Below are positions 1 through 64,000 of a stretch of DNA of 64,000 bases, in pieces (positions within the stretch are counted from its first letter, which is position 1; every line of letters begins with the position of its first letter). The notes under the pieces were generated by a model that was not told the origin of the DNA, ran no database searches, and worked only from the letters and a program-made list of their open reading frames with translations. The stretch spans positions 62,001 to 126,000 of the forward strand of contig CALUPO010000004.1 of the NCBI GenBank assembly GCA_944322675.1. Reading direction: 5' to 3'. This DNA comes from Candidatus Gastranaerophilales bacterium. GTDB lineage: Bacteria > Cyanobacteriota > Vampirovibrionia > Gastranaerophilales > Gastranaerophilaceae. Both the position numbers and the translations under genes were made by a program.

Positions 1-401
1 GCATCATTAGGACAACAAGGTAATCCTACTTTATTTAAAACGCACAAATCCGGTAAATCATCGCCCATATAAGCAATTTCATCAAATGTCACATTAAATT
101 CTTCACATAAATCCATTAATGCAGCTTCTTTATTTTTTTGTCCCATAAAAAGTTTTGTAATTCCAAGTGTTTTTGCCCGGCAAGAAACAGTGCCATTATC
201 CCGTGCTGTTATAATGGCTGTTTTAAAACCATGCCTATTTAACATAACAACCCCTTGACCATCTTTTGCATTAAATGTTTTATATTCTACTCCATTTTCA
301 TCAAAAGTTAGGGAACCATCAGTCATTACACCATCTACATCAAAAGCAACAAGTTTTATTTTACAAGCTTTTAACTTAAGTTCAATATTATTTATATCCA
401 T
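1..401 (-). CDS. kdsC: 3-deoxy-D-manno-octulosonate 8-phosphate phosphatase (KdsC), 3' end beyond window
   Basis: This HAD-superfamily phosphatase would remove the phosphate of Kdo-8-P, the step before CMP-Kdo formation for lipopolysaccharide core synthesis in the cytoplasm. The translated N-terminus shows HAD motif I as FDVDGVMTDG (about residues 18-27), motif II in AIITAR, and GDDLPDL near the end of the visible part, the order expected for KdsC. The start is the ATG at 401, preceded by GGAGAAAATT as a ribosome binding site. About 133 of an expected 160-180 residues are present; the C-terminus lies left of position 1. A related small HAD phosphatase is possible but the motif spacing fits KdsC best. 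Confidence 0.85.
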   Translation of the reverse strand, partial: MDINNIELKLKACKIKLVAFDVDGVMTDGSLTFDENGVEYKTFNAKDGQGVVMLNRHGFKTAIITARDNGTVSCRAKTLGITKLFMGQKNKEAALMDLCEEFNVTFDEIAYMGDDLPDLCVLNKVGLPCCPND

Positions 402-667
402 AATTTTCTCCTTTTTTTTATTATATAACAGGAGCAAATTTTAATCTAATAATAAACCCATTTTCATTTAGTTTAAATTATATTATGGCTTGCACTAAAT
501 TTTGTGTAAAATTGTATATAAACCCCAATATTTTAATGTCTTCCGGACGGGGTTATTTTGTTTATTTTTTTTAAAATTTATTTAAAATTAATTTAATGTC
601 CTCCGGACGTAGCTTCCCCTCTCTTTTAGTGTGTGGGCGGGGATGAGAGTGAGTCTTATCCTTTTCT

Positions 668-702
668 CCCTCTCCCTTTAGGGAGAGGGCAGGGGTGAGG
701 GT
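668..702. repeat. REP-like hairpin repeat (also at 1091-1125 and 1461-1495)
   Basis: CCCTCTCCCTTTAGGGAGAGGG forms a perfect hairpin followed by an AGGGGTGAGGGT tail. Two further copies occur at 1091-1125 and 1461-1495, with partial copies near 47740 and 49260. Similar CTCTCCC/GGGAGAG repeats are common extragenic palindromes in bacteria. Confidence 0.65.
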
Positions 703-821
703 GGTTCTAATGTAGCTTTGTTCCACATTTTTTTTAAAAAATTATTTAAAATTAATTTAATGTCCTCCGGACGGGGCAACTTTGTTTTACGATTTTTTTT
801 AAATTATTTAAAAATATATTT

Positions 822-1004
822 ATGTCCTCCGGACGGGGTTACTTTTGCAGTCAAAAGTAACCAAAACCTTTCAACCCACTTGGTTTTCGTATATTCACAC
901 GACTCAACCTGAGCCTCCTTAACTCGTGCACTATGTGCACTCAAACAGAAGGAGGCTTTGACAATGTTTCGTCTGTGACTATTACTCAAACCTGCGTATG
1001 GGTT
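822..1004 (+). repeat. Long CCTCCGGACGGGG element, copy 1
   Basis: An element of about 180 bp starting at TCCTCCGGACGGGGTTAC and ending at GCGTATGGGTT. It has internal short palindromes (TTACTTTTG...CAAAAGTAA and GTGCACTATGTGCAC). It is nearly identical to the copy at 1162-1345 and closely related to copies at 39924, 48123 and 49003. The base composition is richer in GC than the flanks. Confidence 0.75.
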
Positions 1005-1161
1005 GCCATTGTTGACCTCTTTCTCAAACTTTTTTATTTTCCACTTTCTTTTTTTAGCTTAAGGGCGGGGGTAAAAGTCTTTTCCTATCTCCCTCTCCTT
1101 AAAGGGAGAGGGTTGGGGTGAGGGTGGCAAAATTGTTAAATCTCAACAAATTAAATATTTT

Positions 1162-1345
1162 AATGTCCTCCGGACGGGGTTACTTTTGCAGTCAAAAGTA
1201 ACCAAAACCTTTCAACCCACTTGGTTTTCGTATATTCACACGACTCAACCTGAGCCTCCTTAACTCGTGCACTTCGTGCACTCAAACAAAAGGAGGCTTT
1301 GACAATGTTTCGTCTGTGACTATTACTCAAACCTGCGTATGGGTT
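1162..1345 (+). repeat. Long CCTCCGGACGGGG element, copy 2
   Basis: Second copy of the element at 822-1004 in the same orientation. It differs by a few bases, for example GTGCACTTCGTGCAC in place of GTGCACTATGTGCAC, a change that keeps the inverted repeat. Such compensated variation is consistent with a structured DNA or RNA element rather than a coding sequence. Confidence 0.7.
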
Positions 1346-1608
1346 GTATATTTTAATTATACTCAACAACATTTGGCTTGCTTCAACACTTTTCTTTCTT
1401 CAAACCTTTCCCTCTTCTCCCTTTAAGCGTGAGGGCGGGGGTGAGGGTCTTTTCCTATCTACCTCTCCCTAAAGGGAGAGGGCAGGGGTGAGGGTGGCAA
1501 AATTGTTAAATCTCAACAAATTAAATATTTTAACGTCCTCCGGACGGAGAAACCTTATGTAAAATTGTATATAAGTCCCTAAAATTTATTTTAAACCAAT
1601 TTATATAT

Positions 1609-1941
1609 TTAACCCGGAGGCCAATTTAATTTTCTTCCTGCAAGCATGTGAAAATGTATATGCTTAACTTCCTGTCCGGCATCTTTTCCTGTGTTTAATA
1701 CAATACGATAATCATTTATACCCTTCTTTTGAGCAACTTGCTTTATTGCTTCATATACATTTTTTACCAAACTTGTGTCTTCTAATTCATTTAATGACAC
1801 TATATGAACTTTAGGTACAAAAAGTATATGAACAGGTGCTTGAGGATTTATATCATCAAAAGCAACTATTTTTTCATCTTCATAAACAAATTTTGTATTA
1901 AAATCACCTTTTATTATTTTACAAAATATACAATCACTCAT
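1609..1941 (-). CDS. HIT family (HinT-like) nucleotide-binding protein
   Basis: A 110-residue histidine triad protein, the usual length for HinT. It starts with CIFCKII, the typical HinT beginning with zinc-type Cys residues, and carries the HIHFHMLAGR motif near the C-terminus, in which HxHxH contains the catalytic His. Members hydrolyse purine phosphoramidates such as AMP-lysine in the cytoplasm. The gene stands alone, with the repeat cluster downstream of it and a LysE-type exporter diverging upstream. Confidence 0.9.
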   Translation of the reverse strand: MSDCIFCKIIKGDFNTKFVYEDEKIVAFDDINPQAPVHILFVPKVHIVSLNELEDTSLVKNVYEAIKQVAQKKGINDYRIVLNTGKDAGQEVKHIHFHMLAGRKLNWPPG

Positions 1942-2109
1942 AACTTTATTTATAAATTCTTTTATCTATTAATATTTAGTTTATATAATTATAAATCAAA
2001 AGTCAATATTTATGCTTGGAAATAAAAAATACTCATTGACTCAAAAAATCCATCATGTTATATAAAGCAATAATAATGTAAAGATTATAATAATTTAGTT
2101 TAAAATAAA

Positions 2110-2748
2110 ATGTTTGACATTAATACATTAACATTTTTTATATTAACATCAATAGCTCTTGCTGTTATGCCGGGACCGGATATAATATATGTTATTACAA
2201 TAGGAATATTAAAAGGCAAGAAAATTGCACAGGCAACTGTATTTGGTCTTACAAGCGGTTGCCTTGTCCATTCAACTTTACAGGCTTTTGGTATTTCGAT
2301 TATTTTTCAAAAATCACAAATAGCTTTCAATATCCTTAAATGGTTTGGAATTTTATATCTTTTATTTCTTGCGTATAAAGCTTTTAAATATCCTTTGTGT
2401 GATATAGATATTGAAAATAAAAACTCAAAACCACAAGTTGAAACACTTAAAGATGCCTATTTAAAAGGTTTATTTATGAATATTCTTAATCCTAAAGTTG
2501 CCTTATTTTTTCTTGCTTTTCTTCCACAATTTGTTAATACTAAAATATCAAATTACGGCATTCAATTATTTACATTAGGATTAGTATTTATGTTAATTTC
2601 GTTAATTATTTTTTCAATTTTTGCTTTATTATCAAGTATGCTTAACGTATTACTTTTAAAAAATAAAAAAATATTATGTAATATAAATAAATTTAGCGGT
2701 GTTATTTATATAATTCTTGCATTTACACTTGGAGTTTCAAAAATTTAA
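2110..2748 (+). CDS. LysE/RhtB family amino-acid exporter
   Basis: A 212-residue integral membrane protein with about six hydrophobic segments. The early MPGPD motif (about residues 20-24) is the LysE/RhtB signature, and LNPKVALFFLAFLPQF near residue 125 is the second conserved block of the family. These proteins export amino acids such as lysine, homoserine or threonine across the inner membrane; the substrate cannot be told from sequence. The length matches the family. It is followed 20 bp downstream by a tRNA gene on the opposite strand. Confidence 0.85.
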   Translation: MFDINTLTFFILTSIALAVMPGPDIIYVITIGILKGKKIAQATVFGLTSGCLVHSTLQAFGISIIFQKSQIAFNILKWFGILYLLFLAYKAFKYPLCDIDIENKNSKPQVETLKDAYLKGLFMNILNPKVALFFLAFLPQFVNTKISNYGIQLFTLGLVFMLISLIIFSIFALLSSMLNVLLLKNKKILCNINKFSGVIYIILAFTLGVSKI

Positions 2749-2768
2749 ACTTAACAAAAATAAAAAAC

Positions 2769-2855
2769 GGAGAAAGTGGGATTCGAACCCACGGTGAAGC
2801 AAAACCCCACAACGACTTTCGAGGTCGTCACCTTAAACCACTCGGACATTTCTCC
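2769..2855 (-). tRNA. tRNA-Ser (anticodon CGA)
   Basis: On the minus strand the 87-nt sequence begins GGAGAAATGTCC and ends CTTTCTCC, which pair as the acceptor stem. The anticodon stem ACGAC/GTCGT encloses the loop CTCGAAA, giving anticodon CGA. A long variable arm (GTGGGGTTTTGCTTCAC region) marks a class II tRNA. The T arm GTGGGTTCGAATCCCAC is perfect. No encoded CCA is visible. Confidence 0.95.
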
Positions 2856-3035
2856 ATCAAATTATATTTATTCTTTCACATATTTATTTTATAACAACAA
2901 ATACTATTTTGACAATTCTTGCATTATATTAATATTGTATTTTGTCTTTTAATAAATATTGCATTTATTCATAAAATATTAGACAAATCATTCTTTTTAG
3001 CTTATAATTTATTTATACTTAGGAAAGTAATAATT

Positions 3036-3527
3036 ATGAAATACAGATTTACATTATCGGTATTATTTTTAGTAATTTTAATTTTATGTTGCTATTATAA
3101 TCATATTTTAAATTTTTCAAATAGTATTTTAATAAAATTAAAATTTAACCGTGAAAAAATTGATATAAATTATATTATTGATGGTGATTCTTTAAAACTT
3201 AAAAATGGTGAAAGTCTAAGACTTATTGGTATTGATTGTTACGAATTATCTAATTATCCAAGAGCTTTTAGACAAATTGATGGCAATAAAACAAAAGATA
3301 TTCAAGATGTTATTAAGTTGGGTTATGAAGCTAAAGGATATTTAAAACGTATTGTTGATGAAAATAACGATAATATTTATTTAAAAAGATCTCCAAACCT
3401 TGATGTATATGGACGTACCCTTGGTACTTTATATACTAAAAATGGGGAAAATATTAATAAAATGATGTTAAAAAATGGTCTTTGTATGCCTTATGTTTAT
3501 AAAAAAAATTTTAAAACTAAAAAATAA
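3036..3527 (+). CDS. Thermonuclease (staphylococcal nuclease-like), membrane-anchored or secreted
   Basis: A 164-residue SNase-fold protein. Residues about 5-22 form a hydrophobic segment ending in LILCC, so it is either a signal anchor or a lipoprotein signal. The nuclease core shows IDGDSLKL, RLIGIDCYE (the Arg and Asp region that binds Ca2+ and phosphate) and YGRTLGTLY, in the usual order. Such enzymes cleave DNA or RNA outside the cytoplasm. The ATG at 3036 is preferred over an in-frame start 39 codons upstream because it has AGGAAAG at the right distance and begins directly before the hydrophobic segment. Confidence 0.8.
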   Translation: MKYRFTLSVLFLVILILCCYYNHILNFSNSILIKLKFNREKIDINYIIDGDSLKLKNGESLRLIGIDCYELSNYPRAFRQIDGNKTKDIQDVIKLGYEAKGYLKRIVDENNDNIYLKRSPNLDVYGRTLGTLYTKNGENINKMMLKNGLCMPYVYKKNFKTKK

Positions 3528-3535
3528 TTTTATTT

Positions 3536-4951
3536 TTAAAATCTAAAATATATAAATGGATTATATGTTGAACTTGCTATTTGAGATGTTGATAGTATTA
3601 GTAAAATTATTAATAGTAGATTCGTAGCAAACTTATATATTTTGTTATTACTGTATTTATTTGAAAGAACTTTAAATATTGGAAGACAACCTATAATGCC
3701 GATAATTAATGTTGTTATTTCGATATTATCAATAAAATATAAAAGATTTGTGTTTGAAGGATTAGTTTTTAAAAATCCAAACATGTTCATTATGTATTTT
3801 ATGGCATAAGTGATATTTTCTGACCTAAATATTGTCCATAGCAATACAAATGAAAGTATTGTATAAAAATGTTTTAATATTCTTATTGTTATTTTTTCAT
3901 TTTTTTGTTCTTCTGATTTTGTTTTTATTTTTAGGATTTTTTCAGCTATGATTAACAAGCCGTTTAAAATACCCCACAAAATAAAATTCCAGGCTGCCCC
4001 GTGCCATATTCCTGTGAGTAAAAACACAATCCCAAGGTTCCTTATGGTTTTAATTTCTCCATTTCTATTTCCGCCCAATGGTATATAAACATATTCCTTA
4101 AACCATGTTGAAAGTGATATATGCCATCTTCGCCAAAATTCTGTTATTGATTTTGATATGTAGGGATAATTAAAGTTTTCTTTAAAACGGAATCCAAACA
4201 TTAAGCCAAGTCCTATTGCCATATCCGAATATCCTGAAAAATCAAAATAAAGCTGAAGGCTATAGCTTATAGCGCCAAGCCAGGCTATAACTGGACTAAA
4301 ACTATCGGGAGATAAAATAAATATTTTATCTGCTATTGCTCCCATTGTGTTTGCAATTAACATTTTTTTCGATAGCCCTACAATAAATCTTTTAGCTCCT
4401 TCGCTTACTTTTTCAAATGTTACATCACGATTTTCAATTTGGTTATTTACATCATGGTATTTTACAATAGGGCCTGCTATAAGTTGTGGAAAAAGGCAAA
4501 TAAATAGTGCCAGTTTGTAGATATCTTTTTGTGCTTTTGCTTCGCCTCTATAAACATCTACCATATAACTTATTGATTGGAATGTGTAAAATGATATGCC
4601 TAATGGCATTATAATTTGAAGCATGTCTATATGCGTATTAAGGATATTATTTATTGTGTCAAAAATAAAATTAAAATATTTAAAATATATTAAAACACTT
4701 AGGTTTGTTATTATTGTTAAAGTTAATGTTAGTTTTTTATTTTTTGGATATTTTTCCAAAAGTATAGCACCATAATAATTTATAATAATTGTAAGTATCA
4801 TTATGGCAAGATACTTTGGCTCACCCCAGGCATAAAAAATAAGGCTTGCTATTAATAAAATTGTATTATGAAATTCTTTTTTGCTTAAAAAATATATTAA
4901 ACACAAAATCGGTAAAAACATATATATAAATGTCATGGAACTAAAAAGCAT
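3536..4951 (-). CDS. MBOAT family O-acyltransferase (AlgI/DltB-like)
   Basis: A 471-residue multi-pass membrane protein with about ten hydrophobic segments. It carries the AlgI pattern YFDFSGYSDMAIG, the conserved FWRRWHISLSTWF block and GIWHGAAWNFILWG, which contains the catalytic membrane-embedded His. AlgI proteins pass acetyl groups across the inner membrane to a periplasmic partner that acetylates a polysaccharide. The next gene upstream (4954-6690) is an AlgJ/AlgX-like partner in the same direction with 2 bp between them, so this is a typical acetylation operon. The polysaccharide is unknown. Confidence 0.88.
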   Translation of the reverse strand: MLFSSMTFIYMFLPILCLIYFLSKKEFHNTILLIASLIFYAWGEPKYLAIMILTIIINYYGAILLEKYPKNKKLTLTLTIITNLSVLIYFKYFNFIFDTINNILNTHIDMLQIIMPLGISFYTFQSISYMVDVYRGEAKAQKDIYKLALFICLFPQLIAGPIVKYHDVNNQIENRDVTFEKVSEGAKRFIVGLSKKMLIANTMGAIADKIFILSPDSFSPVIAWLGAISYSLQLYFDFSGYSDMAIGLGLMFGFRFKENFNYPYISKSITEFWRRWHISLSTWFKEYVYIPLGGNRNGEIKTIRNLGIVFLLTGIWHGAAWNFILWGILNGLLIIAEKILKIKTKSEEQKNEKITIRILKHFYTILSFVLLWTIFRSENITYAIKYIMNMFGFLKTNPSNTNLLYFIDNIEITTLIIGIIGCLPIFKVLSNKYSNNKIYKFATNLLLIILLILSTSQIASSTYNPFIYFRF

Positions 4952-4953
4952 AA

Positions 4954-6690
4954 TTATTGTTCCTTTTCTTTATCATAATCTTTTCTATATAAATAATTGA
5001 GCCGGTTTATACCGCTTTCAGATAAACAAATAATAAGTATATCGGGTTTGTATTTTTTTATTTCATCTTCAAAATGTTTCATATTAAAATTTTCATATTC
5101 ATTTCCATTTGGCAAGTTTGCAAACAATTCAACTACATTTTTAAAGGTATATGATAAAAACATAGTTAAGTCTAAACCAAATGAATCACCAAGCAGCATT
5201 ACTCTTTGTTTATTTGGTGCATTTTTATAGGCGTAATGATATTTTAAAAGACTAGGATTTTTTGATAAAGTAATATTTTTTGACGTTCTTGATGTGAAAT
5301 CTTTGTATGAATAAGTTTGGTATTTCACATCAAAAACTTTTTCATTGTTTAGTTTTAACAAATTGTATTGTGAATTGTATCCTTTTTTATGGTCGTTATA
5401 ACTTATATTATAGTCGCTTTCTTTATTTGCTTGTATATTTGGATATTTTTCTTTTATTTTATTAATTAAAAGATTATATCCAATAAAACTTCCTTTTTGA
5501 GTCCAATGGTGATCGGCTTTATAGTATAATAAACCTTTGTCCATATTATTTTTAAATGTATCGTATGGATAAATAATATTCATTTTTGTATTATTTTCAA
5601 TGACCTTAATAAGTTCTTTAACAACTTGAGGTTCGTTTGTAGGTGTTAGTGATGAATTCATTTCTTTATAATAAAGTGAACATTTTGTTGGAACAACCAT
5701 TACATATAAATCTATTTTATTATTTTGAGAAAATTATTTTAATTTTTTTAAGCTATATATATAAGTATCCTGATCATTTATATTATATTGTGCAAACCGT
5801 GATGGCCAATACATCCAATTTGTTCTTTTATTCCAGCAAGCATATTGCGTACAATAAAAATATGGTTCAAAACTTTGTTGGATTTTTTGATGAATTGTTA
5901 TTGTTTTTTCTCTTAAAGCAAAACGATCATTAAACCAGTTGTTAAAATCTTCACCAAATTTCCAATTTATTTCTCCATTTGGTTTAAGAAATCCATTCCA
6001 TTTTGCTAAGGTTCTATTTTCTTGTATTGAAATATCATTTTTATTAATATGACTCATTGGAATAAAAAGTATTATAAAAAATGAAGTTAAAAATATGATA
6101 TCAAGTCGTGAGGCTTGTTTTAGTGTTTTGAAATTGGATATGTAATTAACAAGCTTCCAAAAGAACAAAAATGAAACTACTAATATAATTATAAATATTT
6201 CAAATTCAAATTTAATCGACGGGTTAATATTTAGTTTATTTTTATATATCAATTCAATTTTATCATCTTTTGGGTAAAGAATAACTAAAGCGTCTTTTGT
6301 TTTTATAGAAGCACCAATTGCTTTAAAAGCTTCTTTTTGAGAGGGAATAAGATTTATTTTTCCATCTTTTATATTTAAATTACTTATTTTTATTGGTGTT
6401 TTGTTTTCTACATTATGAAAAATGAGCTTTATTCTTTTAGGATATTTTGCACGTGCAATTTCTATTCTTGCATGTTGAAAGTTTTGGTTTGAGTTAATTG
6501 TTGTATAACCGTTTTTTACTTTCTTAAATTCATCATTGTTTTTCTTATTAAGCTGCACTTCAACGTTATAATTCCCATTCCCCAAAATGTCAAAATCAAT
6601 TGGAATGGGTCTAAACTTAAACCAAAACTTATTCGTTAATATTAAACATAAAATCGTAAGCAATAAACTTATTAAAGTACGTCTTTTTAT
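4954..6690 (-). pseudogene. AlgJ/AlgX-like SGNH acetyltransferase partner, split by an in-frame TAA
   Basis: Two open frames (6663-5734 and 5700-4954) lie in the same phase and are separated only by TAA at 5734-5736 plus 11 sense codons. Together they give one protein of about 570 residues. The N-terminal part has two hydrophobic segments, the motif ENRTLAKW and a WFNDRFALRE block; the C-terminal part has PTKCSLY, the DHHWTQKG motif and LLGDSFGLDL, the order seen in AlgJ/AlgX-like proteins. At the start, ATA (6688-6690) sits where an ATG is expected: AGAGGG lies 7 bp upstream and the downstream codons would encode KRRTLISLLL. A TTG at 6663 could serve instead. The nonsense codon, and perhaps the lost ATG, suggest a decayed gene. 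Confidence 0.75.
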
Positions 6691-6807
6691 TTTTTATCCC
6701 TCTTTTTAAATATTATTGATCAATTATTAATATAATAAATATAAAATGAATTATAACAAAAAACAATAAAAAAAAATATAAAAAATTTATATATATTAAA
6801 AAAGACT

Positions 6808-6816
6808 TGATATAAT
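6808..6816 (+). promoter_or_regulatory. Extended -10 promoter of rplS-rbgA
   Basis: TGATATAAT is a perfect extended -10 element 60 bp upstream of the rplS start. No good -35 is needed for extended -10 promoters and none is obvious. The leader that follows contains TA-rich sequence and an AAAAAAAGGAAAT ribosome site. Confidence 0.5.
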
Positions 6817-6875
6817 ATTTTGTTTTTTATATTATATAAACACGATTATTAAATTAAAAAAAAGGAAATATAAAA

Positions 6876-7229
6876 ATGAATCCTATTATTGAAAATTTAA
6901 CTAAAAAATATACTCAAAAAGAATTGCCACAAATGAATTCCGGTGACACTGTTAAAGTTTTTGTGCGGATTGTTGAAGGTGGAAAAGAAAGAACACAAGC
7001 TTTTGAAGGTATCATCATTAAAAAACGCGGAAGTGGAGTTAATTCAACTATAACTGTTCGTAAAATCTTCCAGGGCGTTGGTGTTGAAAGAGTATTTGCT
7101 GTTTATTCTCCACGTATTGAGAAAATAAATGTTCTTCGTCGTGGTGATGTTCGTCGTGCTAAGCTTTATTATTTACGCGATAGAATCGGTAAAGCTACTC
7201 GTATTAAAGAAAAAATCGAAAAAAGATAG
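6876..7229 (+). CDS. rplS: 50S ribosomal protein L19
   Basis: A 117-residue protein matching L19 over its full usual length. It has the [17 protein letters not shown] block, [13 protein letters not shown], and the C-terminal SPRIEKI...[16 protein letters not shown] region rich in Arg, which binds 23S rRNA at the 30S-50S interface. The ATG at 6876 is preceded by AAAAGGAAAT. The GTPase RbgA gene follows after 9 bp, and since RbgA acts in 50S assembly the pairing is functionally sensible. Confidence 0.97.
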
Positions 7230-7238
7230 TAGTTTAAA

Positions 7239-8087
7239 GTGAATAACATTAATTGGTTCCCAGGGCATATCGCCAAAGCTATCAATGAACTTAAGACTAA
7301 GTTGAGTCTTGTTGATGTTGTTGTTGAATTAAAAGATGCCCGCATACCTTTAAGTTCTTCATATTTAGAATTAGACAAAATTATCGGTTCAAAACCGCAT
7401 TTAATTGTTCTCAATAAGGCGGATTTAGCCGATAATTTTATGGTTAAAAAATTTATCGAGTATTTTAAAAATACCTTTAACGCAAATATATTGACAACTT
7501 CCTCACACAATCATTCCGATGTCAAAACAATTGTTGATGCTATTTTAAAACTTGCCAAGCCACAAATTGAAAAACTTGTTTCCCGTGGACTTAATCCAAG
7601 ACCGGCTCGAGTTATGATTATTGGCATGCCAAATGTTGGGAAATCAAGTTTTATAAATAAACTTGTTAAAAAAGCTAAAACAAAAACAGGAGCTAAAGCA
7701 GGAGTAACACGACAATTAAGTTGGATTAGGATTAATCCGAAACTTGATTTGCTTGATACCCCAGGTATAATTCCTATTAAACTTGAAAATCAACTTAGTG
7801 CAATAAAATTAGCGTCAGTTAATGGAGTTTCAGAAAATGCATATTCACACGAATTTGTAGCTTCTGAACTTTTGAAAATTTTATACGATAAATATCCAAA
7901 TGAACTTAAATCTTTTTATAATATTGACGATGATAATTTATCAATTGATCTTCAAATGATTGCAAAATCAAGAAACCTTCTTATAAAAAATGCAAATCCA
8001 AATATTGAACGAGCTGCTTTTATGGTTTTAAATGATTTTCGTAATGCTAAAATAGGCAAATTTACACTTGACGATGTGCCAGAATAA
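7239..8087 (+). CDS. rbgA: Ribosome biogenesis GTPase YlqF/RbgA
   Basis: A 282-residue circularly permuted GTPase of the YlqF/RbgA family. The motifs come in permuted order: G4 as LNKADL (about residue 52), then G1 as GMPNVGKSS (about 129) and G3 as DTPG (about 171). The N-terminal NWFPGHIAKA block is the family signature. It drives late assembly of the 50S subunit. The start is a GTG at 7239, nine bases after the rplS stop, and the two genes are very probably cotranscribed. Confidence 0.93.
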   Translation: MNNINWFPGHIAKAINELKTKLSLVDVVVELKDARIPLSSSYLELDKIIGSKPHLIVLNKADLADNFMVKKFIEYFKNTFNANILTTSSHNHSDVKTIVDAILKLAKPQIEKLVSRGLNPRPARVMIIGMPNVGKSSFINKLVKKAKTKTGAKAGVTRQLSWIRINPKLDLLDTPGIIPIKLENQLSAIKLASVNGVSENAYSHEFVASELLKILYDKYPNELKSFYNIDDDNLSIDLQMIAKSRNLLIKNANPNIERAAFMVLNDFRNAKIGKFTLDDVPE

Positions 8088-8113
8088 TAAAACTCTATTT
8101 TTAAGTAAACAAT

Positions 8114-8502
8114 TCATATAAAGTTTTTCTTCTGTTTTTTTTCTTCTAAAAATTTTTGTGACGGTTTTATTTTTAATTCAACAGTGCACCATCTTCGGAA
8201 AGGACTTGGAAGTATTTTGTTTACATAATATATATCTTCAAAACTTTTTTGCGGTTTTAAGTATGTTATTTTTTCCATAAAAACACTTACATTTTATGTA
8301 GCTATGTATATGTTTTATCTAAATCAAGACCTGTGTCAGAAAAAACGTATTCTAATTTTTCATGAATATGCGGCATATTTCCCTTAATAAAAAAGGTCAA
8401 AGCCGTAGAATCTTTACCACCGGATAAATTCAATATATGATATTCTTTTTCAAACATTTTTAATTGGTTATAACGACTTTTGTCAAATTCATTCATATTC
8501 AC
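8114..8502 (-). pseudogene. Decayed PAPS-reductase-family (PP-loop) gene
   Basis: The N-terminal part (8502-8302) encodes an adenine-nucleotide alpha-hydrolase PP-loop, LNLSGGKDSTA, followed by YVFSDTGLDLDKTY, the usual continuation in PAPS reductase-like proteins. After TAG at the end of that part, another TAA and a frameshift, homology resumes at 8278 with ITYLKP...PSPFRRWCT...LKIKP, the substrate-binding block of the same family, up to TGA at 8114-8116. At least three lesions, and a length much shorter than normal, show it is not functional. Confidence 0.65.
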
Positions 8503-8626
8503 TCCTCAATTTTAAATTAACTCTAAACTTTTTTAGTATAAACCCATTTTACATATATTTAAATTCGTAAAATTATTTAAGTAAAATTGTCTAAGTGTTA
8601 TGGTTTAAAATAAAGGATTATAAATT

Positions 8627-9691
8627 TTAAATAACCAATTCCTTTCCTTCTTCTTTATTTTCTTGATGCTTATTGTAAATAAGTGATGATATAAATGCAA
8701 GTGTTATGAATATCAAGCCAAGCAAGCCAGTTACCACTTCGCTTATCTCAACTTTTGTTGATATCATCATAATCAAAGCCAAAGTTCCAATCGCCCAGTG
8801 TGCTCCATGTTCAAGATAAATATATTGTTTTAAAGTTTGTTTTTCAACAAGCATTATTGTCAAACTACGGACGAACATTGCACCAATTGCCAAGCCTATC
8901 ATTATAATTATTAAATCTTTACTTATTGCAAAAGCTCCTAAAACACCATCCAGTGAAAATGAAGCATCAAGTAATTCTAAATATATAAAACTAATAAGTC
9001 CGGCTTTAAAGGATGTATTTATGGCACCTTCAAATCGACCTTGTGTTTTCTTTTGCATAAAATCACTTAAACCATGCACCAAAAGGTATAAAACAAGCCC
9101 GCATAAACCTGAAATTATAACAGGAAGTCTATGAGTTATCGGCTGAAAGTGCTGCATTAAATATATTAAAAATATACATATACAAGTTTCAAGACCCTCT
9201 ATTTGCCCAAAATGACTTAATTTAGCTTCAAGCGGCTTTATCCAGTGAACTTTTTTATTTTCATTAAACATATAATGTAAAAACAACATCATCAGAAATA
9301 CACCACCAAATGCCAAAATTGAAGCGTGTGTTTGATGAAGATAATGTGTATATTTATCAATATCAAAAAGAGCAAGTTTTGCTGTTTCAATTATTTTTAT
9401 TTGAGCAAATGTTGACACTATTACTATAGGAAATAAAAGCCTCATACCAAAAACTGCTATTAATATACCCCAGGTTATAAACCTGTGTTGCCATTGTGGT
9501 GTCATATGTTCCAACTTGACAGCATTTACAACAGCATTATCAAATGATAAACTTACTTCAAGCACACTTAAAATGAATACAATAAATAATGTCTTTAAAC
9601 CCGAACCACAAAGCTGATGTTCGCTATAAAAATAAGCTATAATTAGTCCTATAATTGTTACAATTATTGAACCTTTAAAATATTTTATCAT
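8627..9691 (-). CDS. DUF475 / TerC-like integral membrane protein
   Basis: A 354-residue protein with about eight to nine hydrophobic segments. It has the EVSLSFDNAVVNA motif near residue 45 and a second LLDASFSLDGVLGAFA motif near residue 245, the paired acidic transmembrane motifs of the DUF475/TerC group. Relatives are linked to metal ion export or tellurite resistance, but the transported ion for DUF475 is not established. The gene is monocistronic by position, 28 bp from the end of the pilus operon, in the same direction. Confidence 0.8.
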   Translation of the reverse strand: MIKYFKGSIIVTIIGLIIAYFYSEHQLCGSGLKTLFIVFILSVLEVSLSFDNAVVNAVKLEHMTPQWQHRFITWGILIAVFGMRLLFPIVIVSTFAQIKIIETAKLALFDIDKYTHYLHQTHASILAFGGVFLMMLFLHYMFNENKKVHWIKPLEAKLSHFGQIEGLETCICIFLIYLMQHFQPITHRLPVIISGLCGLVLYLLVHGLSDFMQKKTQGRFEGAINTSFKAGLISFIYLELLDASFSLDGVLGAFAISKDLIIIMIGLAIGAMFVRSLTIMLVEKQTLKQYIYLEHGAHWAIGTLALIMMISTKVEISEVVTGLLGLIFITLAFISSLIYNKHQENKEEGKELVI

Positions 9692-9718
9692 TTTTCTTCT
9701 TCTCTTTTTTTTACTAAA

Positions 9719-10948
9719 CTACATTTCGTAACTTTTGAATATCGGCAAGTATAATGATAGTGCCAAAAATAATACCATACCACCTATTAAAATTAACATT
9801 ACCGGCTCTATCATTTTAGTCACTGTATCAATAACTTTATCTAACTTTTCATCAATATAAGCAACACATTGCATTAACATTTCACCCAATCGTCCGGATT
9901 GTTCGCCAATTGTTATTAAAAATACCATCATTCTGGGAATTAACATAACATTTTTTAATGCTATACTCAAACGTTGACCGGTTTGTATTTTTCTTGAAGC
10001 TTTTTTTATCTCTTTATTCAATAAACTATTTGATACCGTTATATTACCTAAATATAAACTGTCAATAACAGGAATACCCGCTTCAAATGCAACTTGCATA
10101 ACTGCAAAGAAGTTCGATAAATTTGCCGCAATTAATAAATCCTTTAATATAGGTACTTTTAACAAAAACTCATCAATTTTATTTTTTGTTGATTCATTTT
10201 TTAAAGCATAATATACCCCTCCCACAATTGCAATTATACTTATAGGAATACCAACCCAATATGCCTTTAAAAATTCACCCAATTGTAAGCATATTTTTGT
10301 ATATATTGGGAGTTTATCACCCAAATTTAAGAACATATCTTTAAATGCAGGGAATACAAACATTAACATAACCATTAAAGCTGCAATTGCAAGACATATT
10401 ACAAAAACAGGATATATTAAAGCACCAATAACACGATTTTTTATATCTTCTTGTTTTTTTAAAAGTTCAACAAGACGAGAAAGAGTTGTGTCCATTTCTC
10501 CTGAATCTTCACCGGCTTTTGTAAGACCTATGTATACATGTCCAAATATATTAGGATATTTTGATATTGTTTCAGAATATGTTGAACCTGCAAGTATTTG
10601 TGCTTTTATTGTGCCTGCTGCTTCTTTTAATTTTGGTGTATCTGCTTCATTTTCCAAAAAAACAAGTGATTCAACAACCGGAACACCCGATTGCATTAAA
10701 AGTTTAAATGTTGAAGTGAAATTTATTTTTTCATTTGTTGATAAAGGGCGTATTTTAGGCACTTGGTCTTTATTTGCTTCGTCTTTTTTTGCATTGCCTT
10801 GAGATTCTTCATAAACATTTATAGGAACAAAACCTAACTTTTTCACTTCCTGACGTGCTTCACGTGCATTTGAAGCTTTTATTTTTCCTTTAACAATTTT
10901 TTTTTCGTTATTTTCTTCTTTAACTGCTTTATAATAAAATATTGGCAT
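9719..10948 (-). CDS. Type IV pilus / type II secretion inner-membrane platform protein (PilC/GspF)
   Basis: A 409-residue platform protein. The N-terminal FYYKAVKEEN and GFVPINVYEE blocks and two copies of the T2SSF domain are visible: the first around FTSTFKLLMQSGVPVVESL, the second around FFAVMQVAFEAGIPVIDSLYLGN. Three hydrophobic segments include the C-terminal VMLILIGGMVLFLALSLYLP. It forms the inner-membrane base on which the PilB-type ATPase acts. It is encoded directly downstream of that ATPase (13 bp), which supports one machine. Whether the system makes pili or secretes proteins cannot be told here. Confidence 0.9.
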   Translation of the reverse strand: MPIFYYKAVKEENNEKKIVKGKIKASNAREARQEVKKLGFVPINVYEESQGNAKKDEANKDQVPKIRPLSTNEKINFTSTFKLLMQSGVPVVESLVFLENEADTPKLKEAAGTIKAQILAGSTYSETISKYPNIFGHVYIGLTKAGEDSGEMDTTLSRLVELLKKQEDIKNRVIGALIYPVFVICLAIAALMVMLMFVFPAFKDMFLNLGDKLPIYTKICLQLGEFLKAYWVGIPISIIAIVGGVYYALKNESTKNKIDEFLLKVPILKDLLIAANLSNFFAVMQVAFEAGIPVIDSLYLGNITVSNSLLNKEIKKASRKIQTGQRLSIALKNVMLIPRMMVFLITIGEQSGRLGEMLMQCVAYIDEKLDKVIDTVTKMIEPVMLILIGGMVLFLALSLYLPIFKSYEM

Positions 10949-10960
10949 TTATATAAATCC

Positions 10961-13012
10961 TTAGTCGTTTACAGGTCCCAACACACGCAAGAACTCACTT
11001 ATTGTTGTTTCTCCTTCTATAATATGTTTATAGCAGGACTGATGCAAAGTTATCATGCCTGCTTTTATAGCTGCATCTTCAATATCAAGTTCAATTGCAT
11101 TACGGGCTATCATTTTACGTATATCTTTTGTTATTCTTAATATTTCATAAACGCCCAAACGTCCTTTGTAACCTTGATTATCACATTCTTCACAACCTTT
11201 GGCTATATATATTGTTGAATTCATAAATTCTTCATATTTACTGCTATCTGAAACTACAAGTTTTGCATCTTCTAAAGTTGGTCTATATTTTTCCTTACAT
11301 TTAGGACATAAACGACGCACAAGACGCTGAGCTATTACACCTGTTAAAGTTGAAGCCACAAGATAATCCTTTGCTCCCATTTCAATTAAACGTGTTATTG
11401 TTGCTGCTGCACTATTTGTGTGAATTGAACTTAGAACAAGGTGACCTGTTAATGCTGCTGAAATTGCAACTTCAAGTGTCTCCATATCACGAATCTCACC
11501 AACCAATATTATATCAGGGTCTTGACGTAATATAGCACGCATACTTGAAGCAAATGTTATATCTGCTTTTTTATTTATTTGACTTTGATTTAAACGTTCA
11601 ATTTTTATTTCAACAGGATCTTCAATTGTTGTAATATTCACCTCTTCTTTATTCAAGTTTTTCAATATAGAATATAACGTTGTTGTCTTACCGCTTCCGG
11701 TTGGACCGGATGCAAGTATTATACCATTTGGAGAGGCAATTATCTTGTATATTGTATCCAAATCTTCTCTACTTCCACCAATCAAGGATATTTGCTTATC
11801 ATCAGATGATATCGATGCTGCAGGTGCAAGAACACGAATTACCATTTTCTCTTTACCTGCAACAGGTAAAGTATTTAAACGAAAATCATAAGATACATTT
11901 TTATACTTTAAAGAAAATGTTCCATCCTGTGGTCTTCTATGTTCTGCTATATCCATTTTTGCAAGAACTTTATAACGTGTTATTATTGCCGATTCAACAC
12001 GTGGAGGTAAATGCAAAACTTCTTTTAAAATACCTGCTATACGAAACCTTACCGCATAGCCTTCAAATCTTGGTTCAATATGAATATCACTTGCACCCAT
12101 ATCAATAGCATCACATATAATTTTTGTATTAAACTTTGCAACACTTCCGGTTGAATCCTTTATTTCACGTTCAATTAATTCTGAAAATGACTCACCGCCT
12201 TCAAATGATGCCTCCTCTTCCATTGATTTTATTATGTCAAGTGTTTCTTTGTTACTTTTATTAAAATAAGTATCAAGTAAATTTTCAAATTCTTGACTTG
12301 TCATTAAACGTACTGTTATTTTTAAACCTGTCAAATATACAACTTCGTTTAATGCACGTTTATCATTCGGGTTTAGCATTCCTAAAATTAAATTTTTATC
12401 TTCAAGATGAATCGGAATAACTTTATGTAAACGTATAAAACCCTCAGGCAATAGATTTAAAACATCTTTTGAAATCTTTAAATTTTCTGTGTTTATAAAT
12501 GATTTACCTGTTTGAAAAGTTAATATCTCTCTTAAATCATCAATTGTAACATAATTTTTTTGAACTAAAACAGAGCCAAGAGGTATTTTTAATTGTTTTG
12601 ATATAACAAGACACTCATTTAACTGATCTTTTGTTATTAATTCTGCTTCAATTAACATTTCTCCTAACATTTTTTTAGGACTATTTAAACCATCTTGTTT
12701 AAGCTTATTTATAAATTTACGTGCCTTATCACTAACATTTAACCCTTTTTTTGCCCATGATGTAAGTTGACCTAATATATTTGTTGATAACGATATAAAT
12801 TTGTACTTTTCATTTTCTCCTATTACACTTTTTACAAATTGTTCACCTTCATTTGTAAATTTTTTTTCATCAGTGGCTATATAGTAATAATTATTTTTTA
12901 CTCGCATAGGCAAAAAATGATACTTAACAAAATCCAGGTACTCAAACCTTGATAAAAGTTCCTGGTCTATATTACTTTTTAATTTTTCAATCAAATCAAT
13001 TGTTGTTGTCAT
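10961..13012 (-). CDS. Type IV pilus assembly / type II secretion ATPase (PilB/GspE)
   Basis: A 683-residue secretion ATPase. A GspE/PilB N-terminal domain with GEMLIEAELITKDQL (about 118-132) precedes the ATPase core with Walker A GPTGSGKTTT at about 436, the Asp box around IEDPVE, Walker B DPDIILVGEIRD at about 499 and the His box GHLVLSSIHTN. A tetracysteine zinc site (CPKC near 569 and CEEC near 607) is the PilB/GspE feature absent from PilT. It powers polymerisation of pilin or pseudopilin fibres. It lies between the secretin and PilC/GspF genes in one operon. Confidence 0.93.
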   Translation of the reverse strand: MTTTIDLIEKLKSNIDQELLSRFEYLDFVKYHFLPMRVKNNYYYIATDEKKFTNEGEQFVKSVIGENEKYKFISLSTNILGQLTSWAKKGLNVSDKARKFINKLKQDGLNSPKKMLGEMLIEAELITKDQLNECLVISKQLKIPLGSVLVQKNYVTIDDLREILTFQTGKSFINTENLKISKDVLNLLPEGFIRLHKVIPIHLEDKNLILGMLNPNDKRALNEVVYLTGLKITVRLMTSQEFENLLDTYFNKSNKETLDIIKSMEEEASFEGGESFSELIEREIKDSTGSVAKFNTKIICDAIDMGASDIHIEPRFEGYAVRFRIAGILKEVLHLPPRVESAIITRYKVLAKMDIAEHRRPQDGTFSLKYKNVSYDFRLNTLPVAGKEKMVIRVLAPAASISSDDKQISLIGGSREDLDTIYKIIASPNGIILASGPTGSGKTTTLYSILKNLNKEEVNITTIEDPVEIKIERLNQSQINKKADITFASSMRAILRQDPDIILVGEIRDMETLEVAISAALTGHLVLSSIHTNSAAATITRLIEMGAKDYLVASTLTGVIAQRLVRRLCPKCKEKYRPTLEDAKLVVSDSSKYEEFMNSTIYIAKGCEECDNQGYKGRLGVYEILRITKDIRKMIARNAIELDIEDAAIKAGMITLHQSCYKHIIEGETTISEFLRVLGPVND

Positions 13013-13039
13013 TTTTTATTACTTTTTGCTTATTAACTC

Positions 13040-14983
13040 TTACAAATCTTCAGTTTCAATTATTTCCTCATCAGTATCTTTTATTATATGTGGTGTAATT
13101 GTAATAACAAGTTCGGATTTTTCTGTTTCTTTTTGTGAATTGCGGAAGAAAAAGCCTAAAACCGGAATATCACCTAATAAGGGAGTTTTACTTACATTTT
13201 GTGTTTCACTTTCCTGTATCAAACCACCAAGTACAAGCGTTTCACCATCTTTTATTCTTACACCTTTCAAATCTAAGTTACGACGTTGAAGTAAAGTTGC
13301 TGCAAGCTCTTGTTCTCCATACTGATTTTGCTGGAACACAGATTCTTTTATTGTCGCATACATAGGTTTTATATTTAATGAAACATAACCATCCGGACTT
13401 ATAAATGGCACCATAGCTATTTTCATACCATTATCATTGCCTATTTCATATTCCTTTTGTGTACCGCCATACATACCAACACTACCTGTTTGTAATATTT
13501 CTGACGTAACTTTTTTTACATAATCAGATGACAAGTCTATTGTTGAGTTTTGACCGTTTGTTATAAGAATCTTTGGTGTTGCAAGCACACGACCTTTGTT
13601 GTTTTCTATTAAATAATTTAAACTTTGAGATATTATAGGCGATGTTCCCCATTTATACATCGTTCCAACTAAACCAGGTATACCGCCATTGTTAAGTTTG
13701 CCAGGTGTACCACCCCAGAATATTGGAGTATTTGTACCTGTAGCCAAACCATTGCCGCCTATACTTCCTGAAAACCACCTACTATATACATTCCAGGTGT
13801 TATTAAATTCTTTTGAACCGGCATCTGTCAACTCAATTATTGACACTTCTACAAATGCCTGTGCTTGTTTTTTATCATTTTTCTTTATAAAATCACTAAC
13901 CATGTCAATTTGAGCCTGCGAACCACCTATCATATTTATTGTTCCTACTTGCGGCAAATACATAATCGTTAATGACGTATCGCTAAATGATTTTAACTCT
14001 TTAGAATCAGTATCTCCTGACACCTGACAGGCAACTACACCACCACCTACAACAACACCGGTTGTGGTTAAAAACTGACCTGTTTGTTGACCCATTTGAG
14101 CACCTTGCGTTTGTTGAGTCACTTGAGCCTGTTGAGTTTTATATTCAACTGTGTTTTGAGGACTATCAGCATCAGTTATTTGTTGAAAACCGCTAAATGT
14201 ATTTGAATCACCACCACTTTTCTTTGTTAAATCTAAAAATAATGATTCGCATATCAATTTACCCATCTCTTTAGGAGTTGTATGATTAACCTTAAATGTT
14301 GTCGTCTTTGGTTTTTTATCTAATACACGCACAACATTCAAGGCCATCTTATAGTCATTTTCAGTACCAAATATTAATACCTCATTTTGACTAGGATTGC
14401 TTACTGCCGTTTCAGAATTAGAAAGACCAGGTTTATTTAATCCAAATATATTCTTATTCAAAAAATCAGCAACTTTTACAGAATTTGCATACTTTACAGG
14501 TATTATATGTATATTTTGCTTTGAAACCTTTAAAGTTTTTGCTGCTTCATTTTTCATTACAAGCAATGTACCATTTTCAACAACATACGATAATTCAGCC
14601 ATTTGAGATATCATTTCCATTGCTTTATTTAATGTCACACCCACTAAATCAAGAGTTATTTGACCATCAACTGAATTATGAAAAACTATATTCAAACCGG
14701 CTTTATCCGCAAACATCCTAAGCACTTGTTTTACATCAGAATCACGCAAACTCACTGTTATAAGTTGATTACCATTGCGTAAATCTATTGAGCCGTTTAA
14801 ATCTATTGATTCACCTGATGAATAATAGTCATCATCATACGTTGTATCCAAACCACCCTGTATTTGATTACTTTCAAACAAATAATCATCCGCCGCCATA
14901 CAAACCTTGACATCACAAATGGTATATGATGCTATTATTGCGAAAAATGCTAATATTTTTATTATTTTGTTTGCCGCATACAT
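13040..14983 (-). CDS. Secretin (PilQ/GspD family) outer-membrane channel
   Basis: A 647-residue secretin with a signal peptide (hydrophobic residues about 8-28, ending near VCMA). An AMIN/STN-like N0 region, ISLRDSDVKQVLRMFADKAGLN style (here SLRDSDVKQVLRMF), is followed by N1-type repeats. A central Gln-rich linker (TQQAQVTQQTQGAQ region) is unusual. The C-terminal secretin core has RVLATPKILITNGQNS and VLGGLIQESE...KTPLLGDIPVLGFFFR, the family signature. It forms the outer-membrane ring of a type IV pilus or type II secretion machine and therefore implies a diderm envelope. Confidence 0.92.
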   Translation of the reverse strand: MYAANKIIKILAFFAIIASYTICDVKVCMAADDYLFESNQIQGGLDTTYDDDYYSSGESIDLNGSIDLRNGNQLITVSLRDSDVKQVLRMFADKAGLNIVFHNSVDGQITLDLVGVTLNKAMEMISQMAELSYVVENGTLLVMKNEAAKTLKVSKQNIHIIPVKYANSVKVADFLNKNIFGLNKPGLSNSETAVSNPSQNEVLIFGTENDYKMALNVVRVLDKKPKTTTFKVNHTTPKEMGKLICESLFLDLTKKSGGDSNTFSGFQQITDADSPQNTVEYKTQQAQVTQQTQGAQMGQQTGQFLTTTGVVVGGGVVACQVSGDTDSKELKSFSDTSLTIMYLPQVGTINMIGGSQAQIDMVSDFIKKNDKKQAQAFVEVSIIELTDAGSKEFNNTWNVYSRWFSGSIGGNGLATGTNTPIFWGGTPGKLNNGGIPGLVGTMYKWGTSPIISQSLNYLIENNKGRVLATPKILITNGQNSTIDLSSDYVKKVTSEILQTGSVGMYGGTQKEYEIGNDNGMKIAMVPFISPDGYVSLNIKPMYATIKESVFQQNQYGEQELAATLLQRRNLDLKGVRIKDGETLVLGGLIQESETQNVSKTPLLGDIPVLGFFFRNSQKETEKSELVITITPHIIKDTDEEIIETEDL

Positions 14984-15002
14984 TTCTTATTTCTCCTGGT
15001 CA

Positions 15003-16523
15003 TTATTCATTCATATTTATTATTTTTTCTTCTTTTGTACTATCAGTATAACGTCCGCCAAATTGCTTTCCTAAATTCGAATTTTTATTATAATTTATTC
15101 CCTCATCTGTCACCGATTGACCAACACTTACACGGTAAACATTGTTACCTTGCTTTAATATAACTTTATCAGGAGTTATACTCATTATATAAAATCCACC
15201 AAGACGATCACCACGTGATACAAGCTGATCTTGTCCATCATAATTTAAAATAGCTTGAGGATTATCATTATCATATAAAATACCTGAAACTTTTGTTTCC
15301 ATCATTGTTGAAACTTCCGTAACTCCTTCATTTATCTCACTTCCTGATGGAGGACTTATTATTTCATATGCCCCAAGTGCATTTTCATTTTCACTTGATG
15401 ATGCAACTGCATCTACATCTATTGTGGGCAAAAATGGATTTGCACATATCTTCACATTGGCTGAAGCACTGTTTTGATTATCTTCATCAAATACAACCAT
15501 TTTAGCTCGTTTATTTTCTTTTTTATCATTTTGTTTAACAGTTTGATTTTGTTCTTCAACTTTATTGTTAACATTTGTAAAGTTTGCTATTTCTTCACTA
15601 TCATTAATAGCTTCTTCTTTTTGATTATAAATCCCGCTTATTTTTTCTTTAACTTGAGGCATATTTATCACAGCATAAAATATCCCTACTGAAATAAGAG
15701 CAAGCAATAATAAGGGAATAATACCACCTTTTTTCTTTTTTTCTTTTTTTATGTTAGTTTCATCATCATATATTATGGGACTACCGGGCATTTTATTATT
15801 ATAGTTTTCATTTTCATTTTCATTATATTCATAAGTTTCATTTTGTTCATCGTCATTAAAGTTATCGTTATTTACATTTTGATATTGCTGATTTTCAGCT
15901 TGAAAATCAATGGGCATTTCATTTATAGTTTCATTTTGTATATCTTGATTAAAGTTATTATTATTTATATTTTGATACTGCTGACTTTCAGCTTGAAAAT
16001 CAATGGGCATTTCATTTATAGTTTCATTTTGTATATCTTGATTAAAGTTATTATTATTTATATTTTGATACTGCTGACTTTCAGCTTGAAAATCAACAGG
16101 CATTTCATTTTCAATATCTTCATGTGGTATAGCTTCGTATTCTTTTGTCCCTATTTCACTTGGGATATAATCATTTTCAGGTGACAATATATTTTCTTCT
16201 TCTTTAAAGTCTAAAGACTCACTATATAAATCATTAGTATTAATTTCACTATTAATATCATTAAATCCATCACTATCAAAAACAGAAGAATCATATGAAG
16301 ACTCATCATTATATGCAAAATCATTATCATTTTCATCTTCTTTGACATTTAAATCCAGAAGATCATCATGACCTATTGAAAAATCATCATCGTGATCATC
16401 GATTTTTATTTCTTCATCACTTATTTCAATAGCTAAATCTTTTAGTTCATTTAACGAACTTTCATCATTATGACCATTATTATTACCTATATTCCCGTAT
16501 ATACCATCATCCAGCGGAGCCAA
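15003..16523 (-). CDS. PilP/GspC-like inner-membrane protein with acidic repeats
   Basis: A 506-residue protein, first gene of the pilus/secretion operon. The first 265 residues are highly acidic and Asn/Gln rich and contain three tandem 31-residue repeats (NEMPIDFQAESQQYQ type). A single transmembrane segment, GGIIPLLLLALISVGIFYA, follows at about 270. The C-terminal part has ETKVSGILYDNDNPQAIL and GDRLGGFYIMSITPDKVIL, resembling the HR/PilP fold of GspC and PilP, which link the inner-membrane platform to the secretin. The start is TTG at 16523 with GAGAAGG nine bases upstream. Assignment to GspC or PilP is by context and pattern only. Confidence 0.6.
   Translation of the reverse strand: MAPLDDGIYGNIGNNNGHNDESSLNELKDLAIEISDEEIKIDDHDDDFSIGHDDLLDLNVKEDENDNDFAYNDESSYDSSVFDSDGFNDINSEINTNDLYSESLDFKEEENILSPENDYIPSEIGTKEYEAIPHEDIENEMPVDFQAESQQYQNINNNNFNQDIQNETINEMPIDFQAESQQYQNINNNNFNQDIQNETINEMPIDFQAENQQYQNVNNDNFNDDEQNETYEYNENENENYNNKMPGSPIIYDDETNIKKEKKKKGGIIPLLLLALISVGIFYAVINMPQVKEKISGIYNQKEEAINDSEEIANFTNVNNKVEEQNQTVKQNDKKENKRAKMVVFDEDNQNSASANVKICANPFLPTIDVDAVASSSENENALGAYEIISPPSGSEINEGVTEVSTMMETKVSGILYDNDNPQAILNYDGQDQLVSRGDRLGGFYIMSITPDKVILKQGNNVYRVSVGQSVTDEGINYNKNSNLGKQFGGRYTDSTKEEKIINMNE
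15843..16120 (-). repeat. Three tandem 93-bp coding repeats
   Basis: Within the PilP/GspC-like gene three consecutive copies encode a 31-residue unit with the core MPIDFQAESQQYQNINNNN. The middle two junctions are nearly identical in DNA, the outer copies diverge. Such repeats are prone to copy-number change and lie in the cytoplasmic acidic region. Confidence 0.8.
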
Positions 16524-16649
16524 TATTCTTTACCTTCTCACTTAAACTTAACTTATCCATACTTTTATATTATACAATATTATATTATATTAGCAAATCA
16601 TTTATTTTTCACAATTGCTTTTTTTATTTTTATATTATAAACTTTTTTT

Positions 16650-18386
16650 ATGTGTAATAAAATAAATATTATTTCACCTGTTAAATCTCCGGATGATATT
16701 AAGTTACTTTTTGATAATACTTCCTGTCGCAATTTTTATGTTTATTATGACAGATTTTTTGATAATGGTTTCATCTATATACATGATTTTATTAAAATAG
16801 CACATAAATTTAATTCTTGCATTTATGTCAATTTTAAGCATGATATTTCTGAAAACGGTCAAGATGATGTCAAAAAATTTCTTGAATTTCTTGTAACAAC
16901 AAATATTGACGGCATTTTTATCAATAGTTATACTCTTTTACAACTTGTTAAAGAATTTAAACATATTAAAAATATTAAAATACCTTTTAAAATTATTATT
17001 GATTCTTATTTTGATATTCATAATCTTTATGGTATTGAATTTCTAAAATCTTTTCATAATATTGATGAAGTTATCATTACAGAAGAAATTTATTTAAAAA
17101 ATATTCAAAAAATTAAACAATGTACAAATATCAACCTTTCTGTCGACTCTGATAACCTTCCTTATTTTGCATCTGAAATTAAACATCTAAATGCCATTTC
17201 CAATGTTGTTATTAAAGGAAAATTTAAATCAAGTCTTGAAATTTTGGAAGCTAATATTTTAATTCAAAATATTTTAAATAAACCTTCTTCCTATAAAAAT
17301 TACAAATTGCCATTTAAACATGTGCGAAAAAGTTATTATAAAACCAATCATTTTTCAGGTGAAATTATTTCTATAAACGGAAATGACTTTAACTTTAGTT
17401 CACATATTCAAAAACACATGTGGAAATTTAAATCTTCAAGATTGAAAAAAAATGTTGATTATTCAAAACTAAACATTCCCAAAATAAATTTAAGACTCTC
17501 AAGCCTTGCACAAGTTAAAAATTTAGAATCGTTTATTAAAAAATTAAATTTCAACCCAGTTTATTCAATTGAATATGGAGAAATTATAAATACTTATGAT
17601 TTAAGCCAAAAAAGTTTTAATGAAATTATGCATATTGTTAAGCTTTTTTGCCTTAAATATAATATTAATCTAAATGTAAGCACTCCAAGAATTCTTATTG
17701 AACGCGATTTTGAACGTGTCTTTGATTATGTTAAATCAATTTTAATTTCACATCCAAAACCCGGAACTTGCATCATCAATAATATTGGATATTTCTGGGC
17801 TTTTATTAACGATACCGATTTAAAATCCTTTCCTATTGAAATAGGTGATGGCATTAATATCATCAATAGTTCTTCAGCAGCTTGTCTTTCACAATTAACT
17901 AAAAATATTAATTGTATTGACTTTTCTCAAATTAACGATCTTGAAATATTAAAAAATTACATTGCAAAACTTGACAAATCAATAATACGTAAAAAATATA
18001 AAATAGGCGGAAATGTTAAAATACCATCACTTGGTCTTTGCCCCTTAAACAATGACTCTGCAATTATATCAAGGCTTTCCTGTCAGGCACCGTGTCACAA
18101 TGGGAATTATGCCATTTTTGACCCGTCTTTAAACAAAGTCTTTCCTTTTACAACTGATGGCTTTTGTAGAATGCATATGTATAAAGATGAAATTCTTGAA
18201 AATTATAATGACGTTGATAAACTTTTAAATATTGGCATTAACGAATTTGTGTTTGATTTAGATACTTTTAACGGAAATTATGTGTCAATATTCCTTACTA
18301 AATTTTTAAATTTTTTATATACCAAGCAAAACACGGTTCAAATTCCCCAACATTGTTGCACCTGTGAAAGAACTTGCCGCACTTGA
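16650..18386 (+). CDS. Peptidase U32-like protein
   Basis: A 578-residue protein not firmly recognised. The best match to a known pattern is the U32 group: near the C-terminus LSCQAPCHNGNYAIFD is followed by KVFPFTTDGFCRMHMY, comparable to the 'C..C...y.l.D.....FPv..D..CR..iyn' block of U32 proteins, with a final CCTCERTC cysteine cluster that may bind a metal or Fe-S cluster. No signal peptide is visible. The gene starts at ATG 16650 downstream of AT-rich DNA, divergent from the pilus operon, and its 3' end overlaps the convergent gene 18315-18797 by 72 bp. Confidence 0.5.
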   Translation: MCNKINIISPVKSPDDIKLLFDNTSCRNFYVYYDRFFDNGFIYIHDFIKIAHKFNSCIYVNFKHDISENGQDDVKKFLEFLVTTNIDGIFINSYTLLQLVKEFKHIKNIKIPFKIIIDSYFDIHNLYGIEFLKSFHNIDEVIITEEIYLKNIQKIKQCTNINLSVDSDNLPYFASEIKHLNAISNVVIKGKFKSSLEILEANILIQNILNKPSSYKNYKLPFKHVRKSYYKTNHFSGEIISINGNDFNFSSHIQKHMWKFKSSRLKKNVDYSKLNIPKINLRLSSLAQVKNLESFIKKLNFNPVYSIEYGEIINTYDLSQKSFNEIMHIVKLFCLKYNINLNVSTPRILIERDFERVFDYVKSILISHPKPGTCIINNIGYFWAFINDTDLKSFPIEIGDGINIINSSSAACLSQLTKNINCIDFSQINDLEILKNYIAKLDKSIIRKKYKIGGNVKIPSLGLCPLNNDSAIISRLSCQAPCHNGNYAIFDPSLNKVFPFTTDGFCRMHMYKDEILENYNDVDKLLNIGINEFVFDLDTFNGNYVSIFLTKFLNFLYTKQNTVQIPQHCCTCERTCRT

Positions 18387-18797
18387 TATTTGACTTGTTG
18401 TATCTTGAAAATATAAATCAAGTGAATTATACAAATTTTGATAATATGCTTTTTTTTCTTCACTTGTATTGCTACTATTTATTCTTTCCATTAAAGCATC
18501 TTCAATATTAGTTCTATCAACACTCATATCTTCATCTTGTGATAATCCAAGTTCGGTTAGCATAAAATAATATTGAGGATAGCTTTGAACGCCCTGACTT
18601 TTTACATTTTCTTCTTCAGCACTTTGAATTTTACCGTTTTCACCTGATATATATTTTTCAAGTGTGGCCTTATCAACATTTTTATCGCCCGTTAAGGTTA
18701 AACCATAAGATTGCATCATTTTTTTTATGTATTCATATTCGCTGTCATAACTTGTGCTATATGAACTTATTGAAGATGAACTTATTGCATCAACCAT
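18315..18797 (-). CDS. Hypothetical Ser-rich small protein
   Basis: A 160-residue protein I do not recognise. It starts with a Ser/Tyr-rich stretch (AISSSSISSYSTSYDSEYEYIK), then a helix-type segment with GLTLTGDKNVDKATLEKYI, and ends in a Ser-rich TTSQISSAASSFTGATM region. No transmembrane helix or cysteine is present. Its 3' end overlaps the U32-like gene on the other strand. The composition resembles small proteins of unknown function seen elsewhere in this window. It is probably real because the frame is open over 480 bp and has ribosome-site-like AGAGGTAGAGAT just before the ATG. Confidence 0.6.
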   Translation of the reverse strand: MVDAISSSSISSYSTSYDSEYEYIKKMMQSYGLTLTGDKNVDKATLEKYISGENGKIQSAEEENVKSQGVQSYPQYYFMLTELGLSQDEDMSVDRTNIEDALMERINSSNTSEEKKAYYQNLYNSLDLYFQDTTSQISSAASSFTGATMLGNLNRVLLGI

Positions 18798-19207
18798 ATC
18801 TCTACCTCTGACTTTTTATATATCACTTATATATTACGGATCATTTTTGTAAAAACTTTAATTTTTTTTCAAATTGTTACAAAACTTAATAATATATTTA
18901 TTCTTAACTATTTACAATATTATTCCAGGAAATATATATTGTCATTAAAGCTGCCGCTAAGAATATTATAATTTTATACAAATGATATATTAAGAAATTA
19001 TAGTCAATATCAAAATTAGGAATATTTTGTATTATTACACCAGAAACATTTTCTAATTTATTTGCCTTTCTAAAATTTTCAATAATACTTTTTTGTAATT
19101 ATCATTCAAAATTATATTTGTTAACTTTTGTAAAAAAAAGAATAAATTTCATAATATTTTAGCAAATTTTTTTATTAGCATTTTTAAATTCTTATGGATA
19201 ATATTTT
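18798..19207. other. AT-rich intergenic region with a possible gene remnant
   Basis: No complete gene is visible. On the minus strand 19105-18904 a frame without a start codon encodes about 60 residues ending in a hydrophobic segment (KIIIFLAAALMTIYIS), preceded directly by TGA TAA. It may be the C-terminal remnant of a small membrane protein. The right end holds the leader of the next gene. Confidence 0.35.
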
Positions 19208-20164
19208 ATGCAACAAATAAATTTAAGTAATTCTCACACAAACAAATATTCTTTTAAACAAAAAGAAACTCAAGCCAATCAAAGAAAGGAAAATATAAAA
19301 AATTTAATTATTCCTCCTTTGTTATCTTTGGGGTTTGGTCTTTCCAATGAATTTTTTATTAATGTTTTATCTCAATTTTATAATGAATCTATTTTAAAAA
19401 AAATGGGAAAAATAAACAATTCACTTACAAATTCTCAAATACAAAAATTTGAAAAGGATTTTAACGACGTTTTTACAAAATTGAAACTTAAAGATTATGG
19501 TGTTTCCATTTTTAGATTTAATAACTTAGAAAGTGATGCTAAAAGATTAAAGGAATATATTGCAAAAAATATAAATTCCAAAAACCAATCCATCATTAAT
19601 CGTTGTTATTATACCATTATGTATCAAATGACTAAAGGAAATTCTTGTTATGCTTTTTTTGATAAGACTATTTATACTTCAAAAAATAGCCGCCTTTCTT
19701 TATTTCACGAGATGGGGCATGCTTTAAATGATAATAAATCTTACATTCCTAAATTTTTGCAAAAATATAGGAACTTATACAATTACATCGCATCACCATG
19801 TGCCATTTTTGCAATAGCTCTTTCTTCACCACAAAATGTTAAAAATAATAAACAAAATAACCATAATAATGAAAACAATAATTCAAATATATTATCTAAA
19901 CTAAAAAATTCTTTTGTAAAGTTTTCGCCTCTTATTTTATTTTTATCTTTTATGCCGGAAGTGCTTGAAGAAGGAATTGCAAGTTTAAAAGGACAAAAAT
20001 TTGCAAAAAATGTTCTTGATAAAGACATTTTTAAAAAGGTCAAACGTTCAAATCTTTTAGGTTTTTCAACTTATCTTCTTCGTGCCATTATATTTTCTCT
20101 TTCACTTTGGATTACTTTAAAATTGAAAAATATGTTACAGGATAAATTACTTAATAAAACTTAA
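19208..20164 (+). CDS. Putative membrane zinc metallopeptidase (HExxH)
   Basis: A 318-residue protein of unknown family. SLFHEMGHALN at about residue 168 contains an HExxH zinc-binding motif, and PEVLEEGIASLKG at about 250 could supply the third ligand Glu as in gluzincins. Hydrophobic segments lie near residues 35-55, 195-205, 235-250 and 285-305, so it is probably membrane-associated. The N-terminus has a short QINLSNSHTNKYSF tag of the kind seen in other proteins of this genome. Function as a peptidase is inferred from the motif only. It is the last gene before the prophage-like region. Confidence 0.5.
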   Translation: MQQINLSNSHTNKYSFKQKETQANQRKENIKNLIIPPLLSLGFGLSNEFFINVLSQFYNESILKKMGKINNSLTNSQIQKFEKDFNDVFTKLKLKDYGVSIFRFNNLESDAKRLKEYIAKNINSKNQSIINRCYYTIMYQMTKGNSCYAFFDKTIYTSKNSRLSLFHEMGHALNDNKSYIPKFLQKYRNLYNYIASPCAIFAIALSSPQNVKNNKQNNHNNENNNSNILSKLKNSFVKFSPLILFLSFMPEVLEEGIASLKGQKFAKNVLDKDIFKKVKRSNLLGFSTYLLRAIIFSLSLWITLKLKNMLQDKLLNKT

Positions 20165-20296
20165 CATATTTAATTAAATTAATTTTTCAAAAAATTTATA
20201 TATTTTACATTTTTTTTATTGAAAACAGATTTTTAAAATCCTTACCATAGAAGCACTTTGCACATTATAAGCCTGCTTGTGCTACATCATTTAATT

Positions 20297-20384
20297 TAAG
20301 TATTTATACTTACGTTATTTATCCGTTATCAAAATTATTAAGTATAAAAACGGACTTTAAAAAATGTAGTAAGTATGTATACTT
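20297..20384. promoter_or_regulatory. Paired palindromes AAGTATnTATACTT (possible phage operator)
   Basis: In the 400-bp non-coding gap before the first prophage gene, TAAGTATTTATACTTA (20297-20312) and AAGTATGTATACTT (20371-20384) are near-identical perfect palindromes 74 bp apart. Two like palindromes at the presumed edge of a prophage suggest a repressor operator. The rest of the gap (20165-20563) is AT-rich with no gene seen. Confidence 0.4.
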
Positions 20385-20563
20385 TAAATATAGCTTAAAT
20401 TAAGCTTAAATTTTTCAAAGGTAGATATAAGCCCTTTCGATGGCATGTTCGTTTCTTTGAAATTATGTGAGAGAGAATTATTATTATTTTTTTATTATTT
20501 TTATTTTTTAAAAAAATATATATTCATTTTAATGTTTTATTTATATTTTTAAGGAGATTTGAG

Positions 20564-20980
20564 TTGGGATATATACAATGTTGTGGTGCTTTACGCAAAA
20601 CTCGCACCTATGAAATTGAAGATGATTCTCATAAATTCAAAACTTGTATCTTGGATGTTCTTCAATGTTGCCCTGTGTGTCAAAATTATATCGTTCAACT
20701 TACAAGAGTTGATTATATGAATAATATTTGTTCTATTAGAAAAAGAAACACTAAAGCTGTTAAATTTTTTATTAAATTAAAACCTTTTATTATTCATGAA
20801 TTTGACAATTATAAAGTTCAATCCGGAAGTAAGTTTTTTCTATATTATAATGAATTTGGAACTAAAAAAAGATGCTATAGTTCCTTACGTTCTTTAAAAA
20901 TAGGCAAACTTGACAATTTTGAAAAAATTATTGTTAATTCTAAAATTGATAAAATACCAAATTTTTCTTATGATAAATAG
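20564..20980 (+). CDS. Small Cys-rich protein (zinc-ribbon-like), first prophage-side gene
   Basis: A 138-residue protein I cannot assign. Cys pairs at CC (residues 5-6), CCPVC near residue 45 and single Cys further on suggest a zinc ribbon. The C-terminal half is basic, with KFFIKLKPF and YYNEFGTKKRCYSSLRSL, which would suit nucleic-acid binding. The start is TTG at 20564 with AAGGAGA seven bases upstream, one of the best ribosome sites in the region. Similar short zinc-ribbon proteins are common at phage early ends. Its 3' end overlaps the convergent gene by 13 bp. Confidence 0.5.
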   Translation: MGYIQCCGALRKTRTYEIEDDSHKFKTCILDVLQCCPVCQNYIVQLTRVDYMNNICSIRKRNTKAVKFFIKLKPFIIHEFDNYKVQSGSKFFLYYNEFGTKKRCYSSLRSLKIGKLDNFEKIIVNSKIDKIPNFSYDK

Positions 20981-21453
20981 GTTTTTGCAAAATTTATGAA
21001 AAATGGTATTAAATCTAATAGAAAATATGCTAAGAATAGTAAAAACAATATAACTGCCATAAATTTTTGCACATCACTAAATAAAAATAAGAAAGCATTA
21101 CGTTTTTTTAAGCTTTGTTTTAGGACTTCATGTTCCATCTTGTTTGGAGCTTCTGGAAGTTTATCTTCAATTTTTTCAAGAACTTCTGAGTATTTTATTT
21201 TTATAAGATATGAGTAAGTGTCCTGATTTAAATACCATAGTATTGCAATCCCCATTCCCGCAAAGGATAAAAACATTGTAAATATTATTGCTATATCAGG
21301 AAAAAATTGTTTAAATAGAACTAAAATTACACATAAACCTGTAATCACAAGAAAATAATGACGGTTTGTTTGAAATGAACGGTCTATAAATTTATCTTTT
21401 GATTCTGTATATATTCGATATTCTTCAAGAATTATTTTTGCTTCATTATCCAT
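20968..21453 (-). CDS. Small membrane protein, RipA-like
   Basis: A 161-residue protein with two central transmembrane segments (YFLVITGLCVILVLF and IAIIFTMFLSFAGMGIAILWYL) and a third near the C-terminus (FMAVILFLLFLAYFLLDLI). Between them lies YSYLIKIKYSEVLEKIEDKLP, resembling the 'sYr.ln..Ky..i..lE..lp' pattern of RipA-family octameric membrane proteins. That assignment is by eye. It is on the opposite strand to the phage genes, so it could be a lysogeny-expressed (moron) gene or a host gene beside the prophage edge. Confidence 0.45.
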   Translation of the reverse strand: MDNEAKIILEEYRIYTESKDKFIDRSFQTNRHYFLVITGLCVILVLFKQFFPDIAIIFTMFLSFAGMGIAILWYLNQDTYSYLIKIKYSEVLEKIEDKLPEAPNKMEHEVLKQSLKKRNAFLFLFSDVQKFMAVILFLLFLAYFLLDLIPFFINFAKTYLS

Positions 21454-21641
21454 TTAACTTACACTCCTATTATATAATTTGTCCATTTATTTATATATAA
21501 TTATATTTTTCTTTTATTGTCAAGTTTTTATTTAATTTATATATAAATTTTGATGGAAAATATATATCTCTTTTAGGGTGATTTTTGGGATATAATACCG
21601 CAAATTTAATTCTACTATTTATAGTTAAGGATTATATTATT

Positions 21642-21845
21642 ATGAAACTTTCAAAAAGGGAAATTGAAATTTTATCATATTTACCCTATGGTCTTACCGA
21701 TAAAGAAATTGCATCAAAATTGGGTATTTCAAATCGTACAGTCCAGACTCATGTTAACCGTATTTTTATAAAACTAGGCGTTCGCAATCGTGTGAGTGCT
21801 GCTTGTTTTTTTGTGAGTAATTTTAATGATAAAAATAATAAATAA
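21642..21845 (+). CDS. LuxR-type helix-turn-helix protein
   Basis: A 67-residue protein that consists only of a LuxR C-terminal DNA-binding domain: LSKREIEILSYLPYG...DKEIASKLGISNRTVQTHV with the GISNRTVQTHVNRIF recognition helix region. There is no sensor or receiver domain, so it would bind DNA without phosphorylation control. The ATG at 21642 is preferred because it begins the domain exactly; an upstream TTG at 21585 would add 19 residues without support. It sits just upstream of the small terminase and is a candidate regulator of the phage late genes. Confidence 0.8.
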   Translation: MKLSKREIEILSYLPYGLTDKEIASKLGISNRTVQTHVNRIFIKLGVRNRVSAACFFVSNFNDKNNK

Positions 21846-21891
21846 CTATTTTTTACTATAATTTTTTATTGTATTTGTTTTGAGGTTTTTT

Positions 21892-22422
21892 ATGAAAAAA
21901 AAAGTTTCAAATGTTCAAAAAAAGTTTATTAAGGCATATGTAAATTCTTTAAACCCTGTGCAATCAGCTATCGAAGCAGGATATTCACCAAAAAATGCTG
22001 CTTCTTGTGCACAAATGCTCCTTGATAATCAATATATTATTGATGAAATTAATTGCGTTTTATATTCACAAACTAAAACTTTAAATATTTCAAAAGCTTA
22101 TATTGTTAAAAAACTTGTGGATATTATTGAAAATTCTCTTGATTGTTATGATGTTGAACTTGTAAATGAAAATAAATCATTTATACAACATAATGATAAT
22201 GCTTTTGATGATGGCAATTCGAACAAATCTTTACATAATAAATCCAAATATTTGAAAAAGCAAAAAGATGTTGCCGTTGCTTTAAAAGCACTTGAAAATT
22301 TATGCAAACAACTTGATTTATCTTCAAACAATTCAAAATTTGAGGAAAAAGATGATATTGATTGTGATTGTTCTTTACCTCAAATTAATATTATAAATAA
22401 TCTTGACGAAAATAAATTATAA
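21892..22422 (+). CDS. Phage terminase small subunit
   Basis: A 176-residue protein with the Terminase_2 pattern: KKFIKAYVNSLNPVQSAIEAGYS..NAASCAQMLL, in which the helix-turn-helix binds phage DNA at the packaging start, followed by IVKKLVDIIENSL and a central ALKALENLCKQLDL block. The C-terminus is acidic. It recognises concatemeric DNA and hands it to the large terminase, whose gene lies unusually far away at 52058. The start ATG at 21892 has GAGG six bases upstream. Confidence 0.8.
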   Translation: MKKKVSNVQKKFIKAYVNSLNPVQSAIEAGYSPKNAASCAQMLLDNQYIIDEINCVLYSQTKTLNISKAYIVKKLVDIIENSLDCYDVELVNENKSFIQHNDNAFDDGNSNKSLHNKSKYLKKQKDVAVALKALENLCKQLDLSSNNSKFEEKDDIDCDCSLPQINIINNLDENKL

Positions 22423-22501
22423 TGTTTTTATTCATTTCTCCTATATTTTTTATTCTATTTTTATGACTTTTCTTTTTTTATCGTTTGGACTTTTAATTAT
22501 T

Positions 22502-22536
22502 TGCCGCAATATTATAAATTGCGGCAGCTTTTTTTA
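22502..22536 (+). terminator. Rho-independent terminator after small terminase
   Basis: TTGCCGCAAT and ATTGCGGCA-type arms pair as a GC-rich stem around TATTATAA, followed by GCTTTTTTT. It lies 80 bp after the small terminase stop and before the next phage gene. Confidence 0.7.
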
Positions 22537-22571
22537 GTTATTTTGTTTATTTGAAAAAATGAGGTATTTTT

Positions 22572-23201
22572 ATGAATTATTTAGAACTTGTTAATAAAAT
22601 TTTAATTGAGATGAATTATCGTAGTGTTATTAATTTTGATGAACTTGTAAAACAAGATCATTTAAAAATTAAGCAGATTTTATCACGTGTTAATACTGAA
22701 ATTTGCACATCTTATGATTGGGATTTTCTTTTAAGACACACAACTTTGGATATTAATGCAGGGGTTTCTAAGATTGTCAATCCAATTTTTGGCAGGATTG
22801 ATTCCTTCGCTATTGATGGTGTGTTTTTTAGATATCAGCCTAATTATAAAAAACTTTTATATAATGAATCAAATTCAAATGTGTTTTCTATTTTTGATAA
22901 TTATATTTTAATTCCCAAATTTGATGAAGATAAAGTGGCCAATGTAACTTATTATACAAACAATTCCGTTATTGATTCAAATGGGGATGAACAAAGTGTT
23001 TTTGAAAATGAAACCGATGTTAGTCTTCTACCTTTGCCTTATGCTGAAATGGTTCTTGTTTATGGAACTTGTATGAAATTTAAAAGTAATCCTAACCATG
23101 TTAAGTTCAAATACTGGTTTTCTATGTTTAATGATGCTTTAGCAAATTTAAGATCCAAATCTGTTAAAACTTCATATGATTACCCTTTTATTACTATTTA
23201 A
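22572..23201 (+). CDS. Phage head-tail adaptor-like protein
   Basis: A 209-residue protein I assign tentatively. It has an N-terminal helical domain (YLELVNKILIEMNYR...IKQILSRVNTEICTSYDWDFL), a middle beta-rich part and a C-terminal helix pair (LPLPYAEMVLVYGTCMKFK...WFSMFNDALANLRSK). That layout is like podovirus adaptor/gatekeeper proteins (gp4 or gp11 type), which form the ring between portal and tail. The ribosome site GAGG lies nine bases before ATG 22572. The neighbours (small terminase, portal further on) support a structural role. Confidence 0.5.
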   Translation: MNYLELVNKILIEMNYRSVINFDELVKQDHLKIKQILSRVNTEICTSYDWDFLLRHTTLDINAGVSKIVNPIFGRIDSFAIDGVFFRYQPNYKKLLYNESNSNVFSIFDNYILIPKFDEDKVANVTYYTNNSVIDSNGDEQSVFENETDVSLLPLPYAEMVLVYGTCMKFKSNPNHVKFKYWFSMFNDALANLRSKSVKTSYDYPFITI

Positions 23202-23258
23202 TTTTTTAAATGTATCATTTTTTAGTTTATATTAGTTTATTAAAATGGAGTATTTTTT

Positions 23259-23615
23259 ATGAATAATAAAGGTAACGTCGATGATATTATACGTTGCACT
23301 TCTTCATCTTTTGATGAAATGATGATGCAAAAATTTGCCGCTGAAGCTCAAAATGAACTTCAAGAACAAAAAAATAAAAAAAAGGATTGTGTTATTGAAA
23401 ATTTTATGGAACTTTCTAAAGATTTAATTTTTTCTGTAAAAAGTGTTTATAAGCTATTTAATCGTATAACTAAAACCGAATCTTTAATAAATGGACTTCA
23501 ATTTGAAAGTTATATTGCAAATAATCAATCATTAAAACAAAAGTTAATTGAGAAAAAAATTGATTGTTATGCTTCTGAAAATTATTTCATCAAATTTTAT
23601 AAAGCTAGTCTTTAA
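23259..23615 (+). CDS. Hypothetical phage protein
   Basis: A 118-residue, highly charged, mostly helical protein with no recognised family. It begins with an acidic segment, has a Lys/Gln-rich coiled-coil-like stretch (EAQNELQEQKNKKKD) and no membrane segment. It follows the adaptor-like gene by 57 bp, has TGGAGTATTTTTT before its ATG, and is followed by a terminator, so it closes this small transcription unit. Confidence 0.5.
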   Translation: MNNKGNVDDIIRCTSSSFDEMMMQKFAAEAQNELQEQKNKKKDCVIENFMELSKDLIFSVKSVYKLFNRITKTESLINGLQFESYIANNQSLKQKLIEKKIDCYASENYFIKFYKASL

Positions 23616-23681
23616 ATTTATTTTTTTATTCTATTAAGTTTATTTTTTCTTTCATAAAACTTTATATACCCACATACTTGT

Positions 23682-23708
23682 GCCTGTCTTAACAGACAGG
23701 CTTTTTTT
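23682..23708 (+). terminator. Rho-independent terminator
   Basis: GCCTGTC and GACAGGC form a 7-bp stem around TTAACA, followed by TTTTTTT. It isolates the first structural genes from the toxin array downstream. Confidence 0.75.
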
Positions 23709-24172
23709 GTTTAAAGTATTTTTTTCGACTTTTTGCGTTGTTGTTTAAGTGATGGGTTGCATCTATTGCTATTGCCATATAAACAATTGAACAATTCCTT
23801 GGGGTTGTACACCCGGTTTCGCCACGGCGGTATTTTATTAATGCAGGGGGGGGCGAAGCCGCCCCCCTCTACAACCCTATGCAAAAAAATTTTTAATTAA
23901 TTGGATTTAAAAGGAAATACAATAAAAGTCACCTGTCATCCTGAAAAAACTAAAAATCAAGCCGTGCAACGACGTAGATTTTGTTTTGTTCAGGATCTTG
24001 TCAATGTGTGATGAACACATCCAACGTTTTTAAGATGCTGAAACAAGTTCAGCATGACAACTAGGCGTGGAATGAAAAGGAATAAAGCAAAAACACACAC
24101 CCAGTTTCGCCGCAAGTAATGTGCTTAAAACCCGGCCACTCAATTTTGTTAGAAAAAATTAAAGGAGATTTT
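23709..24172. repeat. Non-coding gap with GC-rich palindromic repeats
   Basis: Contains a near-perfect hairpin GGGGGGGCGAAGCCGCCCCCC (arms around CGAAGC, about 23848-23870). Further right is a TGTCATCCTGA...GATGCTGAAACAAGTTCAGCATGAC type repeat at about 23934-24061, a dispersed repeat class known from many genomes. No gene is seen. A good ribosome site, AAAGGAGATTTT, ends the region. Confidence 0.55.
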
Positions 24173-26086
24173 ATGAATCAAATATCAGATATAAATGGCG
24201 ATAAGATTTTAATTAAAGGTTATGTAAGAGCCGACGGCACGGAAGTGTCTTCACATTGGCGTCGTTTGCCGGGCAAAGCTTTATTAACTATATTTAATAG
24301 AGATAAAAGTCAAGATTCAAACGATTTTGCCGGTAATGCAAATTCTAACCCGTATTTTCAAATGGATGATAAAGGCTTTTTAGAAAAGCTAAGAGAAACT
24401 ATTGAAAATATGCCCGAAAGTGAAGCTCGTAATAATCTTTTAAACACTATTAATAAACTTGAAGGTTTTGGAATAATGCAAGATGGTCAAATCAATAATG
24501 GTGCAGCAAGGTTAGAAGAACTTAAACAAAAAGTTACTGAAATAATCAATTATTTACCTGAAGGTAAAATAAAAAATGCACTATCTGTTACCAATGCTGT
24601 TGCACAAGATCTTTTAAATTGGGATGGTATATGGAAACAATTGCCAGAAAATCCGGATGAAAAGGCAAAGGAAACTTTAAAAAGAGAAATGGAATTTGTT
24701 GTAAAAAATGTTGGTCAGATGATTAATAAAGATTTTCTTGAGGTTGATTGGGGTCATCTGGTTCAGACACTTGGTATTGGAGAAGCATTAAATACTGTGA
24801 ATCCGATTTTAAATCAAGTTGCAACAATTGCTGCTGATGTAACACCAAAAGTAATAAATATAGTCAAGGCTGCAAAAGGTAAGGATAAGGATTTGCTTAA
24901 AATAATGAAAAATGCACTCGGGCTTTTGCCAGCTGTTGGTTCGGTGTTTGGACAAATAGGCTCAAAAGTTGGTGAGAAAATATTGGAAAATCCAAAACTT
25001 GCTGAGCTTTATAGTGATTTAAAAGGTATTGACACTGTTTCCAAGCGTTTTGACGCATATATTAAAAACGATATGCCCGAAGGTTCTATTAAAGAACTTA
25101 ATCGCCTTGTTGACTTAAGTGATGGGCTTCAAAACAAAGCCTATCAACTTGAAGGTTCGGTTGAGGATTCAAATGAGTTAAAAAGTTTTCGTCAAAAACT
25201 GTTCCAATTGACTCAAATGACAGGAGCGGCTGCACCTTTGACATTAAACGGCGGGGTGGATAATTATGAACAAATGCTACTAGATTTAGTAAAATTAGAT
25301 AACTTGCCATCACCTGAAGTTAAGTATAATGAGCTAAGAGATATTAACAATTATGATGAACTTATGCAGCAACAAGACCTGATACTTCTTAAAAATCTAT
25401 ACCCCGATATCATGAGTCAGGTTGATGTTAGTCAATTGCCAACGACTATTAATAATTACAATCCATTGGATTTTGTGAATGATTTTAAGGATGAAGCAAT
25501 AAAAAATGCTATCAAAAACTTTAATTATAATTTGCATAAATTTAATTATGATAAAAATAAGAATCGTCCTGAAGCACGACTTTTGATGGATTTATCCATC
25601 GATAAATTCAAAACAGCAAAAGACAATAGTCAATTTATTGTTCTTCAACCCGAAAACAATGCAAAAATTATGCAGCAATACAATTTGAATACACCGGGGC
25701 TTGCGATAGATCCAAAATGGCATGGGATTGCATTTGCAAATGATAGTGATATGAGTAGAAAATTATCAACATCGCCACAATTGCAAAAACAAGTTAGGTC
25801 TAGTTTTAATTCTAATCGAAATGTATTTAAAACCGATAAAATAGGAATAGAATTGAATCAGGACAAGAACTTGCATTTTTCAATCGGGCATGGAACAATA
25901 TTGAACCCCTATATAGATAATCAGGGTTATTTTAATGGCGTTCTTTATGATATCTATGATTTTAATTGGACTTGGAATTTGAAGAACTTAGACTTATTTA
26001 GAGTAAATAATAGTGCTTATTTTCTTCAATTAGTAAATGGTTTAGATAAATATTATATCTTTGTACCTATCAGATTTAAATTATAA
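24173..26086 (+). CDS. Full-length polymorphic toxin with colicin M-like C-terminus (array 1, cassette 0)
   Basis: A 637-residue protein. Residues 1-40 hold a YVRADGTEVSSHWRR motif, also present as RSDGTxVKGHYRS in array-2 tails. Residues about 55-335 are helical and of unknown function, probably delivery or packaging. From Ser338 (SFRQKLFQ) the sequence recurs in every downstream orphan cassette. About residues 440-637 form the toxin: RLLMDLSIDKFKTAKDN, an N-Q-D-K-N-LHFSIGHGT block, then D593-I-Y595-D596-F-N. Colicin M has its catalytic Asp226-x-Tyr228-Asp229-F-N in the same setting (G...NGV..D.YDFN). The last 40 residues differ from all other cassettes. The ATG at 24173 is chosen for its AAAGGAG site. 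Lipid II hydrolysis is inferred; colicin M His235 has no clear equivalent. Confidence 0.6.
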   Translation: MNQISDINGDKILIKGYVRADGTEVSSHWRRLPGKALLTIFNRDKSQDSNDFAGNANSNPYFQMDDKGFLEKLRETIENMPESEARNNLLNTINKLEGFGIMQDGQINNGAARLEELKQKVTEIINYLPEGKIKNALSVTNAVAQDLLNWDGIWKQLPENPDEKAKETLKREMEFVVKNVGQMINKDFLEVDWGHLVQTLGIGEALNTVNPILNQVATIAADVTPKVINIVKAAKGKDKDLLKIMKNALGLLPAVGSVFGQIGSKVGEKILENPKLAELYSDLKGIDTVSKRFDAYIKNDMPEGSIKELNRLVDLSDGLQNKAYQLEGSVEDSNELKSFRQKLFQLTQMTGAAAPLTLNGGVDNYEQMLLDLVKLDNLPSPEVKYNELRDINNYDELMQQQDLILLKNLYPDIMSQVDVSQLPTTINNYNPLDFVNDFKDEAIKNAIKNFNYNLHKFNYDKNKNRPEARLLMDLSIDKFKTAKDNSQFIVLQPENNAKIMQQYNLNTPGLAIDPKWHGIAFANDSDMSRKLSTSPQLQKQVRSSFNSNRNVFKTDKIGIELNQDKNLHFSIGHGTILNPYIDNQGYFNGVLYDIYDFNWTWNLKNLDLFRVNNSAYFLQLVNGLDKYYIFVPIRFKL

Positions 26087-26093
26087 TTATGAG

Positions 26094-26128
26094 TAACAAG
26101 ATGAAGTTTAATAACTTCATCTTGTTTT
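26094..26128 (+). terminator. Hairpin between toxin 0 and its immunity gene
   Basis: AACAAGATGAAGTT and AACTTCATCTTGTT form a perfect 14-bp stem with a TAAT loop, followed by a T-rich run. It lies immediately after the toxin stop and before the immunity start, so the two genes are probably transcribed separately. Confidence 0.65.
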
Positions 26129-26157
26129 ATATTAATTATTATGATATTATTAACAAA

Positions 26158-26790
26158 ATGAAAAGAATTAGTAAAAATGTTCTGGACATAATTTTAGTAA
26201 TTTTTATTAATATATTTATTGCTGATTTAAATTTTGCACTTTTATTATTTTTATTTTTGATGTTTATATATGATATATTTTTAACTTCAAATTTTGGTAT
26301 AAATGTTAATGAAACTACAAAATATTATTTTCCTTTATATATGTTGGGATACGTTGGATTTATAATCAAATATTTTAGTTTACCTCTATTATATAATTTT
26401 ATTGAAAAAAAAAGTACTAACTATATAATAAAGAAGCTGATTTATAAGTTAAAATATACTTTTTTTTCAAAATTATTTATATTGTTTATATCTATATGTC
26501 CATATATAATATTCAATTATTATAGTAGAAATTCGTTAAAAAAAGAAATGTGGTCTAACTTTTTCTTTTTCTGCATAGTTTTTGGTCTCTTCGGCAGTTA
26601 TTTATTTCTGTTTCTTTGGTGGGAGGTTGAGAAATGGTGGAAGAATGATTGTGACAAATGGTATGGTTCTAAAAGAATTAAAAATACAAAAATATATATA
26701 AAAATAAATAAAATTTTTAATAAAATTATATCTTCAATTTGCAAATTTCTAGAAAAAATTAAAAAAGTGCTAGATAAAAAGGTATTTTGA
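26158..26790 (+). CDS. Membrane immunity-like protein of cassette 0
   Basis: About 210 residues with four hydrophobic segments. The N-terminal KRISKNVLDIILVIFINIFIAD aligns with the starts of the other array-1 immunity proteins (pattern ...NxFxAD), the middle is unique, and the C-terminal LFGSYLFLFLWWEVEKWW...WYGSKRI...KKVF block is shared almost unchanged by five array-1 genes. Multi-pass membrane immunity proteins are known for M-type pyocins, which fits a toxin acting on lipid II. The ATG at 26158 is chosen by alignment; an open frame from 26089 runs through the terminator hairpin. The stop TGA overlaps the TTG of the next cassette. Confidence 0.6.
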   Translation: MKRISKNVLDIILVIFINIFIADLNFALLLFLFLMFIYDIFLTSNFGINVNETTKYYFPLYMLGYVGFIIKYFSLPLLYNFIEKKSTNYIIKKLIYKLKYTFFSKLFILFISICPYIIFNYYSRNSLKKEMWSNFFFFCIVFGLFGSYLFLFLWWEVEKWWKNDCDKWYGSKRIKNTKIYIKINKIFNKIISSICKFLEKIKKVLDKKVF

Positions 26791-27737
26791 GTTTTCGTCA
26801 AAAACTGTTCCAACCGACTCAAATGACAACAGCGGCTGCACCTTTGACATTAAACGGCGGAGTGGATAATTATGAACAAATGCTATTAGATTTAGTAAAA
26901 TTAGATAACTTGCCACCACCTGAAGTTAAGTATAATGAGCTAAGAGATATTAACAATTATGATGAACTTATGCAGCAACAAGACATGATACTTCTTAAAA
27001 ATCTATACCCTGATATCATGAGTCAAGTTGATGTTAGTCAATTGCCAACGACTATTAATAATTACAATCCATTGGATGTTGTAAATGATTTTAAGGATGA
27101 TATTAATAAAAACATAAACAATTACCTAAAAGATTATAAAAATACAAATTTAAACGAAAAATTGCAAGGTATTGTTTACGAAAATATTCTTCATCCTTTC
27201 TTGCCAATGGCAGCTAATAGTACAAGAAATGGTATGCATAATTTGAATGAAGCTAAAATAGATACTAATGCTAAAATTTATGAAAATTTAAATGATGTTG
27301 AAGATAAAAAAGTAGTTGATTTTTTGCAAAATACTGTTAAAGTTCCTAAAAATGTTAAAGGAATAAATTACAATGCAAAATCATATGTTTCCCAAAACCT
27401 TGGAAATTCACCTGAAATTAGCAAATTTATAATTGACAACTTTGAAGCATTGGAAAATAATAAAATAACTCAGGCTCCTGTTGAGTGGCGGTATAATTCA
27501 TCTGACAAAAGCAATAGTTTAGACAGATTTTTTGCATTTCAACATGCTACAATAATGAATCCAAAAATCGATTCTAATGGTGTATTTACTGCTAAAATCA
27601 TTGATTACACTGATTTTGAATATCGAAATGGAAAATCTGTAACTAATATTCCAAATAATTGGGGTTATAATATGCAACAAAAAGGAAATTATAAAAATTA
27701 TTTTAATGTAATTGAAATTGAAAGGAAATTAAGATGA
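26787..27737 (+). CDS. Orphan toxin cassette 1, type B
   Basis: A 316-residue frame starting at TTG inside TTTTGAG, overlapping the preceding stop by 4 bp, with AAAAAGG five bases upstream. It begins exactly at the SFRQKLFQ junction, so it lacks the N-terminal 337 residues of the full-length protein. After the shared linker (GGVDNY, ELMQQQD, NPLDVVNDFKD) it carries a different toxin domain, type B, ending in FQHATIMNPKIDSNG and DYTDF where type A has D-x-Y-D-F. It is nearly identical to the type B cassette at 32216. It may be a silent donor for gene conversion or a separately translated toxin. Confidence 0.6.
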   Translation: MSFRQKLFQPTQMTTAAAPLTLNGGVDNYEQMLLDLVKLDNLPPPEVKYNELRDINNYDELMQQQDMILLKNLYPDIMSQVDVSQLPTTINNYNPLDVVNDFKDDINKNINNYLKDYKNTNLNEKLQGIVYENILHPFLPMAANSTRNGMHNLNEAKIDTNAKIYENLNDVEDKKVVDFLQNTVKVPKNVKGINYNAKSYVSQNLGNSPEISKFIIDNFEALENNKITQAPVEWRYNSSDKSNSLDRFFAFQHATIMNPKIDSNGVFTAKIIDYTDFEYRNGKSVTNIPNNWGYNMQQKGNYKNYFNVIEIERKLR

Positions 27738-28222
27738 ATCTGTTTAATAATCAAGATATTCGTAATTTATTGTTAATAATATTTACTTATATGGTGATTG
27801 CTAATTTGCCAATAATTCTTATGATAATTCTTACAATAATTTATCTAATCGAAATAGGTAATGGACCACATACATCAGGATTTATGCTTGTTATCGGAAT
27901 TCCATATATGATATCTTTTATAGTAAAACCAGTCATTTTGCCAGTATTAAGTATTTTTATTTGTAGAAATATTCAAAATGTTTATATTAAAAAGTTTTGT
28001 ACAACATTTAAAATGTCGTTTACTATATTTATTATTTTTTCTTTTATAGATATAATATTATTTCTAATATTAAATTATTTTGATTTTTTTCTAGCAGATA
28101 TTCTTTTGTATACAAGCTTACTATCAATTACAAGTTCCTATTTGCCTTTTTATATTGTTTCATTATTTTGTGCATTAAAATATAAATTTTTTAATAACAA
28201 AATAAATAGACAAAACCGATAA
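27734..28222 (+). CDS. Immunity-like membrane protein for toxin B (copy 1)
   Basis: A 162-residue protein with four hydrophobic segments, overlapping the toxin B stop by ATGA, so it is translationally coupled. The first 20 residues (NLFNNQDIRNLLLIIFTYM) are the same as in the other type B immunity protein at 33076, and so is the end (PFYIVS.FCALKYKFFNN), but the middle is strongly different although the toxins are the same. It lacks the WWEVEKWW tail of type A and C immunity proteins. Function is inferred from position and topology. Confidence 0.55.
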   Translation: MNLFNNQDIRNLLLIIFTYMVIANLPIILMIILTIIYLIEIGNGPHTSGFMLVIGIPYMISFIVKPVILPVLSIFICRNIQNVYIKKFCTTFKMSFTIFIIFSFIDIILFLILNYFDFFLADILLYTSLLSITSSYLPFYIVSLFCALKYKFFNNKINRQNR

Positions 28223-28484
28223 AATAGGAATAGAATTGAATCAGGACAAGAACTTGCATTTTTCAATCGGTCATGGAACAATATTGAACCCCTATATAGA
28301 TAAGCAAGGCTATTTTAACGGTGTTTTGTATGATATTTATGATTTTGAGCTTTTACCATATTATTATAAAAATGATTATTATAATTATAGATTAACATTA
28401 GCTAATAATGGAGCTTATGCTCTTCAAAATAGGAAAATGATAGATAAGTACTATTTATTAGTCCCAATAAAATTTAAATTATAA
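28215..28484 (+). pseudogene. 3' fragment of a type A toxin (colicin M-like tail)
   Basis: The frame enters in the middle of the type A toxin at TDKIGIELNQDKN and keeps NLHFSIGHGT, D-I-Y-D-F and a unique tail ending in VPIKFKL. The upstream part has been replaced by the type B cassette; the junction lies in a shared AAAACCGATAAAATAGG stretch at the end of the type B immunity gene. It has no ribosome site of its own. Confidence 0.65.
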
Positions 28485-28491
28485 TAAAAAC

Positions 28492-28534
28492 AAGTCAAGC
28501 CGAATATTTATACAATTTGGCTTGACTTTTTATT
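28492..28534 (+). terminator. Hairpin between toxin A fragment and immunity gene
   Basis: AAGTCAAGCC and GGCTTGACTT form a 10-bp stem followed by TTTTA. The same hairpin follows the type A toxins at 31582 and 33850. Confidence 0.7.
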
Positions 28535-28556
28535 AAACTTCAAATATTATTAATGA

Positions 28557-29179
28557 ATGATATTTATAAAAGACACATTAAGTTTTATATTCCAAGTTTT
28601 GCTTATCATATTTGTTAACTTATTTGTTGCGGATATAACTATATCATATATATATGTTTCATTTATTGCTATTTTAACTAGATATGATACAGTTAGTATA
28701 TTAGGTCTAGATGTAAAATGTGTAGATATTTACATTATTTTACTTATGGTTATAACTATTTTAAAATACATCTCTTTACCAATTTTATACAATATTTTAT
28801 ATAAAATTAGCAAAAATAAAATAATTTTAGGTTTTATACAACTTTTAAAAACAAATTTATTGTTCAAAATATTTATTTTATTTTTAGCATTAGCACCAGG
28901 ATTTTTATTAATTCTAATATATAATCCTGAGATAGATCTTGTTTTATACTTATATATATATATATATATATGGGTCTCTTTGGCAGTTATTTATTTCTGT
29001 TTCTTTGGTGGGAGGTTGAGAAATGGTGGAAGAATGATTGTGACAAATGGTATGGTTCTAAAAGAATTAAAAATACAAAAATATATATAAAAATAAATAA
29101 AATTTTTAATAAAATTATATCTTCAATTTGCAAATTTCTAGAAAAAATTAAAAAAGTGCTAGATAAAAAGGTATTTTGA
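28557..29179 (+). pseudogene. Type A immunity gene, frameshifted at a (TA)10 tract
   Basis: The N-terminal frame (ATG 28557, IFIKDTLSFIFQVLLIIFVNLFVAD) is open as far as the (TA)10 run at 28951-28970. Beyond it, the conserved LFGSYLFLFLWWEVEKWW...KKVF tail continues in a different frame up to TGA at 29177-29179. In the related gene at 33915 the same place has a shorter TA-rich tract and the tail is in frame. Read as it stands, the protein ends in unrelated residues at 29090. Because TA tracts slip easily, the gene may be phase-variable rather than dead. Confidence 0.65.
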
Positions 29180-29967
29180 GTTTTCGTCAAAAACTGTTCC
29201 AACCGACTCAAATGACAACAGCGGCTGCACCTTTGACATTAAACGGCGGGGTGGATAATTATGAACAAATGCTATTAGATTTAGTAAAATTAGATAACTT
29301 GCCACCACCTGAATTTAAGTATAATGAGCCAGAAGATATTTTTTATAGAGAACATCCTAATTTAGCTAAATGGACAGTTAATGCAGGGATGTTTATTGAA
29401 AATTTAAAGTCTCCTGAAAATATTGAAGATGCAAAATCAATGTGGCAGATTGCTTCTTCAAAATTTGATAACAAAGTTATAAATAATTATATGTCTCAAA
29501 ATGGTTCTGTTATTAATAGTATTAATGAAATAAAAGTACCGGAACTTAAACAAGTTGTTCAAAATAAAGTTTTTGAACAAATGGGCATGAAAGATTCAAA
29601 AGGGCTTATCTATCATAATGATAGTAATTTGTCTAAGGAAATAGCAAATTCTAAAGAATTTACAAAATTTATAGCTCATAATAAAGATTATTTGCAAAAA
29701 GGTGGAGTGATTAAAAAAGATTCACTTAAACTTGATTCAACAAATAATTTACATTTATCCTTAAATAATGTTGATATACTTGGGACGCATGTTGATAAAA
29801 ATGGAGATTTAGTCTCGATATGTTTTGATACTTATGATTTTAATAAAAATGACCCAAAACAATTAGTTCGTATTGCATATGCGGCACAATATGGTAAAGT
29901 TATTGAAAATTTTTATAATCTAATAATTATCAAAATTCCTAAAAATCAATGGGAAAAATACAACTAG
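29176..29967 (+). CDS. Orphan toxin cassette 2, type C
   Basis: A 263-residue frame, TTG start overlapping the preceding TGA, again beginning at SFRQKLFQ. The linker is shared up to KYNEP, then a third toxin type follows: HPNLAKWTVNAGMF..., SNLSKEIANSKEFTKFI and a C-terminal NLHLSLNNVDILG...DKNGDLVSICFDTYDFN. The D-T-Y-D-F-N motif is a direct match to the colicin M D-x-Y-D-F-N pattern, and an Arg follows 10 residues later (QLVR). The end IIIKIPKNQW differs from types A and B. It is probably a donor or secondary toxin. Confidence 0.6.
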   Translation: MSFRQKLFQPTQMTTAAAPLTLNGGVDNYEQMLLDLVKLDNLPPPEFKYNEPEDIFYREHPNLAKWTVNAGMFIENLKSPENIEDAKSMWQIASSKFDNKVINNYMSQNGSVINSINEIKVPELKQVVQNKVFEQMGMKDSKGLIYHNDSNLSKEIANSKEFTKFIAHNKDYLQKGGVIKKDSLKLDSTNNLHLSLNNVDILGTHVDKNGDLVSICFDTYDFNKNDPKQLVRIAYAAQYGKVIENFYNLIIIKIPKNQWEKYN

Positions 29968-29990
29968 CTTTATGGCTGGTTGTATTTTTA
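29960..29990 (+). terminator. Hairpin after toxin C
   Basis: ACAACTAGC and GGCTGGTTGT form an imperfect stem followed by ATTTTTA. It overlaps the toxin stop codon and separates toxin from immunity gene. A relative follows the toxin C remnant at 34503. Confidence 0.6.
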
Positions 29991-30014
29991 TATTAATATG
30001 TTAATATCAAGTCT

Positions 30015-30734
30015 ATGAAAAAAATAAATCTCAAAAGATTTTTAATTAACTATTTTAGTATGATTTTAGTAAATTTTTTGTTTGCAGATAGTAATATTAT
30101 AATACTATTAGTAGGAACTTTTTTTTCACTTGTGTTTCCTTTTGTTGCCAATTTACATAAATTTTTAGAGAAATGTCATCATGACTTTAATATTATATAT
30201 GACGAGATTATTTTTACGCATGTTGGAAACTTTTTAATTATACTTATTATTTTAACATTATTACTAAAATTATTAGTTTTACCAATATTTTATAATATGT
30301 TAGAAACAAGAAGTAAAAATGTTAAAATTGTTAAATTTATTAAAAATTTAAAAACTAAATTTAGAATGAAACTTTTGATTTTATTTGTTTCAATAATTCC
30401 GTTTTTAATATTTAATATGTTAACTAAACCTAATGATATATTGTTTAGTTTTTTAGTTCTTTGTATAATATCCGGGCTTTTTGGCAGCTATCTTTTTCTG
30501 TTTTTCTGGTGGGAAGTTGAAAAATGGTGGAAGAATGATTGTGACAAATGGTATGGTTCTAAAAGAATTAAAAACACAAAAATATATTTAGAAATTAATA
30601 AAATATTTAATAAAATTCAAGATTTTAATTATCAAAATTTTCAAAAATGTCAAAAAATTGTTTTTGTTATTTTAACTCCAATTTGCAAATTTCTAGAAAA
30701 AATTAAAAAAGTGCTAGGTAAAAAGGTATTTTGA
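30015..30734 (+). CDS. Type C immunity-like membrane protein
   Basis: A 239-residue protein with four hydrophobic segments. It starts KKINLKRFLINYFSMILVNFLFAD, has the middle LLKLLVLPIFYNMLETRSKNVKIVKFIK and the shared LFGSYLFLFFWWEVEKWW...KKVF tail, with an extra insert (FNYQNFQKCQKIVFVIL) also found in the gene at 34561. It lies directly after toxin C and its stop overlaps the next cassette. The immunity role is inferred. Confidence 0.6.
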   Translation: MKKINLKRFLINYFSMILVNFLFADSNIIILLVGTFFSLVFPFVANLHKFLEKCHHDFNIIYDEIIFTHVGNFLIILIILTLLLKLLVLPIFYNMLETRSKNVKIVKFIKNLKTKFRMKLLILFVSIIPFLIFNMLTKPNDILFSFLVLCIISGLFGSYLFLFFWWEVEKWWKNDCDKWYGSKRIKNTKIYLEINKIFNKIQDFNYQNFQKCQKIVFVILTPICKFLEKIKKVLGKKVF

Positions 30735-31573
30735 GTTTTCGTCAAAAACTCTTCCAACCAACTCAAATGACAGGAGCTGCCGCACCTTTGACATTAAACG
30801 GCGGAGTGGATAATTATGATGAACTTATGCAGCAACAAGACCTGATACTTCTTAAAAATCTATACCCTGATATCATGAGTCAAGTTGATGTTAGTCAATT
30901 GCCAACGACTATTAATAATTACAATCCATTGGATATTGTGAATGATTTGAAGAATGAAGCTTGGCAAAAATTTGCACAACTAAGTTCTTTTGGGTTAAAG
31001 GGTGCAAATAATTATTTAAATAGAAAACGCCCTGAAACACGACTTTTGATGGATTTATCCATCGATAAATTCAAAACAGCAAAAGACAATAGTCAATTTA
31101 TTGTTCTTCAACCTGAAAACAATGCAAAAATTATGCAGCAATACAATTTGAACAGTCCAGGTTTGGCGATTGACCCAAAATGGCATGGTGTTGCATTTGC
31201 AAACGATAGTGATATGAGTAAAAAATTATCAACATCACCACAATTACAAAAACAAGTTAGGTCATCATTTGATTCTAATCAAAATGTATTTAAAACCGAT
31301 AAAATAGGTATAGAGTTAAATCAGGATAAAAACTTGCATTATTCAATCGGGCATGGAACAATATTGAACCCCTATATAGATAATCAGGGTTATTTTAACG
31401 GCGTTTTATATGATATTTATGATTTTGATTTTTTGCCATATAATAAATCTGATTTGTTAAATTGGATTAATAATAACAAAACAGAATTAACAAATAATAT
31501 TGCTTATTATTTGCAAAATAAAAATAAAATAGACAAATATTATGTACTAGTCCCAATAAAATTTAAATTGTAA
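30731..31573 (+). CDS. Orphan toxin cassette 3, type A
   Basis: A 280-residue frame beginning at SFRQKLFQ with TTG. Compared with cassettes 0 and 1 the linker lacks about 30 codons between two copies of an AATTATGA sequence (GGVDNY is joined directly to DELMQQQ). The toxin is type A (LLMDLSIDKFKTAKDN ... NLHYSIGHGT ... D-I-Y-D-F-D) with its own variable 45-residue tail ending VPIKFKL. The toxin body is nearly the same as in the full-length gene at 24173 while the tail and the following immunity gene differ. Confidence 0.6.
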   Translation: MSFRQKLFQPTQMTGAAAPLTLNGGVDNYDELMQQQDLILLKNLYPDIMSQVDVSQLPTTINNYNPLDIVNDLKNEAWQKFAQLSSFGLKGANNYLNRKRPETRLLMDLSIDKFKTAKDNSQFIVLQPENNAKIMQQYNLNSPGLAIDPKWHGVAFANDSDMSKKLSTSPQLQKQVRSSFDSNQNVFKTDKIGIELNQDKNLHYSIGHGTILNPYIDNQGYFNGVLYDIYDFDFLPYNKSDLLNWINNNKTELTNNIAYYLQNKNKIDKYYVLVPIKFKL

Positions 31574-31581
31574 CAATAAAT

Positions 31582-31620
31582 AAGTCAAGCCGAATATCTA
31601 TACAATTTGGCTTGACTTTT
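31582..31620 (+). terminator. Hairpin between toxin A and immunity gene (cassette 3)
   Basis: AAGTCAAGCC / GGCTTGACTT stem with TTTTT, the same element as at 28492 and 33850. Confidence 0.7.
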
Positions 31621-31646
31621 TATAAAAATTTAAATATCATGAAGAA

Positions 31647-32219
31647 ATGAGATTTATAAAAGACACATTAAGTTTTATATCCCAAGTTTTGCTAATTATT
31701 TTTGTTAATTTGTTTGTTGCTGATTTAACTTTTTCAATTTTAATAATGACGTTGTATTATTATGTCAATGACAACTGTGATATTTGTGGAATTTTAAGTG
31801 CAATGTTATTTATTTTAAAATTTATCTCTTTACCTATTTTATATAAAGTATTATATAAAAAAAGCAAAAATAAAATAATTTTAGGGTTTATACATTTATT
31901 GAAAACCAATATATTGTTCAAAATATTTATTTTATTTTTAACATTGATACCTGAAAATTTATTGTTTAATAAAAAGTTTAAACTTTTTGAAATTTTATTA
32001 TATATATATGTTAGTCTCTTCGGCAGTTATCTTTTTCTTTTCCTCTGGTGGGAAGTTGAAAAATGGTGGAAGAATGATTGTGACAAATGGTATGGTTCTA
32101 AAAGAATTAAAAATACAAAAATATATTTAGAAATTAATAAAATATTTAATAAAATTATATCTTCAATTTGCAAATTTCTAGAAAAAATTAAAAAAGTGCT
32201 AGATAAAAAGGTATTTTGA
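31647..32219 (+). CDS. Type A immunity-like membrane protein (cassette 3)
   Basis: A 190-residue protein with four hydrophobic segments. It begins RFIKDTLSFISQVLLIIFVN, as in the genes at 28557 and 33915, has a variable first loop (YYVNDNCDICGILS) and ends with the common LFGSYLFLFLWWEVEKWW...KKVF tail. The variable region is matched by the variable tail of the preceding toxin. The TGA overlaps the TTG of cassette 4. Role inferred. Confidence 0.6.
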   Translation: MRFIKDTLSFISQVLLIIFVNLFVADLTFSILIMTLYYYVNDNCDICGILSAMLFILKFISLPILYKVLYKKSKNKIILGFIHLLKTNILFKIFILFLTLIPENLLFNKKFKLFEILLYIYVSLFGSYLFLFLWWEVEKWWKNDCDKWYGSKRIKNTKIYLEINKIFNKIISSICKFLEKIKKVLDKKVF

Positions 32220-33079
32220 GTTTTCGTCAAAAACTGTTCCAACCGACTCAAATGACAACAGCGGCTGCACCTTTGACATTAAACGGCGGAGTGGATAATT
32301 ATGATGAACTTATGCAGCAACAAGACCTGATTCTTCTTAAAAATCTATACCCCGATATCATGAGTCAGGTTGATGTTAGCCAATTGCCAATGACTATTAA
32401 TAATTACAATCCATTGGATGTTGTGAATGATTTTAAGGATGATATTAATAAAAACATAAACAATTATCTAAAAGATTATAAAAATACAAATTTAAACGAA
32501 AAATTGCAAGGTATTGTTTACGAAAATATTTTTCATCCTTTCTTGCCAATGGCAGCTAATAGTACAAGAAATGGTATGCATAATTTGAATGAAGCTAAAA
32601 TAGATACTAATGCTAAAATTTATGAAAATTTAAATGATGTTGAAGATAAAAAAGTAGTTGATTTTTTGCAAAATACTGTTAAAGTTCCTAAAAATGTTAA
32701 AGGAATAAATTACAATGCAAAATCATATGTTTCCCAAAACCTTGGAAATTCACCTGAAATTAGCAAATTTATAATTGACAACTTTGAAGCATTGGAAAAT
32801 AATAAAATAACTCAGGCTCCTGTTGAGTGGCGGTATAATTCATCTGACAAAAGCAATAGTTTAGACAGATTTTTTGCATTTCAACATGCTACAATAATGA
32901 ATCCAAAAATCGATTCTAATGGTGTATTTACTGCTAAAATCATTGATTACACTGATTTTGAATATCGAAATGGAAAATCTGTAACTAATATTCCAAATAA
33001 TTGGGGTTATAATATGCAACAAAAAGGAAATTATAAAAATTATTTTAATGTAATTGAAATTGAAAGGAAATTAAGATGA
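32216..33079 (+). CDS. Orphan toxin cassette 4, type B
   Basis: A 287-residue frame starting at SFRQKLFQ with the shortened linker seen in cassette 3. The type B toxin part reads the same as that of cassette 1 except for one Leu to Phe change (ENIL to ENIF). Such identity next to divergent immunity genes points to recent duplication or gene conversion of the toxin part alone. The stop overlaps the next ATG. Confidence 0.6.
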   Translation: MSFRQKLFQPTQMTTAAAPLTLNGGVDNYDELMQQQDLILLKNLYPDIMSQVDVSQLPMTINNYNPLDVVNDFKDDINKNINNYLKDYKNTNLNEKLQGIVYENIFHPFLPMAANSTRNGMHNLNEAKIDTNAKIYENLNDVEDKKVVDFLQNTVKVPKNVKGINYNAKSYVSQNLGNSPEISKFIIDNFEALENNKITQAPVEWRYNSSDKSNSLDRFFAFQHATIMNPKIDSNGVFTAKIIDYTDFEYRNGKSVTNIPNNWGYNMQQKGNYKNYFNVIEIERKLR

Positions 33080-33576
33080 ATCTATTTAATAATCAAGATA
33101 TTCGTAATTTATTGTTAATAATATTTACTTATATGGCAATTGCTTCTATACCTTTATTATTAACTATCTGTTTAATATTAATTTATATGATTGAAGTAGA
33201 TGGTGAATATCTTAATTCAGGACTTATTCTTGTATTATTTTTACCATGTATAATTGCTTATATTTTTAAGATACTAATTTTACCAATAACAAGTTTTATT
33301 ATATATAAAAAAAGTTTCAATCCTTATGTAAAATATATGTTTCAAACTTTTAAAATACCATTTTTATTATTAATTAGTGTAGTAATTTTAGATACATCTG
33401 TTTGTTTTAGCATGTCTTGTTTAATTAATGCTGATGACTATAAATATATCAAATATTGCATTTATCTACCGCTTTTTTCCTTTTTAAGTTTTTATTTGCC
33501 TTTTTATATTGTTTCATTTTTTTGTGCATTAAAATATAAATTTTTTAATAATAAAATAAATAGACAAAACCGATAA
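33076..33576 (+). CDS. Immunity-like membrane protein for toxin B (copy 2)
   Basis: A 166-residue protein with four hydrophobic segments, translationally coupled to toxin B by an ATGA overlap. The first 20 and last 30 residues match the gene at 27734, the middle does not, although both are paired with practically the same toxin. Role inferred from position and topology. Confidence 0.55.
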   Translation: MNLFNNQDIRNLLLIIFTYMAIASIPLLLTICLILIYMIEVDGEYLNSGLILVLFLPCIIAYIFKILILPITSFIIYKKSFNPYVKYMFQTFKIPFLLLISVVILDTSVCFSMSCLINADDYKYIKYCIYLPLFSFLSFYLPFYIVSFFCALKYKFFNNKINRQNR

Positions 33577-33844
33577 AATAGGTATAGAATTGAATCAGGA
33601 CAAGAACTTGCATTTTTCAATTGGTCATGGAACGATATTAAACCCGTATGTAGACAATCAAGGCTATTTTAATGGTGTTTTATATGATATTTATGATTTT
33701 GATTTAATAGATTTTGATTTTTCTGATTGGGAAAATATTAAAAATAGTAAAACTACCGCAATAAATAATATAGCGTATGGCTTGCAAAAAGCAAACCATA
33801 TAGATAAATACTATGTATTAGTCCCGATAAAATTTAAGTTATAA
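33569..33844 (+). pseudogene. 3' fragment of a type A toxin (cassette 4b)
   Basis: As at 28215, only the end of a type A toxin remains, from TDKIGIELNQDKN through NLHFSIGHGT and D-I-Y-D-F-D to VPIKFKL. The junction with the type B immunity gene is the same as in the earlier copy, so the fused B-A unit was made once and then duplicated. Its variable tail (LIDFDFSDWENIKNSKTT) is again different. Confidence 0.65.
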
Positions 33845-33849
33845 TAAAC

Positions 33850-33890
33850 AAGTCAAGCCGAATATTTATATAATTTGGCTTGACTTTTTA
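33850..33890 (+). terminator. Hairpin between toxin A fragment and immunity gene (cassette 4b)
   Basis: AAGTCAAGCC / GGCTTGACTT stem and a TTTTTA run, third copy of this element. Confidence 0.7.
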
Positions 33891-33914
33891 TGAAAATTTA
33901 AATATTATGATGAA

Positions 33915-34451
33915 ATGAGATTTATAAAAGACACATTAAGTTTTATATTCCAAGTTTTGCTAATTATTTTTGTTAATTTGTTTGTTGCAGGTTTCATATC
34001 ATTTATAATATTAGCATTGTGTATGTATGCCAATGAAGATAGTAACATTTGTCAATATTTAGATTTAGTGTATCCTATTTTAAAGTTCACCTCTTTACCA
34101 ATTTTGTACAATACTTTAAATAAAATTAGCAAAAATAAAATAATTTTAGGATTTATAAATTTATTGAAAACCAATATATTATTTAAAATATTTATTTTAT
34201 TTTTAACATTAATACCAGAATATTTATTTTTTATTTCTAACTCAAAGGCTACCAATATTTTTGCATATGTATATGTATATATATATATTGGTCTCTTCGG
34301 CAGTTATGTATTTCTGTTTCTTTGGTGGGAAGTTGAGAAATGGTGGAGGAGAGAAAAAGATAAAGGAAATAAGTATGTTTGTGCTGTTTGTGAGTGGTGT
34401 GTGAAGGCTCAAAACAATGTTGTAGCTTTGCTGAATAGGAAAGTGTTTTAA
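33915..34451 (+). CDS. Type A immunity-like membrane protein (cassette 4b)
   Basis: A 178-residue protein with four hydrophobic segments, starting RFIKDTLSFIFQVLLIIFVN. The GLFGSYVFLFLWWEVEKWW block is kept, but the remainder is replaced by RREKDKGNKYVCAVCEWCV...NRKVF, which contains CAVC and a further Cys. Only the very end, KVF, matches the usual tail. This looks like a recombinant end. The gene is not followed by a new SFRQ cassette. Confidence 0.55.
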   Translation: MRFIKDTLSFIFQVLLIIFVNLFVAGFISFIILALCMYANEDSNICQYLDLVYPILKFTSLPILYNTLNKISKNKIILGFINLLKTNILFKIFILFLTLIPEYLFFISNSKATNIFAYVYVYIYIGLFGSYVFLFLWWEVEKWWRREKDKGNKYVCAVCEWCVKAQNNVVALLNRKVF

Positions 34452-34510
34452 TTTTTATAATAAATTTAATCATTATCAAAATTCCTAAAAATCAATGGGA
34501 AAAATACAAC
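34452..34510 (+). pseudogene. Last codons of a type C toxin
   Basis: Only the final stretch of toxin C survives (ATTATCAAAATTCC... encoding IIKIPKNQWEKYN), joined to the end of the preceding immunity gene. It is followed by the toxin C type hairpin (34503-34538) and the matching type C immunity gene, so the toxin was deleted and the immunity retained. Confidence 0.6.
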
Positions 34511-34560
34511 CGGCCATAAAGCTGGTTGTATTTTTTTATTAATATGTTAATATTTAATCC

Positions 34561-35280
34561 ATGAAAAAAATAAATTCCAAAAAATTTTTAATTAACTATT
34601 TTAATATTATTTTAATAAATTTCTTTTTTGCAGATGTTTGTGTAGTTACATTCATATGGGGAATATTACTTTATTTACTAGATTCCTATCTTGAATTACC
34701 ATATAGTGATAATATGACTGAATACGCAATAAAATATAATAATGAATTAGCAAGTTTTTTTTGGATTTTATTCATTATTATCGCTATAATGTTTTGTTTT
34801 TTGAAATTATTAGTTTTACCAATATTTTATAATATGTTGGAAACAAAAAGTAAAAATGTTAAAATTGTTAAATTTATTAAAAATGTAAAACATAAATGGG
34901 TAATGAAATTATTTGTTTTATTTATATCAATAATGCCTTTTTTATTATGGAAGATATTAAATGATTCTTTATTAAGCAAAGAAATTTGGTATTGCTTTGT
35001 CTTTTTCTGTATAATTTTGGGTCTCTTCGGCAGTTATTTATTTCTGTTTCTTTGGTGGGAGGTTGAAAAATGGTGGAAGAATGATTGTGATAAATGGTAT
35101 GGTTCTAAAAGAATTAAAAATACAAAATTATATTTAGAAATTAATAAAATATTTAATAAAATTCAAGATTTTAATTATCAAAATTTTCAAAAATGTCAAA
35201 AAATTGTTTTTGTTATTTTAACACCAATTTACAAATTTCTGGAAAAAATTAAAAAAGTGCTAGATAAAAAGGTGTTTTAA
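34561..35280 (+). CDS. Type C immunity-like membrane protein (array 1 end)
   Basis: A 239-residue protein with four hydrophobic segments, close to the gene at 30015: KKINSKKFLINYFNIILINFFFAD start, LLVLPIFYNMLETKSKNVKIVKFIK, LFGSYLFLFLWWEVEKWW and the same FNYQNFQKCQKIVFVIL insert. The first extracytoplasmic loop differs (LLDSYLELPYSDNMTEY). It closes array 1: after its TAA no new cassette starts. It has lost its toxin. Confidence 0.6.
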   Translation: MKKINSKKFLINYFNIILINFFFADVCVVTFIWGILLYLLDSYLELPYSDNMTEYAIKYNNELASFFWILFIIIAIMFCFLKLLVLPIFYNMLETKSKNVKIVKFIKNVKHKWVMKLFVLFISIMPFLLWKILNDSLLSKEIWYCFVFFCIILGLFGSYLFLFLWWEVEKWWKNDCDKWYGSKRIKNTKLYLEINKIFNKIQDFNYQNFQKCQKIVFVILTPIYKFLEKIKKVLDKKVF

Positions 35281-35308
35281 ATATACACTTTTTATAAATA
35301 TTTATTAG

Positions 35309-35344
35309 TATCACTTTTATAACTTAAAAGTGATATTTTTTTGC
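35309..35344 (+). terminator. Terminator closing array 1
   Basis: TATCACTTTT and AAAAGTGATA form a perfect 10-bp stem around ATAACTT, followed by TTTTTTT. Confidence 0.75.
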
Positions 35345-35381
35345 AAATTGTAATAGTTATTAAAAGAAAGAGGTAAAATTT

Positions 35382-36014
35382 ATGCAAAATTTAAAAACTA
35401 CACAAGAGTCAGTTATCGACAATATGAAAAAAATTCAGGCGCTTGTAAACGCCGGGAAAATTGACACCAAAGTCGGAACAGCTTTATTAAATCAGATGCT
35501 TATTGATTCATTAAACAAAAATTCGCAAAATGGTGCCAATTTTCCATCTAATTTAAATCAAAATCAAGGATTTTTGCCGCAAAGTAACACGCCAAATGCA
35601 CAGATACCATTGGGTATTACTGATGCTTTAAAACAATTCGAAATGAATAATACTGATTTTTTCAAAAAACCTTCACGTCAATCACTAAGAGAATATTTGG
35701 AAAAAAACATCGATGAAATGACTCCTCAACAAATTGAAGCTATTTCAAAACTTGTTACAACTCTTGAATCAGGGGCTGTTAATGATTATATTAATCAAAT
35801 GAATTATCAAAAACAACTTGAAAATGCCAACAAGGAAGCTATTTCAAAAATGAACACAAATGTTGCAAATGCTGCAAATTCCTCAAGTGGGGGTGTTTTA
35901 AATAAAATATTTACACGTGAAGATGTTAAAAATATGTCAACTGACGAATTTTTAGCGAATGAAGCTCAAATTATGGCACAATTACGTGAAGAAATGAAAA
36001 ATAGAAAAAAATAA
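35382..36014 (+). CDS. Scaffold-like phage protein carrying the TRE/DEYL C-terminal module
   Basis: A 210-residue, helical, Asn/Gln-rich protein directly upstream of the portal gene. No named family is recognised, but position, predicted helices (IDNMKKIQALVNAG..., LREYLEKNIDEMTPQQIEAISKLV) and a basic C-terminus (EEMKNRKK) would suit a scaffolding or internal virion protein. Its C-terminus IFTREDVKNMSTDEFLANE..IMAQLRE is the same module found in one or two copies in all array-2 effectors (for example IYTREMIDKMSVDEYLLHE..IMEQLK). That sharing is the main hint that effectors are directed to phage particles. RBS AAGAAAGAGG precedes the ATG. Confidence 0.55.
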   Translation: MQNLKTTQESVIDNMKKIQALVNAGKIDTKVGTALLNQMLIDSLNKNSQNGANFPSNLNQNQGFLPQSNTPNAQIPLGITDALKQFEMNNTDFFKKPSRQSLREYLEKNIDEMTPQQIEAISKLVTTLESGAVNDYINQMNYQKQLENANKEAISKMNTNVANAANSSSGGVLNKIFTREDVKNMSTDEFLANEAQIMAQLREEMKNRKK

Positions 36015-36038
36015 AACTTTTTTAGATTGGATGTTAAT

Positions 36039-36266
36039 ATGGAAAAAATTATTGATTTCTCTCCTTTTTTAATCATAGTTTTTGTCTTTTTTATTCAACA
36101 TAAAATTTTTGTCACTCCCTGTATGCTCGAAAAAAAACATCGTGAAATTTTAAATGAAATTCACATCAAATTTGCTTCTATGCATACTGTTCAAGCTCTT
36201 AAAGAACAAATGGATGACATTAAAGATAAAATTGACAAAATTTATGATGCTTTAATAAAATCATAA
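36039..36266 (+). CDS. Small single-pass membrane protein with coiled coil
   Basis: A 75-residue protein with one hydrophobic segment (FSPFLIIVFVFFIQHKIFV) followed by a charged helix (HREILNEIHIKFA...LKEQMDDIKDKIDKIYDAL) that looks like a coiled coil. It lies between the scaffold-like and portal genes. A holin, spanin or virion role is possible but nothing proves it. The ATG at 36039 is preferred over an in-frame TTG at 36027. Confidence 0.5.
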   Translation: MEKIIDFSPFLIIVFVFFIQHKIFVTPCMLEKKHREILNEIHIKFASMHTVQALKEQMDDIKDKIDKIYDALIKS

Positions 36267-36295
36267 AATCTAATTTTAAGTTTTTATGGTTTGTT

Positions 36296-36340
36296 ATTGT
36301 GACATATAGATTTATAAATCTATATGTCACAATTTTTTTA
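36296..36340 (+). terminator. Long perfect palindrome and T-run before portal
   Basis: A 38-nt perfect palindrome (19-bp arms starting ATTGTGACATATAGATTTA) followed by TTTTTTT. It is an efficient-looking terminator between the small membrane protein and the portal gene. Confidence 0.75.
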
Positions 36341-36379
36341 TATTATTTTTTTGTTACTTTTATATAAGGATTTTGCTTT

Positions 36380-38155
36380 ATGAATGATTTTATAAATGAT
36401 TACAGTCAATTATCAATTCACGAAAATCAAAAACTTGCTTCAAAAGTTGTCTTTTGTTTTGACAAATACGATGAAATGAGACAACGACAACTTATAAATA
36501 TTCGTGAATTAAAAAATGAAATATATTTAAATAAAAACTTTAAAAATACAAATTGGAAAAATAACGTTTCGTTACCTGATATTTACGAACTTGCACAAAC
36601 TTTAAAATCACATTTAATTGAAAATTTATATTCCAATCCTGAAAATATGTTTGATGTTATTGGTATAAATCCTCAAGCCCAAAGTCTTGCAAATTCTCAC
36701 AAGGCTATGCTTGTTAATATGTTTGACAGGATGAATTTAAAAAATGAAATGGAAAAACTTGTTGATAGCATTGTTGAATCAGGTGAAGCAACTTTGTTTG
36801 TAGGATGGAATACAAAATATAAGAAAAAAAGAAGACCACAAACTCTGGAAGAACAATTTTTGAATCCCACAAATGACGGATTTGTTGTTGAAGACGTTGT
36901 AACTTATGACGGACCTTCCGTTAAGTGTATTGACCCTGTGGATTTTGTTTTTGATATTGCAAATATTCAAAATTTTGAGTCCTGTGCTAAAATTTATCGA
37001 ACTTATATGGATGTTAACGAAATTATTGATAATAAAAGCAATAATATGTTAAATCCTCAAATAATTGATGAACTTAGACAAATAGCAAATGTTAAATCAC
37101 TTAAAACCCTTGGCAACTTATCTTCTTTAAAAATTGTTGATGGAGGATATTCCAACATTTACGATTCAGATTTAATGAAAGCACGTGCACGTAAAGGAAA
37201 TAAACTTGAAGTGCTTGAATTTTATGGTGATATTCAAAAACCTGATGGAACTATTTTAAAGAATTATCTTGTCACAGTTGTTGCACGAACAAAGGTTGTT
37301 AGATTTGAACCTAATCCTTTTGTTATAAATCCTTTTATTTATGCCTCAATTATTGAAGATCCAGAAACTAAACGCGGGGTTTCACCTTTAAAGGTAGCTA
37401 TGATTTTATCTTCAATATCATCTGAAATTTTAAATAAACAACTTGATGCTTTGTCTTTGACAATCAATCCTCCATATCTTGCTCCTAAAGGATGTTTTAA
37501 GGGTGAGCAAGTTGTTACACCGGGGAAAATAATTGAATATGATTCAGCTTTAATGCCTCAACAGCCATTACCGCTTGATTTTACACAGGCTGTTAGAGGA
37601 TGGGATTTTATCCGATTTTTTAAAGCTCAAATTGAATCCGCTACCGGTATTTTTAAGAATATGTCAGGTCAATTGGAGCAGGATGTTGAGAAAACAGCAA
37701 CTGAATTTACTTATTCTGTATCTTCACAGGCTATTAGGTTAAACATGCTCATTGACTCTATTTCAAGAAAAATTATTATACCTATGATTCAGGCTGTTGC
37801 TGAAATTACTTCAAACTTTAAATTTGGCAATGAAACTGTTGTTTATAGTGAAAATGGTGCTGTTAAATTTATCGATATTAATGATAATGTGCGTTGTTCT
37901 TATGATTTTCTTTATCGTTATGGCGATAGAAAAGCAAGCATTGATAGAAAATCCAAATTTTCACAGCTATTTAACCTTATTTCATCTTTTGCTAAAATAC
38001 CTGATTTCACTTCTAAAATCAATTGGGATAAGTGTTTTAAATATGCTCTTGAACAGTTTGGTGTTGAAAACACTCAAGCATTTATCAATGAAAATGTTCC
38101 TGCTAATAATACAACCTTGCCTTCAAATCAGATTACAAATGGCTCAAAGCAATAG
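36380..38155 (+). CDS. Phage portal protein (podovirus type)
   Basis: A 591-residue portal protein of the podovirus head-to-tail connector type, which forms the dodecameric DNA channel at one capsid vertex. Visible blocks are VSLPDIYELAQTLKSHL, VESGEATLFVGW, a central IEDPETKRGVSPLKVA with LDALSLTINPPYLA, and ATGIFKNMSGQLEQDVEKTATEF, the helical region lining the channel. The length is in the usual 500-700 range. It is followed by a strong terminator and then by array 2, which separates it from the capsid gene. Confidence 0.82.
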   Translation: MNDFINDYSQLSIHENQKLASKVVFCFDKYDEMRQRQLINIRELKNEIYLNKNFKNTNWKNNVSLPDIYELAQTLKSHLIENLYSNPENMFDVIGINPQAQSLANSHKAMLVNMFDRMNLKNEMEKLVDSIVESGEATLFVGWNTKYKKKRRPQTLEEQFLNPTNDGFVVEDVVTYDGPSVKCIDPVDFVFDIANIQNFESCAKIYRTYMDVNEIIDNKSNNMLNPQIIDELRQIANVKSLKTLGNLSSLKIVDGGYSNIYDSDLMKARARKGNKLEVLEFYGDIQKPDGTILKNYLVTVVARTKVVRFEPNPFVINPFIYASIIEDPETKRGVSPLKVAMILSSISSEILNKQLDALSLTINPPYLAPKGCFKGEQVVTPGKIIEYDSALMPQQPLPLDFTQAVRGWDFIRFFKAQIESATGIFKNMSGQLEQDVEKTATEFTYSVSSQAIRLNMLIDSISRKIIIPMIQAVAEITSNFKFGNETVVYSENGAVKFIDINDNVRCSYDFLYRYGDRKASIDRKSKFSQLFNLISSFAKIPDFTSKINWDKCFKYALEQFGVENTQAFINENVPANNTTLPSNQITNGSKQ

Positions 38156-38168
38156 TTATAAATGGGAA

Positions 38169-38204
38169 AAAGCTTAGGGGCGTTTCTTACGCCCTTTGAG
38201 CTTT
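38169..38204 (+). terminator. Terminator after portal
   Basis: AAAGCTTAGGGGCG and ACGCCCTTTGAGCTTT pair around TTTCTT as a long stem, followed by ATCATTTT. It also faces the end of the minus-strand immunity gene. Confidence 0.65.
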
Positions 38205-38205
38205 A

Positions 38206-38586
38206 TCATTTTATAAATAATGAATTAAAAAGCACATAAAATATTGTTATAGTGAATATCGACAAATATAAAAGCATTATTGAAAATCCAATAATAAAAA
38301 AAATATTATAGATTTTATTTTCCAAAATGAACTTATTTTTTATTTTTAAGCCGAATGTGTATTCTATTGTCCATACTATTATTGCAAATGCTATTAAAAG
38401 AATAGTTATAAAAATAGTTAATATTGTACAAAAAGCTATAACATTGCCTTCATTAACTCTAATAAGTTTTTTAATTAAACTTATAAAAAAATAAATTAAA
38501 AATAAACCTATGTATGATAATAAGTTATTGCAAAATGATAATTTAGATTTATAAAAAAAACAAGAAAGGAATTTATACATATGCAA
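38206..38586 (-). CDS. Array 2 membrane immunity-like protein 1
   Basis: About 126 residues with three to four hydrophobic segments. The motif LKIKNKFILENKIYNIFFIIG is shared, with changes, by the array-2 genes at 40263 and 41835 (NLKIKNRFLLNNKILNF; FIISNKIYNIFFIIG). It is divergent from a truncated effector start at 38581 and overlaps it, so its true start may be shorter than drawn. An immunity role against a membrane-acting effector is inferred from pairing. Confidence 0.5.
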   Translation of the reverse strand: MHMYKFLSCFFYKSKLSFCNNLLSYIGLFLIYFFISLIKKLIRVNEGNVIAFCTILTIFITILLIAFAIIVWTIEYTFGLKIKNKFILENKIYNIFFIIGFSIMLLYLSIFTITIFYVLFNSLFIK

Positions 38587-38679
38587 AATAATAAACTAAA
38601 CAATAAGCTAATTCAACTTTCAGGATACATATATAAAAGCGTTAATAATAAAAAACCTAAAGATTGGCTTTTAAGTTAA
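38581..38679 (+). pseudogene. Truncated array 2 effector start
   Basis: AAGAAAGGA then ATG opens a 32-codon frame (QNNKLNNKLIQLSGYIYKS) that matches the start of the lipase effector at 40639 (QNYKLHNDLKQLSEYIYKS) and stops at TAA after KPKDWLLS. It is followed by a piece of immunity-like sequence (38680-38760) and, at 38784, another bare effector start (ATGCAAAAAAGC) that stops after 12 codons. Confidence 0.6.
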
Positions 38680-38864
38680 ATATTTTTTAATTACAAATAC
38701 AATAAATGGCTTACAAAAAATAAATAAAACCACAAAGTATACATTATGTGATTATAATACATCAAAAGAAAGGAATGTAAATTATGCAAAAAAGCTTTAG
38801 GGCAATTATTTTCATTTTAGGTTTTATTATTTTATAAATAACAGAGTATTATAACTAACACTAC

Positions 38865-39260
38865 TTATTTATTTATATAAAATGACATTATAATAAATGC
38901 TATTATAAAATAGTATATTGGTAAAGCCGAGAATATTACACCTAGCCAAAATAAAATATTATTATATTTAGAACATTTAATTTCTTTAAAACCATTAAAA
39001 GGATTGTCTTTTTTTGTAAAATATTCAAATATCGCAAATATAATAAAGAAAATCAATAATAACACACTAATACAATAATAAAAACTAAATATTAAATCTA
39101 AAAAATAATCATCTTCTTGGTAAATATTGTTCAATTTTAGATATATAAAATGGTCAGGCATTACTATAAAATAAAAAATTAAATTAAAAATAATATTTAA
39201 ATATCCAATAAATGATAGTGCTTTAAAAGCAATAAAATTTTTTAAAATATTAAAATTCAT
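38865..39260 (-). CDS. Array 2 membrane immunity-like protein 2
   Basis: A 131-residue protein with three hydrophobic segments (LSFIGYLNIIFNLIFYFIV; FYYCISVLLLIFFIIFAIF; ILFWLGVIFSALPIYYFIIAFI). It diverges from the DUF6973-like effector at 39302 with 41 bp between the two ATGs. TATAAT lies 7 bp before its ATG and no ribosome site is visible, suggesting a leaderless mRNA. The immunity role is inferred from the repeated divergent pairing. Confidence 0.5.
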   Translation of the reverse strand: MNFNILKNFIAFKALSFIGYLNIIFNLIFYFIVMPDHFIYLKLNNIYQEDDYFLDLIFSFYYCISVLLLIFFIIFAIFEYFTKKDNPFNGFKEIKCSKYNNILFWLGVIFSALPIYYFIIAFIIMSFYINK

Positions 39261-39301
39261 AACTTATATTATACAACAAAATTTAGCAGAAAGGACTACT
39301 T

Positions 39302-39925
39302 ATGAGCAATAAAAATTTAAATAAAAAATTTCATGCAGAAATAGATGCAAAAACAAAACAGTATCAAAAAATATATGATTTTGAAATAAGTTCAGATCCA
39401 AAACATCCAACTTGGAATAATGAATCTGACGCATTTAAACATGCTTTTATGCAAGCAATTTTGGCTCAACGATATACAATCCCAATGAGTTTTGTAGCAG
39501 GGTGGTTTCATGAAATTGACGGAACTATTAAAGGACAACCAGTAAGTGAACTTAATATAGACTTGTGGAATAATAAGATTGGAAGAGAAATATTTAATGA
39601 AGTCAAATGGGAATTAATGGGAAAAAAAAGAAAAGATTACCCATCAAAAAGAATAGAAGATATTTATGCTCAAAAAATTGTTGAACGTATGAAAAATGGA
39701 GATTTAATAACTAATCCAAATGACAAGCGGCAGTTTAAAGAATATGATAAATATTTTAAAAATAAAAATAAAGACAAATCCACAGGTGAAGCAGCTCCAG
39801 TTAACAATATTTACACCCGTGAAATGATAGGTAAAATGACAGCTGATGAATATCTGCAACATGAGCCAATGATAATGGAGCAATTAAAAACAGCTTTAAA
39901 ATATTTTATTAATATCTTTTTATAA
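39302..39925 (+). CDS. Array 2 effector, DUF6973-like N-terminal domain; tail disrupted
   Basis: A 207-residue product. Residues about 1-150 contain SDAFKHAFMQAILAQ, GWFHEIDG and IDLWNNKIGREI, the 'DAFrHa ... HE ... D..NN..G' layout of the DUF6973-type domain found in polymorphic toxins. Biochemical activity is not established. Residues about 165-195 are the TRE/DEYL module (IYTREMIGKMTADEYLQHE..IMEQLKT). The original end is cut off by insertion of a long CCTCCGGACGGGG repeat, and the displaced last 22 codons (YVKPYTRSDGTEVKGYYRSVR) remain at 40140-40205. RBS AGAAAGGA precedes the ATG. Confidence 0.55.
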   Translation: MSNKNLNKKFHAEIDAKTKQYQKIYDFEISSDPKHPTWNNESDAFKHAFMQAILAQRYTIPMSFVAGWFHEIDGTIKGQPVSELNIDLWNNKIGREIFNEVKWELMGKKRKDYPSKRIEDIYAQKIVERMKNGDLITNPNDKRQFKEYDKYFKNKNKDKSTGEAAPVNNIYTREMIGKMTADEYLQHEPMIMEQLKTALKYFINIFL

Positions 39926-40111
39926 TGTCCTCCGGACGGGGTTACTTTTTGTGGAAAAAGTAACCAAAACCGCAACCCACTTGTCGCTCGTATTCTCACA
40001 ACGTTCGACCTAAAGCCTGCGTAACTCGCATTGAGCAAAGCCCAATGCTCAAACAAACTTGGCTTTGATGTTGTCTCACGTGTAATAATTACTCGCTCCT
40101 GCGTATGGGTT
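39924..40111 (+). repeat. Long CCTCCGGACGGGG element inserted in the effector tail
   Basis: A diverged copy of the element at 822-1004, from TCCTCCGGACGGGG to GCGTATGGGTT. It splits the end of the effector gene at 39302, which shows that the element can move. No obvious target duplication is visible. Confidence 0.65.
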
Positions 40112-40139
40112 GCATATTATTTGTTAAGTTTATATGATA

Positions 40140-40205
40140 TATGTCAAACCCTACACCCGAAGTGATGGCACAGAAGTTAAGGGGTATTATCGAAGTGTGA
40201 GGTGA
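40140..40205 (+). pseudogene. Displaced effector tail (RSDGT motif)
   Basis: A 21-residue open tail, YVKPYTRSDGTEVKGYYRS and two further residues, then TGA. It is homologous to the displaced tails of the three lipase effectors and marks the original 3' end of the gene at 39302. Confidence 0.6.
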
Positions 40206-40262
40206 AGAAAGGTAAGATTCACAAGCAGGCGGACTTCATGTTTTTTAATTAAAAAGCGTTTT

Positions 40263-40601
40263 TTATAGAAAAATCATAAAAATACATAAAAAGTAAAATA
40301 TTGACAATAATATACCAATAATTCTTAAAAAATTAAGAATTTTATTATTTAAGAGAAAACGATTTTTAATTTTTAAATTAAATGTTTTTTCAATTACAAA
40401 GACAATAAATGATATACAAAAAATACATAATATGAAAATTATTACGAAAAATAAATAAAAACCCAGAATTGTAGATTGAGCATTAATATGTCTTTCATAA
40501 CTATACACCTTAATCAGAAAGATAATAAAAAATATTCCAATCCAACCGGTTAGTGCAATAATATTATAACTAAAATATTCATTTAATTTTTTAAACCACA
40601 T
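40263..40601 (-). CDS. Array 2 membrane immunity-like protein 3
   Basis: A 112-residue protein with three hydrophobic segments and the NLKIKNRFLLNNKILNF block shared with other array-2 immunity genes. It diverges from the lipase effector at 40639; the ATGs are 37 bp apart. TATAAT lies 6 bp before its ATG, with no ribosome site, so translation is probably leaderless. Pairing suggests protection against the lipase. Confidence 0.5.
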   Translation of the reverse strand: MWFKKLNEYFSYNIIALTGWIGIFFIIFLIKVYSYERHINAQSTILGFYLFFVIIFILCIFCISFIVFVIEKTFNLKIKNRFLLNNKILNFLRIIGILLSIFYFLCIFMIFL

Positions 40602-40638
40602 ATAACTATTATAAATAAAAAGAGAGGATAAGTATATT

Positions 40639-41691
40639 ATGCAAAATTATAAACTTCATAACGATTTAAAACAATTATCAGAATATATCTATAAATCAAA
40701 GGGAAGTAAGCTTCCTGAAAATTATAAATATGTGACTGGTTACGAAAATACAAACAATGGATTTTACTCGGAAATTTATGAAAAAGATAATCAACTGGTT
40801 ATTGTATTTAAAGGAACTGATATTAGAGTTAATGATTTAAAAGATGATATAAAAATGGTATTTGGCTTATTGCCAAGTCAAATGGAAAGTGCAAGAATAG
40901 TTTATAGTAAGCTAAAAAGTAATTATCCAAACAAAAAAATTTTGTTAACAGGACACTCTCTTGGGGGAAGTTTAGCACAAGGGCTTGGATTTGAAACAAA
41001 TAGTGAAGCAGTTACTTTTGGTGCTTATGGTTTGAGAAATATTTATAATTATAAATATAAAAATAGTGAAAATATTATAAATTATGGTAATAGTAAAGAT
41101 GCCGTATTTACTTATAATATAGATAATCAGATAGGCAAGACTTATATTATTTCTGATAACAATGAAAGTAATAGTTTTATTAAAGATAAAAGAGATAATT
41201 ATAATATTATTGATAAACATTTTATATCTAACATGGGGGATATAAAAAAAGCAAAAGAATATAAAAAACTTGATTATTTCTCAAACAAAAATTTAGTATT
41301 AAAAGGTGCAGTATCAAAAAATTCAGAAGATTTATCACAACCGATTTACACCCGTAATATGATAGATAAAATGTCAGTAGACGAGTATTTGCTCCATGAG
41401 CCTATGATAATGGAACAACTAAAAACACAAGGTATTCCAAGTGAAAAACAAATAAATAAACAAAATAATCTTGCAGGATTTTTAAATCAAATAAGCGGCA
41501 ATTCAAATATTTTTACCCGTGAAGATATTAAAAATATGACGACTGATGAATACTTAAAAAATGAGAAGGCTATAGACTTCCAGCGGATTTTCGGTAGGGC
41601 GGAGTCGAGCGAATGCGAGCGAGCCCGTAACATAAAGCAATCCGCTGAAGTGGAAGGCGAAGCCTGTAACGGAATGCAAGGATTGCGTTAA
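40639..41691 (+). CDS. Array 2 lipase effector 1 (GHSLGG, TRE/DEYL modules)
   Basis: A 350-residue product. The N-terminal domain is an alpha/beta-hydrolase of the class 3 lipase/DUF2974 type: IVFKGTD, the nucleophile elbow GHSLGGS with Ser at about 107, then NYGNSKDAV as likely Asp site and DKHFISNMGDI as likely His site. All three are kept in the two sister effectors. Substrate is probably membrane phospholipid (inference). Residues about 235-315 hold two TRE/DEYL modules. The end after NEKAI is replaced by a GC-rich insert, whose codons (DFQRIFGRAESSECERA...) form an artificial tail; the true tail follows out of frame at 41708-41842. Confidence 0.65.
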   Translation: MQNYKLHNDLKQLSEYIYKSKGSKLPENYKYVTGYENTNNGFYSEIYEKDNQLVIVFKGTDIRVNDLKDDIKMVFGLLPSQMESARIVYSKLKSNYPNKKILLTGHSLGGSLAQGLGFETNSEAVTFGAYGLRNIYNYKYKNSENIINYGNSKDAVFTYNIDNQIGKTYIISDNNESNSFIKDKRDNYNIIDKHFISNMGDIKKAKEYKKLDYFSNKNLVLKGAVSKNSEDLSQPIYTRNMIDKMSVDEYLLHEPMIMEQLKTQGIPSEKQINKQNNLAGFLNQISGNSNIFTREDIKNMTTDEYLKNEKAIDFQRIFGRAESSECERARNIKQSAEVEGEACNGMQGLR

Positions 41692-41705
41692 GCCGAATAA
41701 TCCAA
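41575..41705 (+). repeat. GC-rich insert in lipase effector 1 (same in effectors 2 and 3)
   Basis: About 131 bp, beginning GACTTCCAGCGGATTTTCGG and ending near GCCGAATAATCCAA, with inverted CAGCGGATT/AATCCGCTG inside. The same sequence interrupts the sister genes at 43171-43301 and 46182-46312. It is clearly richer in GC than its surroundings and is unrelated to the CCTCCGGACGGGG family. Confidence 0.7.
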
Positions 41706-41707
41706 GA

Positions 41708-41842
41708 CAATTGAAAACCATAGGCATTCCAAGTCAGGCACAAGCAAATGAAGCCGTACAAAATGGCGGTATGATTTATGTAAAACCTTATACAAGAAGT
41801 GACGGCACTCAAGTTAAAGGACATTATCGAAGTGTTAGGTGA
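41708..41842 (+). pseudogene. Displaced tail of lipase effector 1
   Basis: An open stretch of 44 codons and TGA in a different frame from the upstream gene: QLKTIGIPSQAQANEAVQNG, then a 24-residue stretch with YVKPYTRSDGTQVKGHYRS. It completes the second TRE/DEYL module (IM.QLK). Its stop lies inside the 3' end of the next minus-strand gene. Confidence 0.65.
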
Positions 41843-42215
41843 GAAAAGCTATTAAAGAAATTATTAATAACAAAATTAATAATATTAATCCAATGATAAA
41901 AAATATATTATAAATTTTGTTACTTATTATGAATGAACTTTTTATTAAAAATTTGTTTTTAAAAATATATTTATTTATTAAAACTTCTAGCAAAAATAAT
42001 AAAAGAAATATGCATGTACAAAATATGCTATTACGAAATTTAATTATCAAATATAATTTAATAAAACCTGCATTTATTAAATTTCCCGAAAATATTTCTG
42101 TTTCAGGAATTGCAAATTTTACGCAGGTTAAAAATAAAATTGTATATAAAAATAAATAAAGACCATAGAGTGACAATAAATTTATAGAAATATATTTTTT
42201 GGCTTGTCTTATCAT
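41835..42215 (-). CDS. Array 2 membrane immunity-like protein 4
   Basis: A 126-residue protein with three hydrophobic segments; KKYISINLLSLYGLYLFLY resembles the start of the gene at 44747 (KKYISLNILSILGYI), and FIISNKIYNIFFIIG matches the gene at 38206. It diverges from lipase effector 2 with 37 bp between ATGs. TATAAT lies 3 bp before its ATG and there is no ribosome site. Immunity role inferred. Confidence 0.5.
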   Translation of the reverse strand: MIRQAKKYISINLLSLYGLYLFLYTILFLTCVKFAIPETEIFSGNLINAGFIKLYLIIKFRNSIFCTCIFLLLFLLEVLINKYIFKNKFLIKSSFIISNKIYNIFFIIGLILLILLLIISLIAFLT

Positions 42216-42252
42216 AAAATTATAGTAAAAAAAAAAGGAGAATATTTCAATT

Positions 42253-43287
42253 ATGAAAAATATTGATATTAATGATTATAAAAATTTATCAAACTGTATT
42301 TATCCTGAAAATAGAAATTACAAACCTAAAGATTGGGAATATATGGGAAAGAGAGAAAACAATAAAACAGGTTTTTATTCAGAAGCTTATTATAACAAAT
42401 ATAATGATTCAATATGTATTGTATATCGAGGTACAGATAATAAAAAACATTTACCAAATAAAAATGATCTTATAAATGATTTAAATATGTTAAAAAATGT
42501 ACCCGCACAAACAACTGACGCTTTTAATTTCTATTATGATTTACAAAGAAAATATCAAGATAAAGAAATTAGTATAACAGGACATTCATTAGGTGGAAGC
42601 TTAGCTCAAATAGTAGGAACAATAACTGGTGCAAATACCTATACATTTGGTGCTTATGGAACAGGCAATTTATTAAAAAATATAAAATATAAAAATAATA
42701 TTACAAATTATGGAAATGAAAAAGATATAATTTTTATGAAGAATATAAATAATCATATTGGTAATACAAAAGTTATAAAAACAAACGGCACTTCTTCTTT
42801 GTTTGAAAATCCTTTTAAATATCATTATTTAAACAATTTAGGGAATATTAATAATGCTGTTAATTATAAAACAAAATTTTCACCAGAAATTAGTAATATT
42901 AAAATAACTCCTACAAGTCATAACTTACTAAATAATAATATATACACCCGAGAAATGATAGATAAAATGTCAGTAGATGAGTATTTGCTTCATGAGCCTA
43001 TGATAATGGAACAACTTAAAACACAAGGTATTCCAAGTGAAAAACAAATAAATAAGCAAAGTAATCTTGCAGGATTTTTAAATCAAATAAGCGGCAATTC
43101 AAATATTTTTACCCGTGAAGATATTAAAAATATGACGACTGATGAATACTTAAAAAATGAGAAGGCTATAGACTTCCAGCGGATTTTCGGTAGGGCGGAG
43201 TCGAGCGAATGCGAGCGAGCCCGTAACATAAAGCAATCCGCTGAAGTGGAAGGCGAAGCCTGTAACGGAATGCAAGGATTGCGTTAA
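42253..43287 (+). CDS. Array 2 lipase effector 2
   Basis: A 344-residue product, paralogue of the gene at 40639. It has IVYRGTD, GHSLGGS (nucleophile Ser), NYGNEKDII and YHYLNNLGNI as likely Asp and His sites, then IYTREMIDKMSVDEYLLHE and a second module IFTREDIKNMTTDEYLKNE. The lipase domains of the three effectors differ clearly, while the C-terminal 110 codons, including the GC-rich insert (43171-43301), are nearly the same. The displaced tail with YTRSDGTQVKGHYRS is at 43304-43438. RBS AAAAAAGGAG lies upstream of the ATG. Confidence 0.65.
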   Translation: MKNIDINDYKNLSNCIYPENRNYKPKDWEYMGKRENNKTGFYSEAYYNKYNDSICIVYRGTDNKKHLPNKNDLINDLNMLKNVPAQTTDAFNFYYDLQRKYQDKEISITGHSLGGSLAQIVGTITGANTYTFGAYGTGNLLKNIKYKNNITNYGNEKDIIFMKNINNHIGNTKVIKTNGTSSLFENPFKYHYLNNLGNINNAVNYKTKFSPEISNIKITPTSHNLLNNNIYTREMIDKMSVDEYLLHEPMIMEQLKTQGIPSEKQINKQSNLAGFLNQISGNSNIFTREDIKNMTTDEYLKNEKAIDFQRIFGRAESSECERARNIKQSAEVEGEACNGMQGLR

Positions 43288-43303
43288 GCCGAATAATCCA
43301 AGA

Positions 43304-43438
43304 CAATTGAAAACAATTGGCATTCCAAGCCAGGCACAGGCAAATGAAGCCGTACAAAATGGCGGTATGATTTATGTAAAACCTTATACAAGAAGTGACG
43401 GCACCCAAGTTAAAGGACATTATCGAAGTGTTAGGTGA
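43304..43438 (+). pseudogene. Displaced tail of lipase effector 2
   Basis: Same 44-codon tail as at 41708, out of frame with the effector because of the GC-rich insert, ending RSDGTQVKGHYRS and three further residues before TGA. Confidence 0.65.
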
Positions 43439-43444
43439 CAAAAG

Positions 43445-43861
43445 CTAGACAGGTTTATAAGTATATATAAAATAGGTAACAGATAAAATAACAAAAATAA
43501 TAAAAAATATCGGTGAAAATATAAATATTAAACCAATTTTAAGATAAATATTATAAAATTTATTTAAAATTAATTTATTTGTCAAATTTTTTAATTTTCT
43601 ATACCAATTTAAATGTTTAAATCTTGTTAATATGAAAATTATGATGATTATAAATATGTAAAGTAATGAAGATGTGAATAATAATTCATCAAATAAAGCT
43701 AAACCCGGATAAGTATCCATAGAATAATCAAATTCTCCACATGTTTCAATTAAATAAGGTCTTAAAAATATAAAGGATAAAATCCATCCGATGTTAAAAA
43801 TATATGCTACAAATACAGTAAGATTTGTTGTAGGAGATTTAAATAAATTTTGAAATTTCAT
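43445..43861 (-). CDS. Array 2 membrane immunity-like protein 5
   Basis: A 138-residue protein with three hydrophobic segments (NLTVFVAYIFNIGWILSFIF; LLFTSSLLYIFIIIIIFIL; IGLIFIFSPIFFIIFVILSV). It diverges from a truncated copy of the DUF6973-like effector at 43906, with 44 bp between ATGs. A TACAAT hexamer lies 7 bp before its ATG without a ribosome site. It appears to be an immunity gene that outlived its effector. Confidence 0.5.
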   Translation of the reverse strand: MKFQNLFKSPTTNLTVFVAYIFNIGWILSFIFLRPYLIETCGEFDYSMDTYPGLALFDELLFTSSLLYIFIIIIIFILTRFKHLNWYRKLKNLTNKLILNKFYNIYLKIGLIFIFSPIFFIIFVILSVTYFIYTYKPV

Positions 43862-43905
43862 TTAAATAATTGTAACTTAAACATCAAAGAAAGGAAACTA
43901 TTATT

Positions 43906-43992
43906 ATGACCAGTTTGAATAAAAAATTTCATGCAGAAATAGATGCAAAAACAAAACAGTATCAAAAAATATATGATTTTGAAATTGCCTAA
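43906..43992 (+). pseudogene. Truncated DUF6973-like effector start
   Basis: A 28-codon frame (NKKFHAEIDAKTKQYQKIYD core) that matches the first codons of the effector at 39302 almost base for base and then stops at TAA after FEIA. It has a good AAAGGAA ribosome site, so only the body of the gene has been lost. Confidence 0.65.
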
Positions 43993-44200
43993 CAAAAATA
44001 TATTAAAAGAAAATTTATTAAATGAAATTTTTTTAGAAATATATAAATTATAATTTCTTTTTTTTCGTATTAAAATCTCAATAATAAAAAATAATGGAAA
44101 TAAAATAAAATAAAATAAAATAATAATATATCCAAATAAAGAGATTAAATGGGCTCTGAAATATTTATTTATATTTAAAATTTTTATATTTGTATAATAT
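43993..44200 (-). pseudogene. Degenerate array 2 immunity gene
   Basis: On the minus strand a frame without a start codon reads NKYFRAHLISLFGYIIILFY, matching the start of the immunity gene at 44747, and continues about 60 codons until it runs into the truncated effector at 43906. A bare effector start with seven codons (ATG at 44230, MASNFEK then TAA) lies divergent to it. Confidence 0.5.
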
Positions 44201-44259
44201 CACAAAATGATTGTAGGAAAGGAATAAATATGGCATCAAATTTTGAAAAGTAAAAAGAT

Positions 44260-44688
44260 TTATATGAGTTTATAAGTGATATTTAAGACATCTAGAGTTG
44301 TTACAATAGTTGCTAAAATCGTTAAGAATGGAGGAACACTTGCAATAAAAAATAAAATATAAAACAAAATAGATAATAGACAATTTAATTTATAAGATAA
44401 ATTAAACTTTAAAGGTATTTTAAAGTATGGAAAAAATTTCTTAATAATAAAATTGCACATTAAAATTTCAATTAATAATGCTATAGCAATAAAATCATTT
44501 AAAATAAATAAACTAATCATAATTATTGTATATGGATAAAAACGATATCCATCAAAATTTGTAGGTTCATCATTTGGTAAATATGGTGGTTCAAATTTTG
44601 AAGATAGTATAAAAAAAATAACAAAGGATAAGCCTACTATTATATAAATATAAGAAAAAAAATATTTTCTTAAATCTGGTATTTTCAT
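44260..44688 (-). CDS. Array 2 membrane immunity-like protein 6
   Basis: About 142 residues from the ATG at 44688, chosen because it starts like its paralogues (KIPDLRKYFFSYIYIIVGLS) and follows a TACTAT hexamer. Three to four hydrophobic segments are present. No effector frame remains on the divergent side, only a GAAAGG ribosome-like sequence. A longer frame from 44745 is less likely. Confidence 0.45.
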   Translation of the reverse strand: MKIPDLRKYFFSYIYIIVGLSFVIFFILSSKFEPPYLPNDEPTNFDGYRFYPYTIIMISLFILNDFIAIALLIEILMCNFIIKKFFPYFKIPLKFNLSYKLNCLLSILFYILFFIASVPPFLTILATIVTTLDVLNITYKLI

Positions 44689-44746
44689 AAAAAACATAGT
44701 ATTACAAAAATTAAAAAAAAGAAAGGTAAAAAGACTTTTATACACT

Positions 44747-45172
44747 TCACTTTTTAAAAAAGAAATTAATAATGAAAATAATTTCTAATATAAAAGCTAT
44801 TATTATTAAAATCACAATAGTTTTTAAGCTAAATATTTTTATTAGTGGTAATAAAATAAAACTTGAAATTAATATCAAAAAGGGAATTATTAGAAATAAA
44901 TATCCAAGTTTAAATAATAAATTATATAATGTATTTTCAGATTTTATTAAAAAAAAATGTACATTTAATGCTGTCAGTAAATATTCGATTAAAAATAAAA
45001 ATAATAAACCCAAAATAATAAAAATATGTTTACAAAAAATTAATAAGGTATAAATAGGGTTAGAAAACCAATTATTAGAAGTATGCCCGAGTGTTATAAA
45101 ATGAATAACCCATAAAAAAATAATAATATAACCAAGTATTGATAATATATTTAAACTAATATATTTTTTCAT
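44747..45172 (-). CDS. Array 2 membrane immunity-like protein 7
   Basis: About 141 residues from the ATG at 45172 (KKYISLNILSILGYIIIFLW), 37 bp from the ATG of lipase effector 3 on the other strand. Four hydrophobic segments are visible. A TAATAT hexamer lies 7 bp before the ATG with no ribosome site. The longer frame from 45217 would overlap the effector start and is less likely. Confidence 0.5.
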   Translation of the reverse strand: MKKYISLNILSILGYIIIFLWVIHFITLGHTSNNWFSNPIYTLLIFCKHIFIILGLLFLFLIEYLLTALNVHFFLIKSENTLYNLLFKLGYLFLIIPFLILISSFILLPLIKIFSLKTIVILIIIAFILEIIFIINFFFKK

Positions 45173-45209
45173 ATTAATAATATTACAACAAAAACTAAAG
45201 GAGCACATT

Positions 45210-46298
45210 ATGAACAATTATAATTTTGACAATCAATTGAAAATTATTTCAGAATATGTTTATTCAAACAATTCAACATATCTACCGGAAAAATGGAAAA
45301 AAATAGCAGTAAGTAAAAATGAGCAAACAGGATTTTATGGTGAAGCATTTATTGATAGAAAAGAAAAAAATATTGTTATTGCTTTTAGAGGTACCGATTT
45401 AAACAAAGGAATGTATGAAGCAAAAAAAGATTTAGTAAATGATAATTACTTATTTTTAAAAAATATTCCACCACAGGTAAATAATGCAAGAGAATTTAAA
45501 AATAAAATTCAAAAAGATTTTAAAGGTTATAATATAACCTTAACAGGACATTCATTAGGTGGAAGTTTAAGTCAAATAATTGGTGCTGAATCAGGTGAAA
45601 AAACAGTTACTTTTGGGGCTTATGGAACCAGACAACTGATAAATTCAGTAAATAAACATTTCCATAATATAAAAAATTATGGAAATGCCAATGATATTAT
45701 TTTTGTCAGCAATATTGACAATCAATTAGGAGAAACTTATATAATTAATAACTCTTACACTAGTCCTTATGAAGAACTATATAAGACTAATAAAATTAAT
45801 AAGCATATAGGCTTATCAGAACATTTCTTAAATAATATAGGCGATTTATCAAAAGCTGTTAAGTATAATGGCTTAAAATCAAATGTGAATATAAATAATA
45901 TAATCTTAAAAGGTTCCGTATCAAAAAATTCAGAAGATTTATCACAACCGATTTACACCCGTGAGATGATAGATAAAATGTCAGTAGACGAGTATTTGCT
46001 TCATGAACCTATGATAATGGAACAACTAAAAACACAAGGTATTCCAAGCGAAAAACAAATAAATAAGCAAAGTAATCTTGCAGGATTTTTAAATCAAATA
46101 AGCGGCAATTCAAATATTTTTACCCGTGAAGATATTAAAAATATGACGACTGATGAATACTTAAAAAATGAGAAGGCTATAGACTTCCAGCGGATTTTCG
46201 GTAGGGCGGAGTCGAGCGAATGCGAGCGAGCCCGTAACATAAAGCAATCCGCTGAAGTGGAAGGCGAAGCCTGTAACGGAATGCAAGGATTGCGTTAA
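45210..46298 (+). CDS. Array 2 lipase effector 3
   Basis: A 362-residue product, third lipase paralogue: IAFRGTD, GHSLGGSLSQ, NYGNANDIIF and EHFLNNIGDL keep the likely Ser-Asp-His set. Two TRE/DEYL modules follow (IYTREMIDKMSVDEYLLHE and IFTREDIKNMTTDEYLKNE), then the GC-rich insert (46182-46312) that replaces the end. RBS AAAGGAG precedes the ATG. It is the last gene of array 2 before the capsid gene, ends in the same artificial GMQGLR tail, and its true tail is at 46315-46449. Confidence 0.65.
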   Translation: MNNYNFDNQLKIISEYVYSNNSTYLPEKWKKIAVSKNEQTGFYGEAFIDRKEKNIVIAFRGTDLNKGMYEAKKDLVNDNYLFLKNIPPQVNNAREFKNKIQKDFKGYNITLTGHSLGGSLSQIIGAESGEKTVTFGAYGTRQLINSVNKHFHNIKNYGNANDIIFVSNIDNQLGETYIINNSYTSPYEELYKTNKINKHIGLSEHFLNNIGDLSKAVKYNGLKSNVNINNIILKGSVSKNSEDLSQPIYTREMIDKMSVDEYLLHEPMIMEQLKTQGIPSEKQINKQSNLAGFLNQISGNSNIFTREDIKNMTTDEYLKNEKAIDFQRIFGRAESSECERARNIKQSAEVEGEACNGMQGLR

Positions 46299-46314
46299 GC
46301 CGAATAATCCAAGA

Positions 46315-46449
46315 CAATTGAAAACAATTGGCATTCCAAGCCAGGCACAGGCAAATGAAGCCGTACAAAATGGCGGTATGATTTATGTAAAACCTTATAC
46401 AAGAAGTGACGGCACCCAAGTTAAAGGACATTATCGAAGTGTTAGGTGA
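46315..46449 (+). pseudogene. Displaced tail of lipase effector 3
   Basis: Third copy of the 44-codon RSDGTQVKGHYRS tail, out of frame after the GC-rich insert, TGA at 46447-46449. Confidence 0.65.
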
Positions 46450-46482
46450 AACTAATTATCATTAACATAATATACATTTTTT

Positions 46483-46511
46483 AAAGCTATTTATTAAAAT
46501 AGCTTTTTTAT
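46483..46511 (+). terminator. Terminator closing array 2
   Basis: AAAGCTATTT and AAATAGCTTT arms around ATTA, followed by TTTTATT. Confidence 0.65.
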
Positions 46512-46808
46512 TATTTAAAAGCTCAATTTAAAAAAGGAGGTGGTGGCTTATAGCAAACAATGCTTTAAACTGTTTTACAAAAATAAAAAAACCCGCAAAT
46601 ATGGAAACAGGGAGTGTAAACATATTTACGGGCCAGAGGATGATTACGTTTGTAATATCCTCACATATTTATTAAAACACAATTTGATTAAAAATATGCT
46701 ATTTCTGTCGAAAATTTTACAAAACTTAATATTATTTTATTTTTTTGTACATATTTTCAAAAGTTGTAGTGTATGTAGATAGTATAATTCAAGAAAGGAA
46801 AAAAAATT
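46512..46808. other. Leader region before the capsid gene
   Basis: A strong AAAAAAGGAGG lies at 46529-46539, but the frame it would serve (80 codons from GTG 46540, with Cys residues and a hydrophobic end) starts too close to it to be convincing. The region also holds CCCGCAAATATG...CATATTTACGGG inverted arms at about 46588-46634. It may be a regulatory leader of the capsid gene or a small decayed gene. Confidence 0.35.
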
Positions 46809-47660
46809 ATGACTTTTACAAATGGTTATGATGCTTTCGTACCTGAAATATGGGGAAGCAAATTAAATGCCGGATTAGAAAAAAGCTGTGTTATGCTTCA
46901 ATGTGTAAACCGCAACTGGGAGGGTGATATTGCAAATCAAGGTGATACTGTTAACATTATTACACCTGGAAATGTCACCATAAGTTCATTGGATTCAAAT
47001 GTAACTTATACTGAAATTGCTCCAACAAATACAAGTTTGGTTATTGATCAACAAAAAGTTTTTGCTTTTAAAATCAATGATGTTGCACTTGCACAAAGCA
47101 ATACTGATATTATGGAAGGATATTTAAACAAAGCTAGACAGGCAATTGAAGTACAACAAGATATTTATTTGCTTGGAAAGCATGTTGATGTTCCATCAAC
47201 TAACACAATTGGCGGAACATCAACTGTCACTTTAAGTGCTTCAAATATATATTCACAATTTGTTGAACTTGCTAAAATGTTAAAAAATACATCTGCAACT
47301 TTAAATGGACAAAAGCCATGGGTTGTAATAAATCCTGATATTGAGGCAATTTTACTTCAATCAACTCAATTTACGTCATCTTATCAAATTGCTGATGAAA
47401 CTCTTCGTAACGGTTCTATTGGGCGTATTGCAGGTATGGATGTTTTGGTTACTCCTAATTTAACTGCTACTGATAGCAAGATAAATGTTCTTGCCGGAAC
47501 CAATGATGCCATTACTTATGCTTCTCAGTTGGCTAAAATTGAAGTGCTTCGTGATCCAAATTCTTTTTCAGATTTAGTTCGTGGCTTATATTTATACGGA
47601 GCTAAAACTGTTAATGCTGATGCTCTTGCTAAATTGGTTTGCAGTATATCTTCTTCATAG
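46809..47660 (+). CDS. Phage major capsid protein
   Basis: A 283-residue HK97-fold coat protein of the P22/T7-like type. The start FTNGYDAFVPEIWGSKLNAGLEKS is the usual coat-protein beginning, followed by GDTVNIITPGNVTISS and a QQKVFAFKINDVALAQSN block. The C-terminal half has PWVVINPDIEAIL, the A-domain pattern GRIAGMDVLVTPNL and a LRDPNSFSDLVRGLYLYGAK end. It has AAGAAAGGA before the ATG. It is separated from the portal gene by the 8-kb array 2, an unusual break in the head module. Confidence 0.85.
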   Translation: MTFTNGYDAFVPEIWGSKLNAGLEKSCVMLQCVNRNWEGDIANQGDTVNIITPGNVTISSLDSNVTYTEIAPTNTSLVIDQQKVFAFKINDVALAQSNTDIMEGYLNKARQAIEVQQDIYLLGKHVDVPSTNTIGGTSTVTLSASNIYSQFVELAKMLKNTSATLNGQKPWVVINPDIEAILLQSTQFTSSYQIADETLRNGSIGRIAGMDVLVTPNLTATDSKINVLAGTNDAITYASQLAKIEVLRDPNSFSDLVRGLYLYGAKTVNADALAKLVCSISSS

Positions 47661-47890
47661 CTTATTTCCTTTTTTTATTGTATGTGTTGAAATGAGCCGT
47701 TTTTGACTTATTTCAACACTTTTCTTTCTTCAAACCTTTCCCCCCTCTCCCTTTTAAGCGTGAGGGCGGGGGTGAGGGTGGCAAAAATATTAAATTTCAA
47801 TAAATTAAATATTTTAATGTCCTCCGGACGGGGCAGCTGTGTTTATTTTTTCAAAAAATTAAACAATTGTAGAATAAAGTCAATAAATGT

Positions 47891-48303
47891 AACCCATACG
47901 CAGGCACGAACAATTATCACTTAACGAAACAACAACAGGCAGCCTTTTGTTTGAGTGCGAAGCACGAGTTAAGGCTGCTTTAGTTGAGTTTAGTGAGAAT
48001 GTGAGTGACAAGTCGGGTTACGGTTTTGGGCACTTTGTCCACACAAAGTGCCTCCGCCTGAAAGGCTTTAATTTTATTTAAATATTTAAAATTTTTCTCA
48101 AAAAATTATTTAAAATTAATTTAATGTCCTCCGGACGGGGCAGCTTTTACGCAAAAGCTGCACAAAACCCCAATCCACTTGGTTTTCGTATATTCACACG
48201 ACTCAACTTGAGCCTCCTTAACTCGTGCACTATGTGCACTCAAACAAAAGGAGGCTTTGACAACGTTTCGTCTGTGACTATTACTCAAACCTGCGTATGG
48301 GTT
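47891..48303. repeat. Composite repeat, copy 1 (inverted plus direct element)
   Basis: AACCCATACGCAGGCACG starts an inverted-orientation element ending at CCTCCGCCTG (48060), followed by AT-rich spacer and a direct CCTCCGGACGGGG element to GCGTATGGGTT. The whole block recurs 880 bp to the right. Confidence 0.75.
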
Positions 48304-48770
48304 GTATATTTTAATTTTACTCAACAACATTTGACTTATTTCAACACTTTTCTTTCTTCAAACCTTTCCCTCTTCTCCATTTTTAGCGTGAGGGTTTGGG
48401 TGAGGGTGTCAAAATTGTTAAATATCAACAAACTAAATATTTTAATGTCCTCCGGACGGGGCAACTTTGTTTAACTTCGCCTGTCGCACTTCGTACTGTC
48501 GGTTTTGGCTTTTTTTCCGCCTGAGGTATCCGCCCTCATTTCATTCGGGCGTCTTTCCTACGGCGGGAATTAGTAATATATGGGGGGAGGCGAAGCCTCC
48601 CCCCATATCCCCCCACACACGAAATTTAACGTCCTCCAGGCGGGGAAACTGTGTTTTACGATTTTTTTTAAATTATTTAAAAATATATTAATGTCCTCCG
48701 GACGGGGCAGCTTTGTTTCACGATTTTTTAAAAAATACTAAACAGTCGTAGAATAAAGTCAATAAATGGT

Positions 48771-49183
48771 AACCCATACGCAGGCACGAACAATTATCAC
48801 TTAACGAAACAACAACAGGCAGCCTTTTGTTTGAGTGTGAAGCACGAGTTAAGGCTGCTTTAGTTGAGTTTAGTGAGAATGTGAGTGACAAGTCGGGTTA
48901 CGGTTTTGGGCACTTTGTCCACACAAAGTGCCTCCGCCTGAAAGGCTTTAATTTTATTTAAATATTTAAAATTTTTCTCAAAAAATTATTTAAAATTAAT
49001 TTAATGTCCTCCGGACGGGGCAGCTTTTACGCAAAAGCTGCACAAAACCCCAATCCACTTGGTTTTCGTATATTCACACGACTCAACTTGAGCCTCCTTA
49101 ACTCGTGCACTATGTGCACTCAAACAAAAGGAGGCTTTGACAACGTTTCGTCTGTGACTATTACTCAAACCTGCGTATGGATT
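48771..49183. repeat. Composite repeat, copy 2
   Basis: Nearly exact direct repeat of 47891-48303, offset 880 bp, with only scattered base changes. It indicates recent duplication or gene conversion. Confidence 0.75.
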
Positions 49184-49286
49184 GTATATTGAAATTATAC
49201 TCAACAACATTTGCTTATTTCAACACTTTTCTTTATTCAAACCTTTCCCTCCTTTTCCTTTTAAGCGTGAGGGTTGAGGTGAGGGT

Positions 49287-49448
49287 GATATTCCCGATAG
49301 ACCACATCCAAGCTATCGTTGTTATATTGAAATTGTAGAAAACGATGAAAACAGTCCCAATTAATAACCTTAAGATTGTCGGGAACAAATTCAAGCTATT
49401 ATGGATGAAGTGGATAAAGGTTGTGAAGATTGTGAAAAGTTTAATTAA
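49287..49448 (+). pseudogene. Remnant of a phage minor-head-like protein end
   Basis: Two consecutive open pieces, DIPDRPHPSYRCYIEIVENDE and, after stops, DCREQIQAIMDEVDKGCEDCE. The RPHPxxRC pattern is typical for the end of MuF-type minor head proteins. The upstream part has been replaced by the repeat region, so a head gene that would follow the capsid gene has probably been lost. Confidence 0.45.
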
Positions 49449-49514
49449 GGAATGTATTTTAGCAAATGAAGTTATCCAAAACAACGGCTGTTAACTAAGT
49501 CCATATTTCATAAA

Positions 49515-49730
49515 TTGTTTGTTTTATTCTTGATTATCCACATACTTTTGACTGGATATTTGCCTCAAGTGCAAAAAGAATTTGATATTCAAGACTGTTT
49601 AGATAATTCTAATTGTGTTGAAGGCTTGAAAATCACTATCCAACATGGAACAATTACAATAAATAAAGAACACTGCATAAAATATGGTTGGGAATGGGAT
49701 GAAAAAAGAAAAATGTGCAAGTCAAGATAA
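49515..49730 (+). CDS. Small secreted or membrane-anchored Cys-containing protein
   Basis: About 71 residues: a hydrophobic N-terminus (FVLFLIIHILLTGYLP) followed by a polar domain with four Cys (QDCLDNSNCVEG...EHCIKYGWEWDE..MCK), which could form two disulphides. The start is a TTG without a clear ribosome site; the frame is open some 14 codons further upstream. No family is recognised. It could also be the end of a damaged gene. Confidence 0.35.
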   Translation: MFVLFLIIHILLTGYLPQVQKEFDIQDCLDNSNCVEGLKITIQHGTITINKEHCIKYGWEWDEKRKMCKSR

Positions 49731-49980
49731 ATATCCATTTTTCTTATAAAGTTTAAAAACTTTTGAAATAAGTATTTAGTAATATTTATTCTATTTCTGT
49801 AATGCAAAAAATAGGGCAAAAAAAACGATGCAACAAATTTAACCTTTATTGCATCAGGTTTACACTAGCCGAAACATTAACAATATATTTATTATACATA
49901 TTTTAAAAAAAATTGCAATATTTTTTAATGTAATTATAAAAATTTCTTAACAAAAATTAATATTTATTTGGAGGTAATTT

Positions 49981-51501
49981 ATGAAACAACTTTATAGTGA
50001 TTTTTCAGGTGGACTTAATGTTAGTTCTACTAAATTAAATTTGGGTTTTGAAACCAAGAAAGTGTATGCTCAAACTGCAACAAATGTTGAAATTATGTCA
50101 AATTATGGAATAAAAAGAATCAAGGGCAATACATTGTTATTTTCCGTTAACGAGCAAGATGATACAACGTTAAATTATTCAATAAATTCCATATTTTCTA
50201 TTGACAATTTTCTTCTTGTTTCCCTTGATTGTGGCCGATTATATTCTTATAATTTCACAAATTTTAGCTTAACTTTATTAAAAGAAGGATTAAGCACAAA
50301 TAAAAAATGCAATTTTGTTAAATTTTTAAATGGTGTTTTTATTACTAATGGCACTGATAATCCGATGTATTATAACAGCCAAAATAACAGCCTTGAGGTT
50401 TTGGAACTTGAAGGTGCTGATAATCAAACAATTATAGGTGAAGCTGTTGCATCATTTCGTTCAAGATTATTTGTAGCACAGGGAAGCAAGCTTTATTTTT
50501 CTGCACTTGGAAATTATAATGACTTTTCAACAGCCAATGATGCAGGTTATATTGCCGATTTTCACGTCGATACTTCAAAAATTATAGCTTTAAAACCCTA
50601 TCAGGAATATCTTGCCATTTATAAAGAAGAACAAACTTATTTACTTTCAGGCACATCACCTGAAGACTTTTCAATTATACCTTTTTCAAATAAAGGTGCT
50701 TGTTCTTCAAATGGTTGTGTTACGGTTAATAATAAACAATATTTTTTCTCCAATGGACTTTTTGCTTTATCCCAAACAGGCGAATTGAATCAGATTGTTA
50801 TGAGTTCTGAAATATCTTTGAATATTAAACCTTTAATAAATGATATTGATTATAATAAGAAAGAATCTATAATTTTACTTCCTTATGAGATTAAAAATCA
50901 ATTGTGGTGCTTTGTTCCTATTCAAAATTCAAATTATATTAATAATGTCTTTGTTTTTGATTATACAAATAATGCCTGGGTTAAGCGTGAAATTCCACAA
51001 AATATAACTGCCGCTTGTACTTATAATAATAATATTATAACAGCGGATAATTTAGGAAATGTTTATCTTGAAGACAATGGCAATACCTTCAATGGAGAAG
51101 TTATTAACTTTTTATATCAAACGCCGTTTTTTGCCCTTGGTACAAATAGCGAACGTAAAACTATTGAAGAATTTTATCTTATCATGGATGACAATGTGGA
51201 TAATAAATTTATATTTTCGGTGAATAAAGACTATGATGATCTTTTTGAATCAGATATAGAAGAAGTTCAAATAATGAGTCTTTTTTCACTTGTGTGGGAT
51301 GACGATAATTCCCATTTTGCTTATGAAGAAAATCCACCCGCTGTAGATTATCATGATTGTTGGTCTAAAATGTTTGACCCTAAATATAAACTTGAAATTT
51401 CAGAATCATTATATAGCGTGCAAATATGTATTCGAGGCAATGATATAACCCACGATTTTGCACTTGTTGGTATCGATTTTAAAGAAATACTTTTGGACTA
51501 G
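49981..51501 (+). CDS. Phage tail/nozzle beta-propeller protein
   Basis: A 506-residue beta-rich protein starting with KQLYSDFSGGLNVSSTKLNL, a typical start of podovirus nozzle or stabilisation proteins (T7 gp12 or P22 gp10-like). Repeated WD-like blades are visible, for example NSIFSIDNFLLVSLDCGRLYSY, GEAVASFRSRLFVAQGSKLYFS and NKKQYFFSNGLFALS-like stretches. It would close the DNA channel below the adaptor ring. The gene is followed by an acetyltransferase-like gene after 4 bp. RBS GGAGG lies before the ATG. Confidence 0.65.
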   Translation: MKQLYSDFSGGLNVSSTKLNLGFETKKVYAQTATNVEIMSNYGIKRIKGNTLLFSVNEQDDTTLNYSINSIFSIDNFLLVSLDCGRLYSYNFTNFSLTLLKEGLSTNKKCNFVKFLNGVFITNGTDNPMYYNSQNNSLEVLELEGADNQTIIGEAVASFRSRLFVAQGSKLYFSALGNYNDFSTANDAGYIADFHVDTSKIIALKPYQEYLAIYKEEQTYLLSGTSPEDFSIIPFSNKGACSSNGCVTVNNKQYFFSNGLFALSQTGELNQIVMSSEISLNIKPLINDIDYNKKESIILLPYEIKNQLWCFVPIQNSNYINNVFVFDYTNNAWVKREIPQNITAACTYNNNIITADNLGNVYLEDNGNTFNGEVINFLYQTPFFALGTNSERKTIEEFYLIMDDNVDNKFIFSVNKDYDDLFESDIEEVQIMSLFSLVWDDDNSHFAYEENPPAVDYHDCWSKMFDPKYKLEISESLYSVQICIRGNDITHDFALVGIDFKEILLD

Positions 51502-51505
51502 TCTT

Positions 51506-52012
51506 ATGAAAATACATCCTTACTTTTTAAATATTTATGATTATTATTCATATTTTTTTATTTTTGATTTTATTCGTCTTTTAAAAAAACATAAATTAAA
51601 ACTTTTTGATGATGGAATTGAATTTAATAATATAAAAAATATTTATGAATTTATAACATCTTTAAACGGTTTTTTATGGTTTATTGTGGACCCTGTTAAA
51701 GTTAAACTTGCAGGGTTTATTTTTTTAGATGGATGGTGGTCAAATACCTATGGAGTTGATATCACAACTTGTTTTGATAAAAAATACTATGGCAGCTTTG
51801 TACGTCAAACCGGAAAGATATTTATCCCTTATATTTTTAAAACATATAATATAAAAAAATTACAAGCACATGTTTATTCAACAAATATGGTGACAACAAA
51901 GCTGCTTTATGACCTGGGTTTTGATTACGAAGGAACTTTAAAAAAACATACAATTGTTGATAATAAAGTTGTCGATATTTTATTTTTTTCGATTATTAAG
52001 ATAGATAATTAA
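51506..52012 (+). CDS. GNAT-like protein between tail and terminase genes
   Basis: A 168-residue protein. LAGFIFLDGWW, a RQTGKIFIPYIFKTYNIKKL helix and VTTKLLYDLGFDYEGTLKK resemble the beta4-alpha3 and C-terminal parts of GNAT acetyltransferases; the acetyl-CoA loop is not typical, so activity is unsure. The ATG at 51506 (4 bp after the tail gene stop) is used; an earlier in-frame start would overlap that gene. Similar small GNAT-like proteins occur in podovirus gene clusters. Confidence 0.5.
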   Translation: MKIHPYFLNIYDYYSYFFIFDFIRLLKKHKLKLFDDGIEFNNIKNIYEFITSLNGFLWFIVDPVKVKLAGFIFLDGWWSNTYGVDITTCFDKKYYGSFVRQTGKIFIPYIFKTYNIKKLQAHVYSTNMVTTKLLYDLGFDYEGTLKKHTIVDNKVVDILFFSIIKIDN

Positions 52013-52057
52013 GCTAATTTATATTATATTCACAGATTTAAGGAGTTAATAACATAT

Positions 52058-53350
52058 ATGAAATATAAATTATTACCCAAACAGCGGGAATTTATTGAAG
52101 TGCCGCATGATTATTCGCTTGATGTGGCTGTATATCAAGGAGGCTTCGGGTCTGGCAAGACATTTGCAGGATCTTTGCTTGGAATTTTACTTGCTTTAAA
52201 ATTTCCACGTATTGTAGGGCTTGTAGGAGCATTAACTTTTCCCATGGTGCGGGATACAACCCTTGAAATGTATTTTGAACATTTAAATAATATGGGCTTC
52301 AAAGAACGTAAAGATTACACTTATTCAAAAAGTGAAAGCAGAATAAGCTTTAAAAACGGCTCCAAAATACTTTTTCGACATTTTGAACAACCCGGCAAAT
52401 TAAAATCTTTAAATTTAGGCTTTGTTCAAATTGAAGAAATGTCAGAAGTGCCTGAAAGCACATTTTTGATGCTTCTTGGTCGTTTGCGGCAAAAAATTCA
52501 ACCAAACTGGCAAAATTTTAGGTATAGACTATTCGGGCATACCAATCCGGAAGAGTGTAAAGGATACATTTATAAACATTTTGTTGAAGAAAATAATCCT
52601 AATTATCGTTTAATTATTGCTCCAACATCTCAAAACATTTATTTGCCGGATGGTTTTGTTGACGAATTAAAAAAATTATATGATGAAAATTATTATAGAG
52701 CAAATGTCTTAGGGCAATGGGTTGATGTGAATGACAATCTTGTTGTTAAAGACTTTGAAAATGAAAATATTTTTGAAGCAATTCACAATCCAAACTTGCC
52801 GCTTCATATAACTTGTGATTTTAACGTTGATCCCATGTGTTGGATATTTGCTCACAAATCCAATGACAATGTTTACTTTATTGATGAAATTGCTCTTGAA
52901 AACACAACAACAGCAAAGGCATGTGATGTTTTTTATGAAAAATTTAAAAATCATCAAAGTAAAATTATAATAAATGGTGATGCATCAGGTGATAATAGAA
53001 GTTGTACATCAGAATATACAAATTACGTTATAATACGTAAAAAGCTTGAGTCTTATGGATTTGATGATATTGAATTTAATATAAGGGCATTTAATCCCCC
53101 TATAAAAAACAGGATTCAAAGTTTTAATGCCCGTGTTAAATCATTTTCAGGGGAAAGGCATGTATTTGTAAGCAAGAAATGCAAACAACTTTTATATAAC
53201 ATATACAATTTAAAATATAAAGAAGGAACATCACAAATAGAAGTACCCATGTTTCATCAAATAAAACGTGATAGAAAGTTAAAATTTTTGACCCATCCTT
53301 TTGATGCAGCTTCATATCTTGTTGAATATTATTGGCCAATAACAATTTAA
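52058..53350 (+). CDS. Phage terminase large subunit
   Basis: A 430-residue packaging motor. Walker A is GGFGSGKTF (about residues 28-36), Walker B VQIEEMSE (about 126-133), and the nuclease domain has DFNVDPMCW (about 249) and INGDASGDNRS, which supply acidic metal ligands. It cuts and pumps phage DNA into the capsid together with the small subunit at 21892 and the portal at 36380. AAGGAG precedes the ATG. It is the last recognisable phage gene; the two terminase subunits are 30 kb apart, which is very unusual. Confidence 0.9.
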   Translation: MKYKLLPKQREFIEVPHDYSLDVAVYQGGFGSGKTFAGSLLGILLALKFPRIVGLVGALTFPMVRDTTLEMYFEHLNNMGFKERKDYTYSKSESRISFKNGSKILFRHFEQPGKLKSLNLGFVQIEEMSEVPESTFLMLLGRLRQKIQPNWQNFRYRLFGHTNPEECKGYIYKHFVEENNPNYRLIIAPTSQNIYLPDGFVDELKKLYDENYYRANVLGQWVDVNDNLVVKDFENENIFEAIHNPNLPLHITCDFNVDPMCWIFAHKSNDNVYFIDEIALENTTTAKACDVFYEKFKNHQSKIIINGDASGDNRSCTSEYTNYVIIRKKLESYGFDDIEFNIRAFNPPIKNRIQSFNARVKSFSGERHVFVSKKCKQLLYNIYNLKYKEGTSQIEVPMFHQIKRDRKLKFLTHPFDAASYLVEYYWPITI

Positions 53351-53597
53351 TTAGTGTAAAAAATACGTCTAATAAATGATTTTTATAAAAAAATGATTTT
53401 ATTTTTCTTATTTTTTGTATTTTTGATTAAAATTTAAGTGATTTTCTTAACAAAACTTAATATATATTTTTCAAAAACATATTTAATCAAATCTTGCAAA
53501 ACCGCATCAAAGCTATTAAGTGCGTTTTGTACACTTAATAGTAAAAGCCTTATTTTATTTATATTTTCACCAATTTAAAAAATATTTAATCAAAGGG
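53351..53597. other. AT-rich gap at the right edge of the prophage
   Basis: No gene is visible. A 10-bp inverted repeat CTATTAAGTG/CACTTAATAG lies at 53513-53541 with loop CGTTTTGTA, but without a T-run directly after it. I found no convincing direct repeat with the left gap (20165-20563) that would mark attachment sites. Confidence 0.4.
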
Positions 53598-53626
53598 TTG
53601 ACAAAGTTAAATTAATGTTGCATAAT
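53598..53626 (+). promoter_or_regulatory. Sigma70-type promoter
   Basis: TTGACA (53598-53603), 17-bp spacer, CATAAT (53621-53626). It precedes the small gene at 53681 and is one of the clearest promoters of the window. Confidence 0.65.
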
Positions 53627-53680
53627 AAAAATGTGGTTAATAAGTGTAATAAAAACACTAGAACTTGCGAGGTAAAGATT

Positions 53681-54025
53681 ATGAATAATAATTTAATAAG
53701 TAATTTAAATGTTACAACTCCTATCAGATTCACTTCTGAAAAAAATAGAGCTAAAAGTGTTAACGTTGCAAAACAAGAAAATCTTGTTGATAGATATGTA
53801 AACTCTGCTTACGAAGCTTCTAAAGCAAGCATTGTTGATAACTCTCTTTTCTCAGCTTTCGGACAAAAAGTTAAAAAAGTTATAAATTTAATTAATCCTA
53901 AAGAATTGACAAGAAAAGAAGTTATAGCTGAAGCAAAAAATGTTGATAGAGAAATTACTCAATATGTTAATTCAGGAGCTTACGATAAAGAAATTAAAAA
54001 TAACGCAATTGATTATGTTGCTTAA
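53681..54025 (+). CDS. Hypothetical small helical protein
   Basis: A 114-residue protein with no recognised family. It starts NNNLISNLNVTTPIRFTSEKN, similar to the low-complexity tagged starts of other proteins here, then helices with VDRYVNSAYEASKASIVDN and KKVINLINPKELTRKEVIAEAK. No hydrophobic segment. It has a strong promoter and GAGGTAAAG before the ATG at 53681, which is preferred over the in-frame start at 53615 that lies within the promoter region. Expression is probably high. Confidence 0.65.
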   Translation: MNNNLISNLNVTTPIRFTSEKNRAKSVNVAKQENLVDRYVNSAYEASKASIVDNSLFSAFGQKVKKVINLINPKELTRKEVIAEAKNVDREITQYVNSGAYDKEIKNNAIDYVA

Positions 54026-54099
54026 AAAATTATAAAATATTTTGACCATTATAAATAATAACTAGCAGAACAAACAACATAGAGAGAGAAAAAGGTCAC

Positions 54100-54140
54100 A
54101 ACCGCCCAAACATTTATTGTTAAGGCGGTTTATTTTTTAT
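54100..54140. terminator. Bidirectional terminator
   Basis: AACCGCC and GGCGGTT arms with a 17-nt loop, flanked by T-rich runs, lie between the convergent genes 53681-54025 and 54143-56386. Confidence 0.65.
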
Positions 54141-54142
54141 TT

Positions 54143-56386
54143 TCATTTTGATTCAGGAATATTTGAATTAGGAATAACCACCAAAGGAAAATTATGTTTT
54201 TTGGCAAATTGTATTAATTCTTCCGAAATTTCTTTTTGGGCTAATTCTTTCGAAGTTTCTTCTTGGTTTCCGTTTTTATAAGCATTAAATTGCTTTTCTG
54301 TCATAAATATTGCACTTACATTAAAGTCTGTGACCAAAACTTCTGAATTTATTTTTATAGTAGATTGTGGCCTATCGCCATCTTTTTGATTTATAAACAT
54401 TCCTATCATATCTCTAGTTTTCTTAACACCTGTAGAGGCATTTTGATCATATTTTTTTAATATAGATGTATTTTCAGAATCCATTATAAAACCACATTCA
54501 AAACCTTCATATAATTTCACATTATCCAATGTAATATCAGATGTGCTTAATATTGCATCTGATTTATATTCACTTGTCAAATTTTCTATTCCAAGTATAG
54601 ACTCTTTATTACCTACAGCATGGACTAAAAGCTTAATATCTGAAAGATTTTGACTATTTGACAAATTAATAACATTTACACCTTCAACTTCTGCCATATT
54701 TTGTTCATTTTGAACATATTCTGATAATTTGGGGAAAGGGGTTAGTGCTAGTTGAGTTTTTAATTTATTTAAAGTTTCTATAATTTTTTCTTTTTTATCA
54801 CTAAGTTGTTCGATTGCTTCTTTACAATTTTTAGCATAATCTTGATTTATATTTAAATTACCATATATATCTGCTTCTCCCAAGATTTGCAGCATATTCA
54901 TAAAGTTTTCTGACTTAGCTGTAGAACATTCATATGCTAATGTATCCTTTTCGTTTTTGTTTTTATTTTCATCTGAAAAAACTTCGCCAAAATGATGACA
55001 ATAAATTAAGTTCATAACAGTTTTGCAGCTTTCATCTTCAAACCCTGCTTTCTTTAACATTTTATATGCATATTTTGCACTTGTTATTGGATGTACAGGA
55101 TCTTGACCACCTTCCATTTTAGTTATATCGTGCATTAAAGAAGCAAGTAGTACAAGTTTTTTATCCTTGTCATTTAATCCTTCAAATTTATCATTTTCAA
55201 CAACAGCTTTTGCAACCGCAATTATATGTGTGTCAACCGTAAAGGAATGTCCTGCCTGGTTTCTTCCTATTGTTGTTATTAAAGCAGGAATTGCTTTAAA
55301 TATTTCTTTTATTTCTTCCGGCATTTCTGTATCATTTGAAAATTTAACATTATCCGGTGAAAGGTATTTATTTATTTTTTCATTAATTTCTCCTAGCGTT
55401 TCATTTGACAAGTCGTTAAAAGCATCTGTTGGTTCATTAAATAAAATACTTTGAGGTGTATTTTGCAATTGATTCAAAATTTGTGCTTTTTTATCATTAT
55501 CTATTCCGGAATTAACAAGTATTGTATCTACCTCTCCTTGTAATTCTTCAAATGTATATTTTAGTTTAAATATACTGCTTTGTTCTTGCGTTTTTGTGAA
55601 TTCTAAATCTTTAAGCTTTTCACCTATCTTGTTGACAGAAAAATTTTCAAGAGCTGTTTTAGCTTGAGGGTTTAATTCTTTAAGATTAAATTTTAGTTTT
55701 CTTAAAATTATTTTTGATAAATTACTATTAATTTCTTCTCTACTCAAAGAATTCATAAGTGTACCACCCAATGGCCTATAAAAACAATCTTTAAAATTTT
55801 GGTTAAAATAATCAACTTTATACAATATCTTAATATCAACAGTAAAATTATATTTATTTACAAGGCTCATCAATGTTTTTAATTCATTAACTGATAAATC
55901 ATCCAGTTTTGTTTCCCTGTCATTTTTAAATTTATTTATAATTTTATCCATTGCTTTTACTTCTTGCACTTCATATCCGCCGATATAACAAGTCTCAACT
56001 TCTTCTAATAAGTTATCAGGCACTACATCGCCTGACTTTTCATATGCTTTCTTAAGATTTAAAGCATATTGATCATATTGTGCAATTTCATCATCACTGT
56101 ATGATGTTTTAAATTTATTTATTTGTTCAACTGATAATCCTCCTAATGCTATTTGAGAATAACCCCAGGTTGGCTTTATCTTAGTTTCTTTATGAAAATA
56201 ATTCCTGGTTTTTGTTATACATCTTTTTATAAATGATTGCTTTGGCTTCTCGGATTTAAATTGAGATTGAGATTCATATTGATCTGTAGAATTAGATTCC
56301 ATTCTGAAAGTTCCATAACAATTTTGAGAAGCAGATTGAACGTCATTAGATTTTCTAACCGGTCGACAACAACGAAAACAAATCAT
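54143..56386 (-). CDS. HD-domain protein (putative phosphohydrolase)
   Basis: A 747-residue protein. The N-terminus has CFRCCRP, three Cys that may bind metal or carry a lipid. A long helical region follows. The HD domain is at about 375-470: AGHSFTVDTH, LLASLMHDITKMEGG with the HD doublet, DPVHPITSAKYAY, and LIYCHHFGEVF. Such domains hydrolyse nucleotides or cyclic di-GMP, but the typical HD-GYP pattern is not seen. The C-terminal part (FECGFIMDSENTS...) is reminiscent of a nucleotidyl or ADP-ribosyl-type fold but is not assigned. RBS AGGAG lies before the ATG. Confidence 0.6.
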   Translation of the reverse strand: MICFRCCRPVRKSNDVQSASQNCYGTFRMESNSTDQYESQSQFKSEKPKQSFIKRCITKTRNYFHKETKIKPTWGYSQIALGGLSVEQINKFKTSYSDDEIAQYDQYALNLKKAYEKSGDVVPDNLLEEVETCYIGGYEVQEVKAMDKIINKFKNDRETKLDDLSVNELKTLMSLVNKYNFTVDIKILYKVDYFNQNFKDCFYRPLGGTLMNSLSREEINSNLSKIILRKLKFNLKELNPQAKTALENFSVNKIGEKLKDLEFTKTQEQSSIFKLKYTFEELQGEVDTILVNSGIDNDKKAQILNQLQNTPQSILFNEPTDAFNDLSNETLGEINEKINKYLSPDNVKFSNDTEMPEEIKEIFKAIPALITTIGRNQAGHSFTVDTHIIAVAKAVVENDKFEGLNDKDKKLVLLASLMHDITKMEGGQDPVHPITSAKYAYKMLKKAGFEDESCKTVMNLIYCHHFGEVFSDENKNKNEKDTLAYECSTAKSENFMNMLQILGEADIYGNLNINQDYAKNCKEAIEQLSDKKEKIIETLNKLKTQLALTPFPKLSEYVQNEQNMAEVEGVNVINLSNSQNLSDIKLLVHAVGNKESILGIENLTSEYKSDAILSTSDITLDNVKLYEGFECGFIMDSENTSILKKYDQNASTGVKKTRDMIGMFINQKDGDRPQSTIKINSEVLVTDFNVSAIFMTEKQFNAYKNGNQEETSKELAQKEISEELIQFAKKHNFPLVVIPNSNIPESK

Positions 56387-56492
56387 TTTAAAAACTCCTA
56401 TTTTTGTAATACATATATTATATATAAAAAATATATATTATTAAAATTTCACATGACGCCATAAAATGTTACAAACTTAATATTTTAAAAAG

Positions 56493-56521
56493 TTGCTCTT
56501 AAAAAAGGGTAGTGATATAAT
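56493..56521 (+). promoter_or_regulatory. Promoter of adk-map-rsmI
   Basis: TTGCTC (56493-56498), 17-bp spacer and an extended -10 TGATATAAT ending at 56521, 36 bp upstream of adk. Confidence 0.6.
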
Positions 56522-56557
56522 TTTTATAATGAAATATATTATATGAGAGATTAAAAA

Positions 56558-57220
56558 ATGAAAAAGCAATTAATTTTTATAGGTCCCCCTGCTTGCGGAA
56601 AAGGAACTCAAACTATTATGTTGTCTAAAAAATTAAATCTACCGCATATTGATACGGGTGCTTTGATTCGTGATGTTATTAAAAGTCAAACGGAAGACGG
56701 TATAATTGCTAAAAAATATATAGATGAAGGCAAGCTTGTTCCACCGGAAATTGTTGCAAATATTATAAAAAATCGCCTTCTTAAAGACGATTGTAAAGAT
56801 GGTGCAATTCTTGATGGATTCCCACGCAGTCTTGAACAGGCTCAAACTTTGGATGAGATAAATAATACTTTCTTTAAAGATGATGATGTCCAAATGATGG
56901 CAATTTATTTTGATGTAGATCGTAATGTCCTTATGGAACGTATTATTAATCGTCGCAGTTGTCCTAAGTGTAAAAAAATATATAATCTTAAATTTGCTCC
57001 TCCAAAAAATACAAACGTTTGTGATGTTGATGGCGAAACTCTTATACAACGTGATGATGATACTTATGAAATAGCTTTAAAACGCTTTAATACTTATGAA
57101 AACGAAACAAAACCACTTGTTGAATTTTTTGAAAATCGTAATCAACTTTATAAAATTGACGCTAATGGTAAAGTGGATGAAATTTTTGAAAAGTTATTAA
57201 AAATTGTTGAGGAAAATTAA
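56558..57220 (+). CDS. adk: Adenylate kinase
   Basis: A 220-residue adenylate kinase, converting ATP and AMP to two ADP. The P-loop GPPACGKGTQ is at 8-17, the AMP-site DTGALIRD at about 32, the core DGFPRSLEQA at about 87, and the long LID domain near 130 holds a zinc-type site CPKCKKIY...CDVDGE (the fourth ligand an Asp or Cys). It is the first gene of a unit with map, the frequent pairing next to ribosomal-protein operons. The next ATG follows the stop directly. Confidence 0.96.
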   Translation: MKKQLIFIGPPACGKGTQTIMLSKKLNLPHIDTGALIRDVIKSQTEDGIIAKKYIDEGKLVPPEIVANIIKNRLLKDDCKDGAILDGFPRSLEQAQTLDEINNTFFKDDDVQMMAIYFDVDRNVLMERIINRRSCPKCKKIYNLKFAPPKNTNVCDVDGETLIQRDDDTYEIALKRFNTYENETKPLVEFFENRNQLYKIDANGKVDEIFEKLLKIVEEN

Positions 57221-57985
57221 ATGACTATAAGTCGCAAATCCCGTGATGATATCAAATATATGAAAATGGCAGGCAATATTGTTGCTTTGTGTCATAAAAA
57301 AATGAAAGAAATTGTTGAACCCGGTATACTTACAATTGAACTTGATAATGAATGTAATAAAATTATTAAAGAACATAAGGCAATTCCTACTTTTTTAGGA
57401 TATAACGGATTTCCTTTTTCGATATGTGTTTCAATTAATGATGAAGTTGTTCATGGATTCCCTTCAAAAACTCGTAAATTAAACGAAGGTGATATTGTAA
57501 GTATTGATATTGGTGCCACTTATCATGGTTTTGTGGGTGATAGTGCTTGGACTTATCCTGTTGGAAATGTTTCAGATGATTGCAAAATACTTCTTGAAAC
57601 AACTGAAAAAGCTCTATTTGCAGGTATCGCTCAAATGAAAGAAGACAACACACTTGATGATGTCGGACGGGCTATTGAAAATGTCGCTAAAAGTAAGAAC
57701 TTAGGTATCGTACGCAATTATGGCGGGCATGGTGTCGGACGAAAAATGCATGAAGACCCTTTTGTTTATAACTATTCTACAGGCAATAAAATTAAACTTA
57801 AAAAAGGTATGACTATTGCTATTGAGCCTATGTTAAATCTTGGTTGTGATGACGTTTTTACAAAAGATGACAATTGGACTGTTGCTACTATTGATGCTAA
57901 ACCTTCTGCTCATTTTGAACATACTGTTTGCGTTACAGATGGTGAACCTATTTTGTTAACCCGGTTTGATGAATCTTTGATTTAA
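57221..57985 (+). CDS. map: Methionine aminopeptidase type I
   Basis: A 254-residue enzyme that removes the initiator methionine of new proteins. The five metal ligands are recognisable: Asp in SIDIGATYHG, Asp in GDSAWTYP, His in GGHGVGRKMHEDP, Glu in AIEPMLN and Glu in EHTVCVTDGEP. There is no N-terminal zinc finger, as usual for bacterial type Ia. The ATG abuts the adk stop codon, so the two are translationally coupled. A full-length family match. Confidence 0.96.
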   Translation: MTISRKSRDDIKYMKMAGNIVALCHKKMKEIVEPGILTIELDNECNKIIKEHKAIPTFLGYNGFPFSICVSINDEVVHGFPSKTRKLNEGDIVSIDIGATYHGFVGDSAWTYPVGNVSDDCKILLETTEKALFAGIAQMKEDNTLDDVGRAIENVAKSKNLGIVRNYGGHGVGRKMHEDPFVYNYSTGNKIKLKKGMTIAIEPMLNLGCDDVFTKDDNWTVATIDAKPSAHFEHTVCVTDGEPILLTRFDESLI

Positions 57986-58008
57986 ATCTTTTTGAAAGTT
58001 AATTATTT

Positions 58009-58836
58009 ATGACTACTAATCAAGGCATTATTTATGTTGTTGCAACTTGTATTGGCAATTTGGAAGATATAACTTTTAGAGCCGTCAAAGTCTTAAAATC
58101 TGTTGACTTGATTTTATGTGAAGATACAAGAAACTCTTTAAAACTACTTAACCATTATAATATCGACCATAAGAAACTTTTAAGCTATCACAAATTTAAC
58201 GAAAAAAGCCGACTTGAATATATTAAAAATTTATTATTAAATGAAAATAAAAATATTGCCCTTATTTCCGATGCCGGCACACCTTGCATTCAAGACCCCG
58301 GCCGGGTGTTAATTAACGAACTTACTTTAAATACAAATATAAAAATCGTTCCTATTCCGGGTGCCTGTGCTTTTATTACATTACTTTGTGCAACTTTTAA
58401 AATCGGTGAAGACTTTATCTTTTTAGGCTTCCCGCCAAAAACTTTTGAACAACAAAAAAAACTTTTTCTTAAAAATAATCTGGCTGATATTATTTTTTAT
58501 GAATCAAATAGTAGGATTTTGAAAACTTTAGAGAATATTCTAAATATATTTGGACCTAATATTTTAATTTCTGTAGGAAGAGAACTAACTAAAATCTATG
58601 AAGAAATTAAATTTGATAAAGTTATAAATATTATTGATTTCTATAAAACAAATACTCCTAAAGGTGAGTTTGTTGTTGTAATTCATAAAGAAAATAAACA
58701 AAATATTCCTTTTGACGAAGATATTTTAATTAAAATTCAAAATTTAAAAGATAAAGGATTCTCAAAAAAAGATATTATTAATATTCTTGTTGCACTTTAT
58801 GGTTTTAACAAAAACGATATTTATAATAAAATATAA
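58009..58836 (+). CDS. rsmI: 16S rRNA (cytidine-1402-2'-O)-methyltransferase
   Basis: A 275-residue SAM-dependent enzyme of the tetrapyrrole-methylase fold. Typical motifs are YVVATCIGNLEDITFRA, CEDTRNSLKLLNHY, LISDAGTPCIQDPG (the SAM-binding stretch) and PIPGACAF, plus FLGFPPK. It methylates C1402 of 16S rRNA near the P site. It is 23 bp downstream of map and presumably in the same transcript. The only departure seen is an ATCIGNLED where most members have 'ATPIGNL'. Confidence 0.93.
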   Translation: MTTNQGIIYVVATCIGNLEDITFRAVKVLKSVDLILCEDTRNSLKLLNHYNIDHKKLLSYHKFNEKSRLEYIKNLLLNENKNIALISDAGTPCIQDPGRVLINELTLNTNIKIVPIPGACAFITLLCATFKIGEDFIFLGFPPKTFEQQKKLFLKNNLADIIFYESNSRILKTLENILNIFGPNILISVGRELTKIYEEIKFDKVINIIDFYKTNTPKGEFVVVIHKENKQNIPFDEDILIKIQNLKDKGFSKKDIINILVALYGFNKNDIYNKI

Positions 58837-58840
58837 ATTG

Positions 58841-59158
58841 CTAGTCATTTTTATGATTAGAAAATCCAGAATCATATATGGAACTTGAATTTTCACGTTC
58901 CTGCAATTCTTTATAAGTGTTTTGTGCAGTCTTATTTATTTGCTCTATATATTCTTCTTTATATTTTTTCATAGATTCTTTTAGTTTTATTTCTGCCTTT
59001 AAAGCTTCCTGACTTACCCTCGAAGGTGTGGGAATTGTCATAATATCATTTAAATTTAATTTTTCAAATTTTGGAGGTAAACCAAAAGATGTCTTTTTAT
59101 TTTTATCATTTTTTCGATAATTATTACCGGATAAATTAGAAAATGAGTTTATTCTCAT
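58841..59158 (-). CDS. Hypothetical small protein with TSFG-type N-terminus
   Basis: A 105-residue, charged, helical protein without recognised domain. The first 30 residues (RINSFSNLSGNNYRKNDKNK then KTSFGLPP) are of the same build as the starts of the genes at 59317 and 60769: a low-complexity Asn/Lys tract ending in an S-F-G tag. Residues about 45-95 form a long amphipathic helix (EALKAEIKLKESMKKYKEEY). It converges on rsmI with 4 bp between stops. Confidence 0.55.
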   Translation of the reverse strand: MRINSFSNLSGNNYRKNDKNKKTSFGLPPKFEKLNLNDIMTIPTPSRVSQEALKAEIKLKESMKKYKEEYIEQINKTAQNTYKELQERENSSSIYDSGFSNHKND

Positions 59159-59225
59159 TTATTCTCCCCCCAATATAACCCTATTTAATACTAAAATAAA
59201 AATGAAAAATGTCAAATATAAATTA

Positions 59226-59262
59226 AAAAGGTATAATAAGTTTTTATTATACCTTTTTTTGT
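59226..59262. terminator. Hairpin terminator
   Basis: AAAAAGGTATAATAA and TTATTATACCTTTTT arms around a short loop with runs of A and T on both sides, so it can act on either strand. It lies after the minus-strand gene at 59317. Confidence 0.6.
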
Positions 59263-59316
59263 GTGTAAGTGAAAATAGAAGATTATAGTATTTATAAATT
59301 TACAATAAATTTTATT

Positions 59317-60738
59317 TTAATACGTTGAAATTGTATAAGAATCACATGATATTATTTGTCTTTTATCTTCTTCATCAAACTTTGGATTTATATATATTAC
59401 TGATTTTACATTGTCAGGTCTTCCCGGAGCAAATTCCAGTATTGCTTCTTTGGCTTCTTTTAAATATTGATTTTTTTTAGTGCCGTTATAATCAAATATA
59501 GCATTTGTATAAATCTTCTTTGAAAGTTTATCGTTCCTGTCTTCTTGATAATAGTTGTATATAATTTTATAAGCTTCATTAATATAACCATCATTACCGG
59601 CTTTTGCATTTATATATTGAACACTTAAATATTTATCCTCTCCACCTTTTTCGTATATTTTTAATATTTCATCACAACTTTTTATGGTTCTTTCTTTGTT
59701 ATACTTAATATTTTTTCTGATTATTTGTTGAAGTTTATCAGGATGATTTTTATATTCAAGAATTTCTGTATCATATTTTTTATATTTTGATTCATTTGGA
59801 AAAGTTATAGAATGAAATAACGTACGTGACACTAAATGATCATTTCTTGTTTCATAATATTTTGTTGTGATTTTATCATTATACAATGCATGATTATTAC
59901 AAAGTTTAAAGTCATTATACTCTCGATATAGAAATTGTTGCGGATTTTCTTTATTATAAGTTTCCACAATAAGCTCACTTTCTTTTAAACGTCCGCTTGG
60001 CAAATATTGAGAATTTGCGTATGAACTTGTTAAAATACCTTCATTATTATCTTTTTCGTATGATATTAAGGCATTTTGTGATGATTCAAGGGCTCCATTT
60101 TTATTAAACTTAGCACCTTTGTATATTTCTTTTTCATGGTGGTTATTTTTGTCTTTAAATTTATATGAAACCATTTTTGCTTCTTTAATAACCCCATTTT
60201 CATTAAATTTAACCTCTTTATAAGATTTAGATACAAGCTTGTCATATCTTTCTGTTTTATAATTGTAGTTTATTTTGTAACAGCCTATTATTTTATCATT
60301 TTCAATTTTAGGTTTTTCAATTTCTATATTCAAATTATTATCAGAATATTTTAATACTGTATTATTATTTTCTTTGACTAATTTATACTTATCAACATCA
60401 TTAAATGGCAAATTTCCTAAAATTGGCAAATTATCAAATTTTAACGCTTTTTCTTTGTGTTGTTGAACGGTAGAATCTGTTGAAGCATTTCGTTTTTGAT
60501 TTATTCGTGTTGTAATCTTTTCATTTTTATTTGAAACAACATTTGAAATAACAGGTGTTATATTGAAAGATGCCAATTCAACCAGTTCATTTTTTAATTT
60601 CTTAACTGTTTTTTTCCCTTCACCATCTATAGGACCGCCAAAAGAAATATCATTTGTTCCAATTGAATAATTTTCTTTTTTTATATTTGGTTTTATATAT
60701 TTATTTAACGTGTTGTTAAATTGTTTTCTAATTTTCAT
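59317..60738 (-). CDS. Repeat protein family member 1 (MORN-like repeats)
   Basis: A 473-residue protein. After an N-terminal tag with GTNDISFGG (about residue 25-33), nearly the whole length is made of degenerate repeats of 30-40 residues, such as YKEVKFNENGVIKEAKMVSY and YKGAKFNKNGALESSQNALI: Tyr-Lys, Phe, Asn-Gly turn, then 'L..Y'. The Asn-Gly turn repeats recall MORN or YwqK-type repeats, but no exact family is recognised. No signal peptide or membrane segment is seen. Tandem paralogues lie upstream. Confidence 0.6.
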   Translation of the reverse strand: MKIRKQFNNTLNKYIKPNIKKENYSIGTNDISFGGPIDGEGKKTVKKLKNELVELASFNITPVISNVVSNKNEKITTRINQKRNASTDSTVQQHKEKALKFDNLPILGNLPFNDVDKYKLVKENNNTVLKYSDNNLNIEIEKPKIENDKIIGCYKINYNYKTERYDKLVSKSYKEVKFNENGVIKEAKMVSYKFKDKNNHHEKEIYKGAKFNKNGALESSQNALISYEKDNNEGILTSSYANSQYLPSGRLKESELIVETYNKENPQQFLYREYNDFKLCNNHALYNDKITTKYYETRNDHLVSRTLFHSITFPNESKYKKYDTEILEYKNHPDKLQQIIRKNIKYNKERTIKSCDEILKIYEKGGEDKYLSVQYINAKAGNDGYINEAYKIIYNYYQEDRNDKLSKKIYTNAIFDYNGTKKNQYLKEAKEAILEFAPGRPDNVKSVIYINPKFDEEDKRQIISCDSYTISTY

Positions 60739-60768
60739 AATAAAATCATTCCTTTATATAAACTAGTT

Positions 60769-61992
60769 TTAAGAATTAGTTATAATATGATTATCATATT
60801 TTTGAATGTGATCAAAATGCCCGAAAATCACATTTGTATATTTTTCTGATTTTAAATTATCAGATTGATTTTTCTTATATTCAAGTATATATTCCTTACA
60901 AGAAACAATTTTACCCGGTCTATAGGACATTTTTGAATGATTAAATAAAGGATTCATGTAAGTTTTAGTTTCAAAACCACCATTTGAGTATTTATGACTT
61001 TTTATTAATTTTTTACATTTTTTTACTTCTCCATTTGGATATAATTGAACACCCACCATTATTTTAGACTCACCATTTGTATACGTTTCTTCAAGACCTT
61101 TATAAGTTATTTTATCTTGAATTTCGTCAAGTTCAAAAAATGCAAATCTTCTTGTTTGCAATTTATAAGGATTTTTGTTACATACTAATATAACTTCTTC
61201 ACTTGTTTTTAGCCTTCCATCAGGATAATATTGTGCATTTTTATATTCATTAGTTTTATAAAAATTACTTTGAGTAAATTTAATTAAAGCCTTTTTTGAA
61301 AATATGACTCCTCCATTTTCATTGAATTTTACACCATGATATTCTTCAGTTTTATGCCGATTATTTTTGTTTTTAAATGTATAATTGACATTTAAGGCTT
61401 CCTTTATATTTCCAAAATTATCAAACTGCGGCTTTACATATGATTTATGTATAAGCTTATCATCTCTTTGAGTTTTATATGTATATTCAATTAATTCTCC
61501 ACCTGTTATTTTACCTTTTTCTATTTCAGGTTCTGTTATAGTTACAAAATAATCTTCGTTATTATGCATTAACATATTTTGCCCGCAAAACTTATCATGT
61601 ATATAATTTTTTTCATCCAACATCTCTTTTGGAATATTACCGCTTATTGGAATATTATCATTTTTAGGTTCTTTATTTTCAACTTGTGTTTGTGTTTCAA
61701 CTGGAGAATTAGTCTGAATTTCAACCGGAGAAACAGTTTGTGTCTGTGTTTCTACAGCATCATTTCTTCTTCTATTTAAAACTAAATTTGGCAACATAGA
61801 AGAAATAACACGGGATGATGATATTTGAGAAATTGTCCTTTTTATTCCATTAAATGCTCTTTTCATCATATTATCCCGCATTCCAAACGATATAGTGTTT
61901 GTGCTTGTTGTTAACACATTTTTTTTAATTTTTTTGTTTTGTCTTGTATTGTAATAATTTGAAACATTGTTAAATTGGCTTGTGATTTTCAT
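60769..61992 (-). CDS. Repeat protein family member 2 (MORN-like repeats)
   Basis: A 407-residue paralogue of the gene at 59317. The tag region has TSTNTISFGMR, followed by a Thr/Gln-rich low-complexity tract (VETQTQTVSPVEIQTNSPVE), then repeats such as SYVKPQFDNFGNIKEALNVNY and YHGVKFNENGGVIFSKKALI. The shared block 'KFNENG' and 'FKNKNNRHK' with the downstream paralogue shows duplication. Function unknown. The ATG at 61992 is followed by an Asn/Lys-rich stretch that is typical for this group. Confidence 0.6.
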   Translation of the reverse strand: MKITSQFNNVSNYYNTRQNKKIKKNVLTTSTNTISFGMRDNMMKRAFNGIKRTISQISSSRVISSMLPNLVLNRRRNDAVETQTQTVSPVEIQTNSPVETQTQVENKEPKNDNIPISGNIPKEMLDEKNYIHDKFCGQNMLMHNNEDYFVTITEPEIEKGKITGGELIEYTYKTQRDDKLIHKSYVKPQFDNFGNIKEALNVNYTFKNKNNRHKTEEYHGVKFNENGGVIFSKKALIKFTQSNFYKTNEYKNAQYYPDGRLKTSEEVILVCNKNPYKLQTRRFAFFELDEIQDKITYKGLEETYTNGESKIMVGVQLYPNGEVKKCKKLIKSHKYSNGGFETKTYMNPLFNHSKMSYRPGKIVSCKEYILEYKKNQSDNLKSEKYTNVIFGHFDHIQKYDNHIITNS

Positions 61993-62105
61993 TATATTCC
62001 CCCTACTTGCTTTTGCTAATTATAAATCTATAGTTATTTAATTTTAAAATATTTTATTCATATTTATTTTGATACTTCATATTTTTTTATCTTAAAATAC
62101 TATAA

Positions 62106-64000
62106 TCAATAAATAGTTTTAAATGAGGTATATTTCATTCCTGCTTGAGTTTTTGTATTTTTATCATACTTCATTTTAACATTTTTAAATTCTATAGCTT
62201 TTAAGTCTTTTTCATTTTTTTTATCATATTCATAAACCAAAGCTTTAGCTTTTGTAGGCTGACCTGATTTATTAAGCTTAGGTTCTTTGTATGTTTGTGT
62301 TTTTAATTTATCACTTTGTTCTTTACTATATTCATAAACTAAGGCTTTAGCTTTTGCAGGCTGACCTGATTTATTAAGCTTAGGTTCTTTGTATGTTTGT
62401 GTTTTTATTTTATCACTTTGTTCTTCATTATATTCATAACTTAATGCACTGGCTTTTGCGGGCAAACCCGATTTATTAAACTTAGGTTCCTGATACGTTT
62501 GTGTTTTTAATTTATCATCCCGTCCTTTATCATATCTATAAATTAGCGAATTAGTTTCTAATATTTTACCTTCACCATCAAATTTTGTATTTTTAAAAGT
62601 TTGAGTTATAAGCTTATCATCTCTTCCATTTCCGTATCCGTATGTAACCAAACTTGATTTTAAAGGTTGATATAAATCATCAATTTTAGTTACATCCTTA
62701 TAAATATCAAATTTTATTTCATTATCTTTATTGTATTTGTTTACAACAAGTGATGCTTTTTCAGGCCTTTCAAAGGGGGTCAACTCAACATTATTAAATT
62801 GTTGTGATTTAAAGTTTTTTTTGTTTCCATCATTATATACAAAAGTCAATATATCAGCTTTCTTAGGTGTATATTGAAATTGAGATAATCTTGCATTTTT
62901 ATAAATTTTGGCATTTAATTTATCTTCTCTTCCCGTATCATATTCATAAACAACTAAATCTGTTTTTACACTACCATCGGGTTTATCAAGTTTAACATTT
63001 TCATATTTTTGAGTTTTTAATTTATCAAATCTACCATTATCAAATTCATTTATTAGAAAACTTGCTTTTATTATTTCTCCAAGATTATTACACTTTACAT
63101 CTTTATATTTTTTTGTTTTTAGTTTATCATTTCGTATATTATACTGTTGAACAAGTGTATCTGCTTGTATTGGATTTTCTACATTGTTAAGTTTAACATA
63201 TTCATATATTTTATTTTTTATAGCACTTTTTGCTAAATCTTGCTTATATTCACAAACCAGTGAATCTGCCTGTACAATTTTTCCATTATTAAGTTCAGGA
63301 TTTTTATATGTTCTTAATTTTAAGTTGTCATATCTTTTATCATTATATTCTATTATTATTAAATCACTATTATCAACTTGACCAAAATTATCTAATGATG
63401 GATTTTTATATGTTTTTGATTTTAAATCATCACGTTGATCTTCATTATATTCCATAATCATAAGGTCGCTTGCTTTAATTTGATTAAAATCATTAATTTT
63501 TGGATTTTTATATGTTTTTGATCTTAAATTTTCACGTTGACCTTTATCATATTCCATAACTATCGAATCAACTTGCATTATTTGACTAGATTTATCAAAT
63601 TTAATATTTTTATATGTTTGAGATTTTAATTTGTCACTACGATTATCAAAATCCATAATTAAGAACTCTGTTTGAATCATCTGACCGTAATTGTCATATT
63701 TAGGATTTTTAAATGTTTCTGTTTTTAATCGATCATATCTATTATCATATTCTGAAGTTATAGATTCACTTGAAATAATTTGATTAAAATTATTAAAAAC
63801 AGGGTTTTTGTACTTTTGTGATTTTAATCTATTAATTTTTGTATTATCATATTTATAAGTTACAAAATCTGCTTTAAGCGGGTCTTCTAAACTATCAAAT
63901 TCAACATTTTTATATTCTACTTCTTTTAACTTATCACTATGATTTTTATTATATTTACAAACATATAAACCAGCTTTAGACATCTTTCCAAAGTTATCAC
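62106..64000 (-). CDS. Repeat protein family member 3, 5' end beyond window
   Basis: At least 630 residues made of about 18 repeats of 30-36 residues, with the pattern 'DKLKTQTYKEPKLNKSGQ' then 'A.aLvYEY'. The frame continues through the right edge of the window with the same repeat (DNFGKMSKAGL), so the internal ATG at 63983 is not the start. Three consecutive repeats at about 62230-62500 are nearly identical in DNA, which points to recent expansion. No domain apart from the repeats is visible in the window. Confidence 0.6.
   Translation of the reverse strand, partial: DNFGKMSKAGLYVCKYNKNHSDKLKEVEYKNVEFDSLEDPLKADFVTYKYDNTKINRLKSQKYKNPVFNNFNQIISSESITSEYDNRYDRLKTETFKNPKYDNYGQMIQTEFLIMDFDNRSDKLKSQTYKNIKFDKSSQIMQVDSIVMEYDKGQRENLRSKTYKNPKINDFNQIKASDLMIMEYNEDQRDDLKSKTYKNPSLDNFGQVDNSDLIIIEYNDKRYDNLKLRTYKNPELNNGKIVQADSLVCEYKQDLAKSAIKNKIYEYVKLNNVENPIQADTLVQQYNIRNDKLKTKKYKDVKCNNLGEIIKASFLINEFDNGRFDKLKTQKYENVKLDKPDGSVKTDLVVYEYDTGREDKLNAKIYKNARLSQFQYTPKKADILTFVYNDGNKKNFKSQQFNNVELTPFERPEKASLVVNKYNKDNEIKFDIYKDVTKIDDLYQPLKSSLVTYGYGNGRDDKLITQTFKNTKFDGEGKILETNSLIYRYDKGRDDKLKTQTYQEPKFNKSGLPAKASALSYEYNEEQSDKIKTQTYKEPKLNKSGQPAKAKALVYEYSKEQSDKLKTQTYKEPKLNKSGQPTKAKALVYEYDKKNEKDLKAIEFKNVKMKYDKNTKTQAGMKYTSFKTIY

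Follow-up and report, generated by a model that had tools for sequence, protein, structure and literature searches.

A polymorphic toxin array with predicted colicin-M-like tips among prophage genes of Candidatus Gastranaerophilales

Colicin M relatives and the toxin locus compared

Colicin M is lethal to bacteria because it destroys a precursor from which the cell wall is built. Five of its residues, Asp226, Tyr228, Asp229, His235 and Arg236, are essential, each alanine mutant keeping less than 2% activity, and how the enzyme cleaves lipid II is still unresolved (PMC8469651). The motif varies among colicin M relatives, burkhocin M1 having DXFKX5R (PMC5821083) and PmnH having HXYDX5FK in a domain that seems inactive (PMC5821083, PMC8469651). 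PmiA, the immunity protein for a Pseudomonas colicin-M bacteriocin, is a four-span integral membrane protein encoded directly downstream on the same strand (PMC5277000). A further colicin M homologue, DUF3289, was recognised by Foldseek and is toxic in the periplasm (PMC11148199). MuF and other temperate-phage polymorphic toxins have their tips and immunity genes inside prophage structural modules (PMC5576092, PMC11699363); we did not find colicin M named in the texts of these two papers.

The window analysed here, a stretch of 64,000 nucleotides, is part of a 2.1 Mb Candidatus Gastranaerophilales genome assembly (G000) and contains a full-length toxin gene followed by an array of toxin tips and putative immunity genes. 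With the colicin M family bacteriocins (PF14859: colicin M, pectocins M1 and M2, syringacin M and PaeM) the tips share the C-terminal position of the domain, the predicted fold, a D-x-Y-D(-F-N) motif followed by a helix and a terminal strand, and membrane-associated immunity. They differ in having no His-Arg after the motif, an extra, nearly invariant Gln619, no match to PF14859, unrelated N-terminal parts and cassette arrays, and their host is Candidatus Gastranaerophilales whereas the colicin M family is found in Proteobacteria. The closest solved fold is the C-terminal domain of BtpeA (PDB 9jdi), a type VI secretion system (T6SS) effector of Bacteroides fragilis. The tip locus lies amid prophage genes, and sequence identity between BtpeA and the tips is about 7-11%. 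No paper on the activity of BtpeA was found in a literature search. The DUF3289/DUF943 T6SS pair of Yersinia is likened to the tips by description, not by sequence: it too combines a colicin M homologue invisible to sequence annotation with membrane-anchored immunity, but the effector is a PAAR protein and the immunity protein has a single span (PMC11148199). Unlike MuF toxins, the window toxin has no MuF domain, as PF04233 (Phage_Mu_F) was not detected in it by the Pfam scan. From the evidence given below, the tips are probably divergent toxins of the colicin M fold which would act in the periplasm by cleaving lipid II or a similar polyprenyl-pyrophosphate, organised in an exchangeable tip/immunity array.

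Organisation, setting and distribution of the toxin array

The locus is flanked by podovirus-like prophage genes, and the toxin array is positioned between the tail gene and the portal gene of this prophage (Table 1). The full-length toxin consists of a unique N-terminal part (residues 1-335), a part common to the cassettes (residues 336-440) and the type A tip (residues ~438-637). The cassette starts match the full-length toxin from residue 336 on with 81-86% amino acid identity; the cassettes have a TTG start without a clear ribosome site, and immunity genes alternate with them. A constant N-terminal part, C-terminal tips that can be exchanged, immunity genes next to them and orphan cassettes mark the locus as a polymorphic toxin system.

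Table 1. Positions of the toxin array, key residues and neighbouring prophage genes within the window
Feature	Position	Strand	Basis or remark
Small terminase	21880		prophage context
Tail protein	22572		prophage context
Full-length polymorphic toxin, 637 aa	24173..26086	+	ORF; GGAG ribosome site before ATG 24173
Type A toxin tip, residues 438-637, predicted colicin-M-like fold	25484..26083	+	AlphaFold2, Foldseek, VIA-align
His573, conserved only in A-like (41/48) and B-like (15/17) tips	25889..25891	+
D593-I-Y595-D596-F-N, counterpart of colicin M D226-K-Y228-D229-F-N	25949..25966	+	conservation, profile alignment
Gln619, no counterpart in colicin M motif	26027..26029	+	conservation
Immunity candidate for tip A1, four hydrophobic segments	26089..26790	+	tip/immunity start pair also together as orphan cassette in sister genome G008
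Type B cassette, motif D-Y-T-D-F at 27603	26787..27737	+	ORF, cassette match
Immunity candidate for type B, four hydrophobic segments	27734..28222	+
Type A orphan tip fragment, DIYDF at 28332	28236..28484	+
Immunity candidate, four hydrophobic segments; frame departs from common 3' end	28557..29090	+
Type C cassette, DTYDFN at 29827, predicted colicin-M-like fold	29176..29967	+	AlphaFold2 pLDDT 95.1, pTM 0.90
Immunity candidate for type C, four hydrophobic segments	30015..30734	+
Second type A cassette, tip 78% identical	30731..31573	+
Immunity candidate, four hydrophobic segments	31647..32219	+
Second type B cassette, DYTDF at 32945	32216..33079	+
Immunity candidate for second type B cassette, four hydrophobic segments	33076..33576	+
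Type A orphan tip fragment, DIYDF at 33686	33590..33844	+
Immunity candidate, three or more hydrophobic segments	33915..34451	+
Last immunity candidate of array, no tip immediately upstream	34561..35280	+
Prophage protein between toxin array and portal gene	35382..36014	+	C-terminus is a ~30-residue motif also in toxin relatives
Portal/connector protein	36380..38155	+	phrog_332, E 9e-36; prophage context
Major head protein	46809		prophage context
Virion/tail protein	49981		prophage context
Large terminase	52058		prophage context

In the sister genome G008 the same N-terminal part was found (83% identical over residues 1-368), but joined to a type B tip; the A1 tip (96% identical) occurs there as a downstream orphan followed by an immunity gene with nearly the same beginning. 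Since the N-terminal part is joined to another tip and the A1 tip is orphaned, the comparison of G000 with G008 is a direct record of tip exchange. We propose that the cassettes of the array are spare tip/immunity pairs; a single full-length toxin would be expressed, and spare cassettes would be acquired by recombination at common flanking sequence. The 3' ends of the immunity genes are almost identical (GLFGSYLFLFxWWEVEKWWKNDCDKWYGSKRIKN...; 26600-26786, 28970-29175, 30540-30730 and 32030-32215). Their front parts differ between copies, and the gene at 28557 runs out of the frame of the common end. Together with the common cassette starts, these common 3' ends look like homology arms for exchange.

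Prophage structural genes were also located near the relatives in G008, G099 and G040; the relatives L116, L117, L120, L122 and L125 are apparently situated amid ordinary chromosomal genes. Just outside the prophage structural genes of the window, a protein encoded at 19208-20164 has an HEMGH stretch (metallopeptidase-like) and hydrophobic segments. The C-like member L123:9850-11028 (minus strand) contains a cysteine-rich HPNCKC stretch similar to the end of the Phage_Mu_F domain. Its match to PF04233 had an E value of 0.002, below the cut-off, and it is the sole relative with a MuF-like N-terminal stretch; this resemblance may link the tip family to the MuF-type phage toxins.

The genome search detected the tip in 56 of 191 genomes of the GTDB family. 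In the profile search it was present in 165 of 382 sampled genomes of the class, every match listed being from that one GTDB family, and in a phylum-wide sample it was present in 85 of 292, the matches listed again being all from the same GTDB family. In the subset retrieved with the type A profile, the hosts were mostly Candidatus Gastranaerophilales metagenome assemblies from animal guts. No Pfam, NCBIfam or PHROGs model matched the tip when the window proteins and 31 tips were scanned; AcetylCoA_hydro and PhoQ_Sensor appeared in these scans only at chance level and were discarded. Profile searches of PDB sequences gave no family match, the designed proteins that came up being chance hits, and the tblastn search of phage records gave no match. 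The IMG/VR scan yielded two loci only, matching 20 residues. Judged from these sequence searches, the tips appear to be a large and diverse family unrecorded in sequence databases.

Conservation, motif register and predicted fold of the tips

The D-I-Y-D-F-N motif of the type A tip occupies residues 593-598, numbered from the ATG at 24173 (nt 25949-25966, plus strand), and the type C motif D-T-Y-D-F-N lies at nt 29827-29844, as the first-pass annotation had read them; D-Y-T-D-F was likewise present in both type B copies (27603 and 32945). The colicin M context to which that annotation had compared them is real: the colicin M sequence used, which is identical to PDB 2xmx, reads D226-K-Y-D-F-N-A-S-T-H-R236 (PMC8469651). 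An alignment of 103 family members was divided by motif into four subgroups, A-like, B-like (DxYDFx[YH]R), C-like (DTYDFN) and other DYYDF. Asp593 was conserved in all 103 members, Tyr595 in 94 and Asp596 in 97, and Gln619 in ~98% of the ungapped rows, nearly invariant across all four subgroups. These four were the most conserved residues of the family, with the same ranking in a separate conservation count, and their conservation in the 103 members indicates that D-x-Y-D is not a chance match. Ser525 was also nearly invariant in the family alignment.

A profile search of the kind proposed in the first-pass annotation gave no colicin M family match: PF14859 matched none of 31 members at E values up to 10 and was over the cut-off in none of 191 relatives. 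BLASTP of the tip family against colicin M did not align the motif. When the tip family was compared with five colicin M family sequences by hhalign, a single 24-column stretch was aligned, comprising a strand and the D-x-Y-D-F-N motif, and Asp593, Tyr595 and Asp596 were placed unaided on colicin M Asp226, Tyr228 and Asp229. The score was 23.1 compared to 11.5 +/- 1.9 (maximum 17.1) for 150 column shuffles, with a reported probability of 5.6%.

The type A tip was modelled by AlphaFold2 from 74 family sequences with pLDDT 94.3 and pTM 0.89. The type C tip, which is ~20% identical to type A and has no His573, was modelled with similar confidence (Table 1); the alignments behind the two models overlap in part, so that the models are not fully independent. 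In an unbiased Foldseek search of 350,542 PDB chains with the type A model, PaeM ranked first (E 3.4e-3, prob 0.80), ranks 1-10 were PaeM, syringacin M, pectocins M1 and M2 and the BtpeA C-terminal domain, and colicin M itself appeared at ranks 12, 15 and 20. With type C, BtpeA and pectocin M2 took ranks 1 and 2 at E ~0.1, weaker than for type A. VIA-align gave for type A Z scores of 6.5 for BtpeA (151 residues), 6.3 for pectocin M2, 5.6 for pectocin M1, 5.2 for PaeM and 4.5 for colicin M, the next unrelated row being a respiratory complex subunit at 2.2. For type C the values were 7.2 for BtpeA (3.1 A over 143 residues) and 5.8 for pectocin M2 (3.6 A over 121), with the next unrelated row at 2.8. 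All 12 rows with Z of at least 3.5 were colicin M family members or BtpeA, and the Z range of the colicin M family over both tip types, 3.5-6.3, was moderate. A fold search of BFVD had as its best match a phage tail protein (E 1.3e-3, rmsd 17.7), which was not used.

Z scores of 6-7 are below 8, and values under 8 may reflect a common arrangement. The order of strand, D-x-Y-D turn, helix and strand could accordingly be such an arrangement, with no origin or function in common with colicin M, a reading to which the missing family match at the sequence level also lends itself. We consider it very improbable, as two divergent models retrieved the same (or nearly the same) twelve best entries, and these were all colicin M family members or BtpeA, unrelated folds scoring much lower; moreover, the invariant residues land on the catalytic motif and the hhalign score exceeded all 150 shuffles. 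Because the same families, and they alone, came out on top of both searches and covered most of the domain, the relationship to colicin M and BtpeA appears to be a true one. The tips are thus predicted to have a divergent colicin-M-like fold, and a confident fold of another kind, which would have spoken against the first-pass annotation, was not seen for either type A or type C.

The end points of the structural alignments agree with the motif register in these models. For type C, residue 198 aligned with pectocin M1 residue 265, which is 43 residues after Asp155 in the tip and 43 after Asp222, the catalytic Asp of pectocin M1 (PMC5187517). For type A, residue 200 aligned with PaeM residue 285/286, 44 after Asp156 in the tip and 44/45 after Asp241, the catalytic Asp of PaeM (PMC8469651).

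The second half of the colicin M motif was not retained. As the first-pass annotation had remarked, His235/Arg236 have no counterpart at matching spacing, and no subgroup has such a pair at +9/+10 in its tail. In the B-like tips a Tyr/His-Arg pair follows the first Asp at +6/+7 (DYYDFxHR or DYYDFxYR), three residues earlier than in colicin M; the 17/17 occurrence of this pair is by construction, the pair having defined the subgroup. It might take over the job of the colicin M His-Arg. In the other subgroups no basic residue was conserved in the His-Arg region. C-like tips have no conserved His573 and have an invariant Asp at 575, where A-like tips have Thr. In the type B tips of the window the Tyr of D-x-Y-D is replaced by Thr. 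Alanine at this position inactivates colicin M, and the type B tips may accordingly have lost their activity or be tuned differently.

The colicin M reading of the first-pass annotation was supported for the predicted fold and the D-x-Y-D register, but not for PF14859 membership or the His-Arg half of the motif, and since neither a PF14859 match nor the His-Arg pair was found, we did not file the tip family under colicin M. With a predicted colicin M fold and no His-Arg, the tips look like a large unrecorded branch of the colicin M toxin type. Such a branch would bring this type into an uncultured lineage of gut bacteria with cyanobacterial relatives, in which the domain is frequent (165/382 class genomes). 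A family that keeps Asp-Tyr-Asp and drops the essential His-Arg offers a direct way to find out which residues are responsible for catalysis.

The tips might instead have inherited an ancestral fold in common with colicin M and BtpeA but catalyse a different reaction on a target in the envelope; this target could, for instance, be a phospholipid, a bond in peptidoglycan or some other lipid-linked pyrophosphate, and Gln619, together with His573 or Asp575, would take the place of His-Arg. The loss of His235/Arg236 next to a nearly invariant Gln619, the invariant Asp575 of C-like tips where A-like tips have Thr, and a BtpeA match at least as close as that of the colicin M bacteriocins would all suit such a change. 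However, the tips retain the other three catalytic residues in the same order along the fold, and the motif also varies in known colicin M relatives such as burkhocin M1 (DXFKX5R, PMC5821083); we judge another activity unlikely.

Immunity candidates, proposed action and delivery

Behind the tips in the window lie genes encoding small proteins, which have three to four hydrophobic segments. Sufficient sequence on the downstream side was available for 96 distinct relatives, of which 79 (82%) had a same-strand gene within 250 nt encoding a protein with at least three hydrophobic segments, compared to 18 of 157 control genes. The four-segment proteins behind the tips, their frequency in the relatives and the PmiA precedent (PMC5277000) fit the membrane proteins of the kind known from M-class immunity that the first-pass annotation had suggested. 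Directly downstream of the C-like members L083, L084, L085, L088 and L089 no immunity-like gene was present on the same strand.

Multi-span immunity candidates are an architecture usually tied to pore formers (PMC5821083), and the tips might on this ground be pore-forming or ionophoric toxins with membrane immunity, as in many CDI and colicin systems. The tips contain no hydrophobic segment, however, the highest 19-residue Kyte-Doolittle mean being 0.57-0.84, and the predicted fold is mixed alpha/beta and matches an enzyme family. We rejected pore formation, which is very unlikely, because of the missing hydrophobic segment.

Under the favoured colicin-M-like reading, the tips would be the catalytic C-terminal domains of antibacterial polymorphic toxins and would act, as colicin M does, at the outer face of the target's cytoplasmic membrane. 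Asp593, Tyr595 and Asp596 would form the metal-binding catalytic core, the substrate would most likely be lipid II or a close polyprenyl-pyrophosphate relative, and its cleavage would halt wall synthesis. Immunity would be conferred by the four-span membrane protein encoded immediately behind each tip. With this candidate activity, the family offers many candidates against a proven antibiotic target.

A motif of ~30 residues, I[FY]TxEDIxxMSxxEFxxNExxI..QL, was present in 31 of 81 toxin relatives of at least 240 residues. The conserved prophage protein at 35382-36014, beside the portal gene, ends in it, as does the DUF6973 protein of a second array, and it recurs in the lipase-like proteins of that array; its site is N-terminal in the toxins read and in the C-terminal part in the lipase-like toxins. 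Our guess from the sequences is that the motif could be a recruitment tag, perhaps for the virion. A more far-reaching and rather doubtful version of the colicin-M-like reading is that the active site was rebuilt without His-Arg (Asp-Tyr-Asp plus Gln619) and that the podovirus-like prophage packages the toxins via the short tag, its particles carrying exchangeable toxins against a cell-wall precursor between gut bacteria.

The second toxin array lies in the same prophage at 38206-46298 and contains the DUF6973 protein (39302) and lipase-like proteins, those at 40639 and 42253 matching Lipase_3/Mbeg1-like and that at 45210 being similar. Its small membrane proteins are candidate immunity genes on the opposite strand, and the three lipase-like proteins have near-identical ends.
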